From a virus, in the IMG/VR virus record IMGVR_UViG_3300022743_000214, positions 1 through 61,597 of that record: a stretch of DNA of 61,597 bases; one strand, 5' to 3'. The notes under the pieces were generated by a model, which made no database searches, had not been told where the DNA came from, and worked only from the letters and a program-made list of their open reading frames with translations. Positions within the stretch are counted from its first letter, which is position 1, and every line of letters begins with the position of its first letter. A program made the translations under genes and the position numbers. Below, in pieces: positions 1 to 61,597 of the stretch.

Positions 1-520
1 TCTTTTTTATAGTTTGCCCGGCTTCGCTTGGATGCGGAGTCTCTGGGCCATCAGGCCTTAGGGCGAACGAGTCCCCGGCCTTAATTCGACCGTCAATCAC
101 AAGTTCTTCCATGTGGTGGATGTCGTTCCGCATGTCCTTGAATCGAGCTGCGACTGCGTCCGTTGCAAATACGGGTTTGTCAGTGTTCAGGGCTACTGCC
201 AAAGCATCCTGACTTCTCCGGAGTTTTCGAAAACAATTCGTTGCACGGTACATGTTGGACAGACACGTCTCAAAATGAGATCCAGATCGGTGCATTGCGC
301 CAAGATTAAGTGAGGTGTGCGTGCTCCAGAATTCTTGAAGCTTCGAAACACCCATGTTGTACTCCACGATGGCGGCCTCAACCAAACGGACGTATGTGCT
401 CGCCAACGCATTCACCTGATATTGCGAGGACACCGACGCAATGAAGATTGATTTCAGCCAGTAGCTGGGAAAACCCTGCGCGTACTCTTCCATTCTCGGT
501 GCTTCGATCTCAACGTACAT
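1..520 (-). CDS. Partial HEPN-like helical protein, C-terminus off the window
   Basis: This reading frame starts at an ATG at 520 and stays open for 173 codons to the left edge, so the C-terminus is missing. It is the fourth gene of a minus-strand operon and starts 5 bases after the stop of the preceding gene. The protein looks mostly alpha-helical. Near residues 131-136 it carries Arg-Asn-x3-His (RNDIHH), which matches the RNxxxH motif of HEPN ribonucleases and nucleic-acid-associated proteins. The family is not otherwise recognised. A HEPN RNase role is an inference from that one motif and the helical make-up. The codon pattern and tight spacing support a real gene. Confidence 0.6.
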   Translation of the reverse strand, partial: MYVEIEAPRMEEYAQGFPSYWLKSIFIASVSSQYQVNALASTYVRLVEAAIVEYNMGVSKLQEFWSTHTSLNLGAMHRSGSHFETCLSNMYRATNCFRKLRRSQDALAVALNTDKPVFATDAVAARFKDMRNDIHHMEELVIDGRIKAGDSFALRPDGPETPHPSEAGQTIKK

Positions 521-525
521 TCGCA

Positions 526-810
526 CTACCTTCGCCGACCACCATCAACTGCTCCTCCAGAAAATGTTCCGGTATGGTGTTGGTCACGGACCTCACGGAT
601 TCGTTGTGTTGCCGAAACCATGTTGACTGATCGGGTGACCCTGCTCAAATCTACGGATGAAGGATTCGACTTGATCTTTTGGTACAAGGCTTTCTTAAAG
701 TCTGAAGCACTGACCTCAGGATGAGACTTCTTGGCATGCGCCATCAGTCGGTTTAGTCGTGTCTTTGCTGTACAGAAAGGACACTCAACATCAATTTCAT
801 AGTCGCGCAT
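526..810 (-). CDS. Small zinc-finger-like protein (94 aa)
   Basis: Third gene of the left-edge operon. Its start overlaps the stop of the 60-aa gene by one base, and its stop lies just upstream of the next ATG. Residues 10-30 hold Cys-x2-Cys followed about 13 residues later by His-x3-His, a C2H2-type zinc-finger arrangement. The rest is basic, with an Arg-rich C-terminus, consistent with nucleic-acid binding. No catalytic motif is visible. A DNA- or RNA-binding accessory role for the neighbouring HEPN-like protein is inferred only from context. Confidence 0.55.
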   Translation of the reverse strand: MRDYEIDVECPFCTAKTRLNRLMAHAKKSHPEVSASDFKKALYQKIKSNPSSVDLSRVTRSVNMVSATQRIREVRDQHHTGTFSGGAVDGGRRR

Positions 811-992
811 CAGATGTGATACCTCAACAACAAATAGGTCAGAGTACGGTCATCACATGTAACTTGCTGAACAAGAACACAACGTCCGTCACTGAAACAT
901 CGCTCCGCTCGAAATTCATATCCAGCGATTAGCTCTGCTCTGAAAAGCTCTTCTATGGAGTCGAAAGACAAATTTACAGCATGTGATTTCAC
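810..992 (-). CDS. Hypothetical small protein (60 aa) in left-edge operon
   Basis: A 60-residue protein whose ATG overlaps the stop of the upstream 302-aa gene (ATGA-type overlap) and whose stop touches the next start. The family is not recognised. It is acidic in its first half, has two cysteines and no signal peptide or membrane segment. Tight overlaps on both sides are the main support that it is translated. It may be a small partner of the 302-aa protein. Confidence 0.45.
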   Translation of the reverse strand: MKSHAVNLSFDSIEELFRAELIAGYEFRAERCFSDGRCVLVQQVTCDDRTLTYLLLRYHI

Positions 993-1897
993 AACCCAAC
1001 TCCTCCAGAGCCAGTAACGCCGTCGTCATTACGGTTTTTTTCTTCAACCATTTCCCGATATGCATCGCGCACCACAGGAAGAGAGTTAATATGGGCTTCA
1101 CGCTGATCTTCAGGCAGCCCCTTGATCAGATCACCTTCATCTACTGTCAGTGAGATCTTCCGACTGTATTCACGCCCACTCTGATCATGACGGAGCGAAA
1201 GTTCAATTTCATAACCTGGTGGTTTCCAAATCTGCATATGGACCTTCGCGTCAGGTGGTAGGGCTATTGGCTCCGCCTTGCCCGTAGAAAGATTGAATTT
1301 CCTTAGCTGAAGTATTTGGCTGAAGCGAACACCTTGGATCATCTGCAAGGTTGGCCCAGTTTGGCATGCCCTACGACTGCGGTACCCCAAGCCGTCATCA
1401 AACACGAAGGTCTTGGGCGTACTTTCTATCCCGGCGGTTACAAGATACTGGTGCCAATAGTTCAGGACTTTTGTGACCACCTCCATCACGTTCACGTTGG
1501 AGCCAGTGTTTAGACATGCACAAACCTCCTTGGTGAACCCACGGTACTCTCCCTCCACATCCTCATAAGAAGTGATGACAAGAACTTCGCTGAGTTGATC
1601 AGCTTTAGAGATCAACGGCGCTCCGTGAGGGGTCTTGCCGGTCAATTCACGGTGCTTCGCCACGTTCGCGATGTCTGCCACAAGTCCAAAGTCCGGGCAC
1701 TGAGCTTCGACATCCGAGCGCGAAATAGCATGTTCCGCCGGAAGATGTTCCCTCAAATGAAAAAGAGCCTCGCAGACAGCGACGGCAGCACGCAGATCAC
1801 GACTTTCTCCTGCTGCATCCCCCTGCACTTGGTAGCGAAACTCTGCATACGTCGCAAGTACGTTCTCATGATAGTAAGCACGGAAATCGTCAAACAT
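989..1897 (-). CDS. Hypothetical protein (302 aa), first gene of a four-gene operon
   Basis: First gene of the minus-strand operon, divergent from the ATPase gene at 2027. The N-terminal third is helical and contains an Asn-x2-Lys-His segment (around residue 80) preceded by Asp-Ile-Ala, which resembles conserved helices of some HEPN-like proteins. The middle and C-terminal parts look alpha/beta, and the C-terminus is rich in Asn, Asp and Gly. No known family is recognised with confidence. No clear Shine-Dalgarno precedes the ATG at 1897, so the transcript may be leaderless or the start may differ. Position next to defence genes suggests a defence role (inference). Confidence 0.55.
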   Translation of the reverse strand: MFDDFRAYYHENVLATYAEFRYQVQGDAAGESRDLRAAVAVCEALFHLREHLPAEHAISRSDVEAQCPDFGLVADIANVAKHRELTGKTPHGAPLISKADQLSEVLVITSYEDVEGEYRGFTKEVCACLNTGSNVNVMEVVTKVLNYWHQYLVTAGIESTPKTFVFDDGLGYRSRRACQTGPTLQMIQGVRFSQILQLRKFNLSTGKAEPIALPPDAKVHMQIWKPPGYEIELSLRHDQSGREYSRKISLTVDEGDLIKGLPEDQREAHINSLPVVRDAYREMVEEKNRNDDGVTGSGGVGL

Positions 1898-2026
1898 TTT
1901 TCAAATGTACATACTTGTGCAACCCTAAACAAGGGCAATTTTTTCAGCTCAATGTCGCTTGTTTATGCCCACAGTTGCATTTAACAAGCACCAATTGTAC
2001 AATGCAAAGTAAATTTACTCAATGGT
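1898..2026. promoter_or_regulatory. Divergent intergenic region with two perfect palindromes
   Basis: This 129-base gap separates the minus-strand operon from the ATPase/STAND pair, so it must hold promoters for both. It contains two perfect palindromes: ATTGTACAAT at 1994-2003 and AGTAAATTTACT at 2008-2019. The second ends 7 bases before the ATG at 2027. Such dyads are typical of dimeric repressor sites. No obvious ribosome-binding site precedes the ATG at 2027, so the second dyad could also act on the mRNA leader. No cognate repressor is encoded next to it. Confidence 0.4.
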
Positions 2027-3283
2027 ATGCAAATGCCGTACAACCGCCCCCATCTGAAGACCCTCGAAGCTCGACTCAATGAACATCCCAAGTTCATGAT
2101 CGTTGTAGCCGGGCCGCGCCAAATTGGCAAGTCAACTATGGTCCGCCAGGCTCTGGCGGGTCGCCCTTCTACCTTTGAAGCCACGGATCAGTCAGCAACT
2201 ACCACCGTCGACCCATTCAGCGATGCCCCAAGCACCATTCAGGCAGAGCCAGGGGCAAAAGCCACAGAAAAATGGATCATCAACAGGTGGACACAGGCTC
2301 GAGCCAAAGCCCGATCATTGCCCCCCGGGCAATTCCATGTCCTGGCCATCGATGAGATCCAGAAAATTCCCCGATGGTCAGAGGTCGTCAAGGGGCTGTG
2401 GGATGCTGACCGTGCTGAGCAAGTTCCTCTGCACGTCGTGCTGCTAGGGTCATCGCCGTGGCTCATGCAAAAAGGGCTGACCGAAAGCCTGGCTGGGCGC
2501 TATGAGCCCATCCACATGTCGCACTGGTCCTACGGCGAAATGCAGGAGGCTTTCGACTTTTCACTGGACGAGTACATCTACTTCGGCGGGTACCCAGGTG
2601 CAGCCAGCTTGATCCGCGACGAAACCCGTTGGCGTCAGTACGTCCGAGATGCACTGATCAAGCCCAACATCGAGAGTGACATCCTGCAGATGACCCGGGT
2701 CGAAAAGCCTGCTCTCTTGAAGAACCTGTTCGAGCTGGGCTGCGGCGCTTACTCAGGGCAACTGGTCGCCCTGACGAAATTGCTAGGCCAACTCCAGGAT
2801 GCAGGCAACACAGTCACTCTGGCCCATTACCTGGATCTACTCTCACAAGCGGGTTTGCTGACAGGCCTGCAAAAGTACGCGGGGCAAGAGCTGCGCAGGC
2901 GAGCATCTCCACCCAAATTCAATGCCCACAACACGGCCCTGATTTCTGCTCAGGCCAAGTACACGTTCGAACAGGCCAAAAACGACCGCACGTACTGGGG
3001 ACGACTGGTTGAAAGTGCCGTTGGCAGCCATCTGATCAACAACAAGCCGGAAAACTCCAGCCTGTATTACTGGCGGGAGAGCCCCAGTGAGGTGGACTTC
3101 GTACTGACCGATGGCGAAAAGCTGTTGGCCATTGAGGTCAAGAGCGGGGATGACTATGCCGCCCCCAAGGGCCTACAGATCTTTGCCGAAAAGTACAAAA
3201 ATGTCACCCCAATGGCGGTGGGAGCCGATGGCGTTGCCATTTCCGACTTCCTGCTGCAACCGGTTGAAAGCTGGATGAAGTAA
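2027..3283 (+). CDS. AAA_14/DUF4143-type ATPase with C-terminal PD-(D/E)XK-like motif
   Basis: A 418-aa ATPase of the AAA_14 plus DUF4143 architecture. Walker A is GPRQIGKS at residues 29-36; Walker B is the hydrophobic run ending in Asp-Glu at 109-110. The C-terminal DUF4143-type domain carries Asp357 and Glu370-Val-Lys372, the spacing of a PD-(D/E)XK nuclease fold. Family members are widespread with poorly known function, and many occur in defence or toxin contexts. The stop codon is followed immediately by the ATG of the STAND gene, so the two are almost certainly co-translated. The ATG at 2027 is used; an in-frame ATG two codons later (2033) is an alternative. Confidence 0.85.
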   Translation: MQMPYNRPHLKTLEARLNEHPKFMIVVAGPRQIGKSTMVRQALAGRPSTFEATDQSATTTVDPFSDAPSTIQAEPGAKATEKWIINRWTQARAKARSLPPGQFHVLAIDEIQKIPRWSEVVKGLWDADRAEQVPLHVVLLGSSPWLMQKGLTESLAGRYEPIHMSHWSYGEMQEAFDFSLDEYIYFGGYPGAASLIRDETRWRQYVRDALIKPNIESDILQMTRVEKPALLKNLFELGCGAYSGQLVALTKLLGQLQDAGNTVTLAHYLDLLSQAGLLTGLQKYAGQELRRRASPPKFNAHNTALISAQAKYTFEQAKNDRTYWGRLVESAVGSHLINNKPENSSLYYWRESPSEVDFVLTDGEKLLAIEVKSGDDYAAPKGLQIFAEKYKNVTPMAVGADGVAISDFLLQPVESWMK

Positions 3284-6200
3284 ATGGTCTTTGTCCCCCG
3301 CAGCGTTAAACAGCTCCGCCAATTGCCTGACGGTGGGCCTGACATCGAAGCGGTTGCACTGGAATCGCTGAGGTCAATCCCAGCCTGGGTGCTGCTGGGA
3401 GAACCTGGCGCGGGGAAAAGTGAAGCCTTCAAATCCGAGGCGAAAGCTGTCGATGGTCTGCGATTGACGATTGCCGAATTCGTTTACAGCGACATCGATG
3501 AGGAATGGAAGAACAAGTGCCTGTTCCTTGATGGTTTGGACGAAGTTCGTGCGAGCGGTGCGACTGGATCCATCCTGGTTCAAGTCAAGTCCAAGCTCAG
3601 AAAACTAGGGCTGCCAAATTTTCGGATCGCATGCCGTGCAGCAGACTGGTACGGGCAATCTGATCTTGAAGAAATCATCGGAGCCTCGCCAAGCGGACTA
3701 CTCCCGATTTACACCTTGGAGCCGCTGACAACAACAGACATCAAGCAGATTCTCGAAATCAACTTCAACAGATCTGACGCGGAAGACCTGGTCACGCAAG
3801 CAGAGGCTCACGGAATCAACGCCCTACTCAGCAATCCCCAAACGCTTGGACTAACCGTTAAAGCGCTAGGCGGAAAAACTTGGCCAAGCAGTCGAGATGA
3901 GACGTACCGCCTTGCATGCCAAGCCTTGGTTCAGGAGGAAAACCGTAAGCACCGTGACCAAACCCGCTTTCAGCCTGTTCTCAAAGACACCCTCCTGGAA
4001 GCCGCTGGCCAGATATTCGCCACTTTGCTGTTGGCAGACAAGTCTGGTGTCGCGCTCGACCCGTCAGCTCAAAACGACCGATTCCCTGTACTGCTCGGCT
4101 TAGAGCTGCGTTCACCTGAACTAGCGGCTACGGCATTGGACACCGCACTCTTTGTGCCATCTACCTCCAACGATCAGCAACTAGAGCCGACACACAGAAG
4201 CGTTGCTGAGTACCTAGCAGCCGAGTGGCTGGGCAACCAAATCGACTCACGTGGATTTCCTCTTAAAAGATTGCTCAATCTCATGCTTGGGTTTGACGGC
4301 AAAGCTGTAGCCGGCTTACGTGGCCTGTACGGCTGGCTGGCACTTAAGAGTCTCAAGGCACAACATGGGTTGATCAAGAACGATCCCCTGACCGTTGCTC
4401 TCTACAGCGATCCTCAACCCATGGATGTGGAAGCGAAGAAACTTCTTTTGCAGGAGATTTACACCCAGACTGCCGCCAACCCATCGGTTCTTTGGGACCT
4501 CAGAGGGGCAGAAAACCTCTCCCCACTCTTCCAAGCAGAACTTCGCAACGAGTACTTAAAGGCGTTGCTGGACCCCAAGCGTGATGATTCGATGCAGACC
4601 TATGTGGTATTCATCCTCAAGGTTCTCAAGGAATCAGCATCTCAGAGCCAGCTGACCAATGAACTGCGTGACCTTGCTTCAGATGACACTCGCTGGGAAC
4701 GCGTAAGGCAGCATGCCTTAGAAGCGTGGCTTGAGTCTGGCGTAAGGGATAGTCAGGCGATCGAATTCCTGGATCAACTGAACCAAGGCAAGATTTCTGA
4801 TCCAGATGAAGAGCTCACTGGCATCTTGTTGGGAAAATTGTTCCCTAGAGCCATTTCTGCTGCACAGGTTCTGAACTACCTTCACCTCCCTAAAAGCAAG
4901 ATTTTGAAGAGCTACCAACACTTCTGGGCCTATGAATTTCCCAAGGCAGTCCCTGAAGACGATTTGCCGTACGTTTTAGAGCAGTTGGTACAACGCAGCG
5001 ATTTGCAGTCGTTGAACTGGGTGGAGTTCCACATTTCACGTACGCTGGCTGCACTGGTTGCTCGTGGAGTTCAAGCCCATGGCGACCAAATACCCGACAC
5101 ACAACTCTTCACTTGGCTTCGCCTTGGTACAGATGAATACGGCGAGCGACGGCATGAGCCAGAATTCCACAAAACCATCACGCAGTGGCTGATCGACAGA
5201 CCCGAGCGCTATAAGGGGCTGCTAGGCGTTTGTTTTGATCGCAATGAAGCAGCATCCTCCCCACTCCACGGTTTGTTCAACGACTCGCAGATCCTTCGTG
5301 GGATATCAGCTCCTGCAGACATTGGGCTGTGGCATTTCCAGAACATCGACTGCACTCCAAACGAGGCTTTGGCCAAAGAACACTTGGCGGAGGCTATGCG
5401 CTCTCTGTGGTCCGATCACCCCCCACCCGGTCTAACCTTTGACATGGTGCTTGAATGGGCAGGTAATGACCCCCTCAAAACCAGCTGGTTAAAGCCTCTA
5501 CTCAGCTGGGAAGATCCAGAGTGGAGGAAGGCTCAAAGGCAGTCAATTCAAGAACGCCAGCGCGAGCAATCAGACATCAAAAGCGAGCGAAGCGTCAACC
5601 TGGCGGCAAGGCTTTCTGAAATTCGATCAGGCCAAGCACACCCTGCTCTGATGGGTGAATTGGCTGGGGTTTGGTTGAACCGATACTCTGACACGCGTGG
5701 CGAAACACCTCTTGATCGGTTCAAGACCTACTGCGACAACTATGTCGAGGTATACGAGGCGGCAAAGGCTGGCATGCAGGCGTGCATCCGACGCAACGAT
5801 CTGCCATCCGTCAAAGAAATCATTGAACTGCACCTGAATCAGCAAGCTCATTGGATCCGCGCTGCATGCCTGCTTGGCATGGATTTGATCTGGGCCGAGA
5901 ACCCAATCGACTTCGATTTATTGGATAGCAGCACTCTAGAAAAGATGGTCTGCTTTCGACTGACCGATGGCACTGAAAAGCCGCCCGAGTGGTTCATGCA
6001 TCTGGTTAGAACAATGCCGGAGTTGGTCTCGAAGGTACTGATTGCCTATGCAGGCACGAGCTTCAAAGCACAAAAGGAATACGTTGACGGGATTTATCCG
6101 CTGGCTAGGGATGCGGCATACGCGCAAGTTGCGCGCCTGTCCGTCCCTGCAATACTTCGAAGCTTTCCAACAAGGAACCGAGCCAGTCAACTCAATCAGC

Positions 6201-7306
6201 TCAATTCGCTTCTGAGGTCTGCTCTTAAATATGCGATGCCTGAACTCCCCAACATCGTCGCAGACAAACTCAAGCTCAAATCCCTTGACCCAAGCCAACG
6301 GGTCTATTTCCTTTTGACAGGGACGCTCATTACTCCCGAACAGTACGAGCAACTCCTCTGGGACTTCGTTGGTGAGTCTTGGCAGCGCATACAGCACATC
6401 TCAGATTTTCTGGGTAACAGTCTGAGTGACTTGCCAATGGATTTCACTTTGAGTGCCAAGACATTCGGAAAGCTCATTGAAATTCAAATGCCGTTTGCAG
6501 AGGTCGACTGGCCTTTGGGAGGTGGTGCAGTCAGCCAGGCGATGAACTTAGGCGACCATGTCAGAGGACTCATCAGCAAGCTAACAGCCTTGAGTACTCA
6601 GGAATGCCTGGAAGAGATCAACCGTCTTTTAGAACTCCCCTCGCTCGAGAAAATCAAGCGTCACCTTCTCAGCAGCAAACACGAGGTAATTCAGAGACTG
6701 CGTGAAAACACATTCAGTCACCCTACTCTTCACAGCGTTTCCACAATCCTGAGCAACAAATCTCCGACCGGACCAGCTGATCTACAGGCAATTGTGCTGG
6801 ACCACATGGAGAAAATTGCAACGGATATTCAAACAAGCAATGGCGATCTATATCGCCAATTCTGGACAGAGGGCACCGATAACAAGCACAAGTCCGAAAA
6901 CAGCTGTCGAGACGCACTGCTTGCAATGCTGAGAACCCACCTTGAACCCCTAGGCATCGATAGTCAACCAGAGTTCGACTACGTAAGTGACAAGCGTGCA
7001 GACATCCGAGTCTCATACCGCAACTCGATTACTGTTCCAATTGAAATCAAAGGTGAATGGCACTCCGAGCTTTGGACAGCCGTGCAGAGCCAGCTGATTC
7101 CGCAATACACCAAGCAAAAAGAAACCGAGGGATTTGGCATCTACTTGGTGCTGTGGGTCGGAGGAACCGAACAGTCCCCTGCTAGGGACGGCGGGAAAAG
7201 ACCCCTCACCTCAACTGATCTCGAGTTAAGGCTTCACAGATATCTTCCCAAAGACATCCAGCAGCAGATTACCGTCAAGGTCATCGACGTCACTCGGCCT
7301 CATTGA
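3284..7306 (+). CDS. Large STAND/NACHT-like NTPase with C-terminal nuclease-like domain
   Basis: A 1340-aa protein. Walker A is GEPGAGKS at residues 39-46. The Walker B region LFLDGLDE is at 80-87, with the double-acidic D-x2-DE pattern of NACHT/STAND NTPases. A long helical-repeat-like region of roughly 900 residues follows, a likely sensor. The last 110 residues hold Asp1240, Glu1254 and Lys1256, a PD-(D/E)XK-like pattern. STAND NTPases of the Avs/bNACHT type sense phage proteins and kill the cell or cut DNA. Here the nuclease-like domain is C-terminal and the NTPase sits at the extreme N-terminus, unlike the usual effector-first order. ATG follows the TAA of the upstream gene with no gap. 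Anti-phage function is inferred. Confidence 0.75.
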   Translation: MVFVPRSVKQLRQLPDGGPDIEAVALESLRSIPAWVLLGEPGAGKSEAFKSEAKAVDGLRLTIAEFVYSDIDEEWKNKCLFLDGLDEVRASGATGSILVQVKSKLRKLGLPNFRIACRAADWYGQSDLEEIIGASPSGLLPIYTLEPLTTTDIKQILEINFNRSDAEDLVTQAEAHGINALLSNPQTLGLTVKALGGKTWPSSRDETYRLACQALVQEENRKHRDQTRFQPVLKDTLLEAAGQIFATLLLADKSGVALDPSAQNDRFPVLLGLELRSPELAATALDTALFVPSTSNDQQLEPTHRSVAEYLAAEWLGNQIDSRGFPLKRLLNLMLGFDGKAVAGLRGLYGWLALKSLKAQHGLIKNDPLTVALYSDPQPMDVEAKKLLLQEIYTQTAANPSVLWDLRGAENLSPLFQAELRNEYLKALLDPKRDDSMQTYVVFILKVLKESASQSQLTNELRDLASDDTRWERVRQHALEAWLESGVRDSQAIEFLDQLNQGKISDPDEELTGILLGKLFPRAISAAQVLNYLHLPKSKILKSYQHFWAYEFPKAVPEDDLPYVLEQLVQRSDLQSLNWVEFHISRTLAALVARGVQAHGDQIPDTQLFTWLRLGTDEYGERRHEPEFHKTITQWLIDRPERYKGLLGVCFDRNEAASSPLHGLFNDSQILRGISAPADIGLWHFQNIDCTPNEALAKEHLAEAMRSLWSDHPPPGLTFDMVLEWAGNDPLKTSWLKPLLSWEDPEWRKAQRQSIQERQREQSDIKSERSVNLAARLSEIRSGQAHPALMGELAGVWLNRYSDTRGETPLDRFKTYCDNYVEVYEAAKAGMQACIRRNDLPSVKEIIELHLNQQAHWIRAACLLGMDLIWAENPIDFDLLDSSTLEKMVCFRLTDGTEKPPEWFMHLVRTMPELVSKVLIAYAGTSFKAQKEYVDGIYPLARDAAYAQVARLSVPAILRSFPTRNRASQLNQLNSLLRSALKYAMPELPNIVADKLKLKSLDPSQRVYFLLTGTLITPEQYEQLLWDFVGESWQRIQHISDFLGNSLSDLPMDFTLSAKTFGKLIEIQMPFAEVDWPLGGGAVSQAMNLGDHVRGLISKLTALSTQECLEEINRLLELPSLEKIKRHLLSSKHEVIQRLRENTFSHPTLHSVSTILSNKSPTGPADLQAIVLDHMEKIATDIQTSNGDLYRQFWTEGTDNKHKSENSCRDALLAMLRTHLEPLGIDSQPEFDYVSDKRADIRVSYRNSITVPIEIKGEWHSELWTAVQSQLIPQYTKQKETEGFGIYLVLWVGGTEQSPARDGGKRPLTSTDLELRLHRYLPKDIQQQITVKVIDVTRPH

Positions 7307-7390
7307 TGGATCAAATAAACCGAGAAAATTTGTTATTTTTGACTGGACGCTTGGGATTGATGCCATGCCCCACTCTGGAGCGAAGGAACC

Positions 7391-8026
7391 ATGCTTATAT
7401 CATTGATCGGAACAGTCCATGTCGAGAATGGACTAGCTAATGTCAGCGCATTAAAGGCCATTCTTGACCGCCTACAACCTGAGGTCATTTATGCGGAAAT
7501 ATCAACCGCGATGCTCTCTGACTATCTTGACGGCTCCCATGGAAATCTTGAATCCGCTGCAGTCGCACAGTACCGTGTGAGCCATTCAGTCACCGTAGTG
7601 CCTGTAGATTTGGATAAGCCCGGCGAGGATTTTTTTCAAGCATCCATGGAAATGTTCAATAAAGTCGAAAGAACAAGTTCCATTTATCGCAGACTTTTAG
7701 ATCAGCATCACCTTGACACAAAAAACCATGGCTTTACCTACCTCAACAGTGAACGCTGCGGTCAGGTTTGGGCGGAAATATACAAAGAGACCGTTGAAAC
7801 CCTTAAGTGGATCGACGACGCTAGGCTTCAAAAAATCTATGCTCGATGGAAAAAAGTGAACGATCATCGCGAAACGGCAATGTTAGAAAAAATCGTAAGA
7901 CATAGTATTGAAAACACACCAAATCGAAGCGTTCTGTTGGTTGGTGCTGCACACAAGAAAGAGCTGGCAGACAAGGTTAAGAAATTTCAGAGATCAGAAA
8001 CGTCAGCAATTTATTGGGACTTTTAA
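7391..8026 (+). CDS. TraB/TIKI-like protein (211 aa)
   Basis: The N-terminus reads Gly-Thr-Val-His within the first ten residues, and near the C-terminus there is a hydrophobic strand followed by Gly-Ala-Ala-His. These are the hallmark GTxH and GxxH pairs of the TraB/PrgY, TIKI and ChaN-type hydrolase superfamily. Glu in the second strand (Ile-Tyr-Ala-Glu) also fits. No membrane segment is seen, so it is probably cytoplasmic. Members act on peptides or are of unknown function. It sits alone between the STAND gene and the restriction operon, with a plausible ribosome-binding site (GAAGG) before the ATG. A defence role is inferred from location only. Confidence 0.65.
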   Translation: MLISLIGTVHVENGLANVSALKAILDRLQPEVIYAEISTAMLSDYLDGSHGNLESAAVAQYRVSHSVTVVPVDLDKPGEDFFQASMEMFNKVERTSSIYRRLLDQHHLDTKNHGFTYLNSERCGQVWAEIYKETVETLKWIDDARLQKIYARWKKVNDHRETAMLEKIVRHSIENTPNRSVLLVGAAHKKELADKVKKFQRSETSAIYWDF

Positions 8027-8037
8027 TACCAAAAATC

Positions 8038-8175
8038 CTAGTTATTTAGTTCAGACAAAGCGATGAGTAAAGTCTGTCTGTTATCCGAGGAGATCCTTGT
8101 GTTTTCAGTCACACGCTGAATGGTCTTGCCTTGGTCAGAAACGGCACGATTTTCCAAAAATTGCCAAATAGACAT
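8038..8175 (-). CDS. Small hypothetical protein (45 aa)
   Basis: A short minus-strand frame between the TraB-like gene and the WYL regulator. The ATG at 8175 is preceded at good spacing by GAGGGG; a longer frame beginning further upstream has no ribosome-binding site. The protein is polar, mildly charged, without membrane segment, cysteine or known motif. Its orientation opposes both neighbours. It may be a genuine small protein or a chance frame. Confidence 0.4.
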   Translation of the reverse strand: MSIWQFLENRAVSDQGKTIQRVTENTRISSDNRQTLLIALSELNN

Positions 8176-8335
8176 CGTCATCCCCTCTTTGTGAAGTTTT
8201 CGAACGAGCAGATGGCAAAAACTGATCAATTTGGAAGATTCTAGCGCTGACGCAACTTTGGTGCATCAAAATGATGAAGTAAAGTCACTAAATATGCTAG
8301 AGTAGAACCCATGCCAACTTGATAGGGATAAACAC

Positions 8336-9238
8336 GTGGTCAACCGAACAGTCGCTGCTGCACTTGACCATCTGACGCAGACGCAAAGAGAGCGACTTTT
8401 CTACATAGAAGTCAAAGCATTCTTTTGTGGTGACCTGACTCGCGCAGACATTGAACGGCGGTTTGGAGTGAAGCCTGCAGCCTCATCACGCGACCTAAGC
8501 ACTTATCGCCGCCTTGCTCCCCAAAACCTCGTTTACGACGCTGGTCAACGCAACTACGCTACGACGGATCGCTTCTCCCCGCTTTTTGAGCATTCCGCCG
8601 AACGTGTGTTGACCTGGTTCCGGGCGGGCTTTGGTGACAACATGGATCAAAAGCTGAAGCGCACCGTCCCTTGTGAAAGCGCCAGCGACTTGGTCAAGCC
8701 CGACATCGAAACTTTGGCAACGTTAACCCGAGCGATAGCTGGGCGACGCCAAGTTAAGGTCACCTATTTATCCTTGACCTCCGGGGCCTCAACCAAGACG
8801 CTGTGTCCGCTTGCATTGGCCGACACTGGTCTGCGCTGGCATTTGCGCGCCTACGACAGAGATCGCGGTCGCTTCGCCGACTTCGCTTTAACTCGTATCG
8901 TCAAAGCCGAAGCAGTTGGTCAATCCATTCCATCAGATCAACAAATTGAGTCTGATGTTCAATGGGCGCGAATTGTTCATCTTGAACTTGTTCCGCACCC
9001 CGGCATCGCATACCCACAGGCCATCGAAGCAGATTTCATGATGACAAACGGTGTTCTCGCTCTTGACATGAGAGCTCCACTGGTCGGCTATGCCTTACAT
9101 CGATGGTCGGTCGACTGCTCGGCTGAGCACAAACTTGACCCCAAAGCACACCACCTATGGCTACAAAACACTCCGACACTTTATGGTGTTGAAAGTGCAA
9201 CTTTGGCCCCTGGCTATGAACCAAAAAATCGCTACTGA
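8336..9238 (+). CDS. WYL-domain transcriptional regulator (BrxR/CapW-like)
   Basis: A 300-aa protein with an N-terminal winged-helix-like region (about residues 15-75), a WYL-type domain around residues 130-210 with conserved Trp/Leu/Arg-rich strands and the Asp-Arg-x-Arg-Gly-Arg-Phe turn, and a C-terminal WCX-like region. This layout and length match BrxR/CapW repressors, which control BREX, CBASS and restriction operons and are thought to respond to a nucleic acid or nucleotide ligand. GTG at 8336 is used, preceded by AGGGA. It heads a colinear unit with the type I restriction genes and the CBASS genes, so it probably regulates all of them (inference). Confidence 0.85.
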   Translation: MVNRTVAAALDHLTQTQRERLFYIEVKAFFCGDLTRADIERRFGVKPAASSRDLSTYRRLAPQNLVYDAGQRNYATTDRFSPLFEHSAERVLTWFRAGFGDNMDQKLKRTVPCESASDLVKPDIETLATLTRAIAGRRQVKVTYLSLTSGASTKTLCPLALADTGLRWHLRAYDRDRGRFADFALTRIVKAEAVGQSIPSDQQIESDVQWARIVHLELVPHPGIAYPQAIEADFMMTNGVLALDMRAPLVGYALHRWSVDCSAEHKLDPKAHHLWLQNTPTLYGVESATLAPGYEPKNRY

Positions 9239-9318
9239 AAACAATACTTGATCGCCTTGCACATCCTGACATTGAAGTAGCAGAAACAACGAGCAAGAAC
9301 AATTTCCAGGAATAACTC

Positions 9319-11556
9319 ATGCAAAACGCACAACATCAGAATTTAGTCGGCTTCATCTGGAGCATTGCAAACAAATTACGGGGCCCATACAGACCACCTC
9401 AGTACCGCCGCGTAATGCTGCCGCTGATTGTTCTGCGCCGCTTCGATCTGGTTCTGGCCGAAAACAAGCAGAAGGTCCTGGACGAAAAGAAGCGCCTGGA
9501 AGACAAAGGCATCACTGGCCCTGCGCTTGAAAAGGCACTGTCACGCATCGCCTCCAACGATCGCAAGCAGGAGCTGTTCAACACCAGCGGCTTTACGTTT
9601 GAGAAGCTGCTAGGCGATGCCCCCAACATCGCGGGCAACTTGATCGCCTACATACAGGGTTTCTCGCCGCGAGCCCGCGACATCTTCGACAAGTTCGAAT
9701 TTGAAACAGAGATCGCAAAGCTGGACGAGGCAAACCGGCTTTATCTGATCATCAAAGAGTTCTGTTCGGCAGACATCAACCTCTCCCCCAAGGCAATCAG
9801 CAATTTGCAGATGGGCTACCTGTTCGAGGAGCTGGTGCGCAAGTTCAACGAGCAAGCCAACGAAGAGGCCGGCGATCACTTCACCCCGCGAGAGGTCATT
9901 CGCCTGATGGTGCAGTTGCTGTTTACCGGCGAAGAAGGCATCTACGAAAAGGGCATCTACCGCAGCGTGTACGACCCTACCGCCGGTACCGGCGGCATGC
10001 TCTCCGAATCAGAGAAGTTTATCTGCGGCGACGGCTTCACATCCGGTCTGAACCCGGACGCGAATATCGAATTGTTTGGGCAGGAATACAACCCCGAGTC
10101 CTACGCCATCTGCTGCTCAGACCTGCTGATCAAGGATGAGCCGATCAACAACCTGATCTATGGCGACACTCTTGGCATCAAGGACGCCAAGAACAAGACC
10201 AACGGCTTTGTGCCGCACGACGGCCACCCGGACAAGAAATTCCACTACATGCTGGCCAACCCGCCCTTTGGGGTGGAGTGGAAGCCGGAAGAAGACTTCG
10301 TGCGCGAGGAGTACCAAGACCAAGGCTTTTCCGGCCGCTTCGGCGCGGGCCTGCCACGCATCAACGATGGCTCGCTGCTCTTCTTGCAGCACATGATCTC
10401 CAAGATGCACCAGCCGCCCAAGCTGGTCGGTGGCAAAAATATCGGTGGTGACGGTTCCAAGATCGCCATCGTCTTCAATGGCTCGCCCCTGTTCACAGGT
10501 GACGCCGGATCGGGAGAGTCCAACATTCGTCGCTGGATCATTGAGCGCGACATGCTCGATGCCATCGTCGCCCTGCCTGACCAGATGTTCTACAACACAG
10601 GAATCTACACCTACGTCTGGATCGTCACCAACAAGAAGGCCGCTCATCGCCAAGGCCAGGTGCAGTTGATCGACGGAACCCGCCATCTTAAGAAGATGGA
10701 CAAGAGCCTGGGCAATAAGCGCAACGAGCTCTCGGACGACCACATCAGGGAACTCGTGCGACTGTACGCCGAGCACGACCACGATGCGGAAAGTGAAGTG
10801 CTGGTGGACGGCAAGCCGGAACGCCGGATTTGCAGCAAGATTTTCGAGAACCGCGAATTTGGCTTCTTGAAGATCACCGTTGAGCGCCCGCTGCGGCTGA
10901 ATTTCCAAGCCAGCGCAGAGCGCATTGCCAAGCTGGATGAGCAAAGCGCCTTTGTCAATTTGGCAAGCAGCAAGAAGCGTAAGGACGATGCAGCCTATCG
11001 CGCGGAAGTCGCGGCAGGCCAAGAAACACAGGCAGCCATCAAGGCTGTCCTGCAAGGCATGGACTGTGAAACGCTGTACCGCAATCGTCCTGCTTTCGAG
11101 ACAGTGCTCGAAGCCGCTCTGAAGAAGGCTGGCATCAAAGCGGGTGCGCCGGTGAAGAAAGCAATCTTGGCGGCGCTGTCGGAACGCGACCCCAAGGCAG
11201 ACATCTGTCTGGATGCAAAGGGCAACCCGGAACCGGATGCCGATCTACGCGATACCGAAATTGTGGCCCTGCCGGATGACATTGCACTGCCGCTGCCACT
11301 GGGCTACGACAACGAAACCGGCCACGATCAGCTGTTGGCGCTTGTGAAAGACCACTGCGAAGATTACCTCAAGGCTGAAGTCCTACCGCATGTGCCGGAT
11401 GCCTGGATAGACCACAGCAAGACCAAGGTGGGCTATGAAATCCCCCTGACCCGGCACTTTTACGTCTATCAGCCACCGCGCCCGCTGGATGTAATTGCAG
11501 GCGAAATCAGCCAACTCGAAAAAGACATCATGGCCATGCTGAGTGAGGTGGTGTGA
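9319..11556 (+). CDS. hsdM: Type I restriction-modification system methyltransferase subunit HsdM
   Basis: A 745-aa N6-adenine DNA methyltransferase subunit. The SAM-binding motif DPTAGTGG is at residues 219-226 and the catalytic motif NPPFG at 314-318. The N-terminal helical HsdM_N-type domain occupies about residues 1-160. The C-terminal about 250 residues are longer than in classical HsdM and rich in charged helices. HsdM with HsdS forms the methylase; adding HsdR gives the restriction complex. It overlaps hsdS by 4 bases (ATGA-type), indicating coupling. AGGAAT precedes the ATG. Confidence 0.97.
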   Translation: MQNAQHQNLVGFIWSIANKLRGPYRPPQYRRVMLPLIVLRRFDLVLAENKQKVLDEKKRLEDKGITGPALEKALSRIASNDRKQELFNTSGFTFEKLLGDAPNIAGNLIAYIQGFSPRARDIFDKFEFETEIAKLDEANRLYLIIKEFCSADINLSPKAISNLQMGYLFEELVRKFNEQANEEAGDHFTPREVIRLMVQLLFTGEEGIYEKGIYRSVYDPTAGTGGMLSESEKFICGDGFTSGLNPDANIELFGQEYNPESYAICCSDLLIKDEPINNLIYGDTLGIKDAKNKTNGFVPHDGHPDKKFHYMLANPPFGVEWKPEEDFVREEYQDQGFSGRFGAGLPRINDGSLLFLQHMISKMHQPPKLVGGKNIGGDGSKIAIVFNGSPLFTGDAGSGESNIRRWIIERDMLDAIVALPDQMFYNTGIYTYVWIVTNKKAAHRQGQVQLIDGTRHLKKMDKSLGNKRNELSDDHIRELVRLYAEHDHDAESEVLVDGKPERRICSKIFENREFGFLKITVERPLRLNFQASAERIAKLDEQSAFVNLASSKKRKDDAAYRAEVAAGQETQAAIKAVLQGMDCETLYRNRPAFETVLEAALKKAGIKAGAPVKKAILAALSERDPKADICLDAKGNPEPDADLRDTEIVALPDDIALPLPLGYDNETGHDQLLALVKDHCEDYLKAEVLPHVPDAWIDHSKTKVGYEIPLTRHFYVYQPPRPLDVIAGEISQLEKDIMAMLSEVV

Positions 11557-12881
11557 TGGGACACACGCAATACAAGGAGCTGGACAGCTCGGGGGTCTCC
11601 TGGTTGCAGAAAAAGCCCAGCCACTGGCGAATCAAGAAGCTGAAATTCTCAACTGATCTCATCAACAACAAAGTAAGCGTCGAAGATTCGCCATTGCCTT
11701 ATCTCGGCCTGGAACACATCGAATCATGGACCGGAAGAAAGATCGAGGGTGAAATTAGCAATAGCGAAGGCCTGGCATCGTCGTTCGTAGTGGGTGATGT
11801 CCTCTTCGGGAAGTTGCGCCCATATCTCGCCAAAGTTCACTTGGCTCAGCAGGATGGACTGATTTCGAGCGAAGCATTGGTGGTAAGAAGTAAGGATGAG
11901 CTGGATGCCGAGTTTTTGAAGTACTACATGCTGTCTCGTGACTTTATCAATATTGTGGATTCTTCAACCTATGGCAGCAAGATGCCGCGAGCAAGTTGGG
12001 ATTTCATTAGAAACCTTCCGGTCCTGTTGCCAGATGTAGAAGAACAAAAGGTCATTGCCCGTTTCCTCGATTTCAAAACCGCACAAATTGATGCCCTGAT
12101 CGCAAAGAAAAAATCACTGCTCGACAAACTGGCCGAAAAGCGCACGGCGCTTATCAGCCATGCCGTCACCAAGGGGCTTGATCCGTCCGTGGCGATGAAG
12201 GATTCAGGGGTGCCTTGGCTTGGGAACATTCCAGCGCATTGGGATGCAAAGCGCCTTAAATTTGTCATTTCAACCTTCGGAGGTGGAACGCCAAACACAG
12301 GCAAGCCAGAGTATTGGAATGGGGAAATTCCTTGGGTGTCGCCTAAGGATATGAAATCTGACTTCATTGAAGCGACTGAGGACTACTTGACTGAAATAGG
12401 CGTGGCGGAAAGCGCAACGAAGATCGTGCCGGTTGATTCGGTTTTGATTGTTGTCAGGTCAGGAATTCTGCGTCACACAATTCCTGTGGCCCGCAATACG
12501 GTTGAAGTCTCCCTGAATCAGGACATGAAGGCGCTTGTTGCCGACGAGCGATTGCGTCCAGGCTTTTTACATTGGTTTATCAGTGGACTTCAGGAAGGGC
12601 TTCTGCCGATTTGGAGCAAGCAGGGTTGCACTGTTGAGAGCATTGAAATGGATTACATGAGCAATACGGTAATCCCGCTGCCGCCTGTTGAAGAGCAGGA
12701 TGCGATCTTGGAGAAGATACAAGAAATCACCGCAAGATTAGATGCTCAGGCAGAAAAGGTCATCGCGGTGATTTCCTCTCTCATTGAGTATCGAAGCTCC
12801 TTAATAACGCACGCCGTGACAGGCAAAATCGACGTGCGCGGTTTTGCGACTCCGCATTCCGCCGAAGGGATTGCCTTATGA
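11553..12881 (+). CDS. hsdS: Type I restriction system specificity subunit HsdS
   Basis: A 442-aa specificity subunit with two target-recognition domains, each starting from a Ser-Gly-Val-x-Trp-Leu segment (near residues 12 and 217) and each followed by a long conserved helix with Leu-Leu-x-Lys or similar coiled-coil spacer (about 170-200 and 395-425). The two TRDs read the two halves of a bipartite DNA site. It lies between hsdM (4-base overlap) and a 200-aa gene. TRDs vary freely, so the target sequence cannot be read from the protein. Confidence 0.95.
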   Translation: MMGHTQYKELDSSGVSWLQKKPSHWRIKKLKFSTDLINNKVSVEDSPLPYLGLEHIESWTGRKIEGEISNSEGLASSFVVGDVLFGKLRPYLAKVHLAQQDGLISSEALVVRSKDELDAEFLKYYMLSRDFINIVDSSTYGSKMPRASWDFIRNLPVLLPDVEEQKVIARFLDFKTAQIDALIAKKKSLLDKLAEKRTALISHAVTKGLDPSVAMKDSGVPWLGNIPAHWDAKRLKFVISTFGGGTPNTGKPEYWNGEIPWVSPKDMKSDFIEATEDYLTEIGVAESATKIVPVDSVLIVVRSGILRHTIPVARNTVEVSLNQDMKALVADERLRPGFLHWFISGLQEGLLPIWSKQGCTVESIEMDYMSNTVIPLPPVEEQDAILEKIQEITARLDAQAEKVIAVISSLIEYRSSLITHAVTGKIDVRGFATPHSAEGIAL

Positions 12882-12897
12882 ATGGAGGCAGAGCCCA

Positions 12898-13500
12898 ATG
12901 GCGTTGAATGCACAAGGCTATTTCAACTGCCTGAAGTCCTATCTGAACATCAACCACTACGGCGAGCCGCAGGCGAGTGGCAGTGAGGTGGTGCTGAAGG
13001 AAAAGGTGTTCGGCCAAAGTGGTACCAGGCCCATTGAGTACAAGGTGAGCTTGCAGACCACCGGCGAAACCTTGGTGATCAAGCTGGACGCCAAGAAGAA
13101 TGGCTCATCGTTGCCGCTGTTTCACTTTCTGGACGATACCGCCAAGCCCTGGTCGAAGCGCTGTGACTTCGTGGTGTTCAACCTGCGTAGGAACAAGCTG
13201 CATGTGTACTGCCTTGAGTTCAAGTCAGAGAGCATTCCGCACGACGTACCAGATCAGTTGAAAGCCAGTGTGGATTGGCTCAAGGCGCTGCACGCCACCA
13301 TCAATGCCTACACCACTAAACGCAGCGCCATCCACGCGACCAAGTATGTGCTGAGCAACCATCCCGACCCGACGCCATATCTGGATGCGGATGGAAAGTA
13401 CCTGCAGCGCGATCACACGATACGCCACTATCGTTATGCCGACCTCAACGGCATGGCGCTGGCGAATTTGGACAACAGCAATATTGAGGTGATTCGCTAA
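12898..13500 (+). CDS. Unknown protein (200 aa) between hsdS and hsdR, PD-(D/E)XK-like motif
   Basis: ATG at 12898 is preceded by GGAGG at normal spacing; a longer frame would overlap hsdS without a ribosome site. Residues 89-109 contain Cys-Asp90 on a hydrophobic strand, a turn, then Glu107-Phe-Lys109, the Asp...Glu-x-Lys pattern of PD-(D/E)XK nucleases. The protein is soluble with no membrane segment. The family is not recognised by name. It sits in the hsd operon 16 bases after hsdS and 35 bases before hsdR, so it may be an accessory of the restriction complex. Nuclease activity is an inference. Confidence 0.75.
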   Translation: MALNAQGYFNCLKSYLNINHYGEPQASGSEVVLKEKVFGQSGTRPIEYKVSLQTTGETLVIKLDAKKNGSSLPLFHFLDDTAKPWSKRCDFVVFNLRRNKLHVYCLEFKSESIPHDVPDQLKASVDWLKALHATINAYTTKRSAIHATKYVLSNHPDPTPYLDADGKYLQRDHTIRHYRYADLNGMALANLDNSNIEVIR

Positions 13501-13535
13501 TAGGCGGAATCCGACGCATTTCAAGGGTGAGAAAG

Positions 13536-16500
13536 ATGCACAAAGAAATCGATTTTGAAAACGACATCGAGCACGCACTGATCAGCAGCGGCGGCTACGA
13601 AAAAGGTGATCCCAACACCTACGACCCGGAAGCGGCACTGTTTCCGGCGGATGTCGTTGCCTTTGTGCAGAAGACGCAGCCCAAGATCTGGACACGCCTG
13701 ACGCAGCTGGACGCGGCCAAAGCGCCCGCGATGCTGCTGGACAGCCTGGTGAAAGAGCTTGCTGCCAAAGGCGCCCTAGCGATCTTGCGCGAAGGATTTA
13801 AGTGCGTTGGCAAGACGGTGCGGCTGGCCTACTTTGCGCCCAACACCGGGCTAGACCCCGCAAGTACCGAGCGATACGACGACAACCGTTTGACCATCGT
13901 GCGGCAGGTTAACACCAAGAGCGGGGCTATCCCTGACGTGGTGTTGGCGGTGAATGGCTTGCCCGTGGCCACGCTGGAGCTGAAGAACCCGATGTCGGCC
14001 ACGCGCTGGAACGTGGAGAACGCGAAGCACCAATATCGCTTTGAGCGAGACCCCAAGGAATTGTTGTTCGCTTTCAAGCAGCGTTGCCTGGTGCATTTTG
14101 CCGTGGATACCGAGCTGGTGTTCATGACCACCAAGCTGGAGGGCAAAGACACGTTCTTCCTACCCTTCAATCTGGGGCATGACCACGGCGCGGGCAACCC
14201 GCCAGCAGCGGGCGATGTGCGCACCACCTACCTGTGGCACAAGGTGTTGACCCGTGACAGCCTGATGGACATCTTGGCCCGCTTCATCCATTTGGATGTC
14301 GAGGAAAAGACGGTCGTCACTGAAAAGGGTATCAAGCGTCACCGCAAGGAATCTATGATCTTCCCGCGCTATCACCAGCTGGATGCGGTTCGGGCACTAA
14401 CCGACCACGCGCAGGCGCATGGTTCGGGGCACAACTACTTGATTCAACATTCCGCTGGCTCAGGCAAATCGAACTCAATTGCGTGGCTGGCGCACCGCCT
14501 CTCAAGCCTGCACGATGCCAACAACGAGAAGATCTTTCATTCGGTGGTCGTGATCACCGACCGGCGCGTGCTTGATCAACAGTTGCAGGACACCATATTC
14601 CAGTTTGAGCATAAGCTGGGCGTCGTGCAGAAGATCGACGAAAACACACAGCAATTGGCAAAGGCGCTGGCCGATGGCGTGCCGATCATCATATCCACCA
14701 TCCAGAAGTTTCCCTTCATCACCCAAGCCATCCGCACGATGGAGGCCAACGGCAAAGGGGTGGCCATCTCGACAGCGGGCAAGCGCTTCGCGGTGATCGT
14801 GGACGAGGCGCACAGCTCGCAAAGTGGTGAAACCGCAATGGAGCTACGCAAGATCCTAAACAAGGATGGTATTGAATCCGCGATTGCCGAGCAGTTGTTG
14901 GACATGGATGACGATGCCTTGAGCGAAGAGGCAAAGAAGGAGCTGCTGCGTGAACAACTCAAGCGAGCCAAACAACCCAACTTGAGTTTCTTTGCCTTCA
15001 CCGCAACGCCCAAGTTCAAGACACTGGCTGTTTTCAATGAACCCGGCCCCAACGGCAAAGCGCCTTTCCACCACTACAGCATGCGGCAGGCCATCGAGGA
15101 AGGCTTCATTCACGACGTGCTGGCCCACTACACCTGCTACAAGCGCTACTACAAGCTGATCCAGAAGGTGGAGGCAGATCCAGAGGTGCCGCGCCGAAAG
15201 GCCGCCCGCGCGTTGGCGCGGTTCGTCGAGTTTCACGACTACGAGATCGCGCAGAAGGTCGAAGTGATCGTGGAGCACTTCCGCACCCATACCCGCCACA
15301 AGATTGGCGGCCGGGCCAAAGCGATGGTGGTTACTGGCTCGCGTGAGCACGCTGTGCGCTACAAGCTGGGGTTTGATAAGTACATCAAGGACAAGAGCTA
15401 CACCGATGTGAAATCGCTGGTGGCGTTCTCCGGAGAAATCACCCTCAAGGAGTTCGCCGATAAAAAATTCACCGAAGTCAGCATGAACAACGGCATCAAG
15501 GAATCCGAGCTGCCGGAGAAGTTCAACACCGAGGAATACCAAGTCTTGCTGGTGGCCGAGAAGTACCAGACGGGTTTTGACCAACCGCTGTTGCACAGCA
15601 TGTATGTCGACAAACGCTTGTCTGGCATCCAGGCGGTACAGACACTCTCGCGCCTGAATCGAACGACGCGGGGCAAGACCGACACCTTCGTGCTCGATTT
15701 TGTAAACGAGCCTGCGGACATTTACACCGCCTTCAAGCCGTATTACGAAGCGACAGACAAGGGCGACGATACCGACCCACAACAGCTCAACACGCTGGCA
15801 CACACGCTAGCCAACTGGAAAATCTATACCGAAGCCGAGGTCAGTGCTTGGTGCGAGATCTGGTTCCGCAACCGGCTGAACCCCACGGGCGGCGAGCACA
15901 AGAAATTGAATGGTCTGCTCGATCTGGCGATTGAGCGATTCAAGAAACTTGGGGAAGAAGACCAGAACCTGTTCAAAGGGCAACTGGTCAGCTTCCGCAA
16001 TCTGTACAGCTTTGTTTCACAGATCGTGCCTTACCAGGATTCCGATCACGAGAAGTTGTACACCTACGCCCGTTTCCTGCTGACCAAGCTGCCACGCACG
16101 ACGGACAACCGGACAGTGCAGGTCGACGATGAAGTCGAGCTCAAGTACTACCGCCTGCAAAAAATCAGCGAGGGGGCGATTGATCTGAAGGCGGGCGAAG
16201 CGGATGCGCTTGAGGGCCCGACCGACGTAGGCACAGGTCAAGCAGACGAGGATGTACAGCTTTCGACCTTGGTTGGCAAGCTCAATGATCGCTTCGGAAC
16301 AGAGTTCACTCCTGCAGACCAGCTCTTCTTCGATCAAGTCCGTGAAACCGCCGTAGCCAATGAACAGTTGCGACAGGCCGTCTTGGCCAACAGCATCGAA
16401 AACTTCGAACCCGTATTTAACAAGCAGCTCGAGAACCTGTTCATCGAGCGCATGGACGGCAACGAAGAAATCTTCGTGCGCCTAATGAACGATGAGGCGT

Positions 16501-16577
16501 TTAGGAATGTTGCGGCGAGCCACCTGATGCGTGCTGTGTACCAACAAATCCGAACATCCGGCAAGAACGGCGGGTGA
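13536..16577 (+). CDS. hsdR: Type I restriction endonuclease subunit HsdR
   Basis: About 1013 aa. The N-terminal nuclease domain shows Asp134 and Glu148-Leu-Lys150 (PD-(D/E)XK). The superfamily 2 translocase follows, with Walker A SAGSGKS near residues 306-312 and a DEAH box at 423-426. Further helicase motifs and a long C-terminal helical region complete the usual HsdR layout and length. HsdR cuts unmethylated DNA after ATP-driven translocation. ATG at 13536 is chosen because AAGGGTGAG lies just upstream; a GTG nine bases earlier is in frame. The TGA stop overlaps a GTG that could start the next gene. Confidence 0.96.
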   Translation: MHKEIDFENDIEHALISSGGYEKGDPNTYDPEAALFPADVVAFVQKTQPKIWTRLTQLDAAKAPAMLLDSLVKELAAKGALAILREGFKCVGKTVRLAYFAPNTGLDPASTERYDDNRLTIVRQVNTKSGAIPDVVLAVNGLPVATLELKNPMSATRWNVENAKHQYRFERDPKELLFAFKQRCLVHFAVDTELVFMTTKLEGKDTFFLPFNLGHDHGAGNPPAAGDVRTTYLWHKVLTRDSLMDILARFIHLDVEEKTVVTEKGIKRHRKESMIFPRYHQLDAVRALTDHAQAHGSGHNYLIQHSAGSGKSNSIAWLAHRLSSLHDANNEKIFHSVVVITDRRVLDQQLQDTIFQFEHKLGVVQKIDENTQQLAKALADGVPIIISTIQKFPFITQAIRTMEANGKGVAISTAGKRFAVIVDEAHSSQSGETAMELRKILNKDGIESAIAEQLLDMDDDALSEEAKKELLREQLKRAKQPNLSFFAFTATPKFKTLAVFNEPGPNGKAPFHHYSMRQAIEEGFIHDVLAHYTCYKRYYKLIQKVEADPEVPRRKAARALARFVEFHDYEIAQKVEVIVEHFRTHTRHKIGGRAKAMVVTGSREHAVRYKLGFDKYIKDKSYTDVKSLVAFSGEITLKEFADKKFTEVSMNNGIKESELPEKFNTEEYQVLLVAEKYQTGFDQPLLHSMYVDKRLSGIQAVQTLSRLNRTTRGKTDTFVLDFVNEPADIYTAFKPYYEATDKGDDTDPQQLNTLAHTLANWKIYTEAEVSAWCEIWFRNRLNPTGGEHKKLNGLLDLAIERFKKLGEEDQNLFKGQLVSFRNLYSFVSQIVPYQDSDHEKLYTYARFLLTKLPRTTDNRTVQVDDEVELKYYRLQKISEGAIDLKAGEADALEGPTDVGTGQADEDVQLSTLVGKLNDRFGTEFTPADQLFFDQVRETAVANEQLRQAVLANSIENFEPVFNKQLENLFIERMDGNEEIFVRLMNDEAFRNVAASHLMRAVYQQIRTSGKNGG

Positions 16578-16591
16578 CGAGATTGGTCACG

Positions 16592-17494
16592 ATGAAATTA
16601 CTCGCAATTGATGGTGGTGGAATTCGCGGAATCTATGCTAGCCATGTCCTGGAGCGCATTCAGCAGGAATTCAATATTGCATTTCACAGTGAATTCGATC
16701 TGATTGCTGGCACGAGCACTGGTTCTATCATCGCCGCCGCGATTGCATTTGGCATTCCGATTTCAAAGGTTACAGAGCTTTATCGTGAAAAAGGGCCGAG
16801 TATCTTCAGACCGAAGAGGTGGACATTCGGCGGCACCGTTGCCCCTCGCTATTCGAGCGAGCCGCTGCGTGCGGCTTTGTTTTCTGTTTTTGAAGATGCA
16901 ACGCTCGCTGATGCACAAACAAGGCTTGTTATCCCTGCGACAGACATCGGCAATGGTGGCGTGCATGTTTTCAAGTCGGCATACGACGAGAAGTTTGTTC
17001 GCGACCGCAACGTGAAGGTCGTTGACGCTGTATTGGCTTCTTGCAGTGCGCCATCCTACTTCGCTCCATCGAGAGTGGGCCCGTATCAGTTGAGCGACGG
17101 CGGGCTATGGGCGAACAACCCTTCGTTGGTTGCAGTCACCGAAGCACTTACCCGCCTCGGGGCGGAGCGCTCCGCGATTCGGTTGTTATCTGTAGGAACG
17201 GGTATTGGCAAGAACTACTACCCGATCTCTAATGCGGATAAAAAATGGGGATTCCTGACTGGCTGGGGGATCTCCAAGTTCATTTCCATGCTCTTGAATC
17301 TCCAAGCGGCAACGGCCAGCAATGTCACACAGCTCATTTTGGACAAGCATCAGTCCGTGAGGGTGAATTTCGAATCAGATCTGCCTTTATCACTTGATGA
17401 TGTTGGCACCCTCGATGATTTGATAAGCCGAGCAGACAAGGACTTCACACATAACTCAGCGGCCATTCGGCAGTTACTTGGAGGGAATCAATGA
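16592..17494 (+). CDS. capV: CBASS effector, CapV-like patatin phospholipase
   Basis: About 300 aa. From ATG 16592 the protein opens with the oxyanion-hole motif DGGGIRG (residues 7-13), followed by the nucleophile elbow GTSTG with Ser42 and later the catalytic DGG Asp before Leu-Trp-Ala-Asn-Asn-Pro. This is the patatin fold of CBASS CapV phospholipases, which degrade inner-membrane phospholipids when a cyclic nucleotide binds. A GTG at 16574 overlaps the hsdR stop and is an alternative start. It overlaps the CD-NTase gene by 4 bases, which strongly supports the CBASS assignment. Confidence 0.9.
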   Translation: MKLLAIDGGGIRGIYASHVLERIQQEFNIAFHSEFDLIAGTSTGSIIAAAIAFGIPISKVTELYREKGPSIFRPKRWTFGGTVAPRYSSEPLRAALFSVFEDATLADAQTRLVIPATDIGNGGVHVFKSAYDEKFVRDRNVKVVDAVLASCSAPSYFAPSRVGPYQLSDGGLWANNPSLVAVTEALTRLGAERSAIRLLSVGTGIGKNYYPISNADKKWGFLTGWGISKFISMLLNLQAATASNVTQLILDKHQSVRVNFESDLPLSLDDVGTLDDLISRADKDFTHNSAAIRQLLGGNQ

Positions 17495-18828
17495 AGCTGA
17501 CCGAACATTTCAATACGTTCTTGGTTGACGTTATCAATCTCAACCAGACGCGCATTGACACGCTGAAAGCGCGCGTGGATGCCATCGTTACCGCTGTCGA
17601 AAGCTTTGATGTTTTTTCTGACATTCTGATCGATACGACACCACAAGGGTCGTGGGCGCATCGCACCATCATCAAGCCGGCCGGAATCGCAGGATCGTTT
17701 GACGCGGATGTGGTTGCTTTTGTAGATCCTCACGAAGAATGGACTCCGGCAGATTACATCGACCATCTGTATGACCAGTTCAAGGCGCACGGCACTTATT
17801 CTGACAAGGTGTCGCGCAAGACGCGTTGCGTAACGATTCAGTATGCGGGGGAGTTCTCAATTGATGTAGTGCCGTGTATCCGCAGAGCCAGCATTTGGGA
17901 AACCACGGAATGGATTCTGAATCGTAAGGATGACGTCGAAGAGCAGGCAAATCCTGATGGATATACAGAGTGGTTCTCACAGAGAAACGGGTATGTTGGC
18001 AACAACCAGTTGATCAAGGTTGTTCGGATACTGAAGTACCTGCGCGATTTCAAACTGACATTTTCAGCCAAATCAATTCTGCTGACGACGTTGATTGGTG
18101 AACGCATCTCTTGGCTTGACGAGCTGGGGAATGAATTCTCAGATACGCCAACTGCGCTCCGGACAGTTATCAAGAGACTGGACGCATACCTGCAACAGAA
18201 CCCTGATATGCCAGAGATCGTAAACCCCAAGCTGCCGTCAGAGTCGTTCACAAGGCACTGGGATCAAGACAAGTACACCAACTTCCGAGCCTGTATCAAC
18301 CGCTACGCCGAATGGGTTGAAGATGCTTACGTTGAGACAGATCGTGAAGAGAGCATCGTTAAATGGCGAAGGATTTTTGGTGATGATTTTGCAAAGTCAG
18401 TTGTTCTCACCAAGGCTGCCAATCTGGTCGAAACGCAGATTGATGATGTATCTCATGTTACCCGGCCGCCATGGCCAGTCTTGCCAGCTGGACGAATTGA
18501 AATCACTGCGACACTACATTCTTCCAAGGAAGGAAATTTCCTAGGAACCTACCGCTCTGATGGACCTGCTTTGTCGCCGGACACTTGGCTTCACTTCAGT
18601 GCAAAGCACTCTTTCACAAATGGCATAGCGATTAAATGGCAAATCGTTAATACGGGCTGGGCGGCAAGGGCTGCGAGGTGCCTCAGGGGTGGATTCGATC
18701 ATTCTGGTTCAGAGATATGGGAGCACACACTTTACAGGGGAAAACACTGGGTCGAGTGTTTCGCTGTCGATTTGAAACGAGGCGTATGCCTTGCTCGAAG
18801 TGACCGCTTCTACGTCAACATTTCATAG
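17491..18828 (+). CDS. CBASS cyclic oligonucleotide synthase (CD-NTase) with C-terminal sensor-like domain
   Basis: A 445-aa nucleotidyltransferase. Gly53-Ser54 and the metal-binding Asp71 and Asp73, with a third Asp at 125 on the next strand, form the catalytic core of the DNA-polymerase-beta-like CD-NTase fold. A helical OAS-type C-lobe follows to about residue 320. The last 120 residues form a beta-rich domain resembling the AGS-C sensor domains found on some SMODS/CD-NTases. It would make a cyclic di- or trinucleotide during infection to activate the adjacent patatin. The product cannot be told from sequence. Its start overlaps capV. Confidence 0.9.
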   Translation: MKLTEHFNTFLVDVINLNQTRIDTLKARVDAIVTAVESFDVFSDILIDTTPQGSWAHRTIIKPAGIAGSFDADVVAFVDPHEEWTPADYIDHLYDQFKAHGTYSDKVSRKTRCVTIQYAGEFSIDVVPCIRRASIWETTEWILNRKDDVEEQANPDGYTEWFSQRNGYVGNNQLIKVVRILKYLRDFKLTFSAKSILLTTLIGERISWLDELGNEFSDTPTALRTVIKRLDAYLQQNPDMPEIVNPKLPSESFTRHWDQDKYTNFRACINRYAEWVEDAYVETDREESIVKWRRIFGDDFAKSVVLTKAANLVETQIDDVSHVTRPPWPVLPAGRIEITATLHSSKEGNFLGTYRSDGPALSPDTWLHFSAKHSFTNGIAIKWQIVNTGWAARAARCLRGGFDHSGSEIWEHTLYRGKHWVECFAVDLKRGVCLARSDRFYVNIS

Positions 18829-18842
18829 TCGGAGAATACGAT

Positions 18843-19790
18843 ATGGCATTGAATCTGGCGAAGGCCGTACTGGATTGTTTGAAGGTTCGCCCCGAGGAAA
18901 AGCTGACCGCAAGACAGATCGCCGAGTGGATTTTTAGCACGTACCCTTCAGAGTGCCAGGAGAAGAAGTCCAACAGTCAGGGGGGCTATATAAAGACCGA
19001 TAGCGACTTAGTACAGCAACTAGTTGCGGAAATTGGCTCCCGGCGTCCCAGTTTGCAGAAGCGACATCCTGAACTTAAGACGACCGAAGGTAGACCTCGC
19101 AAGTATTACTACACCGAAAAATCGGACATTGCCGAAGTTGCTGCGGCTGAGGACACGTCCGCTACTGCTGTGTTGGGCGCTGACAGCAAGACAATGAGTG
19201 AACACTCCTTGTATCCGCTGCTCTCGCTGTATCTGTGGGAAGAGTTTGGCGTCTATTCGAAGCGCATCGACGAAAAGCGCTCATCGAACAAGCGTGGGCC
19301 GAATGGCAACCGCTGGCTGTATCCGGACATTGTTGGGATGGAAGACTTGGGCGCGGAGTGGCACCAGGAGGTGCGGGACTGCGTGAATCAGTATTCCGAC
19401 AAGCGCACCAAGCTGTGGTCGTTCGAGGCAAAGTTACTGATCAACCGCTCGAACGTTCGGGAGTGTTTTTTCCAGGCGGTTTCCAATTCTTCGTGGGCAA
19501 ATTACGGTTATTTGGTCGCTGCAGAAATCGAAGGCCAGGACACTCTCAAGGAATTGCGTATGTTGTTCGCTGCTCATGGCATAGGCCTAATTAAGCTTGA
19601 TGCGGACAACCCAGCAGAAAGCCAGGTGTTGATTCCGGCTCGAGAGCGAGACGAGATCGATTGGGACATGGCCAATCGGCTGGCAACAGAGAACCGGGAT
19701 TTTATGGAGTACGTGAAACTCGTGAAACAGTTCTACCAGACTGGAGAGGCACGTCTGGCTGACTGGGATGTGCCTGAATTGAAGGAATGA
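18843..19790 (+). CDS. HrgA-like protein with winged-helix and PD-(D/E)XK-like nuclease domains
   Basis: A 315-aa protein, last of the unit, 14 bases after the CD-NTase stop. Residues 1-95 look like a HARE/winged-helix domain with a basic end. The C-terminal domain has Asp162 after a Leu-Tyr-Pro strand and Glu195-Ala-Lys197 on the next strand, a PD-(D/E)XK arrangement seen in the COG2958/HrgA group linked to restriction loci. It may be an extra DNA nuclease effector, or a separate restriction-like gene that only shares the operon. The usual CBASS accessory genes (Cap2/Cap3, HORMA/Trip13) are absent. Confidence 0.7.
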   Translation: MALNLAKAVLDCLKVRPEEKLTARQIAEWIFSTYPSECQEKKSNSQGGYIKTDSDLVQQLVAEIGSRRPSLQKRHPELKTTEGRPRKYYYTEKSDIAEVAAAEDTSATAVLGADSKTMSEHSLYPLLSLYLWEEFGVYSKRIDEKRSSNKRGPNGNRWLYPDIVGMEDLGAEWHQEVRDCVNQYSDKRTKLWSFEAKLLINRSNVRECFFQAVSNSSWANYGYLVAAEIEGQDTLKELRMLFAAHGIGLIKLDADNPAESQVLIPARERDEIDWDMANRLATENRDFMEYVKLVKQFYQTGEARLADWDVPELKE

Positions 19791-19794
19791 TTGG

Positions 19795-20079
19795 TCATTC
19801 CAGATGGCCGATCACGTCGAGGCGGTCGTCACCACGCTCAAACGCGCCGAGCCAGCCGTCGCTGGAGTTGGTGCGGCTCATGAGAAGATTGAACCCCTCG
19901 CACCCACGAGCTTTCGCGGTAGCAAAGTCAGCGGTCTCAAACTTTGCCTCTCGGACTAAAGTCGCAGCCATCGACTTCATTGCATATTCAAACAGATCGA
20001 TCAAGTTTTCTTGAAGATTGGCGTCTATATTTTGTGAAATGATGTCATCAATGATTGCTTTTTTTATGCTGTTTCGCAT
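19795..20079 (-). CDS. Hypothetical protein (94 aa) at defence island/prophage junction
   Basis: A minus-strand frame that ends 4 bases from the convergent HrgA-like gene. It starts at an ATG with a purine-rich GAGAGAG leader. The protein is helical and amphipathic in its first half, with no membrane segment or known motif. It reads with the prophage genes, so it may be the last prophage gene or a chromosomal gene next to the attachment site. Family unknown. Confidence 0.5.
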   Translation of the reverse strand: MRNSIKKAIIDDIISQNIDANLQENLIDLFEYAMKSMAATLVREAKFETADFATAKARGCEGFNLLMSRTNSSDGWLGAFERGDDRLDVIGHLE

Positions 20080-20187
20080 GGGTGATACTCTCTCTTTCTC
20101 GAGGGAATGACATGAACGCTCGGTTTTGCCAAAAAACCAAGTGATTTCTCCAATATCTGTATCAAGCGTTGCAAATTACCGACTGAA

Positions 20188-20691
20188 TTAATTTCTAAGA
20201 TCCATCGAGTGCATGGTTTGAGCCCACTTCTGAAACTCTAAAAGCATCAATGTGGTCTGAGCGGCATCGTCGGCTAGCCGCTCACAGCTCATCCCCCTCT
20301 CATCTCCGGAGGCAGCAAGTAAAGGGTCGGCGGAGGATTGAGCAATTGCTTCGGTATTTGTGGGAACGTCGGACAGCGCACTTCCACTGGGTGCGGTGTT
20401 GTTGCACACCCCATCAAAAATAGTGTCAGGCAGGCGAGAAGCCAATAGTTTGGATTTTTTAAGAAAGTCATTTGAAATTTCCTGATTGATTTGGGCTTGT
20501 CCAAGCTTTACGTCTTCAATGTGCTGCTCCTGCTTGGCAACCACTTGCTCTACCCTGCTCTTTTCAGCATTCCAGGCAGATTGAACTCGTACTTCACCTA
20601 ACTGAACGCCAATGATCATTGCCATCGCCAGCAATAGGCAGTCCATCAAGATTGACCAATTGGCCAACAGAAATCGACTCAGCCAACTCAT
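20188..20691 (-). CDS. Rz: Rz-like i-spanin
   Basis: A 167-aa protein with an N-terminal membrane anchor (about residues 10-30) followed by a charged periplasmic region with coiled-coil character, then a Ser/Asp-rich linker and a helical C-terminus. That is the layout of an inner-membrane spanin subunit, which with Rz1 fuses inner and outer membranes at the end of lysis. It is the distal gene of the lysis cassette, overlaps the endolysin gene by 4 bases, and has an Rz1 lipoprotein frame nested inside it. Confidence 0.75.
   Translation of the reverse strand: MSWLSRFLLANWSILMDCLLLAMAMIIGVQLGEVRVQSAWNAEKSRVEQVVAKQEQHIEDVKLGQAQINQEISNDFLKKSKLLASRLPDTIFDGVCNNTAPSGSALSDVPTNTEAIAQSSADPLLAASGDERGMSCERLADDAAQTTLMLLEFQKWAQTMHSMDLRN
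20289..20471 (-). CDS. Rz1: Rz1-like o-spanin lipoprotein nested inside Rz
   Basis: A 60-residue frame wholly inside the Rz gene in another frame. ATG at 20471 is preceded by AGGAAA. The protein has a signal peptide ending in the lipobox Leu-Met-Gly-Cys (Cys near residue 21), then a short Pro-rich mature region (Pro-Pro-Pro and other prolines). This is the classic outer-membrane spanin: a short proline-rich lipoprotein embedded in Rz. A longer version starting at 20504 would put 11 residues before the signal sequence and is less likely. Confidence 0.8.
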   Translation of the reverse strand: MTFLKNPNYWLLACLTLFLMGCATTPHPVEVRCPTFPQIPKQLLNPPPTLYLLPPEMRGG

Positions 20692-21152
20692 TGCATACCT
20701 CCGTCAAGTGAAGTCAATTTGTGAGCAGTAATTACGGAGATGACTTTGTTCGCATAGCCAGGATCAGTGGCGTAACCAGCTTTGGCTAAAGCTTTGACAA
20801 AAGCCTCTGCAGTCAAGCAACTGAAGCAAGGCAGGTACCGTGAGTTTTGCTTCAAAAAGGTAGCGTGGTCGTCAATACTGTCTTTCCAACTAGGGTACTT
20901 TCGCCACTTAGCCGAGACAACAACCCATTCCCCCTTAATGAATTCCTTGGTATCAAGAGTCAATATCTCCCCTCGCCAGAGATTGTCTGCCTTGATACCA
21001 AATAAGTTATTTCCAGCCTTTGCCAGGCCTGACTCTCCCCAGCCTGACTCCAATGCAGCCTGCGCAATCGTGATGCTTGCGAATACGCCTGTACGTTTAG
21101 CTTCGGCTTGGGCCAAGGGCGAAACTTGAGTAATAAATGCCTGAGGATTCAT
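20688..21152 (-). CDS. Phage endolysin, glucosaminidase domain
   Basis: A 154-aa protein covered by a FlgJ/glucosaminidase-type domain. The segment Ala-Gln-Ala-Ala-Leu-Glu-Ser-Gly-Trp-Gly near residues 30-40 includes the conserved catalytic Glu, and the Asn-Asn-Leu-Phe-Gly-Ile motif follows. The C-terminus has the Tyr-Ala-x-Asp-Pro-x-Tyr-Ala segment usual for this family. It cleaves peptidoglycan glycan strands during lysis. No signal peptide is seen, so export needs the upstream holin. It overlaps both neighbours by 4 bases. Confidence 0.9.
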   Translation of the reverse strand: MNPQAFITQVSPLAQAEAKRTGVFASITIAQAALESGWGESGLAKAGNNLFGIKADNLWRGEILTLDTKEFIKGEWVVVSAKWRKYPSWKDSIDDHATFLKQNSRYLPCFSCLTAEAFVKALAKAGYATDPGYANKVISVITAHKLTSLDGGMQ

Positions 21153-21532
21153 AGCAACCCCTTCACATCTTTTGCAACTTCATCAATGGACTCATCGCGA
21201 CGAGCCGAGATGAAATTGAAGAGCCAGCGCACGACTGCCCAACCGGGCAGACCGCAGGCAAAGATCACCCCGCCCATGGCGTACAGACCAATCGTTGAAA
21301 ACGCCCAGTGATGAAGCTGGAAATATTCGATGGTGATAGCACCACCACAAATACTGGACACGACGGTGCTGATCAGACCAACTGTCCATTCACGGACATT
21401 GCGCGGTGGCGTCATGAGCATGACGACCACGGCGGCAAGGGTTGCACCCCCAGCGGCAGCACCCGCTGTTCCACCGATCGCCTTGTAGGCTGCGGCGGCA
21501 CCTGCCACGCTTGAAGTTGTAGGTTCTGGCAT
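21149..21532 (-). CDS. Phage holin-like membrane protein
   Basis: About 127 aa from ATG 21532, preceded by GGGGAG. It has an Ala/Gly-rich N-terminal segment and two or three hydrophobic segments (about residues 20-40, 55-70 and 85-105), and a charged C-terminus typical of holins. Position directly before the endolysin with a 4-base overlap supports a holin role in timing lysis. The sequence family is not certain. Confidence 0.75.
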   Translation of the reverse strand: MPEPTTSSVAGAAAAYKAIGGTAGAAAGGATLAAVVVMLMTPPRNVREWTVGLISTVVSSICGGAITIEYFQLHHWAFSTIGLYAMGGVIFACGLPGWAVVRWLFNFISARRDESIDEVAKDVKGLL

Positions 21533-21544
21533 TGATTTCTCCCC

Positions 21545-21572
21545 AAAAAACCGCCAGGGCAAACCTTGGCGG
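21545..21572 (-). terminator. Intrinsic terminator-like hairpin before holin
   Basis: On the minus strand an inverted repeat with 5-base GC arms CCGCC/GGCGG and an inner AAGG/CCTGG-type stem is followed directly by six Ts and then by the GGGGAG ribosome site of the holin. It lies between the radical SAM gene and the lysis cassette. It could attenuate read-through from the tail genes into lysis genes. Confidence 0.65.
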
Positions 21573-21595
21573 CTGTAGTGAATAAAGGTTTCGAA

Positions 21596-22966
21596 TTAGG
21601 CAGAGACGACTGGAATTGGAAATGGCTTAACCGATTGGCTTTGCATCGCAGCGGGTTCTTGTTCAAACCCAAAGATGTCCTTGCGATCAAGTCGTAATTC
21701 ACCATCGATGTGAACAGGGATCAGTCCCGTTAGAAACTCAATGCCAGCTGCGAAGATGGGCAGCGCATCAGAATAGGCGTTATCACACGACGCATCCCAA
21801 AGCGGGCCTTCCAGAAACATGCAGGCCCCTTTGCAGATCTGCACGACAGGGCACTTCGGACACTCTGTTCTTTTGGACCAGTGGGTTGATGTCGTGAGCC
21901 CTACATCGCCCAACTGGGATGTATTACCAATGCAATGGCTCTGACCATTAGGTGCCGAGGCAGATGCGCTGACGTTTTGGCAGGTCAACACATTGCCTGT
22001 GAGATCCACGGCGATGGAATCAGATTGATCCATACCGCACTTTTGGCTCAGACTAGACGCTGGGCGTTTGGTTCGCAATGAGTTCACAAAAGACATCATG
22101 CGGTCGCGGACACTCGAAATACGATCTGCCCGACCATGCCGAATGTCCTGAAACGCCTGACGGCGATAAGCGTGAAACTCCTCAGGCTTCAGTGACAAAG
22201 CAAGGCCACCAGCGTCATAGGCATCTACGAATCCGCCCTCTCCTATCATCACCTTTGGGTCTCCTGTGATTTCAGTGAAGAAGGCCTGAATGGCTGCTCG
22301 AGACTGGTTGGATCGATTGACCATGGCGTTGAAGCTGAAACGCCCCTGAGGGGCGAGTCGCTGGTACAGATCAAGAATTGCTTGTCGGGCTTCAGGGTCT
22401 TGCAATGGATCAGGCCCGCGAACGTGTTGTCCAGGTCCATCGTGTGAAACGCTGACCGTAAAGCCCAGTTCATCCAACCACTGATTCAGCTCCAAGTTGA
22501 GCAAAGAACCATTGGTGATCACTGAGAACCTGGCCAATGGGTACTTCGCCCTCAAGGCCTCAGCCAAGGGTTTCAGGGTCTTGATGTAGACCAATGGCTC
22601 ACCACCCCAAAACTCAATGGCCTCAGTCGGGGTCAATACCCAGCTATCCAGAGTGTTCAGAAAACCTTTCACGTCCTCAGGATTGGTTTCAGAGGCCCGG
22701 GCCACGAAGCGCTGAGAGCAATATTCACAAGCGTAGTTGCAGGACAGGCCAAGAGAGATTTTGAGGATGCGAGGGGATGTTTTCCCAAGCGGAGTGTCTT
22801 TCGAGACCACGGGTGCGATGCCACCGTCACTTTGCACTACGGTATCCACAGTACGAATCACGGAATTGCCCTGAATGTCAGTCAGGGTCGATTCCATGTT
22901 GTCGTAAATCAGCGGCATGACAGAGTTTTTTCTTGGGTCTGCTGCGGCAATCAGAAATTTAGCCAT
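21596..22966 (-). CDS. Radical SAM/SPASM peptide-modifying enzyme
   Basis: A 456-aa protein. The radical SAM cluster motif Cys76-x3-Cys80-x2-Cys83 is followed by Gly-Gly-Glu-Pro (121-124) and Asn-Gly-Ser. The C-terminal SPASM domain has the full seven-Cys pattern: Cys310-x13-Gly-x4-Cys329, then Cys369-x2-Cys372-x5-Cys378-x3-Cys382 and Cys394, giving two auxiliary 4Fe-4S sites. SPASM enzymes typically act on peptides or proteins (anSME, RiPP maturases). It overlaps the oxygenase gene by 8 bases and lies downstream of a Cys-rich tail fibre, so the substrate is probably a virion protein (inference). The reaction type is unknown. Confidence 0.9.
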   Translation of the reverse strand: MAKFLIAAADPRKNSVMPLIYDNMESTLTDIQGNSVIRTVDTVVQSDGGIAPVVSKDTPLGKTSPRILKISLGLSCNYACEYCSQRFVARASETNPEDVKGFLNTLDSWVLTPTEAIEFWGGEPLVYIKTLKPLAEALRAKYPLARFSVITNGSLLNLELNQWLDELGFTVSVSHDGPGQHVRGPDPLQDPEARQAILDLYQRLAPQGRFSFNAMVNRSNQSRAAIQAFFTEITGDPKVMIGEGGFVDAYDAGGLALSLKPEEFHAYRRQAFQDIRHGRADRISSVRDRMMSFVNSLRTKRPASSLSQKCGMDQSDSIAVDLTGNVLTCQNVSASASAPNGQSHCIGNTSQLGDVGLTTSTHWSKRTECPKCPVVQICKGACMFLEGPLWDASCDNAYSDALPIFAAGIEFLTGLIPVHIDGELRLDRKDIFGFEQEPAAMQSQSVKPFPIPVVSA

Positions 22967-23576
22967 CGTGTCTTGCTACCTTGATGTTGAGTAATACCTG
23001 CATGAAGGGGATGTCTCCCATGTACGGCTTTTGGAAATGGACGGCCCTGGCATCGAAGGCCACCAGCAATCCCCTGTGGGGTTTGATCCAGAACTTGGCA
23101 TGGGTTTCCCATGGCATCAAGCATTTGCCAAACCCTGAGGAACGCCAGTCTGGATTGCAGATCGCGAATGCGTTGGGACCGTACTGGTTGACCTGCTTTT
23201 GCAGATCTCTGAGAGGATCCAGCTCAGCGCCGTTTGGGAAATACACAGCCTGCAGATGACATTCGTCTTCGTCAGAGTGCGGCATGATTTCCACACCAGC
23301 CGTTCGAACCACTTCGCGTCCTTGCAGATTCGTGATGCGCCCTTGCGGTCCGATGAATTCATGTTGAATCAACGTGAGCACGTTGGAGGCTAGTTGATTG
23401 GCGCTTGGGATCGTTCCATCGAAGATGTTGTGGGACTGACGATTCCAGATCTCACCGCCCTCAGTTTTCATGGAAGCATGGACAGCCAGTAAATCGTCGT
23501 AGAGCTTCTGGTCAAACGCTGGATCAGAGTCCAGTGACCAAAGCCCCACCGTGGTGGGGAACAGCTCTAACCTCAT
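22959..23576 (-). CDS. Fe(II)/2-oxoglutarate-dependent oxygenase-like protein
   Basis: A 205-aa protein with His100-Ser-Asp102 and a distal His180 in the context Ala-Val-His-Phe-Gln-Lys-Pro-Tyr, the HxD...H facial triad of Fe(II)/2OG oxygenases. A basic residue about 20 positions later (Lys199 or Arg202) could bind 2-oxoglutarate. Such phage proteins often fall in 2OG-FeII_Oxy-type families. It overlaps the upstream 286-aa gene by 4 bases and the radical SAM gene by 8, so all three are translationally coupled. Hydroxylation of a tail protein is the simplest guess. Substrate unknown. Confidence 0.75.
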   Translation of the reverse strand: MRLELFPTTVGLWSLDSDPAFDQKLYDDLLAVHASMKTEGGEIWNRQSHNIFDGTIPSANQLASNVLTLIQHEFIGPQGRITNLQGREVVRTAGVEIMPHSDEDECHLQAVYFPNGAELDPLRDLQKQVNQYGPNAFAICNPDWRSSGFGKCLMPWETHAKFWIKPHRGLLVAFDARAVHFQKPYMGDIPFMQVLLNIKVARHDG

Positions 23577-24430
23577 AGAACACTCACCACCAGGTCATCC
23601 GTGCCCGAGAAGAACTTAAAACCCACCTTAATCTTGGACGTGTTGCCAGAGACCATGCCATCTGGACGGAAAGTGGTGGAACCAGCACCCTTCACAGTAG
23701 TGATGCGTCGGCCCACAAGATAGCCCGCAGTTGAGTCGAGGTAGATCTCAGCATCGCGGTCAGTGATGGGAGTTCCATCAGCAGTTTCAAGCTGAAAATT
23801 CACAGCCACTTCACCATTCGCGGCGATCTCAACCACCTTACTTCCCACAAAGCGAACCACAGGCAAAGTTTCATCGCGCACCAAAGCCAAGGTGATTGAT
23901 GGGATCACTTCAATGTTCTTTGATGCTATAACCAGCTCAGGACTGAAAACATTGAACCCTAGTGACCAATCCTCAAGGGGAGAGCTTTTGAATGGAACCA
24001 AGATCTGACCAATGGGGTGCGATTGCAGAACAGAGGCGTGATAAGCCTGAGCATCCATCTTGGAGGCAAGGGTTGCAACATAAAGATTGGGCGTCTGCGT
24101 GAAGAACCCATCCGGCGTTGTGTACCGCGCCATCACACCCACAGGGGCGTAGAGCATGAAGCTCGCATGATCGCCAAATTCTGGATGCTGTGTGAGCGTT
24201 TGAAGATCCAAAGTTCGCTGATACACAGGCTCACCCATGACCCCAAAGTCACCTCGCCATTCAGTGATCAATCCCTGATCAAAGTATTTCCCACCACTGG
24301 GGTGATCCTTGGTTGAGTCGCCAACAAACTCTCGTTGCATGATGGCTCTGACAGCAAATGCCAGAGTTGTATCGGCCAAGGTGACATCCAGCGCAAAGGG
24401 TGGGTTCTTATTGCCTAGGTAAAGTTTCAT
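23573..24430 (-). CDS. Phage tail-associated protein with Ig-like C-terminus
   Basis: About 285 residues from ATG 24430, which has GGAG upstream; a GTG two codons earlier is less likely. It has no cysteine. The C-terminal about 90 residues look like a beta-sandwich (bacterial Ig-like) domain with Thr-Pro-Ile-Thr-Asp-Arg-Asp and Gly-Ser-Thr-Thr-Phe strands. The N-terminal part is unrecognised. It sits between the Cys-rich fibre gene and the oxygenase gene. It could be a fibre cap, chaperone or virion decoration. Function unknown. Confidence 0.6.
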   Translation of the reverse strand: MKLYLGNKNPPFALDVTLADTTLAFAVRAIMQREFVGDSTKDHPSGGKYFDQGLITEWRGDFGVMGEPVYQRTLDLQTLTQHPEFGDHASFMLYAPVGVMARYTTPDGFFTQTPNLYVATLASKMDAQAYHASVLQSHPIGQILVPFKSSPLEDWSLGFNVFSPELVIASKNIEVIPSITLALVRDETLPVVRFVGSKVVEIAANGEVAVNFQLETADGTPITDRDAEIYLDSTAGYLVGRRITTVKGAGSTTFRPDGMVSGNTSKIKVGFKFFSGTDDLVVSVL

Positions 24431-24439
24431 ATTCACTCC

Positions 24440-25366
24440 TTAGCAGCAGTTGCAATCGCAATTGCAGTTGTACCGAGTGCCATAAGCACCCAAACGAAGC
24501 GTTCCACCTTGGTCAAACAGCGTGACCAGGTTGTAGTAGGCGTAAGGAGCTTGATCGCCGCAGTTGTAGCAGTTATCCGTGATCTGACAGTTGGGCGCAC
24601 CCTGCCAACCCGAAGTAGGGTTGTTGTTGACGCGAACGCAGTTGCTCACCACGTTGAAGAAGTAATCCTGGAGCCACCCGTAGTTACATGTCCACAACGA
24701 CCCTGAGTTGTTCATGTACATGTCCCAGCTGCCATCGGATCGGAGAAACCCCATGAGACCACCGTTGTGGTGCAGGTAACGGGTTCCCCAGTCCTGATCA
24801 ACCATGTCGATGTAGTTCGCCGTGCTGGCAATCTGCAACCTTGGAACGGTCAACGTGCCCGACATGGTGTCGCCCGTCTTGGCGACGCGACTGGACAAGT
24901 CAATCGGAATGGATGAGTTGCCATTGGCATCAGGCCCTACCCCGTTCACCGAGCGAACAAATGCAGTGGAATCAATGCCATCTAACTTGTCAGCGTCTGC
25001 CGCCTTCGCTGTTATCCCCAAATACGCGCTGTTGTGGTTGTGACCAATCGCTGCATACGCTGAGTCGTGGTTGTGGCCCGACAGCGCAAAGCCAGAAGAA
25101 GCGATGCCACCCAGCAAATCAGAGTTTGGAGCCTTGCTGACCGTGCCAGACAAATCAATGACCATCTTCCACGTGGCAGGACTCACAACGGTCAGGACAT
25201 AGAGCTTTTGCTCGTCTGTCTTGAAACAAGGCATACCCAACTGAAGGTTGACCGTTGGGAACGATGTGCCGCTGTTGAGCGACATAGCAGTCTTGTCGTT
25301 GTTCAGGATCTGAGACAACGAATCCGACAGCGTGGTCGAAGATTGAATTTCGGTGTAGTTCTGCAC
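24440..25366 (-). CDS. Tail fibre protein with Asn-Cys-rich C-terminus
   Basis: A 308-aa protein with GTG start (25366) preceded by AAGGG. Residues 97-116 hold two Gly-His-Asn-His-(Asp/Asn)-Ser-Ala-Tyr repeats and then Ala-Asp-Lys-Leu-Asp-Gly, typical of lambdoid side-tail fibres. The C-terminal third has ten cysteines, seven of them in Asn-Cys pairs, and the protein ends in NCNCDCNCC (300-308). Cys is otherwise rare (one residue before position 220). The N-terminus probably joins the tail; the C-terminus would be the receptor-binding tip. The extreme Cys tail next to two peptide-modifying enzyme genes suggests it is modified, metal-binding or disulfide-linked. Confidence 0.85.
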   Translation of the reverse strand: MQNYTEIQSSTTLSDSLSQILNNDKTAMSLNSGTSFPTVNLQLGMPCFKTDEQKLYVLTVVSPATWKMVIDLSGTVSKAPNSDLLGGIASSGFALSGHNHDSAYAAIGHNHNSAYLGITAKAADADKLDGIDSTAFVRSVNGVGPDANGNSSIPIDLSSRVAKTGDTMSGTLTVPRLQIASTANYIDMVDQDWGTRYLHHNGGLMGFLRSDGSWDMYMNNSGSLWTCNYGWLQDYFFNVVSNCVRVNNNPTSGWQGAPNCQITDNCYNCGDQAPYAYYNLVTLFDQGGTLRLGAYGTRYNCNCDCNCC

Positions 25367-25377
25367 TTATTACCCTT

Positions 25378-26568
25378 TTAATATCCTTGTGCAACCCAAG
25401 AAATCAGCCCCGTCATCCGGGTGCCTGATGTGTTTTCAAGAACTGCTGTGAATCCCGTGGTGCTGACAGAGCCAAGAATCCGTGGCACTGCAACTGAAGT
25501 GCCGCCTTTAAAAGTCATCGTGACTTCAGGAGACACCCTGAACAACCGGGCGAAAGACACACTCACGCCATTAGCGGCATTGCTGATGGAGGCGGTTCCT
25601 CGGTCGAAGATGTCTGGCACATCCACCGTGACCCTGAGCCCATCGATGTAGCCGCGATCGGCATTGCTTGAAGTCAGGATGGCTCTGAACAGCGCCCTTT
25701 GGTAGGTGTAGTCACCTTGGATGAAATCCCTGAAGCTGGTGTACCCGGGTGGGTGGCCAGCCTCAAAGATGTCCAGGAAATCCTGATCGGTGATCTCCGT
25801 GGTTGCGAACAAGATGTCACTCACAACCCCGTTGGCATGACGCCTGTACTGTTCGGCCAGAGCAAAAGCTTCACTGAGCTTTAAGGTTTGTGCACGCTTT
25901 AGGCCTTCAGCAAAACTGAACCCCTCAGCCAATGCCAGTTTGTAGGCAATCGTTCGCCCAAAGGCTTCAGCAAAACTCATCGCCTCGCTGATGCTTTTGA
26001 TCTGGCGTTTGGAGATTGCATCGTTTGTTGCAAACGATTCGGCAAACGGCTTGGTGTTGACCTTGGCCGCAACTTCGCCAAACGACAAACTCTCCGCCAC
26101 ACGCAAGATGTAAGCGATGAGGTCTGTGTAGGTTTCGGCGATCGAGATCGTTTCGAACTTCTTGAGAATGACGCTGCGCATCAATCCTTCAGAAATCTGA
26201 AACGACTCCATGACCGCTTTGATGTTCGCGTTGGAAATCTTCTCGCCAAAACTCATACTCTCCACGAATCGAATCGTGTAAGCGATCAGATCGGTGTAGG
26301 TCTCCAAAAACGAAAACACTTCAAACTTCTGAATAACCACCGAACGAGACGAGCCTTCAGCAAACACCATGTATTCGGTCAACGCCTTGATTCCCAGCTT
26401 CTGGCTCAGCTCAGCAAAGCTCAGATCGGTTGCAACGCTTAAGGCATAGACCGCAGGATAGGCTGTGGTCCAGTTCTTACCGGCAGCAGCACTTGACCAA
26501 TTGAACTTGGAGCCTGCCCAGTTGTAGTTCGTACCAGGCGTGCTTGTGACGTTGACAACCTCAGCCAT
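25378..26568 (-). CDS. Tail-tip protein with tandem about 18-residue repeats
   Basis: A 396-aa protein. Residues about 45-235 consist of imperfect repeats of about 18 residues built on Glu-Ser-x-Ser-Phe-x-Glu, grouped in longer 56-residue units that share the segment Thr-Tyr-Thr-Asp-Leu-Ile-Ala-Tyr. The C-terminal 150 residues are beta-rich and end in a conserved-looking Gly-Leu-Ile-Ser-Trp. Likely a tail fibre or shaft protein lying between J and the fibre genes. The repeats would form a long helical or fibrous rod. The exact family is not recognised. Confidence 0.65.
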   Translation of the reverse strand: MAEVVNVTSTPGTNYNWAGSKFNWSSAAAGKNWTTAYPAVYALSVATDLSFAELSQKLGIKALTEYMVFAEGSSRSVVIQKFEVFSFLETYTDLIAYTIRFVESMSFGEKISNANIKAVMESFQISEGLMRSVILKKFETISIAETYTDLIAYILRVAESLSFGEVAAKVNTKPFAESFATNDAISKRQIKSISEAMSFAEAFGRTIAYKLALAEGFSFAEGLKRAQTLKLSEAFALAEQYRRHANGVVSDILFATTEITDQDFLDIFEAGHPPGYTSFRDFIQGDYTYQRALFRAILTSSNADRGYIDGLRVTVDVPDIFDRGTASISNAANGVSVSFARLFRVSPEVTMTFKGGTSVAVPRILGSVSTTGFTAVLENTSGTRMTGLISWVAQGY

Positions 26569-26572
26569 GGGC

Positions 26573-27019
26573 TTAGCTCATCGTGAAGGTAAACACTGCT
26601 GTCAAGCTGTCGTCTGACCCCTTGTTCACCACGGGGAAAACCACGCGGTCGAACATCGTGCCGCTAGAGGATGCATTGAACACACCCGCCTCGGTGATTG
26701 CCCCTGTAGCGTCTCCCGCAAGAAAGCTCGCTGTGAAGGTGAACACCTTGGTGCCTGCCGTGTGAGCGTAGGTGGCAGCATTGCGTTTGAGTTCGGTCAC
26801 CAACGCCGTTTGCGTGGATGCGGCAGCCGTAGAACCTGTGCCCACAGCAATCCAGCCCATCACACCCGGGCGTGCCGATGAGTTTCCAATGGCGTCGGCC
26901 ACAAAATCAAAGCCACCCCCGACGATGATGTTGTCCTTGTGGACCACCTCCACCTCCCCACTCGCTTTGGTGAGCAAGAGGGTGATGGCCCCTTTGATCT
27001 TCATGCCTTCTTCGATCAT
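26573..27019 (-). CDS. Phage tail protein (148 aa), T7/J-associated type
   Basis: A small beta-rich protein with Gly-x-Gly-x-Thr and many Ala/Thr, and a conserved Ile-Thr-Glu-Ala-Gly-Val-Phe-Asn segment found in many small phage tail-fibre-associated proteins. ATG at 27019 has GGAGAAA upstream; an ATG at 27004 is also possible. It lies between J and the repeat protein. A structural tail role is inferred. Confidence 0.6.
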   Translation of the reverse strand: MIEEGMKIKGAITLLLTKASGEVEVVHKDNIIVGGGFDFVADAIGNSSARPGVMGWIAVGTGSTAAASTQTALVTELKRNAATYAHTAGTKVFTFTASFLAGDATGAITEAGVFNASSSGTMFDRVVFPVVNKGSDDSLTAVFTFTMS

Positions 27020-27030
27020 GGATGTTTCTC

Positions 27031-27069
27031 CAAATTAAAAGGCGCTGCACCTATTAGGTACAACGCCTT
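27031..27069 (-). terminator. Terminator-like hairpin after J gene
   Basis: On the minus strand a hairpin with 6-base arms AAGGCG/CGCCTT and an inner ACCT/AGGT pairing is followed by TTTTAATTT and then the GGAGAAA ribosome site of the 148-aa tail gene. It could partly terminate transcripts leaving J. Confidence 0.5.
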
Positions 27070-27095
27070 GGTTGGTAAAAAAATGATTTGTGTTT

Positions 27096-30000
27096 CTAGT
27101 AAAGCTTCAGAGATGAATATCCACTTGCAGGTGGATAAGCACCCACGGCACTTTGCATATCAGTTCCCATCTTGGCGACAAAGAGTCTCCTCTCACTCGC
27201 TGTCTGGCAGACACCGATGCACACCCGGTCGTTCGCACTGATCGCATAGGGCACAACGATGCGGTTAAAGAGCGCATCTTCCAAGAAGAAAGCTCCAGCC
27301 ACGCTGTCGTATCCAACCAGCAAACTCACAGACGCACCGGTGGCAGTCCAGATCACACAAGTGGTGACTTGTGCTGGTACGTACCAAAAGCTCGCATGGA
27401 AAATTCCCGGAATGCTCACTCCCCAGGACACCTTGGTGGTGTCTTTGACCAACACCCCACTGCCATATCGGCCATTGCCATAGCTCACGCCTGTGGCTTC
27501 ACCAGCACTTGGACTGCCGTAACCGCTCAGGTCACCATTCAACCTCAAGCCGTAGATTTCTCCCGCTTGCAAAGTGTCCTCGCGGGCCATCTGAAACCGT
27601 GCATCAATGCTTTTGAGAGCACCGTCATAGGTCCATTGCCTCTTGGCAGCAAGGTCGCCCCAGTTGTAGTTGGCACTTCCCCAGGTCTCTCGGTCATCCA
27701 GCGTTGCACCAATGCTGGCCAACAAGGTGTTCTGCGCTCGGTAGCTTGTGGGGAGCATCACATCAAAGAGGTACTCCGACTGGGCAACCCCACTGTCCAT
27801 CCGTAGAACATTCAACCCATTGACCGACTCCACTGAAGCGAAGTGCTTGATGCCCGGAAAATTCGTAGCCTGTGAATCCACCGTCACCAGTAAATTGGCG
27901 TTTTGCGGTTGTGCAACCACCGTGGATACGAAGGTCGCATCATCCGAATAGATGCCTGGTGAAGCAATGGCTTTGATCCAGAAGTTGCGCTCACCATCAA
28001 AGCCTGATGGCAAGGTGTAACTACTGGACTTAACTTCCGCGATGAAGATTGAGGTGTCCCAAGCGGTGCCCTCACGCAGCTCATAGGCCACGACCTCAGG
28101 TTCAGGGTTTGGCAACCACCGAAACTCCAGTCGATTCGCCGACTGCACCACATCAAACTGACGCACCGCACTTGGAGCCAGGAGCACCAGCTGAAACGTG
28201 GTGACGTTGGTGCTGTACTTGCCCGAGGTGTCAAAGGCGCGGATGTAATAGTTGTACTGCCCTGACGCGCTCTGGTCATGCACGAGCTGCGTGCCCGCAG
28301 TTTGCGCAACCAAATCTGCACTGTCCCAACCACTGCCAACCCGAACCTCATAGCCCGACAGATCTGCATCGGTGTTAGCAGTCCAACTCAGAAGCAAGTC
28401 CGTCGTGCGGCGCATCACCACAAAACCCTGCACATCGTCCGGAGGCATCAACTTGCCAAGAATCGTCTGATTCAGCGTTGTTGCATTGCCTTGCTTGCCA
28501 GAGACTCCTACCGCCCTGACTGTGAAAACATAGTCGCCGGTATCGGCATTGCGGATTTCAAGGTAGTTGTTTGAGACCCTTGGAAGGTTGACGGTGTTGC
28601 CGCCATTGACGCGGTAGCTCACCTGGTATTCCAGCGCACCGAACACCTGCTCCCAAGCCACCTGGATCAAGACAAGCGCCTGATCCTTGACTCGGTACAG
28701 ACTCTCATTGACCACCAGCCCCGTGGGAGCCTGAGGTGCAGTAGACAAGACCGTGATGCTTCGACTTTGCAGCGCAAGGCCTTCTTCGATCGCATCGAAC
28801 TTGCTCGGGTTGTGAGCCAGTGCGGTGACCTCATGCACACCGGGCTCACTCTCCGTGACCTGTACCACCCTAAAGAGTTGAGGCTGGACCTGCGTTGAAG
28901 CCAGCACCCAGATAGCTCCACTTTGGGGTGTCTCTGTGAACGGACTCGTGACCCCTAAGGTTCTGCCGTTGTTGGAGCCAACTTGCCGCTCCTGCACAGT
29001 ACCGCTGGGCGTGATGACAGAGATCGTCCAATTGCCTGCAGGCAAGTCCTGGTCGAGCGTCACACTCACGGTGGTGGCAGCGGCAACGCGACCACCCAAG
29101 CGCATACCGCCTCGCCCCGGGTCGGCCACCTTGATCACATCGCCTGGTCGAACCACGACCCCTTCGAGCCCTGTTCGGAAAGTGGCGATTTCAGATTCGG
29201 ACTGCTCCGAATACAGCAACCACTTGCCAACACGGTTAGCTTGACCCCGGGAAGTACAGCCAAAGGCCACCACATCGGCTTGCACGACGCCATAGCGGGC
29301 AATGCCTGCCATGTCTTCGACGTACTCTACCTTCTGACGGTAAAAGTCATCCGGGTCACACCAAGTGACAAGTGCCACGGTGTGACGAGTTTTGGCAGAA
29401 GACCCTTGGTACGAGAAGTCTCCCCCTACCACGTTGGCTGCTGTGAACTGATACACCGGATCCTGCGGTGCATCTTGTGTCACCGTGATCGAGCCACCCG
29501 CCCAGTAAGCCAGCCCCCTAAAAATGGAGGCCATGTCTTGCACGACTTTGTAGGCTTGTTCACGAGTTTGCAAATACAGGTTGCAGGTAAAACGTGGCTC
29601 ATAGCCACCGTGGCCATCCGGCACTAATTCATCACAGTATTTGGCGGCCCGGTACAAAGCCCACTTGTCCACCTGTGAGGCTGCAATGTAGGAACCCAGG
29701 CCATACCGTGAATTGGTCACCAGGTCATAGAAACACCAGGCGGGGTTGTCTGACCATGCAATCTTGAACAAGCCATCCCACACCCCGACATAGCTTCGAG
29801 TCTCAGGGTAGTAGTTCGATGGGATCTGAACTTTAAGAAGTTTGAGGTCATAGCTTCGCTTGGGGATGCTTGAGAACTGAGAAGCATCGACCCTGAGCGC
29901 CATCAAAGCACTGTTGGGGTATCTCAACTTACTCTCAATGACCTCTGTGTAGGACTCCAGAAAAGTCTTGTTTTGTACATTGACCTCGGTGGAGTCTGCC

Positions 30001-30620
30001 GTGATACGACGCAGCCGAATATCCCATGGGCCATTACCAGCCAAAGGGATGTAGTAGCTGCGCTGGTACTTGGTCGTGGTCTTTCCCGAGACAGTGTCAT
30101 TGACCACTTGGACAAATCCCGCACCGTTGGACTGAAGGTCAATGGCAAAGTTCACCGAAGTTCCGGTGAGGTCCCCAGTGGAAGGGTTTTGGTAGGAAAG
30201 AACAGGAATGCTAACCTTGACCCGAACGGCATCCACATCCGAATCGCTGATTGTGCGAACCACCGCCTGCGAGTACTTGGCCTCGACCCCGACCGAGATT
30301 TCGTTCTCAACAGATGAAAACCCCGGCACATAGCTTTGTTGCTGTGTACCGTTACGGGTTTCAAGCGTGACGCCTGTGAAGTTGAAGCTTCCATCGGCAT
30401 TGAGGATGGGCGTTTCATCCAGGTACACCGAGGCCAGGCCATTGGGCAATCCTTCGATTTCACCTTCGCACACGAGATCGACCACCCGTGCATAGGCTTT
30501 GGAACGCAAACTGTCGGGGGATTCTTGCGCCACTCGGGAGCTTGAACCTCCGCTTTTGCCGCCACCACCTGCGCCGCTGATCAACTTTGAATCAACTGTG
30601 GAATTTGAATCTGCACTCAT
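27096..30620 (-). CDS. J: Tail tip protein J (lambda gpJ-like host-specificity protein)
   Basis: An 1174-aa protein. The Gly/Ser-rich N-terminus, the Val-Val-Asp-Leu-Val-Cys-Glu-Gly-Glu-Ile-Glu-Gly-Leu segment and the long beta-rich body match the TipJ/gpJ central tail fibre hub. Two or three fibronectin type III-like domains occupy about residues 630-960. The C-terminal about 200 residues are probably the receptor-binding part and vary most. gpJ sits at the tail tip and decides the host. The ATG overlaps the gpI gene by 4 bases. Confidence 0.95.
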   Translation of the reverse strand: MSADSNSTVDSKLISGAGGGGKSGGSSSRVAQESPDSLRSKAYARVVDLVCEGEIEGLPNGLASVYLDETPILNADGSFNFTGVTLETRNGTQQQSYVPGFSSVENEISVGVEAKYSQAVVRTISDSDVDAVRVKVSIPVLSYQNPSTGDLTGTSVNFAIDLQSNGAGFVQVVNDTVSGKTTTKYQRSYYIPLAGNGPWDIRLRRITADSTEVNVQNKTFLESYTEVIESKLRYPNSALMALRVDASQFSSIPKRSYDLKLLKVQIPSNYYPETRSYVGVWDGLFKIAWSDNPAWCFYDLVTNSRYGLGSYIAASQVDKWALYRAAKYCDELVPDGHGGYEPRFTCNLYLQTREQAYKVVQDMASIFRGLAYWAGGSITVTQDAPQDPVYQFTAANVVGGDFSYQGSSAKTRHTVALVTWCDPDDFYRQKVEYVEDMAGIARYGVVQADVVAFGCTSRGQANRVGKWLLYSEQSESEIATFRTGLEGVVVRPGDVIKVADPGRGGMRLGGRVAAATTVSVTLDQDLPAGNWTISVITPSGTVQERQVGSNNGRTLGVTSPFTETPQSGAIWVLASTQVQPQLFRVVQVTESEPGVHEVTALAHNPSKFDAIEEGLALQSRSITVLSTAPQAPTGLVVNESLYRVKDQALVLIQVAWEQVFGALEYQVSYRVNGGNTVNLPRVSNNYLEIRNADTGDYVFTVRAVGVSGKQGNATTLNQTILGKLMPPDDVQGFVVMRRTTDLLLSWTANTDADLSGYEVRVGSGWDSADLVAQTAGTQLVHDQSASGQYNYYIRAFDTSGKYSTNVTTFQLVLLAPSAVRQFDVVQSANRLEFRWLPNPEPEVVAYELREGTAWDTSIFIAEVKSSSYTLPSGFDGERNFWIKAIASPGIYSDDATFVSTVVAQPQNANLLVTVDSQATNFPGIKHFASVESVNGLNVLRMDSGVAQSEYLFDVMLPTSYRAQNTLLASIGATLDDRETWGSANYNWGDLAAKRQWTYDGALKSIDARFQMAREDTLQAGEIYGLRLNGDLSGYGSPSAGEATGVSYGNGRYGSGVLVKDTTKVSWGVSIPGIFHASFWYVPAQVTTCVIWTATGASVSLLVGYDSVAGAFFLEDALFNRIVVPYAISANDRVCIGVCQTASERRLFVAKMGTDMQSAVGAYPPASGYSSLKLY

Positions 30621-31210
30621 ATCGCAATCTCATCCACATCAATGCCTGCACTGATCACGGCTGACCCCACAATCAATCGACCGTAGCCCACGGGTACAGG
30701 CCGTCCTTGCGCAGTAGTGTTCACCGCACCGTTGAAGGTGTAGCTCGGCTGGTTCTGAGGTTTTTCTGATGGGTCTGAGCTACTCGGTGCGGGTGAGATC
30801 ATCTGTGCCACGCCACCCAGGATCATGGATGTGCCCACCGAATAGAGCGTGGCTTGTGACAAGAATGCTCCCGCTGCTGCCCACCCCATCGGGTTCCACC
30901 ACGACACAGCAATCAGCGCCGCACCGAGCAGCACTTGCCCCAGTCCATTTCCACCAGCACCTGTGATGACAGGAGAAATGACGATTTTCTGCGCGCCTGT
31001 TGGTTCATGCAGTTGCTCCAAAGCCAAAGAATCTCGGCCACTCAAGACCCGATAGCCCACCCCACGCTCACCAGATGCAATCAACTCGCGCTCGAAAGCT
31101 GGGAAGTTGGCTGACAACGCACGAATAGCCTCTGCCACCGAATGCACCTCCATCTGGTGACGGCGACCAAACACACGCCCTAACTCACCAAGAAGAATGA
31201 TCGTGGTCAT
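30617..31210 (-). CDS. I: Tail assembly protein I (lambda gpI-like)
   Basis: About 197 aa from ATG 31210, which overlaps the stop of the upstream K gene (ATGA); a longer frame starting at 31258 lies inside K. The N-terminal ubiquitin-like part (Leu-Leu-Gly-Glu-Leu-Gly) is followed by a Gly/Ala-rich segment with Trp-Trp-Asn-Pro, typical of lambda gpI. It is needed to assemble the tail tip but its place in the virion is uncertain. Confidence 0.88.
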   Translation of the reverse strand: MTTIILLGELGRVFGRRHQMEVHSVAEAIRALSANFPAFERELIASGERGVGYRVLSGRDSLALEQLHEPTGAQKIVISPVITGAGGNGLGQVLLGAALIAVSWWNPMGWAAAGAFLSQATLYSVGTSMILGGVAQMISPAPSSSDPSEKPQNQPSYTFNGAVNTTAQGRPVPVGYGRLIVGSAVISAGIDVDEIAI

Positions 31211-31917
31211 GTGAGCAGAATCCTGTGCCTCAAAGTGTGTGTTGTGATTTTTTGCCAATAGCCGCCATAAACATCTCGGCTTGAGAGTCGTCCCTGCAAG
31301 TGATGCAAGATGAGCCCATCACCCAAATACACGGCGGCATGGTTTGGGACGGGTGAGACGACTTGCATCAAGAAGCAATCCCCCACCTGCAGTGGTTGAA
31401 CATCAAGCCGCACGAAACCCGATGATTCAAAGTTATCCACATACAAGTTCTCGCCACGCTTCCACCATTCATCGAATCGGTTGAAGTCAGGCAGGTCAAT
31501 GCCCCGCTCCTGCGCGAACCAGTCCCGCACCAGCGAATAGCAGTCGAGTACCCCGTGGGACCACTCACGCCCAACCAGAGGGGCGACATAACCTTGAGGT
31601 TTCAATTCAGCCCACTGCCCGTTGGGGTACGAGACGATGTACCAGTGCAAGCCAGATGCTTCACACGCCACGCGATCAGCCTGACTCGGAGTTGGTGGCA
31701 AGGCCGGATGGGAATGCACCACCGCCACGATCTCGCCCATGGCATCTGCTCGCGCATAGTCCTTGGGATCGATCACAAACTGGTCGGTACCGACACCCAA
31801 ATTGGCGCATGGCACATAGAGCTCCTTGCCCTTGCACACCACGAGTAAGCCGCAGCTCTCTCTTGGATAAGCCGCCTTTGCATGCTCAAACGCTGCTGAT
31901 TGATTGACTTCATTCAT
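31207..31917 (-). CDS. K: Tail tip protein K (Mov34/JAMM plus NlpC/P60 domains)
   Basis: About 236 aa from ATG 31917, which overlaps the stop of the L gene (ATGA). The N-terminal half has the JAMM motif His-Ser-His-Pro followed by Ser-Gln-Ala-Asp, and the C-terminal half an NlpC/P60 domain with Asp-Cys-Tyr-Ser and Asn-His-Ala-Ala-Val. This matches lambda gpK, a tail-tip protein with peptidoglycan hydrolase features. A longer frame to 32007 overlaps L and lacks support. Confidence 0.9.
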   Translation of the reverse strand: MNEVNQSAAFEHAKAAYPRESCGLLVVCKGKELYVPCANLGVGTDQFVIDPKDYARADAMGEIVAVVHSHPALPPTPSQADRVACEASGLHWYIVSYPNGQWAELKPQGYVAPLVGREWSHGVLDCYSLVRDWFAQERGIDLPDFNRFDEWWKRGENLYVDNFESSGFVRLDVQPLQVGDCFLMQVVSPVPNHAAVYLGDGLILHHLQGRLSSRDVYGGYWQKITTHTLRHRILLT

Positions 31918-32618
31918 CGGATCAACCCCGCAGCCGGAAACCCACCAAAGGGCAGCTCCGCATTTGTGCCAAAACGCTTTTGACATGAGCTCAGTCGCTT
32001 GCCGCAAGCATCTGCAACGCTTGATGTGACCGATTCATCATTGGCATTGAAATAGGCACTCCCTGTGTAGCCACACTCTGCACCCCGGTAACCCCATGGG
32101 CAGACGTTTTGCACGACTTGTCTTCGGGGTAAGGACACGCCTTCCAAGTCAAACGACGCAGCGAGTTCAAACTCGACCACATCGCGAGTCTCTTTGGACT
32201 TGCGATCAACAAAGAACACATCATCCGCAAACTGAGCGGTTGGATCTGCTGTTGGATTGGTACCAGATGCAAAATTCACCGCATCCAGATACTTGGCCAG
32301 CGTGCGCTTGCGCGTGACCTTGGCACCAATCAAGTCCTGATACGAGAGGATGAGCGCGGTGATCGTGCCCTTGACGTTAGCTACTCTGAGTTTGGGTCTC
32401 GGGCTTTGCCCGTTTCCTATGAACTCAAAGCCTTCAACGATGATGGGGTACGGCTCATACACATTGCCTTGCCAGACAACTTGTCGGAGCAATTCGTTGG
32501 TGCCAGCATGAAATCGCACAACCCCTTCATTGAATAGACTCATATCGAGCTCGAACAACTCAATGACCGAACTGGGTGCGAGTTTTTGAATTTCAGAGGT
32601 GATCGATATGACAGTCAT
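31914..32618 (-). CDS. L: Minor tail protein L
   Basis: A 234-aa gpL-like tail tip protein. The Asn-Val-Cys-Pro-Trp-Gly-Tyr-Arg-Gly segment and four conserved Cys (in Cys-Pro, Glu-Cys-Gly-Tyr, Ala-Cys-Gly-Lys and Ser-Cys-Gln) are the 4Fe-4S ligands known in lambda gpL. It is part of the tail tip hub. GAGGAA precedes the ATG. It is in the usual order M-L-K-I-J. Confidence 0.93.
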   Translation of the reverse strand: MTVISITSEIQKLAPSSVIELFELDMSLFNEGVVRFHAGTNELLRQVVWQGNVYEPYPIIVEGFEFIGNGQSPRPKLRVANVKGTITALILSYQDLIGAKVTRKRTLAKYLDAVNFASGTNPTADPTAQFADDVFFVDRKSKETRDVVEFELAASFDLEGVSLPRRQVVQNVCPWGYRGAECGYTGSAYFNANDESVTSSVADACGKRLSSCQKRFGTNAELPFGGFPAAGLIR

Positions 32619-32646
32619 GTCTTGTATTCCTCATACTCACGCTTCA

Positions 32647-32985
32647 TCAACTCAAATCAAACACCTGTCGGAACGTGGCCTTGATGTGCTCGATGTTTGG
32701 TTCTTCAATCGTGCGACTCCACTCTTCGCACACAAACTTAGCTGCCAGCCCGCTGGGTGACGTCCAGTCGAAACATTCCACTGCCCCTCGGGCATTTAAG
32801 AAGGCGTCAATGGCAGCAGCGTCTGTGGTGGTCTTGCCGTGAAACTCAACACTCCAGACCTCAGGCTTGGTGTTGAGTCCAAACGCCATGCGTTGCTCAT
32901 AGCCATCCCCAAAGGACACCTTGTGCACGCTGGGTTTGACTGAGAGCGCTGCACCCACGGATGGAATCCATGTGAAGCTCGCCAT
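32647..32985 (-). CDS. M: Minor tail protein M
   Basis: A 112-aa gpM-like protein with the Trp-Ile-Pro...Val-Ser-Phe-Gly-Asp-Gly-Tyr-Glu-Gln-Arg segment typical of phage tail tip proteins. It contributes to the tail tip complex with L. AAGGAAT precedes the ATG. It lies between the tape-measure and L genes. Confidence 0.9.
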   Translation of the reverse strand: MASFTWIPSVGAALSVKPSVHKVSFGDGYEQRMAFGLNTKPEVWSVEFHGKTTTDAAAIDAFLNARGAVECFDWTSPSGLAAKFVCEEWSRTIEEPNIEHIKATFRQVFDLS

Positions 32986-33014
32986 TTGCTATTCCTTAAA
33001 GGTTTGATCTGCCA

Positions 33015-35456
33015 TCAATTCAACTTGCGAGGATCAAGCAGTCCACCTGCACGTTTTTGGTTGAGCAACTCTTGTCGCACGGCACTTGAGATCGCTTTAC
33101 CAAGGTCCTTGCCCTGACTGCCCGTCACACTCGTTCCTGCTTCGGACACACTCACAGAGATATTGAACACATCGCCGGAAAATCCACCGCTTTTCATGGT
33201 CACGGGAATGGACCTGCCGTCAGGCAGTGGTACATAGGCCTCGGGGTTGCTACCCTCACCGAACACCGCGAGCTGCGGCGAGCTGGCCACACCCCCACTG
33301 GCATAGGCTCTGAGTTGCAAAGGGCCGCCTGAGGTCATGATTCCGCCATTGGCAAATCCAAAGAAACTTCCCATCGCGTTGGCCATGGGCATCGTGATTG
33401 ATTTCTGAATTTGAATCTTGATCAGATCAGAAATGATTGAGGTGGCCAGTGACCGAAAATCAAGCTTTCCTGTCATCACAAAGTTGGTGAGCGCATCGGT
33501 CATGCCGTTAAACGCTTTGGTGGTCACCGCTTCGATTTGCTTGCCCACCTGCTCGGTCTCTTCTCCGAGCGTTCTAAGCGCCTTAGAAAATCCAGCCCCA
33601 GGATCTGAGAGTTCTAGGGCACGCTGACCCAACAACTTCGCCCCATCGGCTGCCTGGCGTGCTGCTTCCTCAATGCGACGAAACGATTCAGCTAGTTTGT
33701 CGTTACCGGGAGCCGCCTCGACCATTTCTCTAGCCTTGGCTGCAAGTTCAGCCAATTCAGCCGCGCTTGACTTACGCGCTTCGGAGAGGCGCTTCAAGGA
33801 TTCAATCTCGCTGATCGCACCCGAGTCCTTGAGCGTTTTGATTTGCTCTTCGGCTGCTCTCAGCTGCCCTTGCGCACGGGCCACTTGCTCGGTGATGTCC
33901 TTCAAGGTTTCACCAGGCAACTTGATCTCGCGCTCAAGGTTGGATTGCTGCGCATCACGCTCGAGCTTTTGGCGCTTTAAGGTGACCTCGTTGAGCTTGT
34001 CTTGCAGCTTGATCTTGTCCTGCGCAGTTCTGGCAACGGTAGCTAATCCCTTTTGCAGGATGGATTCCTCTTGGCCGTAAAGAGATCCAAGCTTATCTGT
34101 GAAGTCCTGCTGCGCACTCAATCGTGCATCGCTGGCTTGTTTGAAACTGAGGTACCCCTGTCTCTCATAGAGATCAATGATCTTTTGACGATCTTTGAGC
34201 AGTCCCGACTCCACATCGGTCATGGCCTGCAACTGCTTGATCTCGCTCTCAATCTTGAACATCGCCGTGGCAGTCGTGGCGTTGCCAGCTGAGCTGTAGT
34301 TCAGTTTGGACTTACCGCTGTGCGCAGCTTCCTCTTCACCCTTGTTGATCTCTTCAAAGCGCTGTTTGACGGCATCTGCCAACAGCGGCATCTTCCACAA
34401 ATCCACATAGTTCTTGTTGGCCTTCTCCACTATGGCGTTGCGCTTATCCAGCGCTGCCTTGAGGGTGGCTTGGTTCTCTTCGGAGAAAGGATTGAGCCCT
34501 TTGCCACCCGCCATGAAGGTGCCCATCAGCTCCATATCGGCCCAGACCGCTTCGAAGCTTCCCACCACGGCCTTGACCATGAGCATGATGCCTCTGAGTG
34601 AGTCGATCACGATGGCCAAACCATAGGCCACATCCTGCGCCCAGGACTTCAATGTCCCTTCTTCACGCAGCTTGAGCATCCCTTGGGCGACACTTTCTGT
34701 TCCAAACACCACGAGCTTGAATTGCCCAACCAGTTCTTCCAGGGCTGGAATGGCTGAGGTGACCAAGGTCTGGGCTACAAAGCTGTGCTCTGCCCGCATA
34801 CGCCCCAACGCCTTACTGGCTTGTTCGGCAGATTCAATCTGCTCTGCAGTCAGTCGGATGTTCAGGTCCTGGTTATTGGCCAGATCTTTCAAGAACGGCA
34901 GCATGGATGCGCCAGATTTGCCAAACAACTCGAGCGCAATCGCAGTTTTGCCCGCACCATCTTGAAAATCGCCAAGCTTTAGGGCAATGTCATTCATCAC
35001 CTCTGCAGGGTCCCGCAGATTGCCCCCTGCATCCTTGGCTTTGACACCCAAAAACGCAAGCGCTTGCGTTGCACCCTTGGTTTCATCGTCGACACCGGCT
35101 AGACCTTTGGAGAGTTTGACCAACCCCACGCCAATTTGATCCATGGCAGTGCCAGAGATAGTGGCCACAGGCGCAAACCCCGACAGTGCTTCAGCACTCG
35201 CACCCGTTTGTTCCGACAAATGCTGCAAAGCAGCCGCTGTCTCCAGCGTATGCATCACGAGCTCTTTGAGTGCCTCAACCGATTCAACCCCAACAGCGAG
35301 CGCAAAGGCTGTTTTGGCAACTTCAGCCACCTTCTCGAGGTTGGACTTCATGCTCTCGGTTTGTTGCTCCAGAAAACGGGCCGTCTTGCCCATATCTTCC
35401 TGAAACTCAGCCGTCTCCGCAGCGAGTTTGACCACCAGTGAACCGATATCAGCCAT
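33015..35456 (-). CDS. H: Tape-measure protein (lambda gpH-like)
   Basis: An 813-aa protein with long coiled-coil stretches (about residues 450-700), hydrophobic segments in the middle, and a Gly-rich C-terminus including Phe-Gly-Phe-Ala-Asn-Gly-Gly. These are normal for tape-measure proteins that set tail length. Size predicts a tail of roughly 120 nm on the usual ratio of about 0.15 nm per residue (rough estimate). The start overlaps the end of the gpT frame by 8 bases. Confidence 0.93.
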   Translation of the reverse strand: MADIGSLVVKLAAETAEFQEDMGKTARFLEQQTESMKSNLEKVAEVAKTAFALAVGVESVEALKELVMHTLETAAALQHLSEQTGASAEALSGFAPVATISGTAMDQIGVGLVKLSKGLAGVDDETKGATQALAFLGVKAKDAGGNLRDPAEVMNDIALKLGDFQDGAGKTAIALELFGKSGASMLPFLKDLANNQDLNIRLTAEQIESAEQASKALGRMRAEHSFVAQTLVTSAIPALEELVGQFKLVVFGTESVAQGMLKLREEGTLKSWAQDVAYGLAIVIDSLRGIMLMVKAVVGSFEAVWADMELMGTFMAGGKGLNPFSEENQATLKAALDKRNAIVEKANKNYVDLWKMPLLADAVKQRFEEINKGEEEAAHSGKSKLNYSSAGNATTATAMFKIESEIKQLQAMTDVESGLLKDRQKIIDLYERQGYLSFKQASDARLSAQQDFTDKLGSLYGQEESILQKGLATVARTAQDKIKLQDKLNEVTLKRQKLERDAQQSNLEREIKLPGETLKDITEQVARAQGQLRAAEEQIKTLKDSGAISEIESLKRLSEARKSSAAELAELAAKAREMVEAAPGNDKLAESFRRIEEAARQAADGAKLLGQRALELSDPGAGFSKALRTLGEETEQVGKQIEAVTTKAFNGMTDALTNFVMTGKLDFRSLATSIISDLIKIQIQKSITMPMANAMGSFFGFANGGIMTSGGPLQLRAYASGGVASSPQLAVFGEGSNPEAYVPLPDGRSIPVTMKSGGFSGDVFNISVSVSEAGTSVTGSQGKDLGKAISSAVRQELLNQKRAGGLLDPRKLN

Positions 35457-35787
35457 TTGTTTTTCTCACTCGGTGCGCAAACATGGCCTTGAATCGAGCC
35501 ACATTCACTTTGGGGTTCACTTTGGGTGTTTCCTTTTCAAGGAACGGCATGAAGTCCTCCACCCGGAAGGGACTGGCATCTTGGGCACGGTGTGCGTTGG
35601 CAAACGTGGAGGCGATCACGCCGCTTCGGTAGTCGGCCCTGAAGTCACCAAATGGCTCAAGCTGATAAAACGCCATCCACTCAGTGAGCTCATCCGAGCC
35701 CACCCTTTGGAGCATTTCGCGCACCGTCAGGCCAAGGGACAAGGCCAGACGGAACACAAAGCGCCGCGTGGGATGGGCGATCAGGCG
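35449..35787 (-). CDS. Tail assembly chaperone gpT, expressed by -1 frameshift from gpG
   Basis: This frame continues gpG in the -1 frame. It has no ribosome site and its only initiator is an internal GTG at 35757. The ribosome slips at the A-AAA-AAC heptamer at the end of gpG and continues into this frame, which adds about 112 residues to make the GT protein. gpG and gpGT in a set ratio assist tape-measure and tube assembly in lambda-like phages. The product overlaps the tape-measure start by 8 bases. Confidence 0.85.
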   Translation of the reverse strand, partial: RLIAHPTRRFVFRLALSLGLTVREMLQRVGSDELTEWMAFYQLEPFGDFRADYRSGVIASTFANAHRAQDASPFRVEDFMPFLEKETPKVNPKVNVARFKAMFAHRVRKTNG

Positions 35788-36131
35788 TTTTTTGCTGCAT
35801 CCACCTGATCGGTGCCAATGCCGTTGAGTCGCTGCGCCACAGCAAACACTCGGTCAAGGGCTTTGGCACTCTTGTGCCCCAGCGCAGTGATGTCGTCATC
35901 GGTGAAGAGACGCACGCCGCCCTCATCGCACAGGGTGAGCGAGACCAGACGGGCACGCACGTTCTCAAGTCGACTGTCTTTGCCGCTATCTTTTCCAATG
36001 AGACTGGCTTCAAACGCATCTCGATCGGTTCCGGTCATGGTGCGCACCTGCACGTCGCCTCCCCACTCGGGGACTTGAACGGTTTCACGCGGCAGGTCAT
36101 CGCACATCAAAATTTGGTCACGGGTCAACAT
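35781..36131 (-). CDS. Tail assembly chaperone gpG
   Basis: A 116-aa protein with acidic centre and the usual order between tube and tape-measure genes. Its last codons overlap the slippery heptamer. Together with its frameshifted GT form it guides tape-measure and tail tube assembly. The Asp-Asp-Leu-Pro N-terminus and Arg-Thr-Met-Thr-Gly-Thr-Asp-Arg-Asp-Ala-Phe segment resemble phage tail assembly chaperone families. Confidence 0.8.
   Translation of the reverse strand: MLTRDQILMCDDLPRETVQVPEWGGDVQVRTMTGTDRDAFEASLIGKDSGKDSRLENVRARLVSLTLCDEGGVRLFTDDDITALGHKSAKALDRVFAVAQRLNGIGTDQVDAAKNA
35787..35793 (-). promoter_or_regulatory. Programmed -1 frameshift slippery site A-AAA-AAC
   Basis: On the minus strand the heptamer reads A AAA AAC in the gpG frame, and the gpG stop TGA follows one codon later. 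This matches the canonical X-XXY-YYZ slippery site. The downstream frame fits a -1 shift by coordinate arithmetic. No strong stem-loop is obvious immediately after it by eye. Confidence 0.85.
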
Positions 36132-36146
36132 GGTTGATTTCCTTCT

Positions 36147-36557
36147 TTAAGCTTCGGTGATATCGCCATCGATCTCAATCGTGACGGAGGCTTGCACAAC
36201 AGCGTCGACGCCGCCTTGCACGCTGAAATGGGTCACATAGCCATAAAAGGTCCATGTGGCCGGATTGGTGTCTGTGAACGTCAGCTTGAACTGACGGCGC
36301 ACACGGTTGGCACGATCGGCACGCAAGCCCTGATGTACCGTGTCATCGGGGTTGTAGTGCATGGTCATCGTGAGTTGGCCTTCATCGCGCAAGCCAACGC
36401 GTTTTTCCTTGGAAGTTGAGCCAAGGTTGGTGACATCGATCACAGCAGTTTGACCACCAGGCCCCTGAAACGAGACCACATTGGGGACCGTTTCAAACGC
36501 TGTGGTGTTGAATCGTGCAATCGTGATGCCCTGTGCGGTAATTGCTGTGCTGCTCAT
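36147..36557 (-). CDS. Major tail tube protein (gpV-like)
   Basis: A 136-aa beta-rich protein with the typical tail tube segments (Thr-Val-Pro-Asn-Val, Leu-Gly-Ser-Thr-Ser-Lys-Glu-Lys and a Phe-Tyr-Gly-Tyr-Val-Thr strand). Located between the gpU-like terminator and gpG, the expected position of the tube gene. It polymerises to form the tail tube. Confidence 0.88.
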   Translation of the reverse strand: MSSTAITAQGITIARFNTTAFETVPNVVSFQGPGGQTAVIDVTNLGSTSKEKRVGLRDEGQLTMTMHYNPDDTVHQGLRADRANRVRRQFKLTFTDTNPATWTFYGYVTHFSVQGGVDAVVQASVTIEIDGDITEA

Positions 36558-36586
36558 GCAAAAGCTCCATCTGTTTGTGGGATTGC

Positions 36587-36922
36587 CTATCGGTGATAGG
36601 TGTAGTCCACGCTCACCCGGTACAGCCGGGCCTGTTCTTCAAACGAAGTAAGCCCCATACGTACGTCGACGATGGAGCTCTTGTTAGTCAGTAACGCATC
36701 GAGCACCAACTCTTGAGTGAGATAGGCCTCTTGATAGGTTCTGGCGTAGGTATCGACTTGCATGCGAATGCGTTGCAAGCCATTCGGCCCATCAATGCCA
36801 AAGATGTGCTCTTGCACGATGGGCGTGTAAACAATGGCTGGGTACTGAGCGTCTTGCGGTGCAACAAGCGCATAGACCTCACCACCCACCAGTTCTTTGA
36901 TGGCGTCGTAAAAATCCTGCAT
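36587..36922 (-). CDS. Tail terminator/completion protein (DUF3168-like)
   Basis: A 111-aa protein with the mixed alpha/beta pattern of gpU/DUF3168 tail completion proteins (Asp-Phe-Tyr-Asp-Ala-Ile and Tyr-Pro-Ala-Ile-Val-Tyr). It would cap the tail tube and join it to the head. Its neighbours are the head-closure and tube genes. Confidence 0.8.
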   Translation of the reverse strand: MQDFYDAIKELVGGEVYALVAPQDAQYPAIVYTPIVQEHIFGIDGPNGLQRIRMQVDTYARTYQEAYLTQELVLDALLTNKSSIVDVRMGLTSFEEQARLYRVSVDYTYHR

Positions 36923-36941
36923 GGCTTATTTCCTAGATTGC

Positions 36942-37430
36942 TTACTTTCTATTCAGCGCTTTGGCTTCAGTCTCGATCTGCAGCCTCAGACGATCCTTGA
37001 TCGCATCCACCGCTTCACGACGCTTGGCTTCAAGTGCAGGTCTGAGAAATGGCCGTGCTTGCATCTTGCGAGTCCCGAACTCAAGGAACCGCCAATACCA
37101 AGCGTCTTGTGACAAGTTGCCACGCTTGCCCTGGTGTCTGTATTTCTTGCCATGGCGCACCGTCACAAAGAACGTCTGGCGCGTCAGACTTGAGAGCTCA
37201 GGGATTTGTTTCATGATGATGGAACGCTTGAGCGTGCCGGGTGGCGGCTGATCGGACCCGAGGTACTGGGCCGCTATTGGGGCCCTGACTCTTGCCTCTT
37301 CACGAATCACCTTGGCTCCTGCGTAGACAGACACACGCAGCCCATTTCTTTGCACACGGACGGGAAGCTCTCGCAACGCGTTGGCCAACTCGGCCAGTCC
37401 ATCGATGTGGACCTTCTCGTACTTAGCCAT
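36942..37430 (-). CDS. HK97 gp10-like neck protein
   Basis: About 162 aa from ATG 37430; an in-frame ATG two codons earlier (37436) is possible. The segments Ala-Glu-Leu-Ala-Asn-Ala-Leu-Arg-Glu-Leu-Pro and Arg-Phe-Leu-Glu-Phe-Gly-Thr-Arg-Lys-Met are typical of the HK97 gp10-like family, which helps connect head and tail. Basic protein. It overlaps the head closure gene slightly. Confidence 0.85.
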   Translation of the reverse strand: MAKYEKVHIDGLAELANALRELPVRVQRNGLRVSVYAGAKVIREEARVRAPIAAQYLGSDQPPPGTLKRSIIMKQIPELSSLTRQTFFVTVRHGKKYRHQGKRGNLSQDAWYWRFLEFGTRKMQARPFLRPALEAKRREAVDAIKDRLRLQIETEAKALNRK

Positions 37431-37773
37431 CGTCAAGACCTTCGGACGCCAGCAGCGTGATTTGCACTCGCTTCTCGTCTTCGTTCAACGCCGAGTGGAT
37501 GTTGAAGATTCGTGAGCGGTACAAGGCCCTCATCTGGGCGACTTGTTGCGGGTCATCGAATATGGGTTGGTAGCGCACCGTGATCTGGTGTGAAATCTCT
37601 GCCGAGATGCGACTGGCAATCACGGCTTCGCGCCCCGACAGGGGTTGGATTTTTCCCCACACCGTGGTCACATCGGTCCAGCTCCTGCGAGGAGCCCCCA
37701 TCAAGTCCTTGATAGTGGTTGGGCGCTGGAATTTGATGCGACGGTTGAGCGATCCAGCATTAAGTGGATTCAT
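37423..37773 (-). CDS. Head closure/head-tail adaptor protein
   Basis: A 116-aa beta-rich protein with Leu-Asn-Arg-Arg-Ile-x-Phe-Gln near the N-terminus, then Trp-Gly-Lys-Ile-Gln-Pro-Leu-Ser-Gly-Arg-Glu. This matches the SPP1 gp16-like phage head-tail adaptor family. It closes the connector after packaging. It lies between the connector and gp10-like genes. Confidence 0.85.
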   Translation of the reverse strand: MNPLNAGSLNRRIKFQRPTTIKDLMGAPRRSWTDVTTVWGKIQPLSGREAVIASRISAEISHQITVRYQPIFDDPQQVAQMRALYRSRIFNIHSALNEDEKRVQITLLASEGLDDG

Positions 37774-37793
37774 CTGTTCAGACTCCAGGTTTT

Positions 37794-38417
37794 TTAAATC
37801 ATTGGGACCTTGTAGGGGTCTAACAATCCATCCACAAACTGCAGCGTTTCAATGCGCCCACGTGATAGAGCCACCACTTCTTCGCGGTAGGTGTAAAGGC
37901 TTGCGACGCGCATCTTGATCCAACTCTTGATACCTTCGGGCACGGCTGAGGCGTCTCCATAACCCACATCAAACGTGACGGATACCGCACCAATTTGCGG
38001 AAGCGGAATGGGCCAGATTTGTCCAAAAACGGGAGTGATGCGAGCAGGCTCACACGCAGCGTCTACCGTGTAGTTCGCTGCAGGCATGGTTTGCTGAACA
38101 CTTGCCATATCCAGATAGTTGATCGCCACCACGCTTTGAACGGGTGACTTTGGAATCAGGATGGCATGCCCAGGCAAAGTGAATGGCTGACCTGCCGGAA
38201 CCCCCATGAGGCTCGGACCAGGAAAGCTGTCCAGGATCATTCGCCAGCGTGCAGTCATGAACTGCCGGTTGGTGATGGTCTCCGCTGCCTGTCTGGCAGA
38301 GGAGATCAACATTTGAATGAGCCCATCGTCGTCATTGAAATCCACCCGCAGGTGAAGCTTGGCCTCATTAAGAGAAACCGGTTCACCTGCGGGAGGGGTG
38401 AGCAATTGCATGGGCAT
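37794..38417 (-). CDS. Head-tail connector protein (gp6-like)
   Basis: A 207-aa protein with Leu-Asn-Glu-Ala-Lys-x-His-Leu-Arg-Val-Asp near the N-terminus, the hallmark of gp6-like phage head-tail connector adaptors. It builds the adaptor ring below the portal. It sits directly after capsid-region genes in the packaging order. Confidence 0.88.
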   Translation of the reverse strand: MPMQLLTPPAGEPVSLNEAKLHLRVDFNDDDGLIQMLISSARQAAETITNRQFMTARWRMILDSFPGPSLMGVPAGQPFTLPGHAILIPKSPVQSVVAINYLDMASVQQTMPAANYTVDAACEPARITPVFGQIWPIPLPQIGAVSVTFDVGYGDASAVPEGIKSWIKMRVASLYTYREEVVALSRGRIETLQFVDGLLDPYKVPMI

Positions 38418-38449
38418 GCGCTTTCTCCCCTATTGATCACCCCTTGGGG

Positions 38450-38899
38450 TTAGACCACCTGAGCCACAGCCGACTGGTTTGCACCGTCGGCAGGCTCATA
38501 ACGTGGGTTCATGCCCAGCAACTGCGCTGCGGTGTAAGCCGCTGCTGTGCCCACCGTCACAACTAGTCGCACATAGGCAAAGCCTGCGTTGACGTCCAGC
38601 TCCTCAGAGCGAAGATTGATCAGCACCTGACGGCTTGCACCGTTGGCGGCTTGTGTGAGTTGGGTGATGGCCTTGCCCGTGATGTCTTTGGCACCCGTGC
38701 CATTGCCATCAGTGGCTTGCTGCAGCTTGGCGTCCACCGTGCTGCCAGTCGCGAGCACCCCGGTTTCAATCAAAGCCAACAGGCTGTGGTACCCACTCAG
38801 TGAGATCCAGCCGGAGTTGGCCACGCCCGCAGCTTGGTTGCTCGGATCAACAGTGGCCAGGATGGCAAGCTGTTCGCTGCCTTTTGCATTGGGAAACAT
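38450..38899 (-). CDS. Hypothetical head-region protein (149 aa), possible decoration protein
   Basis: A 149-aa protein rich in Ala, Gly, Thr and Gln between the capsid and connector genes. Strand-rich composition, no cysteine and no membrane segment. The position and size fit a capsid decoration or neck accessory protein, but the family is not recognised. The N-terminus Met-Phe-Pro-Asn-Ala-Lys-Gly-Ser-Glu resembles other small phage head proteins (weak). Confidence 0.6.
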   Translation of the reverse strand: MFPNAKGSEQLAILATVDPSNQAAGVANSGWISLSGYHSLLALIETGVLATGSTVDAKLQQATDGNGTGAKDITGKAITQLTQAANGASRQVLINLRSEELDVNAGFAYVRLVVTVGTAAAYTAAQLLGMNPRYEPADGANQSAVAQVV

Positions 38900-38926
38900 T
38901 CAAGTTCTCCTTTAAATTGGCGACGC

Positions 38927-40243
38927 TCAGCGTGCGCCCAGTTGAACAAAGGGCGACATCGTTGCGCTGCCCTTGGCAGGCGAAATGGGTGCCGCAATCT
39001 TGGATTGACCATCCATGCGGAAAGTCGTACGGAAGGCCGTGAGGTCTGCATCGAAATACAGATGCATCGATGTAGCTGTTTGCATGCCACCGGCCTTGGT
39101 GATGGTCTGGTAGTAGGACAAGTCAGCCAACAAGACATCGCCTGCACCGGAGAAGCTGTTCGCGTGCTGGGACACGAATACAGGGCGACCCAGCAAGGTG
39201 CCGTAGGGCGAAACTTGGATGCCGCCGACATTCAAGCCCATGGGCAGATAGATCGGGTAGTTGCCCAAAGTGAGCGTAAACAAGGCAGGCAAGACATCGT
39301 TGTTGACGATCCACACCGCCTTGGCAAACGACGCTGGGGGCAAGCGCGAAATCATCTTGGCCAAGTTCTGAGCCAAGAGCGTTTGCGTTGCCTGACCTGT
39401 TTCCTTGGCCACGGTGACGGTGGTTGCATTGCTCATACAGCCAACGGGAACACCAGTACCGGAGCCGAACAGGATCGACTCATTGGTTTTCCAGCGAATG
39501 GAAGTGGCGATCTTGTCGGGCAAGTAGGTCGAGAGCGCATTGGTGTCGTCCAGCAACTCATCGGTCACAGGTACAAGTGCCATGAGCTTTTTGAGACGCA
39601 GGGTCGACAAACCGAGCACGGGTTTGGTGTTCACCGCAGGGGTGGCTTCACCTTGCCAATAGGCTCGGATACCGTTGCTGCCCCAAGGCGTGGTTTCGTC
39701 CTTAGGGAAGGCCATGGTGTTACCCGTGATTTCCACGTTGTCAGTCAGCGGCAGCAGGGAATCCTCGCCCAGCGACAACTGGAAGATTTCCTGCGCGAAC
39801 TGAGGTGGCACCAAAAAGCCACCATCTTGCGCAGAGCCTTCACTGCCAAAGCTCGAAGGTGCTGCTGCATTACGCGCAGAACCGATCAACAGGCGATCAT
39901 CAATCGAGGAGCCAGGGTTTTGCGCCTGACGCACTGTCTTGAGAAACTCCCCAACGCTTTTAAAGCCATGCTTGGGATCAGAAGCAGCGTTGTCCACCAC
40001 GGTGATGACGGAAGCGTTGGGCAAATGAGCCGTATGCATCATGTGCGCCTCTTCGGCGATCAGTGCAGCTTCACGATCAATCGCGGCAGAGGTTGCCTCA
40101 ATCTTGGATTTCAGGGCTTCAAAAGCACTGACCTCTTCTTCGTTCATGTCACGCTGCTCAGCGGCAGCGATGTCGGTCAGGGCACGTGCGTCCTTGACCA
40201 GGGTTGCTTTACGAGCCTGAAGCTCACGCAATTGCTTGCTCAT
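38927..40243 (-). CDS. HK97-type major capsid protein
   Basis: About 438 aa from ATG 40243, which has GGAGAAA upstream; a frame extended 39 codons upstream covers non-coding hairpin sequence and is rejected. The N-terminal about 100 residues are a charged coiled coil (delta domain) expected to be removed by the S49 protease. The rest is the HK97 fold, with Val-Pro-Pro-Gln-Phe-Ala and Trp-Lys-Thr-Asn-Glu-Ser-Ile-Leu-Phe-Gly-Ser-Gly-Thr segments. Forms the icosahedral shell. Confidence 0.95.
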   Translation of the reverse strand: MSKQLRELQARKATLVKDARALTDIAAAEQRDMNEEEVSAFEALKSKIEATSAAIDREAALIAEEAHMMHTAHLPNASVITVVDNAASDPKHGFKSVGEFLKTVRQAQNPGSSIDDRLLIGSARNAAAPSSFGSEGSAQDGGFLVPPQFAQEIFQLSLGEDSLLPLTDNVEITGNTMAFPKDETTPWGSNGIRAYWQGEATPAVNTKPVLGLSTLRLKKLMALVPVTDELLDDTNALSTYLPDKIATSIRWKTNESILFGSGTGVPVGCMSNATTVTVAKETGQATQTLLAQNLAKMISRLPPASFAKAVWIVNNDVLPALFTLTLGNYPIYLPMGLNVGGIQVSPYGTLLGRPVFVSQHANSFSGAGDVLLADLSYYQTITKAGGMQTATSMHLYFDADLTAFRTTFRMDGQSKIAAPISPAKGSATMSPFVQLGAR

Positions 40244-40261
40244 TGGTATTTCTCCAGAAAT

Positions 40262-40295
40262 GAAAAGACCGCCTAGTCGGAATGACTCAAGGCGG
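40262..40295 (-). terminator. GC-rich hairpin and T-rich tract before the capsid gene
   Basis: On the minus strand 6-base arms CCGCCT/AGGCGG enclose an inner AGTC/GACT stem with a five-base loop, and TCTTTTCATTT follows, then the GGAGAAA ribosome site of the capsid gene. It lies between the protease and capsid genes. It may act as a partial terminator or as an mRNA processing or stability element that gives the capsid its own abundant transcript. Confidence 0.5.
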
Positions 40296-40386
40296 CGACA
40301 GGGATAACGACCAACGGGTCGCAGATGAACACACCCCTCAACGGAGGGATGCAAGAACATAAGGTGTTAGGTGAGTAGGTACTGGC

Positions 40387-41313
40387 TTAGATCAGCGCCA
40401 GGGCATCACGCGCTTGTTTCAGACGCGAGGAACTGCGCACAGGCGTGGAGCGGGTGTTGGCCTGCATCTTGGCGAGCACATCATCAAAGCTTGCGATGCC
40501 GTCGACCATGTTCTGCGCCAAGGCAGCGTCTGCACCCAGCACACGACCTTCGCCCATGCCGGTGCGAACATCGTTGATCGACACACCACGACCAATCGCT
40601 ACCGCTTCAACGAAGGCGTTGTAGTAGTCGTCCACACGGGACTGCATGAACGCCTGGGCCTGCTCATCAAGGGGCACATAAGGGTTGCCCTCGACCTTGA
40701 ACTTGCCAGCTGAGATGAGCGTGGGTTTGACCCCGTCTTCTTCCAGTGCTTTGGAATAATCAAAGTGCGCTTGCCACACGCCAATGGAGCCCACCTCGCC
40801 ACCCGGGGTGACATAGAACTCGCTGGCCGAGCACCCGAGCCAATACGCAGCCGATGCTGCCAGGCTGTTAGCTACAGCGATGACTGGTTTTTGAGCACGT
40901 GCTTTAACGATCTCGCTGGCCAACTCGGCCACACCATAAACGCTGCCACCAGGACTGTCGATGTCGATCAGGATTTGACGGACGGTGTCATCAGCCAGCA
41001 TCTGACGCAGTACGGCAGCGAACTGTTGGGTGCTGGAGCTACCAGGCCCCGAGATGTCATCCACCATATTGCCGCGCTGCGTCACCACTCCGTACAGGGG
41101 CAGTACCGCGATGCCTGAGCCTGCGCTGGCTGCAGCCATTTGCTTACGGCTATCACGCAGCACGCGATCGGTATTGACCTGAAACAGAGTGTCTTCGCTG
41201 GGTGGCTCACCCGCAGACCAGCGGGTCAGGATGCCAGACATGGCCTGCAGACGTTCAGGCATCAAAGCCCAAGGGGTCGTCAAAAATTCAGAATGAAGTA
41301 GTTGTTTGTTCAT
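40387..41313 (-). CDS. S49-family prohead protease
   Basis: A 308-aa protein of the SppA/ClpP-like S49 family. The motif Asp-Ser-Pro-Gly-Gly-Ser (about residues 118-123) is the oxyanion segment; the nucleophile Ser is in the Leu-Ala-Ala-Ser-Ala-Ala-Tyr stretch about 35 residues later. It removes the capsid delta domain during maturation. It overlaps the portal gene by 4 bases. Confidence 0.92.
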   Translation of the reverse strand: MNKQLLHSEFLTTPWALMPERLQAMSGILTRWSAGEPPSEDTLFQVNTDRVLRDSRKQMAAASAGSGIAVLPLYGVVTQRGNMVDDISGPGSSSTQQFAAVLRQMLADDTVRQILIDIDSPGGSVYGVAELASEIVKARAQKPVIAVANSLAASAAYWLGCSASEFYVTPGGEVGSIGVWQAHFDYSKALEEDGVKPTLISAGKFKVEGNPYVPLDEQAQAFMQSRVDDYYNAFVEAVAIGRGVSINDVRTGMGEGRVLGADAALAQNMVDGIASFDDVLAKMQANTRSTPVRSSSRLKQARDALALI

Positions 41314-42794
41314 TGATTCATTCCTAGTTGAGTAAGCGATGCCGCAAGAGCCTCAGGCTCCAGTGGCATGACTTGTTCTTGTGCCCACTGCTGCACATGC
41401 GAGGAAGTCAATCCAAATGCTTGTGCAATCAGCTCGATTTCGTTCTTTGTGATGGAACCCTTTTTTGTGATGCGTCTAGACAATCGCATTGCGTTTGACT
41501 CGACCAGCATCCGAAAGCGCAGACTCAACTCTTGATCACCTGTGGGCGAGCTCTCGTCGGCACTCTCTTGGTCGTTGGGTTCTTGCTCTTGCTCGGCCTC
41601 TTCTGCATCCTCTTCTTCCACCATGTTCAGCGGTCGAAGTGGTTGATCCAGACCTTGCAGCGGGTTGAGGTTTTCTGAGATGCGTGCCTCGTTTCGGGTG
41701 AGCCATCCGTTTTGGATGCCGCTTTGGTAATAGGCAGAACGGCTTGAAGCGTCACCTCGCATGAGATTGGCAAAGTCAAACTCGATCTCGAGCGCATCAC
41801 CATCGGGGAGAAGCTCCGTTTCGATGGACGCCTCCCAACGCTCAGCCCATGGCGTCATGGTGTGCATGACGAACTCGAGGCTTTGCTGCTCGATGTTGGA
41901 AAACGTTGCTCGCTCCAAATCGGCAATCATGTGCGGTGGCACACGGAACATTCGAGCAATGTCTGTTATCTGGAACTTGCGTAGTTCCAGAAACTGAGCA
42001 TCCTTGTTCGTGACACCCACCTCATGGAACTTCATGCCGTTCTCAAGCACAAGGACCTTGCCCCGGTTTGAACCCGCCTGCGCCGACTGGTAAGAGTCAC
42101 GAAACACCCGCTTGGCTTCTGCATCCTTGAATGTGCCGGGAAACTCAATCCAGCCACCAGTGGGCTTGGCATCGTTGGTGAAGAACCTGGCTCCGTAGTC
42201 CTGTGCGGCCAAGGCCATGCCAAGACTCTCTCTCGCGAGCTCAATCGGGCTCATGCCCATCAAACCATCCGAGGACAGGCCCCTCAAGTGCCAGATCTGG
42301 CCTCTTGGGAAAACCGTCTCGTCTCCGCTTTGCATTCGAACGCGGTAGCGAAAGTCACCGCTGTCCATCACCTCCATGCGAACACGGTCGGGGTGGATGG
42401 GCATCAGCTCGGTGATCTCCCCTCGAGAGTTGGAGATGATCTGACAAAACGCATTGCCTCTGAGAGACAAGTGCCCTTGCAGCATCTCGCGCCACTCGAA
42501 GGGGTTCTGGAAGCGATTGGGTTTTCTGGCTAGTAGGTTGTAGAGCCAGTGATCCGTCACACGGTCTTTGCCACCATCCTTGCGTTGGCGATAGACCACC
42601 ACGGGCAAGGACGCCATCGTCTCCGACAGGATGCGCACACAGGCATAAACCGCAGACAACCGCAGCGCCCCATCGGGTGACACACGCATGCCTGACGAGC
42701 TTCGCACCGAGACTGGCTCAAAAAAGAAATCGCCCCATGGGGAGCGATCGCTTGTTGAGGCTTTGAATCGATCTAGTAAGGTAAAAAATCCCAT
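41310..42794 (-). CDS. HK97-family portal protein
   Basis: A 494-aa protein with HK97 portal hallmarks: the Ser-Ala-Val-Tyr-Ala-Cys-Val-Arg-Ile-Leu-Ser-Glu segment near residue 50, Asn-Pro-Phe-Glu-Trp-Arg-Glu, and Phe-Arg-Val-Pro-Pro-His-Met-Ile. The C-terminus is long, acidic and Gln/Glu-rich. Forms the packaging vertex ring. Confidence 0.95.
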   Translation of the reverse strand: MGFFTLLDRFKASTSDRSPWGDFFFEPVSVRSSSGMRVSPDGALRLSAVYACVRILSETMASLPVVVYRQRKDGGKDRVTDHWLYNLLARKPNRFQNPFEWREMLQGHLSLRGNAFCQIISNSRGEITELMPIHPDRVRMEVMDSGDFRYRVRMQSGDETVFPRGQIWHLRGLSSDGLMGMSPIELARESLGMALAAQDYGARFFTNDAKPTGGWIEFPGTFKDAEAKRVFRDSYQSAQAGSNRGKVLVLENGMKFHEVGVTNKDAQFLELRKFQITDIARMFRVPPHMIADLERATFSNIEQQSLEFVMHTMTPWAERWEASIETELLPDGDALEIEFDFANLMRGDASSRSAYYQSGIQNGWLTRNEARISENLNPLQGLDQPLRPLNMVEEEDAEEAEQEQEPNDQESADESSPTGDQELSLRFRMLVESNAMRLSRRITKKGSITKNEIELIAQAFGLTSSHVQQWAQEQVMPLEPEALAASLTQLGMNQ

Positions 42795-42798
42795 TGCT

Positions 42799-44505
42799 TC
42801 AGAGCACCATCAACTCGTAGTCGGAACCCAAGACCACCGATTCACCCGGTTTGATTGCGCGTGAGAGCGCCATGATCAAGGCCACGATTCCGTCTATCTT
42901 GTTTTCTGCTCGCTCCTTGCGTGGATAGATGTTGTCTTTGACGTCCATGTGCGCCACCACGTTGCTCGCCATCCAGGCAAGCACAGGGTCGCCATCGTGG
43001 GCGAGCTTTTTTTGCAAGACCAGGGCTTCCAGGGTCTTCATCGGTTCGCTGAAATTCAATACCGTGGGGCGCACCTCAATCATGGGCAAGCCTTCGGCCA
43101 GCATCCTTGTGGATAACTGCGTGGCCTGGAATGGATCGAACGCCACCGCCTCAATCGAGAACTTGGATGCAAGCTCCAGTAGATCAGCTTCAATCCAGCT
43201 GAAATCAATCACGTTGCCCGGCGTCACACTCAGGCGACCCGTGTGGGACCACCCTTGGTATTGGCTGTTTCCTGCTGCTTGCACGGTGTCTTCCGGCAAG
43301 TAATACTTGCCAAACACAACAAATGCGTCAGGTGTGTCAGGGTGTTGGAACAACATCACCAGTGCAGCGATGTCCGTCTTGCTGGCCAGGTCCAAACCAA
43401 TCCAGCAAGGCTGACCAAGGAACTGATCCAGTTCCAGATCAGGATTCATGCCTGCATCCCATGCCCGCATGTCCATCCACGACTTGTCCGCACTCACCCA
43501 CTCGTTGAGGTGTTTGGTTTTGAAGTTGTTCACCGCACTGGGCAACTGCATGGCCTTGGATTGCAAAGGCACCAGGATTTCCTCACGCACCGAAATCCCC
43601 CAATTGGGATTGGCCTTGATGAGCGCATCCTTGGCAGTCCAGTCATCACCTTCATCCAGCCCGTAGATGATCCCGAACTGGGAATCGTCTTCAAACACCC
43701 GGTTGAGCAGCTTGGTGACAAAGCTCCTGACCTCATAGCAAATGCCAGTGCGATTGCTGCCTGCTGTGGTGATCACCCATAGCAAGGAGTTGTCCCGCTT
43801 ACCCGTCCCTGTCTCCACGACGTCATACACGGTGCGTGTCTTGTGCGCGTGCAGCTCATCAATGCAACCCATATGGATGTTCAGACCATCCAGCGTGGAT
43901 CCTTCTGCAGAGAGCGCTTCGAACTTGGAGCCGGTCTGGAGCACATGCATGTTGTGTGCTCCAACGTTGACTGCAAATCTGCTGCGAAAACCCGGGCTCA
44001 TGCGAGCCATGGTCTGCGCGTCCCCAAACACAATGCGTGCTTGGTCACGCGTGGTCGCCAGTGAATACACCTCTGCACCGCCTTCGCGGTCTGCAGCAAG
44101 CATGTACAGCCCCACTGCTGATGAGAGCGTTGACTTGGCGTTTCCACGTGGAACCTCAATGTAAGAACGCCTGAATCGGCGCTTACCGTCTGACTTGACC
44201 CATCCAAAGACCGTGGACAAGATGAACACTTGCCAGGGCTCCAGAACAATCATTTGCCCTGCCAGTGGTCCCTTGACATGCGGCAATCTTTCAATGAATG
44301 CACACAAATTGTCAGCAGGCTTGAATGGCCTGCCGTTTCTGTCGAGCAACTCAGGATTGAACTGGTAGACGCTGCTCTTGCGTTTGAAGCGCACAAGATC
44401 ATCGAGTTGACGCTGACACGCCTTTTGCACCCACTCGCAGGTCAAGATCTGTTTGGAGACAACTGCTTCTGCGTAGTGTTTGGCGCTCAAAGCAAATTTA
44501 CTCAT
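42799..44505 (-). CDS. Terminase large subunit
   Basis: A 568-aa protein. The Walker A variant Val-Pro-Arg-Gly-Asn-Ala-Lys-Ser and Walker B Cys-Ile-Asp-Glu-Leu-His form the packaging ATPase. The C-terminal RNase H-like nuclease shows Gly-Leu-Asp-Leu-Ala and a later Asp in Ala-Phe-Asp-Pro. It cuts concatemers and drives DNA into the prohead. TerS lies just upstream, the HNH gene before it. Confidence 0.95.
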   Translation of the reverse strand: MSKFALSAKHYAEAVVSKQILTCEWVQKACQRQLDDLVRFKRKSSVYQFNPELLDRNGRPFKPADNLCAFIERLPHVKGPLAGQMIVLEPWQVFILSTVFGWVKSDGKRRFRRSYIEVPRGNAKSTLSSAVGLYMLAADREGGAEVYSLATTRDQARIVFGDAQTMARMSPGFRSRFAVNVGAHNMHVLQTGSKFEALSAEGSTLDGLNIHMGCIDELHAHKTRTVYDVVETGTGKRDNSLLWVITTAGSNRTGICYEVRSFVTKLLNRVFEDDSQFGIIYGLDEGDDWTAKDALIKANPNWGISVREEILVPLQSKAMQLPSAVNNFKTKHLNEWVSADKSWMDMRAWDAGMNPDLELDQFLGQPCWIGLDLASKTDIAALVMLFQHPDTPDAFVVFGKYYLPEDTVQAAGNSQYQGWSHTGRLSVTPGNVIDFSWIEADLLELASKFSIEAVAFDPFQATQLSTRMLAEGLPMIEVRPTVLNFSEPMKTLEALVLQKKLAHDGDPVLAWMASNVVAHMDVKDNIYPRKERAENKIDGIVALIMALSRAIKPGESVVLGSDYELMVL

Positions 44506-44511
44506 CTCACC

Positions 44512-44973
44512 TCACCCAACGATGTCTGCCCAAAGATCCAGTTCTTCTGCTGGTCGCTCCATAGGCATTGAAATCCGCGAGCGCGAAGCAGGTGTGAAAC
44601 CCATCTCAATCGCGGCCTTGGTCATGATTTGCGCCTGCTTGTTGGCAATCGCTAGATAGGGAGATTGCATGGGCACGCCACTGCTGGGTGCCTTGACCAG
44701 CAATCCGGTCTTGCTGATCCCGATCTGCGCTTGGCGGTACAAATCTGCAGCACATGCCCAGACTTCAAGCACCGACATATCTAGCTTTTTGATCAACGTG
44801 GGCGGTGCACTCTCAATGGCGTACCGCCAAGCGGCCTTGGCACCTTCTGACATGTACTCGGGAGGCTCGACCAGCAAGCCCTCTGGCACAGGCTCATGGA
44901 AGTTGGTGCGACAGGGTTGCAAGGTGCCCTTGATCTGCTTGACTTGCGTTGGTAGTGGCTTACGTCCTCCCAT
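44512..44973 (-). CDS. Terminase small subunit (P27-like)
   Basis: A 153-aa protein beginning Met-Gly-Gly-Arg-Lys-Pro-Leu-Pro-Thr with Leu-Lys/Ile-Lys-Gly-Thr, the N-terminal signature of P27-type terminase small subunits. It recognises the packaging site. AGGTGA precedes the ATG. The stop is 6 bases before the TerL start. Confidence 0.85.
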   Translation of the reverse strand: MGGRKPLPTQVKQIKGTLQPCRTNFHEPVPEGLLVEPPEYMSEGAKAAWRYAIESAPPTLIKKLDMSVLEVWACAADLYRQAQIGISKTGLLVKAPSSGVPMQSPYLAIANKQAQIMTKAAIEMGFTPASRSRISMPMERPAEELDLWADIVG

Positions 44974-45109
44974 AAATCACCTGTTTTGTTTGATGTATCA
45001 GCCGTGCAAGGCGCAGCCGGAGAAGACCCCCCCATGCTCCAATTTGCACGCATAAAAATTTGACCAAGCGCACGCATCTTGCGCACCAGTCTGTAGAGAT
45101 TCAGACCCC
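44974..45109. other. HNH-TerS intergenic region, candidate cos/packaging site region
   Basis: A 136-base gap between the HNH and terminase small subunit genes. In HK97-like phages with an HNH-terminase arrangement the cos site is usually close to here. The gap contains a run of seven Cs (around 45029) and, at its right edge, a C-rich block that is partly self-complementary to a GGGGG block across 45105-45127. No cos end can be identified from sequence alone. Confidence 0.2.
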
Positions 45110-45496
45110 CTACCCCTCAGGACGGGGGCACTGCCTTGAAGATGCAGTCTCTGAGGCGGTCTTTGCGTTGTGACAGGGCACGCACAGTCCCTGCAAATTC
45201 GAACGCTCAAATCGCTCACCACCTTTTTTGATTGGCACGATGTGATCCACCACGGTGGCCAACTGAAGCACGCCCTTGGTGTGGCAGCGACAGCAAAGCG
45301 GGTTCGATCGCAACACCGCTGCACGAGTGTTTCGCCACCTGGCGGATTGATAAAACCCCAGCTCAGTGTCGAAGCCTCTTCGTGCGCGTGAGTAATCGCG
45401 GTGCACCTTGGTCTGGTGCTTGGCGCAGTAACCCGCAATGTTCAACACCTGTGAACAACCCGGATATCGGCAAGGAGTTGGCGCACTTCTGGGCAT
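45110..45496 (-). CDS. HNH endonuclease
   Basis: A 128-aa protein with Asp-His-Ile-Val-Pro (HNH first His), then Asn-Leu-Gln-Gly-Leu-Cys-x2-Cys-His-Asn. The zinc-binding Cys pair Cys-Cys-Arg-Cys precedes it. HNH proteins beside terminase assist cos cleavage in HK97-like phages. The C-terminus is short and basic. Confidence 0.92.
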   Translation of the reverse strand: MPRSAPTPCRYPGCSQVLNIAGYCAKHQTKVHRDYSRARRGFDTELGFYQSARWRNTRAAVLRSNPLCCRCHTKGVLQLATVVDHIVPIKKGGERFERSNLQGLCVPCHNAKTASETASSRQCPRPEG

Positions 45497-45603
45497 ATCA
45501 ATCGACTTTCAAGCAATAAGCGACAGCTTCAAAAAATTAACTTGGCTTCATCTTGTTTAAGAGCGTCAATGCTTCACATCACACGAAGCAAAGGAGCCAA
45601 AAC

Positions 45604-45807
45604 ATGAAGCAACCAAACCGAGAACAAGTGATCGAACAAATTGCTATAGACCACCTGTTTATCCAAACCCTTGAGCCCCGCAACAGAGACCGACTGGATT
45701 TCCATGACGTCTCGGTGTGGGCAGTCAAGAGCGCACTTGAAGCCGCCTACGCCGCAGGTGCTTTAGCAGAACAAAACAAATCAACAACATCGAAAGGTAA
45801 AAAATGA
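45604..45807 (+). CDS. Small protein (67 aa), DUF6900-like
   Basis: From ATG 45604, preceded by AAGGAG, opposite to the late genes. The pattern Ile-Glu-Gln-Ile-Ala, then Thr-Leu-Glu-x-Arg-Asn-x-Asp-x-Leu-Asp-Phe-His-Asp-Val and Ala-Leu-Glu-Ala-Ala-Tyr-x-Ala-Gly matches the small DUF6900 family found on phages and plasmids. Function unknown. It overlaps the next gene by 4 bases. The assignment by name is from memory. Confidence 0.75.
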   Translation: MKQPNREQVIEQIAIDHLFIQTLEPRNRDRLDFHDVSVWAVKSALEAAYAAGALAEQNKSTTSKGKK

Positions 45808-46244
45808 AACTCACGGACACCCAGCGCACCTTGCTTGAAGCAGCCGCTAAACACCCACAAAAAATACTGTGTGACATCCCCGCCAATCTCAAAGGCGGTG
45901 CACTCATCAAAGTGCTCACCGCTCTTGGTAATGCAGGACTGATTGCCCCACACAGCCAAACGTCCGAGGGCACGACTCAATACACGATCACCGCTGCAGG
46001 GCGTGAAGCGATTGGCGAAAAACCCGACACGCCGATCAAGCAAAGAGATGGGACCAAACAAGCCACTCTCATCGAACTGCTCAAGCGTCCCGAGGGAGCG
46101 AGCCTGGTTGAGATGATGCAAGCCACTGGGTGGCAGCAACACACCCTCAGAGGCGCAATGGCCGGAGCCTTGAAGAAAAAACTAAGCTTGAATATCGTGT
46201 CTGAGAAGACCGATGGTCAAGAACGCAAATACCGAATTGTGTGA
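45804..46244 (+). CDS. DUF3489-like DNA-binding-type protein
   Basis: A 146-aa protein with an N-terminal winged-helix-like segment and a C-terminal block with Gly-Thr-Lys-Gln-Ala-Thr-Leu-Ile-Glu-Leu-Leu, Gly-Trp-Gln-x-His-Thr and Arg-Gly-Ala-Met-Ala-Gly-Ala-Leu-Lys-Lys-Lys, the hallmark of DUF3489. Members are probably DNA-binding; role unknown. Overlaps the preceding gene by 4 bases. Confidence 0.85.
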   Translation: MKLTDTQRTLLEAAAKHPQKILCDIPANLKGGALIKVLTALGNAGLIAPHSQTSEGTTQYTITAAGREAIGEKPDTPIKQRDGTKQATLIELLKRPEGASLVEMMQATGWQQHTLRGAMAGALKKKLSLNIVSEKTDGQERKYRIV

Positions 46245-46251
46245 GGTCGCC

Positions 46252-46611
46252 ATGAAAACCATGACGATCACCATCGAACGAATCCCTCGCACACTGGCAT
46301 TCGCAGGACAAGAAATCAACGTCGAAGAACTCGGCATCGAGCTACCCTTTGCACGCAAGCCATGCAGCCTCGAGGAGGTGGGGGGCTTTGGGAGCTACAA
46401 GGTCCTCGTGACGGAGACCAAGGTGATGACACCCGAGGAGTTCGACGACTTTGGTCGCACGCTTTTGAAGTCACGTGACTGGCTGGCAGGCAAAGGTGGC
46501 GGAACAGGAGACGGCTACCTGTGCGTCGAAGTCACAGCCCCAGGTCGCCCTTATCTCTACGTCAACCCAGAAGGCGGTGACTATGCGAGATACGTGGCAC
46601 GGTTGGGGTAA
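46252..46611 (+). CDS. Hypothetical phage protein (119 aa)
   Basis: From ATG 46252, the third gene of a plus-strand trio. It has a Gly-Gly-Gly-Thr-Gly-Asp-Gly motif and several Tyr near the C-terminus. No known family is recognised. The start 13 codons downstream of a longer possible frame avoids overlap with DUF3489. Confidence 0.65.
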   Translation: MKTMTITIERIPRTLAFAGQEINVEELGIELPFARKPCSLEEVGGFGSYKVLVTETKVMTPEEFDDFGRTLLKSRDWLAGKGGGTGDGYLCVEVTAPGRPYLYVNPEGGDYARYVARLG

Positions 46612-46641
46612 ACAAAAAGGCGGAGGGTCACCCCTACCGCC
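46611..46641 (-). terminator. Intrinsic terminator for HU-like gene
   Basis: On the minus strand a hairpin with 5-base GC arms GGCGG/CCGCC and inner AGGG/CCCT is followed by five Ts. It lies 25 bases beyond the HU stop. Confidence 0.75.
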
Positions 46642-46665
46642 TTGTGCGTTGAGCAAGTGAAGTGA

Positions 46666-46947
46666 TTACTTCTTCTTGTTCACTGCAGCCTTGAAGCCAG
46701 CACCTGCTTTGAAGCTGGGCACAGTTGCCGCAGCGATTTTCAAAGCTTCGCCTGTGCGAGGATTCTTGCCCGTGCGTGCTGCACGCTTTGTTGCCTTGAA
46801 GGTACCGAAGCCGATCAATTGAACATCTTCTTTCTTGGCAACAGTCTTGGTGATGATGTGCACCAATGCTTCGATTGCACGACCTGCAGCAGCTTTGCTC
46901 AGGTCAGTCTCTTTTGCCAGGGCTTCGATAAGTTCAGTTTTGTTCAC
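46666..46947 (-). CDS. HU-family DNA-binding protein
   Basis: A 93-aa HU protein: the N-terminal helical dimer (Glu-Leu-Ile-Glu-Ala-Leu-Ala), Gly-Phe-Gly-Thr-Phe, and the arm Arg-x-Gly-Arg/Lys-Asn-Pro-Arg-Thr-Gly-Glu. It binds and bends DNA. GTG start with AGGAGA upstream. It could be a phage-borne HU; it lies within the early region beside the methyltransferase gene. Confidence 0.93.
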   Translation of the reverse strand: MNKTELIEALAKETDLSKAAAGRAIEALVHIITKTVAKKEDVQLIGFGTFKATKRAARTGKNPRTGEALKIAAATVPSFKAGAGFKAAVNKKK

Positions 46948-47063
46948 TCTTTTCTCCTATTGATTTGAACGAGAGAAATTCTCACCCAAGAATCCAGGTG
47001 ATTTATGACAAAGCGAGCAGGAAATCCCTGAGAAATTGTCCTTGGAGTGACAGAAACACCCGC

Positions 47064-48302
47064 TTAAGCGTCCTGGATGGCGAGTTCAGCCATCAAATCT
47101 CGGTTGGAGAGTACAGCTTTTTGTCCCGCATACTCTTCCCAGCGCTTGACAATCACATCCACAAACTTGGGATCGAGTTCCAGCAAGCGTGCCTGACGGT
47201 TGGTTTTTTCACAGGCAATAAGCGTGGTACCAGATCCGCCAAAGAGATCGAGCACGATGTCCCGGCTTTTGGATGAATTCTTGATTGCACGCTCCACCAA
47301 TTCCACAGGTTTCATGGTCGGATGCAAATCATTCACACGCGGTTTGTTGTAGTTCCAGATGTCAGACTGGTCACGGTCACCGCACCAGAAATGATCAGAG
47401 CCTTGCTTCCATCCATACAGAATGGGTTCGTATTGCCGCTGGTAGTCCGCACGTCCAAGCGTGAACGTGTTCTTGGCCCAAATCACAAAAGTGGACCACT
47501 TACCCCCTGCATCCAGCCAGGCCTTTTGCAAGGTGTGCAATTCGGATGAACTCATGCACACGTAGCAAGCGCCCTTGGTCACCAAGAGCAGATTGACACA
47601 GGCGTCGTAGAGGAATTTGTAAAACCCATCGCCCAAGGCATCGTTCAAGATGCGTCTGTCTTTGCCGCGCAACTTGTCTTTGGCACTGTTGCCATAGTCC
47701 ACGTTGTAGGGTGGATCGGTAAAAGCCATGTCAGCCAGTTCGCCACCCATGAGCTTTTCCACATCCGAGAGCATTGTGGAGTCACCACAAAGCAGGCGGT
47801 GGTTGCCAAGGATCCACAAGTCCCCAGGTCTGGAAACAGGATCTACTGGTGTCTCTGGGATTGCATCATCCTCGGTCAGACCACCGCCTTCTTCATTCAT
47901 GCCAAGCAACTCATCGAGTTCCTTGTCGCTAAAGCCCATCAACTCCAGATCGAAATCGGCTGACTTGAGTTCAGCCAACTCGAGCTTCAAGAGTTCCTGA
48001 TCCCAGCCTGCGTTTTCTGCCAAACGGTTGTCAGCCAGGATGTAGGCCTTCTTTTGCTCAGGCGTGAGATGGGACAGCTCGATAACTGGCACCTCATTGA
48101 GTTCAAGCTTTCTGGCAGCAAGTAATCGACCATGTCCCGCGATCAGGCCTTTGTCACCATCCACCAAAATTGGATTGGTCCAGCCGAACTCGGCAATCGA
48201 TGCTGCGATTTGTGCCACTTGGGCGTCACTGTGGGTCCTGGCGTTGCGCGCGTAAGGCACGAGCGCACTCACTGGGACCATTCGGATCTCAGGTTGGTTC
48301 AT
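47064..48302 (-). CDS. ParB-methyltransferase fusion (N4/N6 DNA methylase)
   Basis: A 412-aa protein. The N-terminal about 100 residues form a ParB/Srx-like domain (Gly-His-Gly-Arg at 56-59). The C-terminal domain has DPPY at 196-199 followed later by Phe-Gly-Gly-Ser-Gly-Thr-Thr, the order of beta-class methylases. It may protect phage DNA from host restriction. A defined target is not readable. No clear ribosome-binding site precedes the ATG at 48302. Confidence 0.9.
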   Translation of the reverse strand: MNQPEIRMVPVSALVPYARNARTHSDAQVAQIAASIAEFGWTNPILVDGDKGLIAGHGRLLAARKLELNEVPVIELSHLTPEQKKAYILADNRLAENAGWDQELLKLELAELKSADFDLELMGFSDKELDELLGMNEEGGGLTEDDAIPETPVDPVSRPGDLWILGNHRLLCGDSTMLSDVEKLMGGELADMAFTDPPYNVDYGNSAKDKLRGKDRRILNDALGDGFYKFLYDACVNLLLVTKGACYVCMSSSELHTLQKAWLDAGGKWSTFVIWAKNTFTLGRADYQRQYEPILYGWKQGSDHFWCGDRDQSDIWNYNKPRVNDLHPTMKPVELVERAIKNSSKSRDIVLDLFGGSGTTLIACEKTNRQARLLELDPKFVDVIVKRWEEYAGQKAVLSNRDLMAELAIQDA

Positions 48303-48345
48303 AGGAGTAAGGAAATAAAATCACGGCCAAACAAAAAGTTCAACC

Positions 48346-48573
48346 GTGCAGATCAATGTGATTCGCGGGATCCTTGCCCGCAAAAGTTCAAACGAAACGA
48401 CCAGTGCAGAAACAGGCTTTGTGCCGTTAACTGCTGGGGTGTACCGAATCGGTTCGGAGGTCGAGGGTCGACTGGAAGTTCTTCGCGGAGAAAAACCAAC
48501 TGTGTACCTGCCGATGGAAAAGCTGCGTGAATACGAAGCCGCTGGCGAGATTGAAGTGATTCACACCCGTTGA
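48346..48573 (+). CDS. Small hypothetical protein (75 aa)
   Basis: GTG start at 48346 and codon usage that looks real (Val-Tyr-Leu-Pro-Met-Glu-Lys-Leu-Arg-Glu-Tyr-Glu). Divergent from the methyltransferase gene. No known family. Weak ribosome-binding site, so confidence is moderate. Confidence 0.5.
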   Translation: MQINVIRGILARKSSNETTSAETGFVPLTAGVYRIGSEVEGRLEVLRGEKPTVYLPMEKLREYEAAGEIEVIHTR

Positions 48574-48666
48574 GTTGAATCTGCTCAGATGATCGTGAGC
48601 AATTGCTGCTTGCGTACATGTCTCGACCGTAGACAGAAATGTAGCTTCAAAACGCCCAAATGTTGC

Positions 48667-48742
48667 AGCGTGATTTGAGCCCTAAAGCCGCGCATTCCCT
48701 CTCGCCTTTTAATTGCGCCTCGCACTTACTTCAAATCACGCT
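48667..48742. repeat. 12-base perfect inverted repeat with 52-base spacer
   Basis: AGCGTGATTTGA at 48667-48678 and its exact complement TCAAATCACGCT at 48731-48742 flank 52 bases. It lies between two genes that converge on this gap. It may be a long RNA hairpin, a bidirectional terminator lacking a T-run, or a protein-binding pair. Confidence 0.55.
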
Positions 48743-48752
48743 AGAACACCCT

Positions 48753-49154
48753 CTAACGAATCACTACCGGTTTTGGTGGCTCATTGAGCTTGTCAGTCAC
48801 GAGCTGGATGTCTCGCTTCCAGCGCCTCCACGCTGTGGTGCGGTCACATCCAAAGCGCTTACCGATCTCGATCCAGTCAAAGCGCTTCGCACGCATCCAG
48901 ACCAGATGTCGCTCATCGAGCTCCAGCACCTGAACCCATTTCATGGCTTCAAGCATCAAGGCAATATCCTGGGGACTGGGTGGCGGCAAGCGATACAACC
49001 TGTCCCGATCAGGATAGGCCTCGAGTTCGCTGCGCACCACCACGGGCCAGGTACTCACATACCCTTGCACGGCAACACGGGGAAGTCGTCTGGCTGTACG
49101 TGCGGCTTCGCTAAAGCGAGCCGCAACAGTTTCAACTGTCCAGACCTCACCCAT
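48753..49154 (-). CDS. Phage regulatory-type HTH protein (DUF6362-like)
   Basis: About 133 aa from ATG 49154, which overlaps the stop of the preceding gene by 8 bases with GAGG upstream. The C-terminal segment Trp-Ile-Glu-Ile-Gly-Lys-Arg-Phe-Gly-Cys-Asp-Arg-Thr-Thr-Ala-Trp looks like a helix-turn-helix. Longer starts (49172, 49208) are possible. Likely a phage transcription factor of a DUF6362-like family (from memory). Confidence 0.65.
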   Translation of the reverse strand: MGEVWTVETVAARFSEAARTARRLPRVAVQGYVSTWPVVVRSELEAYPDRDRLYRLPPPSPQDIALMLEAMKWVQVLELDERHLVWMRAKRFDWIEIGKRFGCDRTTAWRRWKRDIQLVTDKLNEPPKPVVIR

Positions 49155-49374
49155 GGGAGCCTCGCTTTGCATTCGATTGAGGGAGCTGGCCGTAAAGCCG
49201 CTCGCCAATGCTGCGAATCAACTGGCGCTCCAGAAAATTCAGGCGTGTGTCGTCTTCTGCAACCACAAGGATGTGTTGCTCTCGCCATCCCTGGCGTTTG
49301 GTAGCTTCAACATCCATGGCGCTGGCTTGCATGCGCCCAAGGGGCGATGTGTATCGAGGCTGGGGAATGTTCAT
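49147..49374 (-). CDS. Hypothetical phage protein (75 aa)
   Basis: A short frame preceded by GGGGGTG at its ATG. Basic, no membrane segment. Gly-Arg-Met-Gln near the N-terminus and a central Arg-Gln-Leu-Ile-Arg. No known family. It overlaps the HTH gene downstream by 8 bases, supporting translation. Confidence 0.55.
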   Translation of the reverse strand: MNIPQPRYTSPLGRMQASAMDVEATKRQGWREQHILVVAEDDTRLNFLERQLIRSIGERLYGQLPQSNAKRGSHG

Positions 49375-49418
49375 TGAACACCCCCAATCGCAAATGGATC
49401 ATGCGCCGATGGGAAGGC

Positions 49419-49511
49419 AAATGCGTCGAATGACGCATTTGACGTTAGAAAACATTCCTTCTCTATATGCGCGTATGCGCGTACGCGTAGAGAACTACTG
49501 TTATGGAATGT
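49419..49511. other. Nested dyads between primase and small gene, candidate origin or regulatory region
   Basis: AAATGCGTC and GACGCATTT face each other at 49419-49440 with a 4-base loop. Then a nested dyad runs 49452-49511: ACATTCC outside TTCTCTA, an inner core with two GCGCGTA units, then TAGAGAA and GGAATGT. This lies directly downstream of the primase-helicase gene, a common place for a replication origin in P4-type modules. An operator role is also possible. Confidence 0.35.
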
Positions 49512-49562
49512 CGGAAGCGTCAATACACCTGTGTTTGAATCCGATAGTTTCACTTTTATCTC

Positions 49563-51896
49563 CTAGTTGTCGTTGTACGGGTAGCTGCGAACAGGCAAAT
49601 TCGTAGGCTGTTTGATGTCGATTCCGGCAAAGCCGCGAACACCCATGGGGTTGCGCCACTTATCGAACCGTCGCGTGATCAGCGCATCCGAGAAACGGCG
49701 TTGCGTGCCGACAAACTCACCGCTCAACTCCGCCCACTGTTTCCAGTCGTTGAACAGCGTCACCGTGAGAGCCTTGTCGTTTGCACCGAACTTGCAGCGC
49801 TCATCCATCCAGCGCCCCATGGCGTCTTCTGCTTCGAAATACTCATCCGTGGCACTGGTCACGGAAAGCGGTTGGCTCAAGCCGTTTTGCTGCCAAAGCA
49901 AACAGCCCTGAAGCGCCCAGGCCAGGATGCCGTCACGCTCAGCGAGCAACTTCTCGGTAAGCAAGGGGTCACGCTTTTCTGGCGGCACTGTGATCGTGAA
50001 AGGGATCAAGTGCATGCGGCGTCGCATGGCCTCATCAATGTTGCGAATCGCTGGTTTGTGGTTGCCAGCAATCAGCAACTTGAACTGGGGTGGGTAGGTG
50101 AAGAAGTCCTGGTGCATCAGGCGTGCTGTCACCAAGTCGCCACCCGTGATGGCCTTGATCTTGGACTCGTTCCAGCGTCTGCCCTGCTCCGTTTCGGTGG
50201 CCGACACAAAGCGTGCACCACGCAATCCGGCCAGATCGGTAGGATGACGGTCCGAGCGCGTTTCCATGAACGTATCCATGGGTGCGTTGGCAGCATAGTC
50301 CCCCAGGATGGTGGAGATGACGTTGACGAAGACGGACTTGCCGTTTGCGCCTGTGCCATACAGAAAAAACAAAGCGTGCGTGCTGATGTCCCCTGTCAGG
50401 CAATAACCCACCACGCGTTGCAAGTACAGCTGCAATTCCTTGTCGCCACCTGTGACGTTCTCCAAGAAAGTCGCCCACACGGGGCTCTCCCCCTTAGGCG
50501 TGGCGGTGGTGACCTTGGTCATGCGGCGATCGCGCCTGTGTGGCCCCATTCCCCCGCGTTTGAGGTCAATGATTCCACCGGGTGTGTTCAGCAACCAGGG
50601 GTCACCATCCCACTCTTCCACCGTGGCACTGTGGCGTGGGTCTGAGCGCACGATGCGCTCAATCGCGGACATGGTGCCCGAGCTGGCCAACCTGGCTTTG
50701 AGCTTAGGGGTATCGGCTTTGTAGGAAGCCGCACGACAAACCGTTCGACTGAGGTGATGCACGTAGAGTGACTTGTCGATGTTCCAGCGCACACCGTTCC
50801 ACACCAGCCACTTGCCCCATGGTGCGCAGTACCGCCAGTCTTCGGCGTACTGCCGAGTGAATGCCATGGCCAGACCGTCCTCGGTGGTGTAGTCCAGCCC
50901 ATCCACGATGTCGGAAGCTGTGCTCTCTTCGGCTTGGCGTATCACGGGCATACGATCCCCTGCGGCCAAAAAGCCTGTGACATCAAAACCTTCCAGACGC
51001 GCGTCGGCCACATCCCATCCATCGGGTTTGTCTTCAGGCGGTTGCAGGATGGCGCAGCTGATGGCACCTGCCAGCAGGATCGCTTGCGATGCTCGGTCGG
51101 CGTAGTCCCATCCGGGTTTGTCGCGATCGGGCCAGATAAGCACATGCTTGCCTGCCAGTGGTGTCCAGTCGGTTTTGTCCACCGGCGCGTTGGCTCCGTG
51201 CATGGCTGTGGTGGCGCACACGCCCAACTCAATGAGCGCTTGCGCGCACTTTTCGCCCTCGACCAACACGATGCGCTCGGCGTACGAAATGTTGGGCTGG
51301 TTGAACAGCGGTCTGGGATCGGGTGGAGCCATCTTGCGGCGCTTCACATCCCACGGACGAAACTCCTTCTTGCCGGGCTCGGGGTCATAGCGATAGACCA
51401 CCGCGATCAATTTGCCTGCCGCATCCTGGTAGTCCCACTTGGCCGTGGCAGGTCCGAGCTCATCCACCACGGGCGTCTTAGTTTTGTCTTTGCCAGATAC
51501 GCGTTGCGGCTGCATGTCCACGCGTCCAAGCAAATCCTTGGCGCGTTTGAGCACCTCGGGGAAATGCGTCTGGACATTGATCTGGTAGTAACGCGCGATC
51601 AAATCAAAAATGTCACCACCTTCGCCTGTGGCGCGATCAGTCCACAGGCCTGCCTTGGGTCCTGAGAGCAATAGCTCCAAACTGTCTCCTGGGCCACCCA
51701 TCACATCGCCCACGAGGTACTTGGCGTTACGCCGTTTGCCAGCAGGCCAGATTTCGGTGACGAGGGTGCTCAGGCGATCTAGCAGCGCCTGCCGGATATC
51801 GGCCTTTTCGTTTGCACCATCCGCTTTGTCGGATTTGTCCTTGGAGGCGTTTGCCCGTCGAAACGACTCTTGGGCGGGGTCATTGAAATCAAGCAT
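49563..51896 (-). CDS. P4-type primase-helicase
   Basis: About 777 aa from ATG 51896, which overlaps the stop of the upstream gene. A Toprim-like segment (Leu-Val-Glu-Gly-Glu-Lys-Cys-Ala) and an archaeo-eukaryotic-type primase region precede a superfamily 3 helicase with Walker A Gly-Ala-Asn-Gly-Lys-Ser. These domains occur in phage/plasmid primases of the P4 family and make both priming and unwinding activities for phage DNA replication. A longer frame upstream is inside the neighbour. Confidence 0.9.
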   Translation of the reverse strand: MLDFNDPAQESFRRANASKDKSDKADGANEKADIRQALLDRLSTLVTEIWPAGKRRNAKYLVGDVMGGPGDSLELLLSGPKAGLWTDRATGEGGDIFDLIARYYQINVQTHFPEVLKRAKDLLGRVDMQPQRVSGKDKTKTPVVDELGPATAKWDYQDAAGKLIAVVYRYDPEPGKKEFRPWDVKRRKMAPPDPRPLFNQPNISYAERIVLVEGEKCAQALIELGVCATTAMHGANAPVDKTDWTPLAGKHVLIWPDRDKPGWDYADRASQAILLAGAISCAILQPPEDKPDGWDVADARLEGFDVTGFLAAGDRMPVIRQAEESTASDIVDGLDYTTEDGLAMAFTRQYAEDWRYCAPWGKWLVWNGVRWNIDKSLYVHHLSRTVCRAASYKADTPKLKARLASSGTMSAIERIVRSDPRHSATVEEWDGDPWLLNTPGGIIDLKRGGMGPHRRDRRMTKVTTATPKGESPVWATFLENVTGGDKELQLYLQRVVGYCLTGDISTHALFFLYGTGANGKSVFVNVISTILGDYAANAPMDTFMETRSDRHPTDLAGLRGARFVSATETEQGRRWNESKIKAITGGDLVTARLMHQDFFTYPPQFKLLIAGNHKPAIRNIDEAMRRRMHLIPFTITVPPEKRDPLLTEKLLAERDGILAWALQGCLLWQQNGLSQPLSVTSATDEYFEAEDAMGRWMDERCKFGANDKALTVTLFNDWKQWAELSGEFVGTQRRFSDALITRRFDKWRNPMGVRGFAGIDIKQPTNLPVRSYPYNDN

Positions 51897-52221
51897 GCGC
51901 GACCCCGCCTTCCTGCGCTGTGGATTGCGCACGCAAGATCTCTCCAAGTTGCGCATGCCAGACGCGCAACTCATCCAGCCGGTAGCGAACCAGTTTGTTG
52001 ATGTAGTAATGCGGTATCTGGAGTTGCTTGCGCTTGTAGGGGTTGCGGAAATAATAAAAAGGCAAGTTGAAAGCCACAGCGGCCTGCTCTGAGGAAAGCA
52101 TGGTTTGCTTGAGCTCGTCGCGGCTTGGCGATCGCACAGGCAGTTCGATGTGAGCGCCCATGTGAACCGTCATGCTCGATGGGTGACTCGACGACATGGT
52201 GGTGTTGTTTAAGTTGGTCAT
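51889..52221 (-). CDS. Helix-turn-helix phage protein (110 aa)
   Basis: From ATG 52221 with GGAGAA upstream. The segment Ser-Ser-Glu-Gln-Ala-Ala-Val-Ala-Phe-Asn-Leu-Pro and the later Val-Arg-Tyr-Arg-Leu-Asp-Glu-Leu-Arg-Val-Trp resemble HTH_17/excisionase-like proteins. Likely binds DNA near the primase or controls early genes. Its stop overlaps the primase start. Confidence 0.7.
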   Translation of the reverse strand: MTNLNNTTMSSSHPSSMTVHMGAHIELPVRSPSRDELKQTMLSSEQAAVAFNLPFYYFRNPYKRKQLQIPHYYINKLVRYRLDELRVWHAQLGEILRAQSTAQEGGVAHA

Positions 52222-52326
52222 GGCAAAAGTTCTCCCTGCCAACCACTCGCGTGGTCGGCATCAGGTTTTGAAAATGGTTGAATTTGGTGTGGGTTAACGC
52301 GCAGCAGTGACTGCTGTGTTGCGGCC

Positions 52327-52782
52327 CTAGCCGTAAGGCGCATTCCCTAGTTGCATTCGCACAGGTGGGTACTTGCTCGCTTCGTGCGCTTGCACCATGG
52401 CCTCAACGTAGGTGGTGACCACCGCATCGATCAGTCGCAAAGCATCGCTTTGTGAGTACGAGCTCAACGGACGATCAATGCCGATTTCGTCAGCAGCCTC
52501 CCCCAAGGGTTTGAGGCATTGGTGCATCGCAGCCATTTCAGCTTCAGAAGGATCAATCACATGCACCCCCTGCGGGAAGGTTTGCGCATCGCTTTGACTG
52601 AGTGAGCGCATGCCCACTTCGTATAGCTTGTGAAAACACCGTTGGCAGCGTCGCGAACAAAACATCCAATCGACGGGGTAACGCTGAGCCCTCCCCACCT
52701 GAAAGCGAATGTCCGCGTGACCGTAGCCTCTGGCCTGTCGCGCGCAAACCCAGCACTTCATGACCGCACGTTTTAGCAACAT
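52327..52782 (-). CDS. DUF6511-like phage protein with zinc-binding cysteines
   Basis: A 151-aa protein (start 52782; 52761 is also possible). Two Cys pairs (Cys-Trp-Val-Cys and Cys-Ser-Arg-Arg-Cys) near the N-terminus are typical of DUF6511-like phage proteins, probably a zinc ribbon. Role unknown; found in early regions of related phages (from memory). Confidence 0.6.
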   Translation of the reverse strand: MLLKRAVMKCWVCARQARGYGHADIRFQVGRAQRYPVDWMFCSRRCQRCFHKLYEVGMRSLSQSDAQTFPQGVHVIDPSEAEMAAMHQCLKPLGEAADEIGIDRPLSSYSQSDALRLIDAVVTTYVEAMVQAHEASKYPPVRMQLGNAPYG

Positions 52783-52797
52783 AGTTCAACTGCTCGC

Positions 52798-53508
52798 TCA
52801 CTGCGCCCATGAAGGACGTCCTTGTGTACTGGGCACTCGGGTCTGCGTCGAATAGCCCGTGGGCGGGTAGTTGGAAGCTGGCTGATGCGCTGCGGGAGCA
52901 TGGGCTACAGGCACTGCAGCGGCAGGCGTTCCCCCGTTTGAGCCACCTTGCCCGTTGAGCACTTGCGCTCTGGCCAGAATCAGATCCGCATAGTCTTTGT
53001 GATCTGGCTCGATGACCATGCGGATGATGTTGCGCAACTCACCTTTGCCGTCTTTTTCGATCCCGATGCGTGCGGGGAATTCCACACCATCCAAATCTGC
53101 AAAGCCACGGATTTGTCGTGCATGGCCAGCTTCTGGCGAGTTGTCATCAGGATGGATGTTGCGCGAGCTGTTGAGCACAGCCTTGATGAAACTGCGCCCC
53201 ATCTGTCCCCATGTGGGTCCCTTGTTGGAATGCAAGCCCACATTGCTCCAGATCTTGCGCTTGGCGAATTGGCCATGCAAGACCACGAACTCGCAAGACA
53301 GAAAAACCGCGCCTGTTTCATGTGAAGCTGTTGCGTATCCACCCGTCCAACCTCGCTCGGGTTCATCGTAGCCACCAGGTTTGATGGTCATACGAACCAC
53401 CGCCTGGGTGTTTTTGGGGATCAGGTCAAAGCCACTTTGTTGGGCTTCGGCGTCGTTGAAGTCGTTCCAGCTGCTGGGTACGCCTTGAGGGTGCTGTTCT
53501 TGATACAT
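52798..53508 (-). CDS. Hypothetical early phage protein (236 aa), possible ssDNA-binding
   Basis: A 236-aa protein with a beta-rich N-terminal domain (aromatic strands such as Gly-Trp-Thr-Gly-Gly-Tyr) and a Pro/Ala/Gln-rich low-complexity tail ending in Pro-Ser-Trp-Ala-Gln. This resembles phage single-strand-binding or recombination-linked proteins in layout, but without sure family. AGGA precedes the ATG. Confidence 0.55.
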   Translation of the reverse strand: MYQEQHPQGVPSSWNDFNDAEAQQSGFDLIPKNTQAVVRMTIKPGGYDEPERGWTGGYATASHETGAVFLSCEFVVLHGQFAKRKIWSNVGLHSNKGPTWGQMGRSFIKAVLNSSRNIHPDDNSPEAGHARQIRGFADLDGVEFPARIGIEKDGKGELRNIIRMVIEPDHKDYADLILARAQVLNGQGGSNGGTPAAAVPVAHAPAAHQPASNYPPTGYSTQTRVPSTQGRPSWAQ

Positions 53509-53549
53509 GTGTAAGTCCTATCTGTGAGATTTAGTGGATGGGATGGGGT

Positions 53550-54035
53550 TCAAAGCTGAACTTCGCCAACCCAACGAATCTGGAATTGGGGTTCAGTGAC
53601 CAGCTCTTTGCGAGCAGGCTGAAACGCAGCACGCAGCAGCGGATGCCATTTGGCGTAGTCCTGCTCCGAGACGGACAACTGCACGTCCATGAAGTCCTGC
53701 ACGCGGTCTCCTGCTGCGACCATGCGGTCTGCGATTTGAGTGAGGTGCACCTGATCCCAGACGATTTCTTTCTCTTGCGAGACATCGATCTGCAAATCTC
53801 CGTCGTCAATCCGAAACCGTGCGGACTCCTCTTCGCCCAGACTGTTCGCTTGTCGGATTTGTTCGTCGTAACGCAGCTCGAGCCCACGGTTGATACGCCC
53901 ACGCATTTGAATGGTCCAGTCATGGAGTTGTTGCACCGCATGGCTGAACTGGGCCAATTGGTCTTTGGGGAGTCGGCTGATCTGATTGGCCGAGAGATCA
54001 GGTAAAGCGGCTTGGTGGAGTTGGAGGTGATTCAT
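53550..54035 (-). CDS. Hypothetical early phage protein (161 aa)
   Basis: ATG with AAAGGAG upstream. Helical N-terminal half, acidic Asp-Asp-Gly-Asp segment, no membrane segment. Unrecognised family. It lies between the HTH and the 236-aa gene, so early replication or recombination is a guess. Confidence 0.55.
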   Translation of the reverse strand: MNHLQLHQAALPDLSANQISRLPKDQLAQFSHAVQQLHDWTIQMRGRINRGLELRYDEQIRQANSLGEEESARFRIDDGDLQIDVSQEKEIVWDQVHLTQIADRMVAAGDRVQDFMDVQLSVSEQDYAKWHPLLRAAFQPARKELVTEPQFQIRWVGEVQL

Positions 54036-54047
54036 CTCTGGCTCCTT

Positions 54048-54320
54048 TCAGCTGGCAACCCGTTGTGAAGTTGAGATGTGCTGCACGAAGTTCTCGTACG
54101 CAATCACGGCATTGATCGTGTAGGTCACTCGCTTGCCAAGCTTCAGGTAGTGAGGACCCCGGCCCTCAGTACGCCAGCGCTGCAAGGTCTTGGGACTCAT
54201 ACCCCAGCGAGAGGCCAGATCGGCTTCTGTCAGGACCAAGCGCTCCTGTGTCGGGGCCTGATCGATGGGGGACACAGGGAGGGAATTTCGCCCGGCTTGG
54301 GCAGGTGTTGCTAACCGCAT
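54048..54320 (-). CDS. AlpA/excisionase-like helix-turn-helix protein
   Basis: A 90-aa protein with AAAGGAG before its ATG. The segment Leu-Thr-Glu-Ala-Asp-Leu-Ala-Ser-Arg-Trp-Gly-Met-Ser-Pro-Lys-Thr-Leu-Gln-Arg-Trp is the HTH_17/AlpA pattern. It is the first gene of the minus-strand phage block, where an excisionase or activator would be expected. Confidence 0.75.
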   Translation of the reverse strand: MRLATPAQAGRNSLPVSPIDQAPTQERLVLTEADLASRWGMSPKTLQRWRTEGRGPHYLKLGKRVTYTINAVIAYENFVQHISTSQRVAS

Positions 54321-54392
54321 ATTTACTCCTTTGATTCAGTAGAGGGACAACGGCTCTATTTCAGGAAATCAATGGAGAACTGATAAGGAACT

Positions 54393-54430
54393 GATTGGCG
54401 AACTTGTGCGATATCTCTAGTTCGCCAATC
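54393..54430. repeat. 12-base perfect inverted repeat (operator or hairpin)
   Basis: GATTGGCGAACT at 54393-54404 and AGTTCGCCAATC at 54419-54430 with a 14-base loop, between the AlpA-like gene and the AbiE promoter. A site for a dimeric repressor or a terminator-like hairpin without a T-run. Confidence 0.6.
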
Positions 54431-54492
54431 TTTGGTCCCATCAGTCCAGGTGAGACATATATAGCCATAAAGCAATAAATTAGTCGAGAAAC

Positions 54493-54529
54493 TTGACAAC
54501 ACTCGCCGGAAGGTTACACTTAGTGCAAC
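54493..54529 (+). promoter_or_regulatory. AbiE promoter with overlapping operator
   Basis: TTGACA (-35) at 54493-54498 and TACACT (-10) at 54515-54520 with 16-base spacing. A near-perfect dyad GTTACAC-TTA-GTGCAAC at 54513-54529 overlaps the -10. AbiEi family antitoxins repress their own promoter by binding inverted repeats, so this is a likely operator. Confidence 0.6.
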
Positions 54530-54546
54530 TTTCCGATGAGTCTTTC

Positions 54547-55095
54547 ATGAAACCTAGTCGGCAACTCATAGATACCATCAGCCAGCTGGCCACCCCGCAG
54601 GCTTGCCTGTTCACGCCTTCAGACTTGCGTTCGATTCTTCCCGACCACTCAGAAGTAGCGTTTAAAACACTCATGAGCCGGGCTGTCCGGGAGGGATACC
54701 TGACCAGGCTATGCCGTGGCTTGTATTTGTACGAAAAAGCGAATCCCGATCGCGGTTTGATCCTCCCGCATGCGGCAGCCAAACTACGCCCTCTCGGTTT
54801 GAATTACTTGAGTCTCGAAACCGTCCTAAGTGATGCAGGAGTCATTTCCCAAATTCCAATCAACCGCATCATGGTGATGTCTTCAGGGAGATCAGGCGTC
54901 ATTGACTGCGGTCGATGGGGAAGCATTGAGTTTGTCAAAACTCGACAACGACCAGAGGATCTCATTGGGAATATCGAGTACGACCCCAGAACGCGGCTTT
55001 GGAGAGCCAATGTTGCGCAAGCGCTCAGGGATATGCGAGCAACACACCGAAACCTAGATCTAATTGATTGGAAAGTAGCCCATGAGTTTGTTTGA
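54547..55095 (+). CDS. abiEi: AbiEi-like antitoxin
   Basis: About 182 aa from ATG 54547; a TTG at 54493 lies in the -35 and is rejected. An N-terminal winged-helix-type region (Leu-Phe-Thr-Pro-Ser-Asp-Leu and Gly-Tyr-Leu-Thr-Arg-Leu-Cys-Arg-Gly-Leu-Tyr) and a C-terminal AbiEi domain are visible. It represses the operon and protects against AbiEii. It overlaps abiEii by 14 bases. Confidence 0.88.
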   Translation: MKPSRQLIDTISQLATPQACLFTPSDLRSILPDHSEVAFKTLMSRAVREGYLTRLCRGLYLYEKANPDRGLILPHAAAKLRPLGLNYLSLETVLSDAGVISQIPINRIMVMSSGRSGVIDCGRWGSIEFVKTRQRPEDLIGNIEYDPRTRLWRANVAQALRDMRATHRNLDLIDWKVAHEFV

Positions 55096-55978
55096 CGAAC
55101 TAGTTGATGAAGCACTTAACAACAAACAAGAGTTAGCACCTCTGCGAGTCGTCGTGGAGAAAGAGCTTCTTCACCATGACATCCTGCGAGTGCTCAGCGG
55201 GGCAGGACTGCTCACCCAATTGACGTTTATCGGAGGAACTTGTCTTCGAGCATGCTACGGATCAAGCAGATTAAGTGAAGATTTGGATTTCACGGGTGGT
55301 GCAGACTTCACCCGAGATCAACTTGCAGCGATGAGCAACATCCTGATTGAAAGTCTCAAGACCAAGTATGGTCTGGAGATCAACGTTACAGATCCAGTGC
55401 GTGAAGAAGGCAACGTCGACACTTGGAAGCTCAAGGTTCAGACAAGACCAGGTCGCAAAGACATACCTGCTCAACGCATCAATATCGATGTGTGTGCCAT
55501 TCCTAGTTATCAACCCCGTCCGATGGCGCTACTGAATCCCTACGGCGTTGAAATGGGAACCAGCGGATTGATTCTCCAAGCGCAATCACGCGAAGAAATC
55601 TTTGCGGACAAGTTGGCAGCGTTTGCACTGCGTCCAAACAGGCTCAAAAACCGAGATCTATGGGACATTGCCTGGCTGCATCAGCAACAAATAAAACCAG
55701 CCTTGGACTTGATCAAGAACAAACTGAATGACCATCATGCGCAAACTGATGCTTACTTGAACGCATTTGCTGAACGTACTGCATCCTTGAACAAGGATCC
55801 AGAAATAGTGAAGGAATTTCGCAAAGAGATGGCTCGTTTTCTTCCCAACGAGACTGTGAAGGAAACCGTGAATTCAGAGCAGTTCTGGCATTACTTGAGC
55901 AACTTGATGGAGAGCTATCACCCGCAATTGATTCAAATACTTGAAGGACGCGAGAAATCTCCAGAATTCAAAATGTAA
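55082..55978 (+). CDS. abiEii: AbiEii-like nucleotidyltransferase toxin
   Basis: A 298-aa DNA polymerase-beta-like nucleotidyltransferase: Gly-Gly-Thr-Cys-Leu-Arg, then Arg-Leu-Ser-Glu-Asp-Leu-Asp-Phe (catalytic Asp-x-Asp) and Glu-Glu-Ile-Phe-Ala-Asp-Lys-Leu. This matches AbiEii toxins of type IV toxin-antitoxin systems that stop growth during phage infection, in part by blocking tRNA. Starts inside abiEi. Confidence 0.9.
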   Translation: MSLFDELVDEALNNKQELAPLRVVVEKELLHHDILRVLSGAGLLTQLTFIGGTCLRACYGSSRLSEDLDFTGGADFTRDQLAAMSNILIESLKTKYGLEINVTDPVREEGNVDTWKLKVQTRPGRKDIPAQRINIDVCAIPSYQPRPMALLNPYGVEMGTSGLILQAQSREEIFADKLAAFALRPNRLKNRDLWDIAWLHQQQIKPALDLIKNKLNDHHAQTDAYLNAFAERTASLNKDPEIVKEFRKEMARFLPNETVKETVNSEQFWHYLSNLMESYHPQLIQILEGREKSPEFKM

Positions 55979-56082
55979 TCGACGCTTTAGGCAGGTTAAT
56001 TCCTCCTAATCTCTACCTCTGACAGGCTCAAGTTTTCGAGAAGGCTTCAATATGTTCTGTTCTATGAATCTAGGATGCCAGG

Positions 56083-56099
56083 ATTTTGAATTTCAAAAT
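56083..56099. promoter_or_regulatory. 8-base palindrome upstream of HNH-like gene
   Basis: ATTTTGAA-T-TTCAAAAT is a perfect dyad 23 bases before the ATG at 56122. Operator-like. Confidence 0.4.
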
Positions 56100-56121
56100 T
56101 AACACGAATAAGAACCCTGCA

Positions 56122-56958
56122 ATGAGTAAGCCCGTCTACATTCCCAGAAAACAGAGTGGCTACGCACATACAAAGTGCTATCTGTCTCATACGAATGGGT
56201 GTTCAACAAAAATCACTGGTGAACATTGCATTTCTCATAATCTTTTAAACAAGATCGAAAAGCAAAACAAGACCATAGATGTCGTCGGATTGAGTTGGCT
56301 CCCAAAAGATGAGATGACTTCAATTGGTAAAAAGTCTCTCGTCTCGAATGTTCTCTGCTCTCAACACAACTCGGATCTCTCTCCCCTGGACAGCGCAATC
56401 GGAGATCTTGTAGAAGCAATCGGAAGTATCGACGTCGAATACCAAAATCCGATTCCCATCGGCGTGAACTATTGTGTCGATGGATCTCACTTGGAACGTT
56501 GGATACTTAAGACGACACTTGGCTTGGTCAACTCTGGGCAAATTAAGCAAAGATCTGGCGAACCATTTAGACTGAAGAGCAAATGTATTGAACTTCTCTG
56601 TTCACCTGCTGCGCGATGGCCACTTGGGTGGGGCCTGTACATCGCGACCCCGATCGGAAAAATCTACCATTCATCAAGTTTTGAACTCTTACCTCAGCAC
56701 AACGCAGAAACAGGCGAACTGCTTGCTCTTGGTCTGAAGTTCAATGGCATAGCCATGACCTTTCTTATGGGAAGACCCAACCCAAAAACGGCATTCGGCG
56801 TTCGGCGACCAAGCAAGATCATATTTTTGAAGGACTTAGTGAAGTCCGAAATAGCGTTTAGTTGGTCAAACAACAAGGCAGGTAAGACAATCACTTTTTC
56901 TCACGCTGGCGTTTACAGCGGCCCTTCGCCAGATCATCAACTGTCGCACGAGGAATAG
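56122..56958 (+). CDS. Unknown protein with HNH-like N-terminus (278 aa)
   Basis: From ATG 56122; a TTG earlier is poorly supported. The N-terminus has Cys-Tyr-Leu-Ser-His...Gly-Cys, then Gly-Glu-His-Cys-Ile-Ser-His and later Leu-Cys-Ser-Gln-His-Asn-Ser-Asp-Leu-Ser-Pro-Leu-Asp, a spacing typical of HNH-like zinc domains in phage and defence proteins. The rest is not recognised. It may be a nuclease of an accessory module. Confidence 0.6.
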   Translation: MSKPVYIPRKQSGYAHTKCYLSHTNGCSTKITGEHCISHNLLNKIEKQNKTIDVVGLSWLPKDEMTSIGKKSLVSNVLCSQHNSDLSPLDSAIGDLVEAIGSIDVEYQNPIPIGVNYCVDGSHLERWILKTTLGLVNSGQIKQRSGEPFRLKSKCIELLCSPAARWPLGWGLYIATPIGKIYHSSSFELLPQHNAETGELLALGLKFNGIAMTFLMGRPNPKTAFGVRRPSKIIFLKDLVKSEIAFSWSNNKAGKTITFSHAGVYSGPSPDHQLSHEE

Positions 56959-56971
56959 CTGCTAAATAAAC

Positions 56972-56999
56972 TTTTGTGCTTGATTTCAAATGCACAAAA
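56972..56999. repeat. 8-base inverted repeat upstream of YaaC-like gene
   Basis: TTTTGTGC and GCACAAAA with a 12-base loop, between the HNH-like and YaaC-like genes. Likely a terminator-like or operator dyad. Confidence 0.4.
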
Positions 57000-57034
57000 C
57001 CACTATCCATAATAAAAAATGAGCAAATAAAAAC

Positions 57035-58084
57035 ATGACTCTACCCACTATCAAACTTAACAACCGTGATGTCAACCCACACAAAGCAACGCAATCACCT
57101 GAGTTTGGTAGCCAGACCGTACTGACTAACAGCCCTTGGGAATACGTCTCGCTTTGGTTACAAAGAAACAGCCTAACCGATGCTTTGTTTTACTGGTCAC
57201 AAGCGCGCGCATTCTCTAACGCATCGCGAAGTCTTCCTTTGGAATCAGCACCACTACTTCACTACTACACGTTTATGAACGCGGTAAAGGCACTCCTCGC
57301 AACGAAAAAGATTGCGATTGCGGGAACACATGGGGTATCCAAACATTACATGCTTGGTGTGAACACTACGGTTAACCTCGACAATGAAGGTGTTCGCATT
57401 AACAAAAAAGGAGTACTTCCCGGACTTTCGATGCACCTTAGAGAGATGGAGCTAACAAAAGATCACAGCATGAAGGATCTTCTTTTTAATATTCCTTGTG
57501 TGCATCGTACGTTTTGCATCACCTACTCGGGACAAGAAGAAATGTTTGTTCCGCTGACCAGGTGTCGATATGTTTTTGACTCCACAAATTCAGAGGCCTA
57601 CTTCGTAGCAAGGCTATCTGAGAACTTGGACGAAACCAAGTGTATGAAGCAACTACCCGCCACATTGGTAGCACATCCTCAAATGGGTTCATCACGAGAT
57701 TTACGCTCAGTAATGACTGTGAAAGTTAGCGGACAAAACCTTACTACACCATCAGATGTAGCCGCTATCGCAAACCTCAACAATCACCTACGAGGCGACA
57801 TTCAATACATCGCGGGAGCGGAAACGCTTTGGTATGCCAAGACCAACTTGCCCGGAACAGGAAGGATTCAGCGCTCACCGCTGACACTAATGCTTGCAGC
57901 AATGCACAGACTAAGCGAACTTTCCCGATATCATCCAATGGAATTATCAAAATTTTTTGCGGGCCCCCAGAACTGGCTCTTAAGTGAGTTCATTAGTATG
58001 TCGCCATCACAGTTTCTTGATGAAGTCGCTGCAGAAATTACAGGACATCAGTGCATGGTTCCAAACGTACGTTCGGCAACTTGA
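57035..58084 (+). CDS. YaaC-like protein (349 aa)
   Basis: Segments Pro-Trp-Glu-Tyr-Val, Ser-Gln-Ala-Arg-Ala-Phe, Pro-Leu-Leu-His-Tyr-Tyr-Thr-Phe-Met-Asn-Ala-Val-Lys-Ala-Leu and Thr-His-Gly-Val-Ser fit the YaaC family (PF14175-like, from memory). The C-terminus Arg-Tyr-His-Pro-Met-Glu-Leu-Ser-Lys is also typical. Function is not established; YaaC-like proteins occur near defence genes. The stop lies one base before the next ATG. Confidence 0.75.
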   Translation: MTLPTIKLNNRDVNPHKATQSPEFGSQTVLTNSPWEYVSLWLQRNSLTDALFYWSQARAFSNASRSLPLESAPLLHYYTFMNAVKALLATKKIAIAGTHGVSKHYMLGVNTTVNLDNEGVRINKKGVLPGLSMHLREMELTKDHSMKDLLFNIPCVHRTFCITYSGQEEMFVPLTRCRYVFDSTNSEAYFVARLSENLDETKCMKQLPATLVAHPQMGSSRDLRSVMTVKVSGQNLTTPSDVAAIANLNNHLRGDIQYIAGAETLWYAKTNLPGTGRIQRSPLTLMLAAMHRLSELSRYHPMELSKFFAGPQNWLLSEFISMSPSQFLDEVAAEITGHQCMVPNVRSAT

Positions 58085-58085
58085 G

Positions 58086-58607
58086 ATGTCCATGAAGATA
58101 TACCTCGCATGCGGATTGACTCACATACCTAGAGAGTCATTTCAACGTTATTCCACATTCATACATGGGCTTGCCGAAAAATTAACAAAAACCCTTGGGG
58201 CTGAAGTGAAGTACGCCCTTATGCACAGCGATCCGCAATTGGCAAAAAAACCGTTTCAAGAGCGCGCAAAGCTTTGTTATTTATGGGATCGAGCGATGGT
58301 CGAATGGGCGGATCTAGTAATTGCGGAATGCAGCTACCCATCGACTGGAGTAGGCATAGAACTTCAGATTGCCGAGCAGCATGGAACCCCTATCATCATC
58401 TGTTTTGAAAACAATTCGTCAATAGCTGCTTTGCCCGTCGACTACAACAATCCAGATGGCACCCAGCATCATTTACAGATTGGTGACGGCCACGTCACCT
58501 TGATGGCACTTGGTTTACCAACGGTATTCAGCGTGGTCAAATACATTGATTCGAACGATGGCTTGGAAAAGATTACGACAGCTGTTGAGTTGTTAGAACA
58601 AACTTAG
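58086..58607 (+). CDS. Nucleoside 2-deoxyribosyltransferase-like protein
   Basis: About 173 aa from ATG 58086 (58092 also possible); a frame starting inside the YaaC gene is rejected. Ile-Tyr-Leu-Ala-Cys-Gly-Leu-Thr near the N-terminus, then Trp-Ala-Asp-Leu-Val-Ile-Ala-Glu-Cys and Ser-Thr-Gly-Val-Gly-Ile-Glu-Leu-Gln-Ile-Ala match the NDT fold with its catalytic Glu. It would cleave or swap N-glycosidic bonds in nucleosides or nucleotides. It is coupled to the YaaC-like gene by a single-base gap. Confidence 0.8.
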   Translation: MSMKIYLACGLTHIPRESFQRYSTFIHGLAEKLTKTLGAEVKYALMHSDPQLAKKPFQERAKLCYLWDRAMVEWADLVIAECSYPSTGVGIELQIAEQHGTPIIICFENNSSIAALPVDYNNPDGTQHHLQIGDGHVTLMALGLPTVFSVVKYIDSNDGLEKITTAVELLEQT

Positions 58608-58734
58608 CGAAGTGAAGCTAACGATTAAACTTGGCTATTCAAGAAGACATGAGCTTGAACGTTACTCATTAAACACGCCAATCACTGAACTGAATAAATA
58701 AACCGCTTAGCATGACATTACGTTGAGCCTACTA

Positions 58735-59262
58735 ATGACGAATATCGAAAATTTTTTAGCGGAGCAAGCAAGAGCGCGAGAGAAATTCGCGAAATCTCAA
58801 GAGCTTATCCAAAAATACAAAAATCAAATGCCGGACCTAACCCATAGCTGGGATATATCACCCAACTCCATTTCTTTCAATGACGTTTGTAGGTGCATTA
58901 GGTTATCAGGGTTAAACATTTACTGTTGCCCGATGGATGAGCTTTGGGCCGGACTATTCAAACCGTCTGTATATGAAGCAGAAACTCTCTGGGAGAATGA
59001 TCATGACCCTGGAAAAATTGCGGGGGTCATTGATGCATGGGCTAACGGGGTGTCACTGTCGCCCATTTTTCTTGTAAAACATCCAGATTACGAACAAGGT
59101 TTAGTAGCCGACGGTAAGCATAGGCTAACTGTCTCGCGCGCCACCAGCGCAAAAGTAATTCCGTTTATGGTGGAGACCAATAAAGCAGCGTGGGTTTTTC
59201 ATGCATTTCCCTTGGCAACTTGCATTCATCAGAATGTGCAATGCATCCCCACCATCATCTAG
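58735..59262 (+). CDS. ParB/Srx-like protein (175 aa)
   Basis: From ATG 58735; a TTG four codons earlier is less likely. Residues around 105-150 read Val-Ile-Asp-Ala-Trp-Ala-Asn-Gly, Ser-Pro-Ile-Phe-Leu-Val and Asp-Gly-Lys-His-Arg-Leu, the ParB/sulfiredoxin-like nuclease or kinase core (GxHR-type). Function unknown. It follows the NDT gene after a 127-base gap and ends the plus-strand accessory cluster. Confidence 0.65.
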   Translation: MTNIENFLAEQARAREKFAKSQELIQKYKNQMPDLTHSWDISPNSISFNDVCRCIRLSGLNIYCCPMDELWAGLFKPSVYEAETLWENDHDPGKIAGVIDAWANGVSLSPIFLVKHPDYEQGLVADGKHRLTVSRATSAKVIPFMVETNKAAWVFHAFPLATCIHQNVQCIPTII

Positions 59263-59346
59263 ATACCAATTTTCCGCTGTTAGATCCACGAATGAATCTT
59301 CTCGTTGACTCATCGCTTTGCTCCTAAGTCATCGGCTACTGTTAGT

Positions 59347-60303
59347 CTATATTGATAGCAACTCAGACAAAACGTACAAACCAAGTCGACGATTTTTAAC
59401 AACAAGCGTTTCATAAGCATGCATGCGGCCTTCATACGCTGGATCTCCTCTGTTAGCAGCTTTAACCTTGAACACATCAATGAGTTTGTCGCTCGACAAA
59501 TGCGCCTTACTCATGATGGTCTCAGCCGATTGAGGTTGTCCTCGATATTGCCAAAGCACCGCAAAAACAGCCGCCTGCGCCGCAGTCATCCGAATGGGCT
59601 CAGGCGACCAATCTGGCAAATGAACCCATTCAAAAGTTTCAGAAAACGGCCCATGCACTGCCGAAGATCGCGGCTCTACTGTTGCCTCAATCACATCCCC
59701 CTCCTCGCCTACAAAACGAAGTCCATTGCCATGGATGGCAAAGCGATCTTCAAGATGCCACCAGGTCGCTGTGCCTGAGAGTGGATCCGATGACGTTCTT
59801 CCTAACGGTCGAGGCGTAATCACCCAACTGTCAGCTCGAGGCGTCTTCCCGTGAAACAGATTCAAGGCATTTGCAACGACAAGCTCAATACGCTCAGCCA
59901 GGATCACAGCCCGCTTCTTGTACACCCCGATTTGCCACACGCCTTCGTAAAGCTTGTGGACCGCGATGTGCACCGAAATGTTTAAGGCTGCACGCAGTTT
60001 TCTGATCATCCATTCGATATCTAGCGTCCAATTTCTTTGTTCTGACAAATCAATCTTGTAAGGCCCGCAGTCAGGACACTGCACATGCATCTCACCAGCA
60101 TGACGAAAAACCGGTCCACGGTGCAAACCACAAAACGAGCAACTGGCATAGCGTGCATCCATCGGACCAGGCACGATGGCTTTGAGTTCGCTCAGAACTT
60201 TCAAACCAGCCACCTGCCCCTTGGGGATTGATCTCTCGTACGAATACCCACCCCGTGTCATGAGCAATGAAGCCAATGCCAGAGCTTTTTTGTTGGCAGG
60301 CAT
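59347..60303 (-). CDS. Unknown protein with zinc-ribbon-like cysteines (318 aa)
   Basis: Second gene of a two-gene minus-strand unit. Residues 55-80 show Cys-Ser-Phe-Cys and Cys-Pro-Asp-Cys pairs about 20 residues apart, a zinc ribbon. The rest is helical/beta without a known motif; near the C-terminus there is a winged-helix-like segment Ala-Ala-Val-Phe-Ala-Val-Leu. It starts 12 bases after the stop of the 413-aa gene. Not recognised; may be a regulatory or defence partner. Confidence 0.6.
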   Translation of the reverse strand: MPANKKALALASLLMTRGGYSYERSIPKGQVAGLKVLSELKAIVPGPMDARYASCSFCGLHRGPVFRHAGEMHVQCPDCGPYKIDLSEQRNWTLDIEWMIRKLRAALNISVHIAVHKLYEGVWQIGVYKKRAVILAERIELVVANALNLFHGKTPRADSWVITPRPLGRTSSDPLSGTATWWHLEDRFAIHGNGLRFVGEEGDVIEATVEPRSSAVHGPFSETFEWVHLPDWSPEPIRMTAAQAAVFAVLWQYRGQPQSAETIMSKAHLSSDKLIDVFKVKAANRGDPAYEGRMHAYETLVVKNRRLGLYVLSELLSI

Positions 60304-60315
60304 GACTTCACCTCA

Positions 60316-61557
60316 TCATTCAAAAAGACCCATGGAACGTCCACTGGACGTTGCCCCCCTGACTTGGTAATCCAATGCCTGCTTAGGCTCGAGGATCTCC
60401 AGATGCACCAGATAACCTTCGAGTTGGGTGCGTAGCTTCTCATCGAACTTGTTCAGGTTCAAGCGCCCTTTGCTGGTTACCTCAACGCTCACCAGTGGAC
60501 TTCTGGATCTACCCTGCGCAGGTGCCATGTACAGGTTGAGCGTCGCCGCGTGAATTTCCCAGCCACGGCTCAAAGGGTTTTCATTTTGGAAATACGCACC
60601 AATCAAATCCGTCACGCATTGCCGATCCGTTGAACCGCTGGCCGTGCACTCGAGCTTCAAGCGCTCGCACGGACTCAGCAAGTGCAAGCTCTTCACCTGA
60701 AGACCGACAAACCCATCGTCAAACGCCTGTGGAATCTGCAATCCCAATCTGAGCTTGGACAGATCAAGCACAGGACGCTGTATGCGCTGCGCTTCCGCAC
60801 TCACACCCAACATATGGGTAGCGAAGGCCTCACACAACATGGCGTGGTATTTGGCCCCGCCTCGGATGATTGTTCTTGCAACACCTGTGACTTGGGAATA
60901 CTCCAACACCATGTGGATATTGGGACTACCGACACGGCGTTGCAACTGTGCCCCTTCAAATTCAAGCCGAGCCGTTGCAAGATCTTTGGCGTGGATCGTG
61001 ATGAGTTGCGTCCCTTGAGATCGGTCTAACACGTTGACCACACACACTTCACCACACCCTAGCTCACGCTGGTAAAAGAGCTTGATGGCCTCACAAAAAT
61101 TAGCAATCGAGATCTCATCACGCTTGACCTCTCGGCGCAGCCCCAGGTCGTGCTGCTGCGCTTGCTGGCTGTGCTGATCCAAATACTCAATCTCGGCAGC
61201 CGCTTCAAACAAGTCGGGATGATTGACGTACAACCAGAACGATCGATGCAGATCGTTCTGGCAGGCAATCAACTCCACCAGTTCATTGGGCTTGGCATGC
61301 GTGGCCTGAAACATGGCTTGTTTGCCCAAGGGGTGAGCCAATGTCGAACTCGCATGCAAGCCCGCAATGATGCGATCTCGTTTGACCGTGTTGGCGTAGC
61401 TCTGGATGAGCTTGATCAGCTTGCGCGATGTGTGGGTGTTGTCCTGCCAGGACCACCCCTCAGGCAGGGGCAGCTCATGGCGACCAATGAATGTTTTGAG
61501 CGTGTCGTCAACGGGCAAATAAAGCACGATGTCTGCATAAGTCTGTGGCTTGCTCAC
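60316..61557 (-). CDS. Unknown protein (413 aa), first gene of a two-gene unit
   Basis: GTG start at 61557 preceded by AAGGAG. An N-terminal helical region with His/Gln-rich segment (Gln-His-Ser-Gln-Gln-Ala-Gln-Gln-His), then alpha/beta sequence, with a C-terminal region rich in Arg and Ser. No known domain seen. Together with the zinc-ribbon gene it forms a compact unit of unknown role at the right edge, perhaps a defence or prophage moron module (inference). Confidence 0.6.
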   Translation of the reverse strand: MSKPQTYADIVLYLPVDDTLKTFIGRHELPLPEGWSWQDNTHTSRKLIKLIQSYANTVKRDRIIAGLHASSTLAHPLGKQAMFQATHAKPNELVELIACQNDLHRSFWLYVNHPDLFEAAAEIEYLDQHSQQAQQHDLGLRREVKRDEISIANFCEAIKLFYQRELGCGEVCVVNVLDRSQGTQLITIHAKDLATARLEFEGAQLQRRVGSPNIHMVLEYSQVTGVARTIIRGGAKYHAMLCEAFATHMLGVSAEAQRIQRPVLDLSKLRLGLQIPQAFDDGFVGLQVKSLHLLSPCERLKLECTASGSTDRQCVTDLIGAYFQNENPLSRGWEIHAATLNLYMAPAQGRSRSPLVSVEVTSKGRLNLNKFDEKLRTQLEGYLVHLEILEPKQALDYQVRGATSSGRSMGLFE

Positions 61558-61597
61558 GTTGTCTCCTTCTTGTTTTTATGAGGGAAACCAACCCCGA

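What the first reader, a model, noticed from the sequence alone, without database searches (positions are those of the whole stretch)
21596..25366. Cys-rich tail fibre next to radical SAM/SPASM and Fe/2OG-oxygenase genes: a candidate virion protein modification cassette
Seen: the fibre (24440-25366) ends in NCNCDCNCC and has ten Cys in its last third, seven as Asn-Cys. Downstream lie a 286-aa Ig-like protein, an oxygenase-like protein with HxD...H, and a radical SAM enzyme with a full seven-Cys SPASM domain. The last three genes overlap one another (4 and 8 bases). Known: SPASM enzymes modify peptides, and Fe/2OG oxygenases hydroxylate proteins. Inference: the pair matures the fibre tip, in a way that parallels RiPP pathways, before the phage leaves the cell. 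I do not know of a described system of this type in a tail module.
Basis: partly seen in the sequence, partly recalled or inferred. Interest (0 to 1): 0.88.

Follow-up and report, generated by a model that had tools for sequence, protein, structure and literature searches.

The report
Radical SAM cassette for phage fibre tips
Many bacterial viruses carry, right after a tail-fibre gene whose protein ends in a run of alternating asparagine and cysteine, a radical enzyme (often with a hydroxylase) that accompanies this cysteine tail so consistently that it very probably matures the fibre tip chemically, a kind of virus-particle processing for which I found no published description.

Summary
In this window a 308-aa tail fibre ends in NCNCDCNCC. 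It is followed by a 287-aa protein (Ig-like only at its C-terminus), a 205-aa protein whose predicted fold is a prolyl-hydroxylase-type Fe(II)/2OG oxygenase, and a radical SAM/SPASM enzyme. Searching viral contigs for the Asn-Cys motif alone found the same radical SAM family downstream in 58 of 58 loci with enough flanking sequence (30 enzyme clusters at 70% identity). Fibres found only by their N-terminal base all end in a Cys run when complete, except one distant hit. Among fibres with near-identical bases, tip and radical SAM enzyme diverge together (Spearman 0.91), while fibre base and flanking genes do not (-0.06 to 0.32). In some relatives the run precedes a self-cleaving Hint or S74 domain, so it would still become the mature C-terminus. 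Oxygenases recur (13 of 36 clusters) but are optional; the Ig-like protein is commoner (26 of 36). Best explanation: the radical SAM enzyme installs Cys-based crosslinks, probably thioethers, in the fibre tip. The chemistry and the oxygenase's substrate are untested. The open-access papers searched contain no description.

The parts
24440..25366 (-). tail fibre, 308 aa; proposed substrate
   Evidence: weak PHROG tail-fibre hits; relatives
24443..24469 (-). C-terminal Cys run NCNCDCNCC (residues 300-308)
   Evidence: a run recurs in all complete fibres with a closely related base
24443..24751 (-). distal tip of the fibre (last third), with further Asn-Cys motifs
   Evidence: 10 Cys, 7 as Asn-Cys; covaries with the radical SAM enzyme
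25148..25366 (-). fibre base (residues 1-73), conserved while tip and enzyme change
23573..24436 (-). 287-aa companion protein with a C-terminal Ig-like domain
   Evidence: family in 26 of 36 clusters; alignment; AlphaFold2 pLDDT 88.7; Foldseek matches mainly to Ig-like domains
22959..23576 (-). 205-aa Fe(II)/2OG-dioxygenase-fold protein, HxD...H (H100, D102, H180)
21596..22966 (-). radical SAM/SPASM enzyme, 456 aa; proposed tip maturase
   Evidence: PF04055 and phrog_1802 hits; alignment; co-occurrence
22718..22741 (-). CX3CX2C SAM-cluster motif of the radical SAM enzyme
   Evidence: invariant in 20 relatives
21785..22039 (-). seven-Cys SPASM domain
   Evidence: TIGR04085 29.3 bits against a cut-off of 27; all seven Cys invariant
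25378..26568 (-). 396-aa protein just upstream of the fibre; outside the exchange unit
   Evidence: identity does not track the tip (Spearman 0.16)
27096..30620 (-). tail tip attachment protein J; places the cassette in the tail module

Best explanation
The cassette matures the tip of the phage tail fibre after translation. The radical SAM/SPASM enzyme acts on the C-terminal (Asn/Asp/Ala-Cys)n run and probably on other Asn-Cys motifs of the distal tip. It most likely joins Cys sulfur to a carbon of a nearby residue (for Asn/Asp the beta-carbon, as in NxxcA and freyrasin), giving a thioether-crosslinked knob. In NCNC each Asn has a Cys at +3, the Asn-x-x-Cys spacing of NxxcA. The Fe(II)/2OG oxygenase, where present, probably hydroxylates residues of the same tip. 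The Ig-like protein is a companion, perhaps an escort or scaffold that presents or caps the tip. The modified run ends the mature fibre either directly or after a C-terminal Hint or S74 domain cuts itself off. Shown here by computation: gene order, families and folds, co-occurrence, tip-enzyme covariation. Inferred: that the fibre is the substrate (about 0.85), thioether chemistry (about 0.5), the oxygenase acting on the fibre (about 0.6), and a role in receptor binding or tip stability (not tested).
For: Motif-first search without enzyme information: 58/58 loci with a C-terminal run and more than 3.5 kb downstream carry the enzyme, same strand and always downstream, in 30 clusters. Enzyme-first search in genomes: 47 of 62 with enough upstream sequence have the run, four more have shorter or interrupted runs. 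Fibre-base-first: every complete fibre has a run except one 41%-identical hit, and every fibre with at least 3.4 kb downstream has the enzyme family. Identity to the tip covaries with: enzyme 0.91, Ig-like 0.52, base 0.32, upstream gene 0.16, downstream lysozyme -0.06. In 32 distinct enzyme-linked tails the residue before Cys is Asn 59%, Ala 19%, Asp 12%; for 138 other Cys of the same proteins it is Asn in 71%, against 6.9% Asn background. Hint or S74 domains directly follow the run in some loci. A related fibre, of Pseudomonas phage Itty13, ends in an S74 domain and has no such enzyme annotated nearby. The best NCBIfam matches, all below cut-off, include the thioether formers PapB and QhpD; the second-best solved structure is 5wgg (CteB, from my knowledge of that entry). 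NxxcA, freyrasin and QhpD chemistry: PMC8326336; PapB: PMC9413430.
Against: No mass spectrometry or enzyme assay exists. No curated maturase family matches above cut-off, so thioether chemistry rests on distant homology and analogy. Ala precedes Cys in 19% of run positions and does not fit an Asn-type beta-carbon bond. Some chromosomal relatives of the enzyme (L192, L207, L209, L210, L212, L213, L215) have no Cys run nearby. The oxygenase is missing from most clusters, and the window's copy lacks the usual Arg after the second His. Co-occurrence and covariation could in part reflect transfer as one block.
Confidence: 0.72

Rival explanations
1. The radical SAM enzyme acts on the Cys run but makes something other than a thioether crosslink, for example epimerised residues, formylglycine, a carbon-carbon crosslink, or a run prepared for metal or Fe-S binding at the fibre tip.
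For: The enzyme is also distantly similar to sulfatase maturase (4k37, 4e-10), geopeptide and cyclophane maturases. Alternating Cys is a plausible metal ligand set (general knowledge).
Against: The strongest matches include thioether formers (PapB 55 bits, QhpD 44.6 bits; 5wgg 1.8e-11). Asn dominates before Cys, which a pure metal site would not need.
Confidence: 0.2
2. The Cys run works unmodified, through disulfides or metal binding, and the radical SAM enzyme acts on another protein of the cassette or on a small molecule.
For: No biochemical data exclude it. Some chromosomal relatives of the enzyme lack a Cys run.
Against: The run predicts the enzyme in 58/58 loci, and the tip rather than neighbouring genes tracks enzyme identity. 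The Ig-like protein tracks the tip less well (0.52).
Confidence: 0.05
3. The modified C-terminus is released (by Hint, S74 or host proteases) as a diffusible RiPP-like signal or toxin rather than staying on the virion.
For: Some loci have short tailed proteins of 65-133 aa, three in tandem in L099. Hint and S74 domains are self-cleaving.
Against: In Hint and S74 fusions the run lies on the fibre side of the expected cut. Several tailed proteins match tail-fibre families.
Confidence: 0.04

Closest known systems
PapB and related ranthipeptide maturases (NF047865), freyrasin
   Same: SPASM radical SAM enzyme next to a Cys/Asp-rich substrate; the model matches all 20 relatives scanned
   Different: 55 bits against a cut-off of 340; the substrate here is a virion fibre, not a small peptide
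NxxcA and its maturase
   Same: Asn-x-x-Cys spacing with a beta-carbon thioether to Asn (PMC8326336); NCNC contains that spacing
   Different: single link in a short peptide; relationship of the enzymes not tested here
QhpD (TIGR03906), quinohemoprotein amine dehydrogenase maturase
   Same: radical SAM enzyme that makes Cys-Asp/Glu thioethers inside a protein subunit (PMC8326336)
   Different: 44.6 bits against a cut-off of 453; not viral
Prolyl 4-hydroxylase of Pseudomonas putida (4j25) and PHD2
   Same: fold of the 205-aa protein, TM about 0.5-0.6
   Different: 12-16% identity; usual Arg after the distal His not found at the aligned position; substrate unknown
Peptidase_S74 intramolecular chaperone fibres
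   Same: C-terminal maturation element at the end of a fibre; fused after the Cys run in L051, L087, L109; present in Itty13, whose fibre shares 67 aa at 50% identity
   Different: the window fibre has no S74 domain, it has the Cys run
phrog_1802 radical SAM proteins
   Same: the window enzyme matches it at 1.7e-59
   Different: PHROGs gives no substrate or role

Membership tests
Radical SAM/SPASM enzymes | CX3CX2C cluster motif and PF04055 domain | tested here: met
   PF04055 35.4 bits against 29.5; motif invariant in 20 relatives
Radical SAM/SPASM enzymes | seven-Cys SPASM domain | tested here: met
   TIGR04085 29.3 bits against 27; seven Cys invariant
PapB ranthipeptide maturases | curated NCBIfam score | tested here: not met
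   55 bits against 340
QhpD | curated NCBIfam score | tested here: not met
   44.6 bits against 453
RiPP systems | gene-encoded substrate next to its modifying enzyme | tested here: inconclusive
   the gene pairing is met; that the fibre is the substrate is inferred
RiPP systems | short precursor with leader and core, core released | tested here: inconclusive
   the proposed substrate is a 308-aa fibre with the run at its C-terminus; cleavage is plausible only in Hint and S74 fusions
RiPP systems | demonstrated post-translational modification | not testable with these tools
   needs mass spectrometry
Fe(II)/2OG dioxygenases | double-stranded beta-helix fold | tested here: met
   AlphaFold2 pLDDT 87.7; 162 PDB matches at E 0.001 or better, top ranks dominated by prolyl hydroxylases; profile matches 3bvc and 2rg4 at about 1e-11
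Fe(II)/2OG dioxygenases | HxD/E...H metal triad | tested here: met
   H100 and H180 invariant in 29 sequences; D102 in the window clade, D/E/H in most others, Ala in two; geometry not measured
Fe(II)/2OG dioxygenases | basic residue binding 2OG after the second His | tested here: inconclusive
   no Arg at the aligned position in the window clade; another residue may serve
Fe(II)/2OG dioxygenases | direct Pfam match of the window protein | tested here: not met
   no Pfam family up to E 0.1; relatives in the same profile pass
Peptidase_S74 or Hint self-processing fibres | C-terminal S74 or Hint domain | tested here: not met
   the window fibre ends at the Cys run; some relatives have such domains

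The most novel reading that the evidence does not exclude
A widespread, previously undescribed class of viral post-translational machinery: phages of many lineages build chemically crosslinked and hydroxylated fibre tips with dedicated radical SAM and 2OG enzymes, and exchange tip plus enzyme as one host-recognition module.
Probability: 0.6. Interest if true: 0.93.

Novelty: new variant of a known kind. Interest (0 to 1): 0.85.

Why it matters
Fibre tips decide which bacteria a phage can bind. If tips carry radical-installed crosslinks, sequence alone will not predict these receptor-binding proteins, and tips produced without the enzyme may be inactive. It would also extend radical SAM peptide chemistry, known mostly from small peptides and a few enzyme subunits, to virus particles, with many natural enzyme-substrate pairs ready for study. 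Cultured phages (Achromobacter JWF and 2-1) and cultured host strains with related loci (Limnohabitans, Burkholderia paludis) make it directly testable.

Tried and rejected
Chance or low complexity: rejected (codons in the tails vary between AAC/AAT and TGC/TGT). Block linkage alone as the cause of covariation: unlikely, because the lysozyme downstream and the gene upstream do not track the tip. Membership in PapB, QhpD or other named maturase families: rejected on curated cut-offs. Campylobacter phage CP220, Erwinia phage EarlPhillipIV and Enterococcus phage IME_EF3 radical SAM loci: no CxC-rich proteins in the stretches fetched, so not this system on that evidence. The genome search 'relatives' is not available for a virus record. 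A profile search with the Ig-like family found no usable pattern. Direct family hits for the oxygenase-like and Ig-like window proteins: none.

Full report
What is in the window. On the minus strand, after the tail attachment protein J (27096-30620; Pfam GpJ domain) come a 148-aa protein, a 396-aa protein, the 308-aa fibre, a 287-aa protein, a 205-aa protein and a 456-aa radical SAM enzyme, then genes that include a lysozyme. Terminase, portal and lambda-type tail genes lie further upstream, so this is a tailed phage or prophage and the cassette sits at the end of its tail module. The fibre ends NCNCDCNCC with ten of its eleven Cys in the last third, seven as Asn-Cys.

The enzymes. The radical SAM protein passes the Pfam cut-off and the SPASM model cut-off; its CX3CX2C and seven SPASM cysteines are invariant in 20 sequences, the others being 43-83% identical to it. 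The best NCBIfam models are maturases of peptides or proteins (PapB, geopeptide, QhpD) and viperin, all far below cut-off; the solved structures that match best include 5wgg (CteB) and sulfatase maturase. The 205-aa protein has no Pfam hit of its own. Iterative profiles place it with 40 other proteins of these loci, some of which pass 2OG-FeII_Oxy cut-offs. Its AlphaFold2 model (pLDDT 87.7) matches P. putida prolyl hydroxylase and PHD2 (TM about 0.5-0.6), and the family profile matches two uncharacterised solved proteins, 3bvc and 2rg4, at about 1e-11. The Arg usual after the second His is not seen at the aligned position in the window clade. The 287-aa protein folds confidently, but only a C-terminal Ig-like part is recognisable by fold.

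Relatives. Achromobacter phages JWF and 2-1 carry a radical SAM relative at 51-52% identity downstream of a fibre whose Cys run (NCNCDCNCNCSC in JWF) is followed by a Hint domain; a different 240-aa protein stands between them and no oxygenase. Fourteen close viral loci fall in two groups with different oxygenases. All have a Cys-tailed fibre except L008, in which sequence of a tail-assembly gene runs into the oxygenase, as if the fibre had been deleted or the contig misjoined.

Three directions of search. Of 89 loci with a run within 15 residues of the end of the frame, 74 have the enzyme within 6.5 kb on the same strand; where more than 3.5 kb of downstream sequence is held the count is 58 of 58, all downstream, in 30 enzyme clusters at 70% identity. 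Loci where the pattern is internal or out of frame mostly lack it. (b) Enzyme first: 80 loci in bacterial genomes, among them Limnohabitans, Polynucleobacter, Burkholderia paludis and Thalassobius strains. The script counts 48 of 62 with enough upstream sequence; one of these (L213) is spurious, so 47, and four more (L163, L166, L172, L184) have shorter or interrupted runs. Seven lower-scoring chromosomal relatives (364-405 bits) have none. (c) Fibre base first: 40 loci found by a 73-residue base sequence that I composed from the aligned relatives. All complete fibres end in a Cys run except L289, a 41%-identical hit; every one with at least 3.4 kb downstream has the enzyme family. Some contigs recur between these searches, so the samples are not fully independent.

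Tip and enzyme change together. For 18 fibres of this base family, pairwise identity of the last 100 residues correlates with that of the radical SAM enzyme at 0.91, while the base gives 0.32, the gene upstream 0.16, the lysozyme downstream -0.06 and the Ig-like protein, which lies between tip and enzyme, 0.52. Among pairs with bases over 85% identical, the enzyme ranges from 41 to 92% and the tip from 26 to 99%. The pairs are not independent, so I give no P value. This is the pattern that exchange of a tip-plus-enzyme unit would leave.

What the run looks like. In 32 distinct enzyme-linked tails the residue before Cys is Asn in 59%, Ala 19%, Asp 12%; for the other 138 Cys of the same proteins it is Asn in 71%, against an Asn content of 6.9%. 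In 145 cases the run is at the C-terminus, in seven it is followed by a Hint domain, in three by S74, in two by another domain (counts include repeat contigs). Hint and S74 domains cut themselves off (general knowledge), so the run would become the C-terminus there too; this convergence is inference from anatomy. The fibre of Pseudomonas phage Itty13, which shares a 67-aa stretch at 50% identity with the window fibre, ends in S74 instead.

Companions. Over 36 enzyme clusters the Ig-like family occurs in 26 and the main oxygenase family in 13, some loci having two or three oxygenase genes (L123, L124, L099). A second radical SAM gene occurs in L059 and L085. So the oxygenase is a recurrent accessory, not a core part.

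Mechanism. I commit to radical SAM modification of the fibre tip, most likely thioether formation. Support for the chemistry is by analogy: NxxcA links Cys23 to Asn20 by a beta-carbon thioether, freyrasin links Cys to Asp, and QhpD does so inside a protein (PMC8326336); PapB tolerates many spacings (PMC9413430). NCNC offers the Asn-x-x-Cys spacing. Ala before Cys in 19% of positions does not fit the Asn beta-carbon model and suggests that not every Cys is linked that way, or that another carbon is used.

Novelty and limits. The parts are of known kinds; their use on a virus structural protein, and as a module found in many phages, is not described in the papers I could search. I therefore class it as a new variant of a known kind. 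Nothing here is a biochemical demonstration.

Noticed in passing
window 16574-18828: A CBASS-like pair on the plus strand: phospholipase effector and oligonucleotide cyclase (PADLOC E 1.2e-93 and 3.4e-160).
   Followed up: partly
window 9319-16577: Type I restriction-modification genes (methyltransferase, specificity and restriction subunits).
   Followed up: partly
window 2027-7306: PADLOC candidate defence protein PDC-S01 (2027-3283, 6.4e-165), followed by a 1340-aa protein with no PADLOC match.
   Followed up: no
L031:3054-11662: A short (79 aa) protein ending DDYSTACNCNCNCNCTRGIL near four radical SAM-like genes; similar peptides in L038, L081, L097, L116.
   Followed up: partly
L025:173-6727: Several Asn-Cys-tailed proteins, two radical SAM genes and a separate 136-aa protein that looks Hint-like to me from its sequence.
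   Followed up: no
L192, L207, L209, L210, L212, L213, L215: Chromosomal relatives of the enzyme without a Cys run nearby; L192 and L207 lie after what read as ABC-transporter genes. Substrate unknown.
   Followed up: partly
L099:4251-5179: Three tandem short proteins (95, 92, 115 aa), each ending in an Asn-Cys run.
   Followed up: no
L220 (CP220) and L221 (EarlPhillipIV): Other radical SAM genes near tail or structural genes in Campylobacter and Erwinia phages, without CxC-rich neighbours.
   Followed up: partly
L142:5735-6775: The fibre reading frame runs into oxygenase-like sequence just before the expected Cys run; looks like an assembly join.
   Followed up: no
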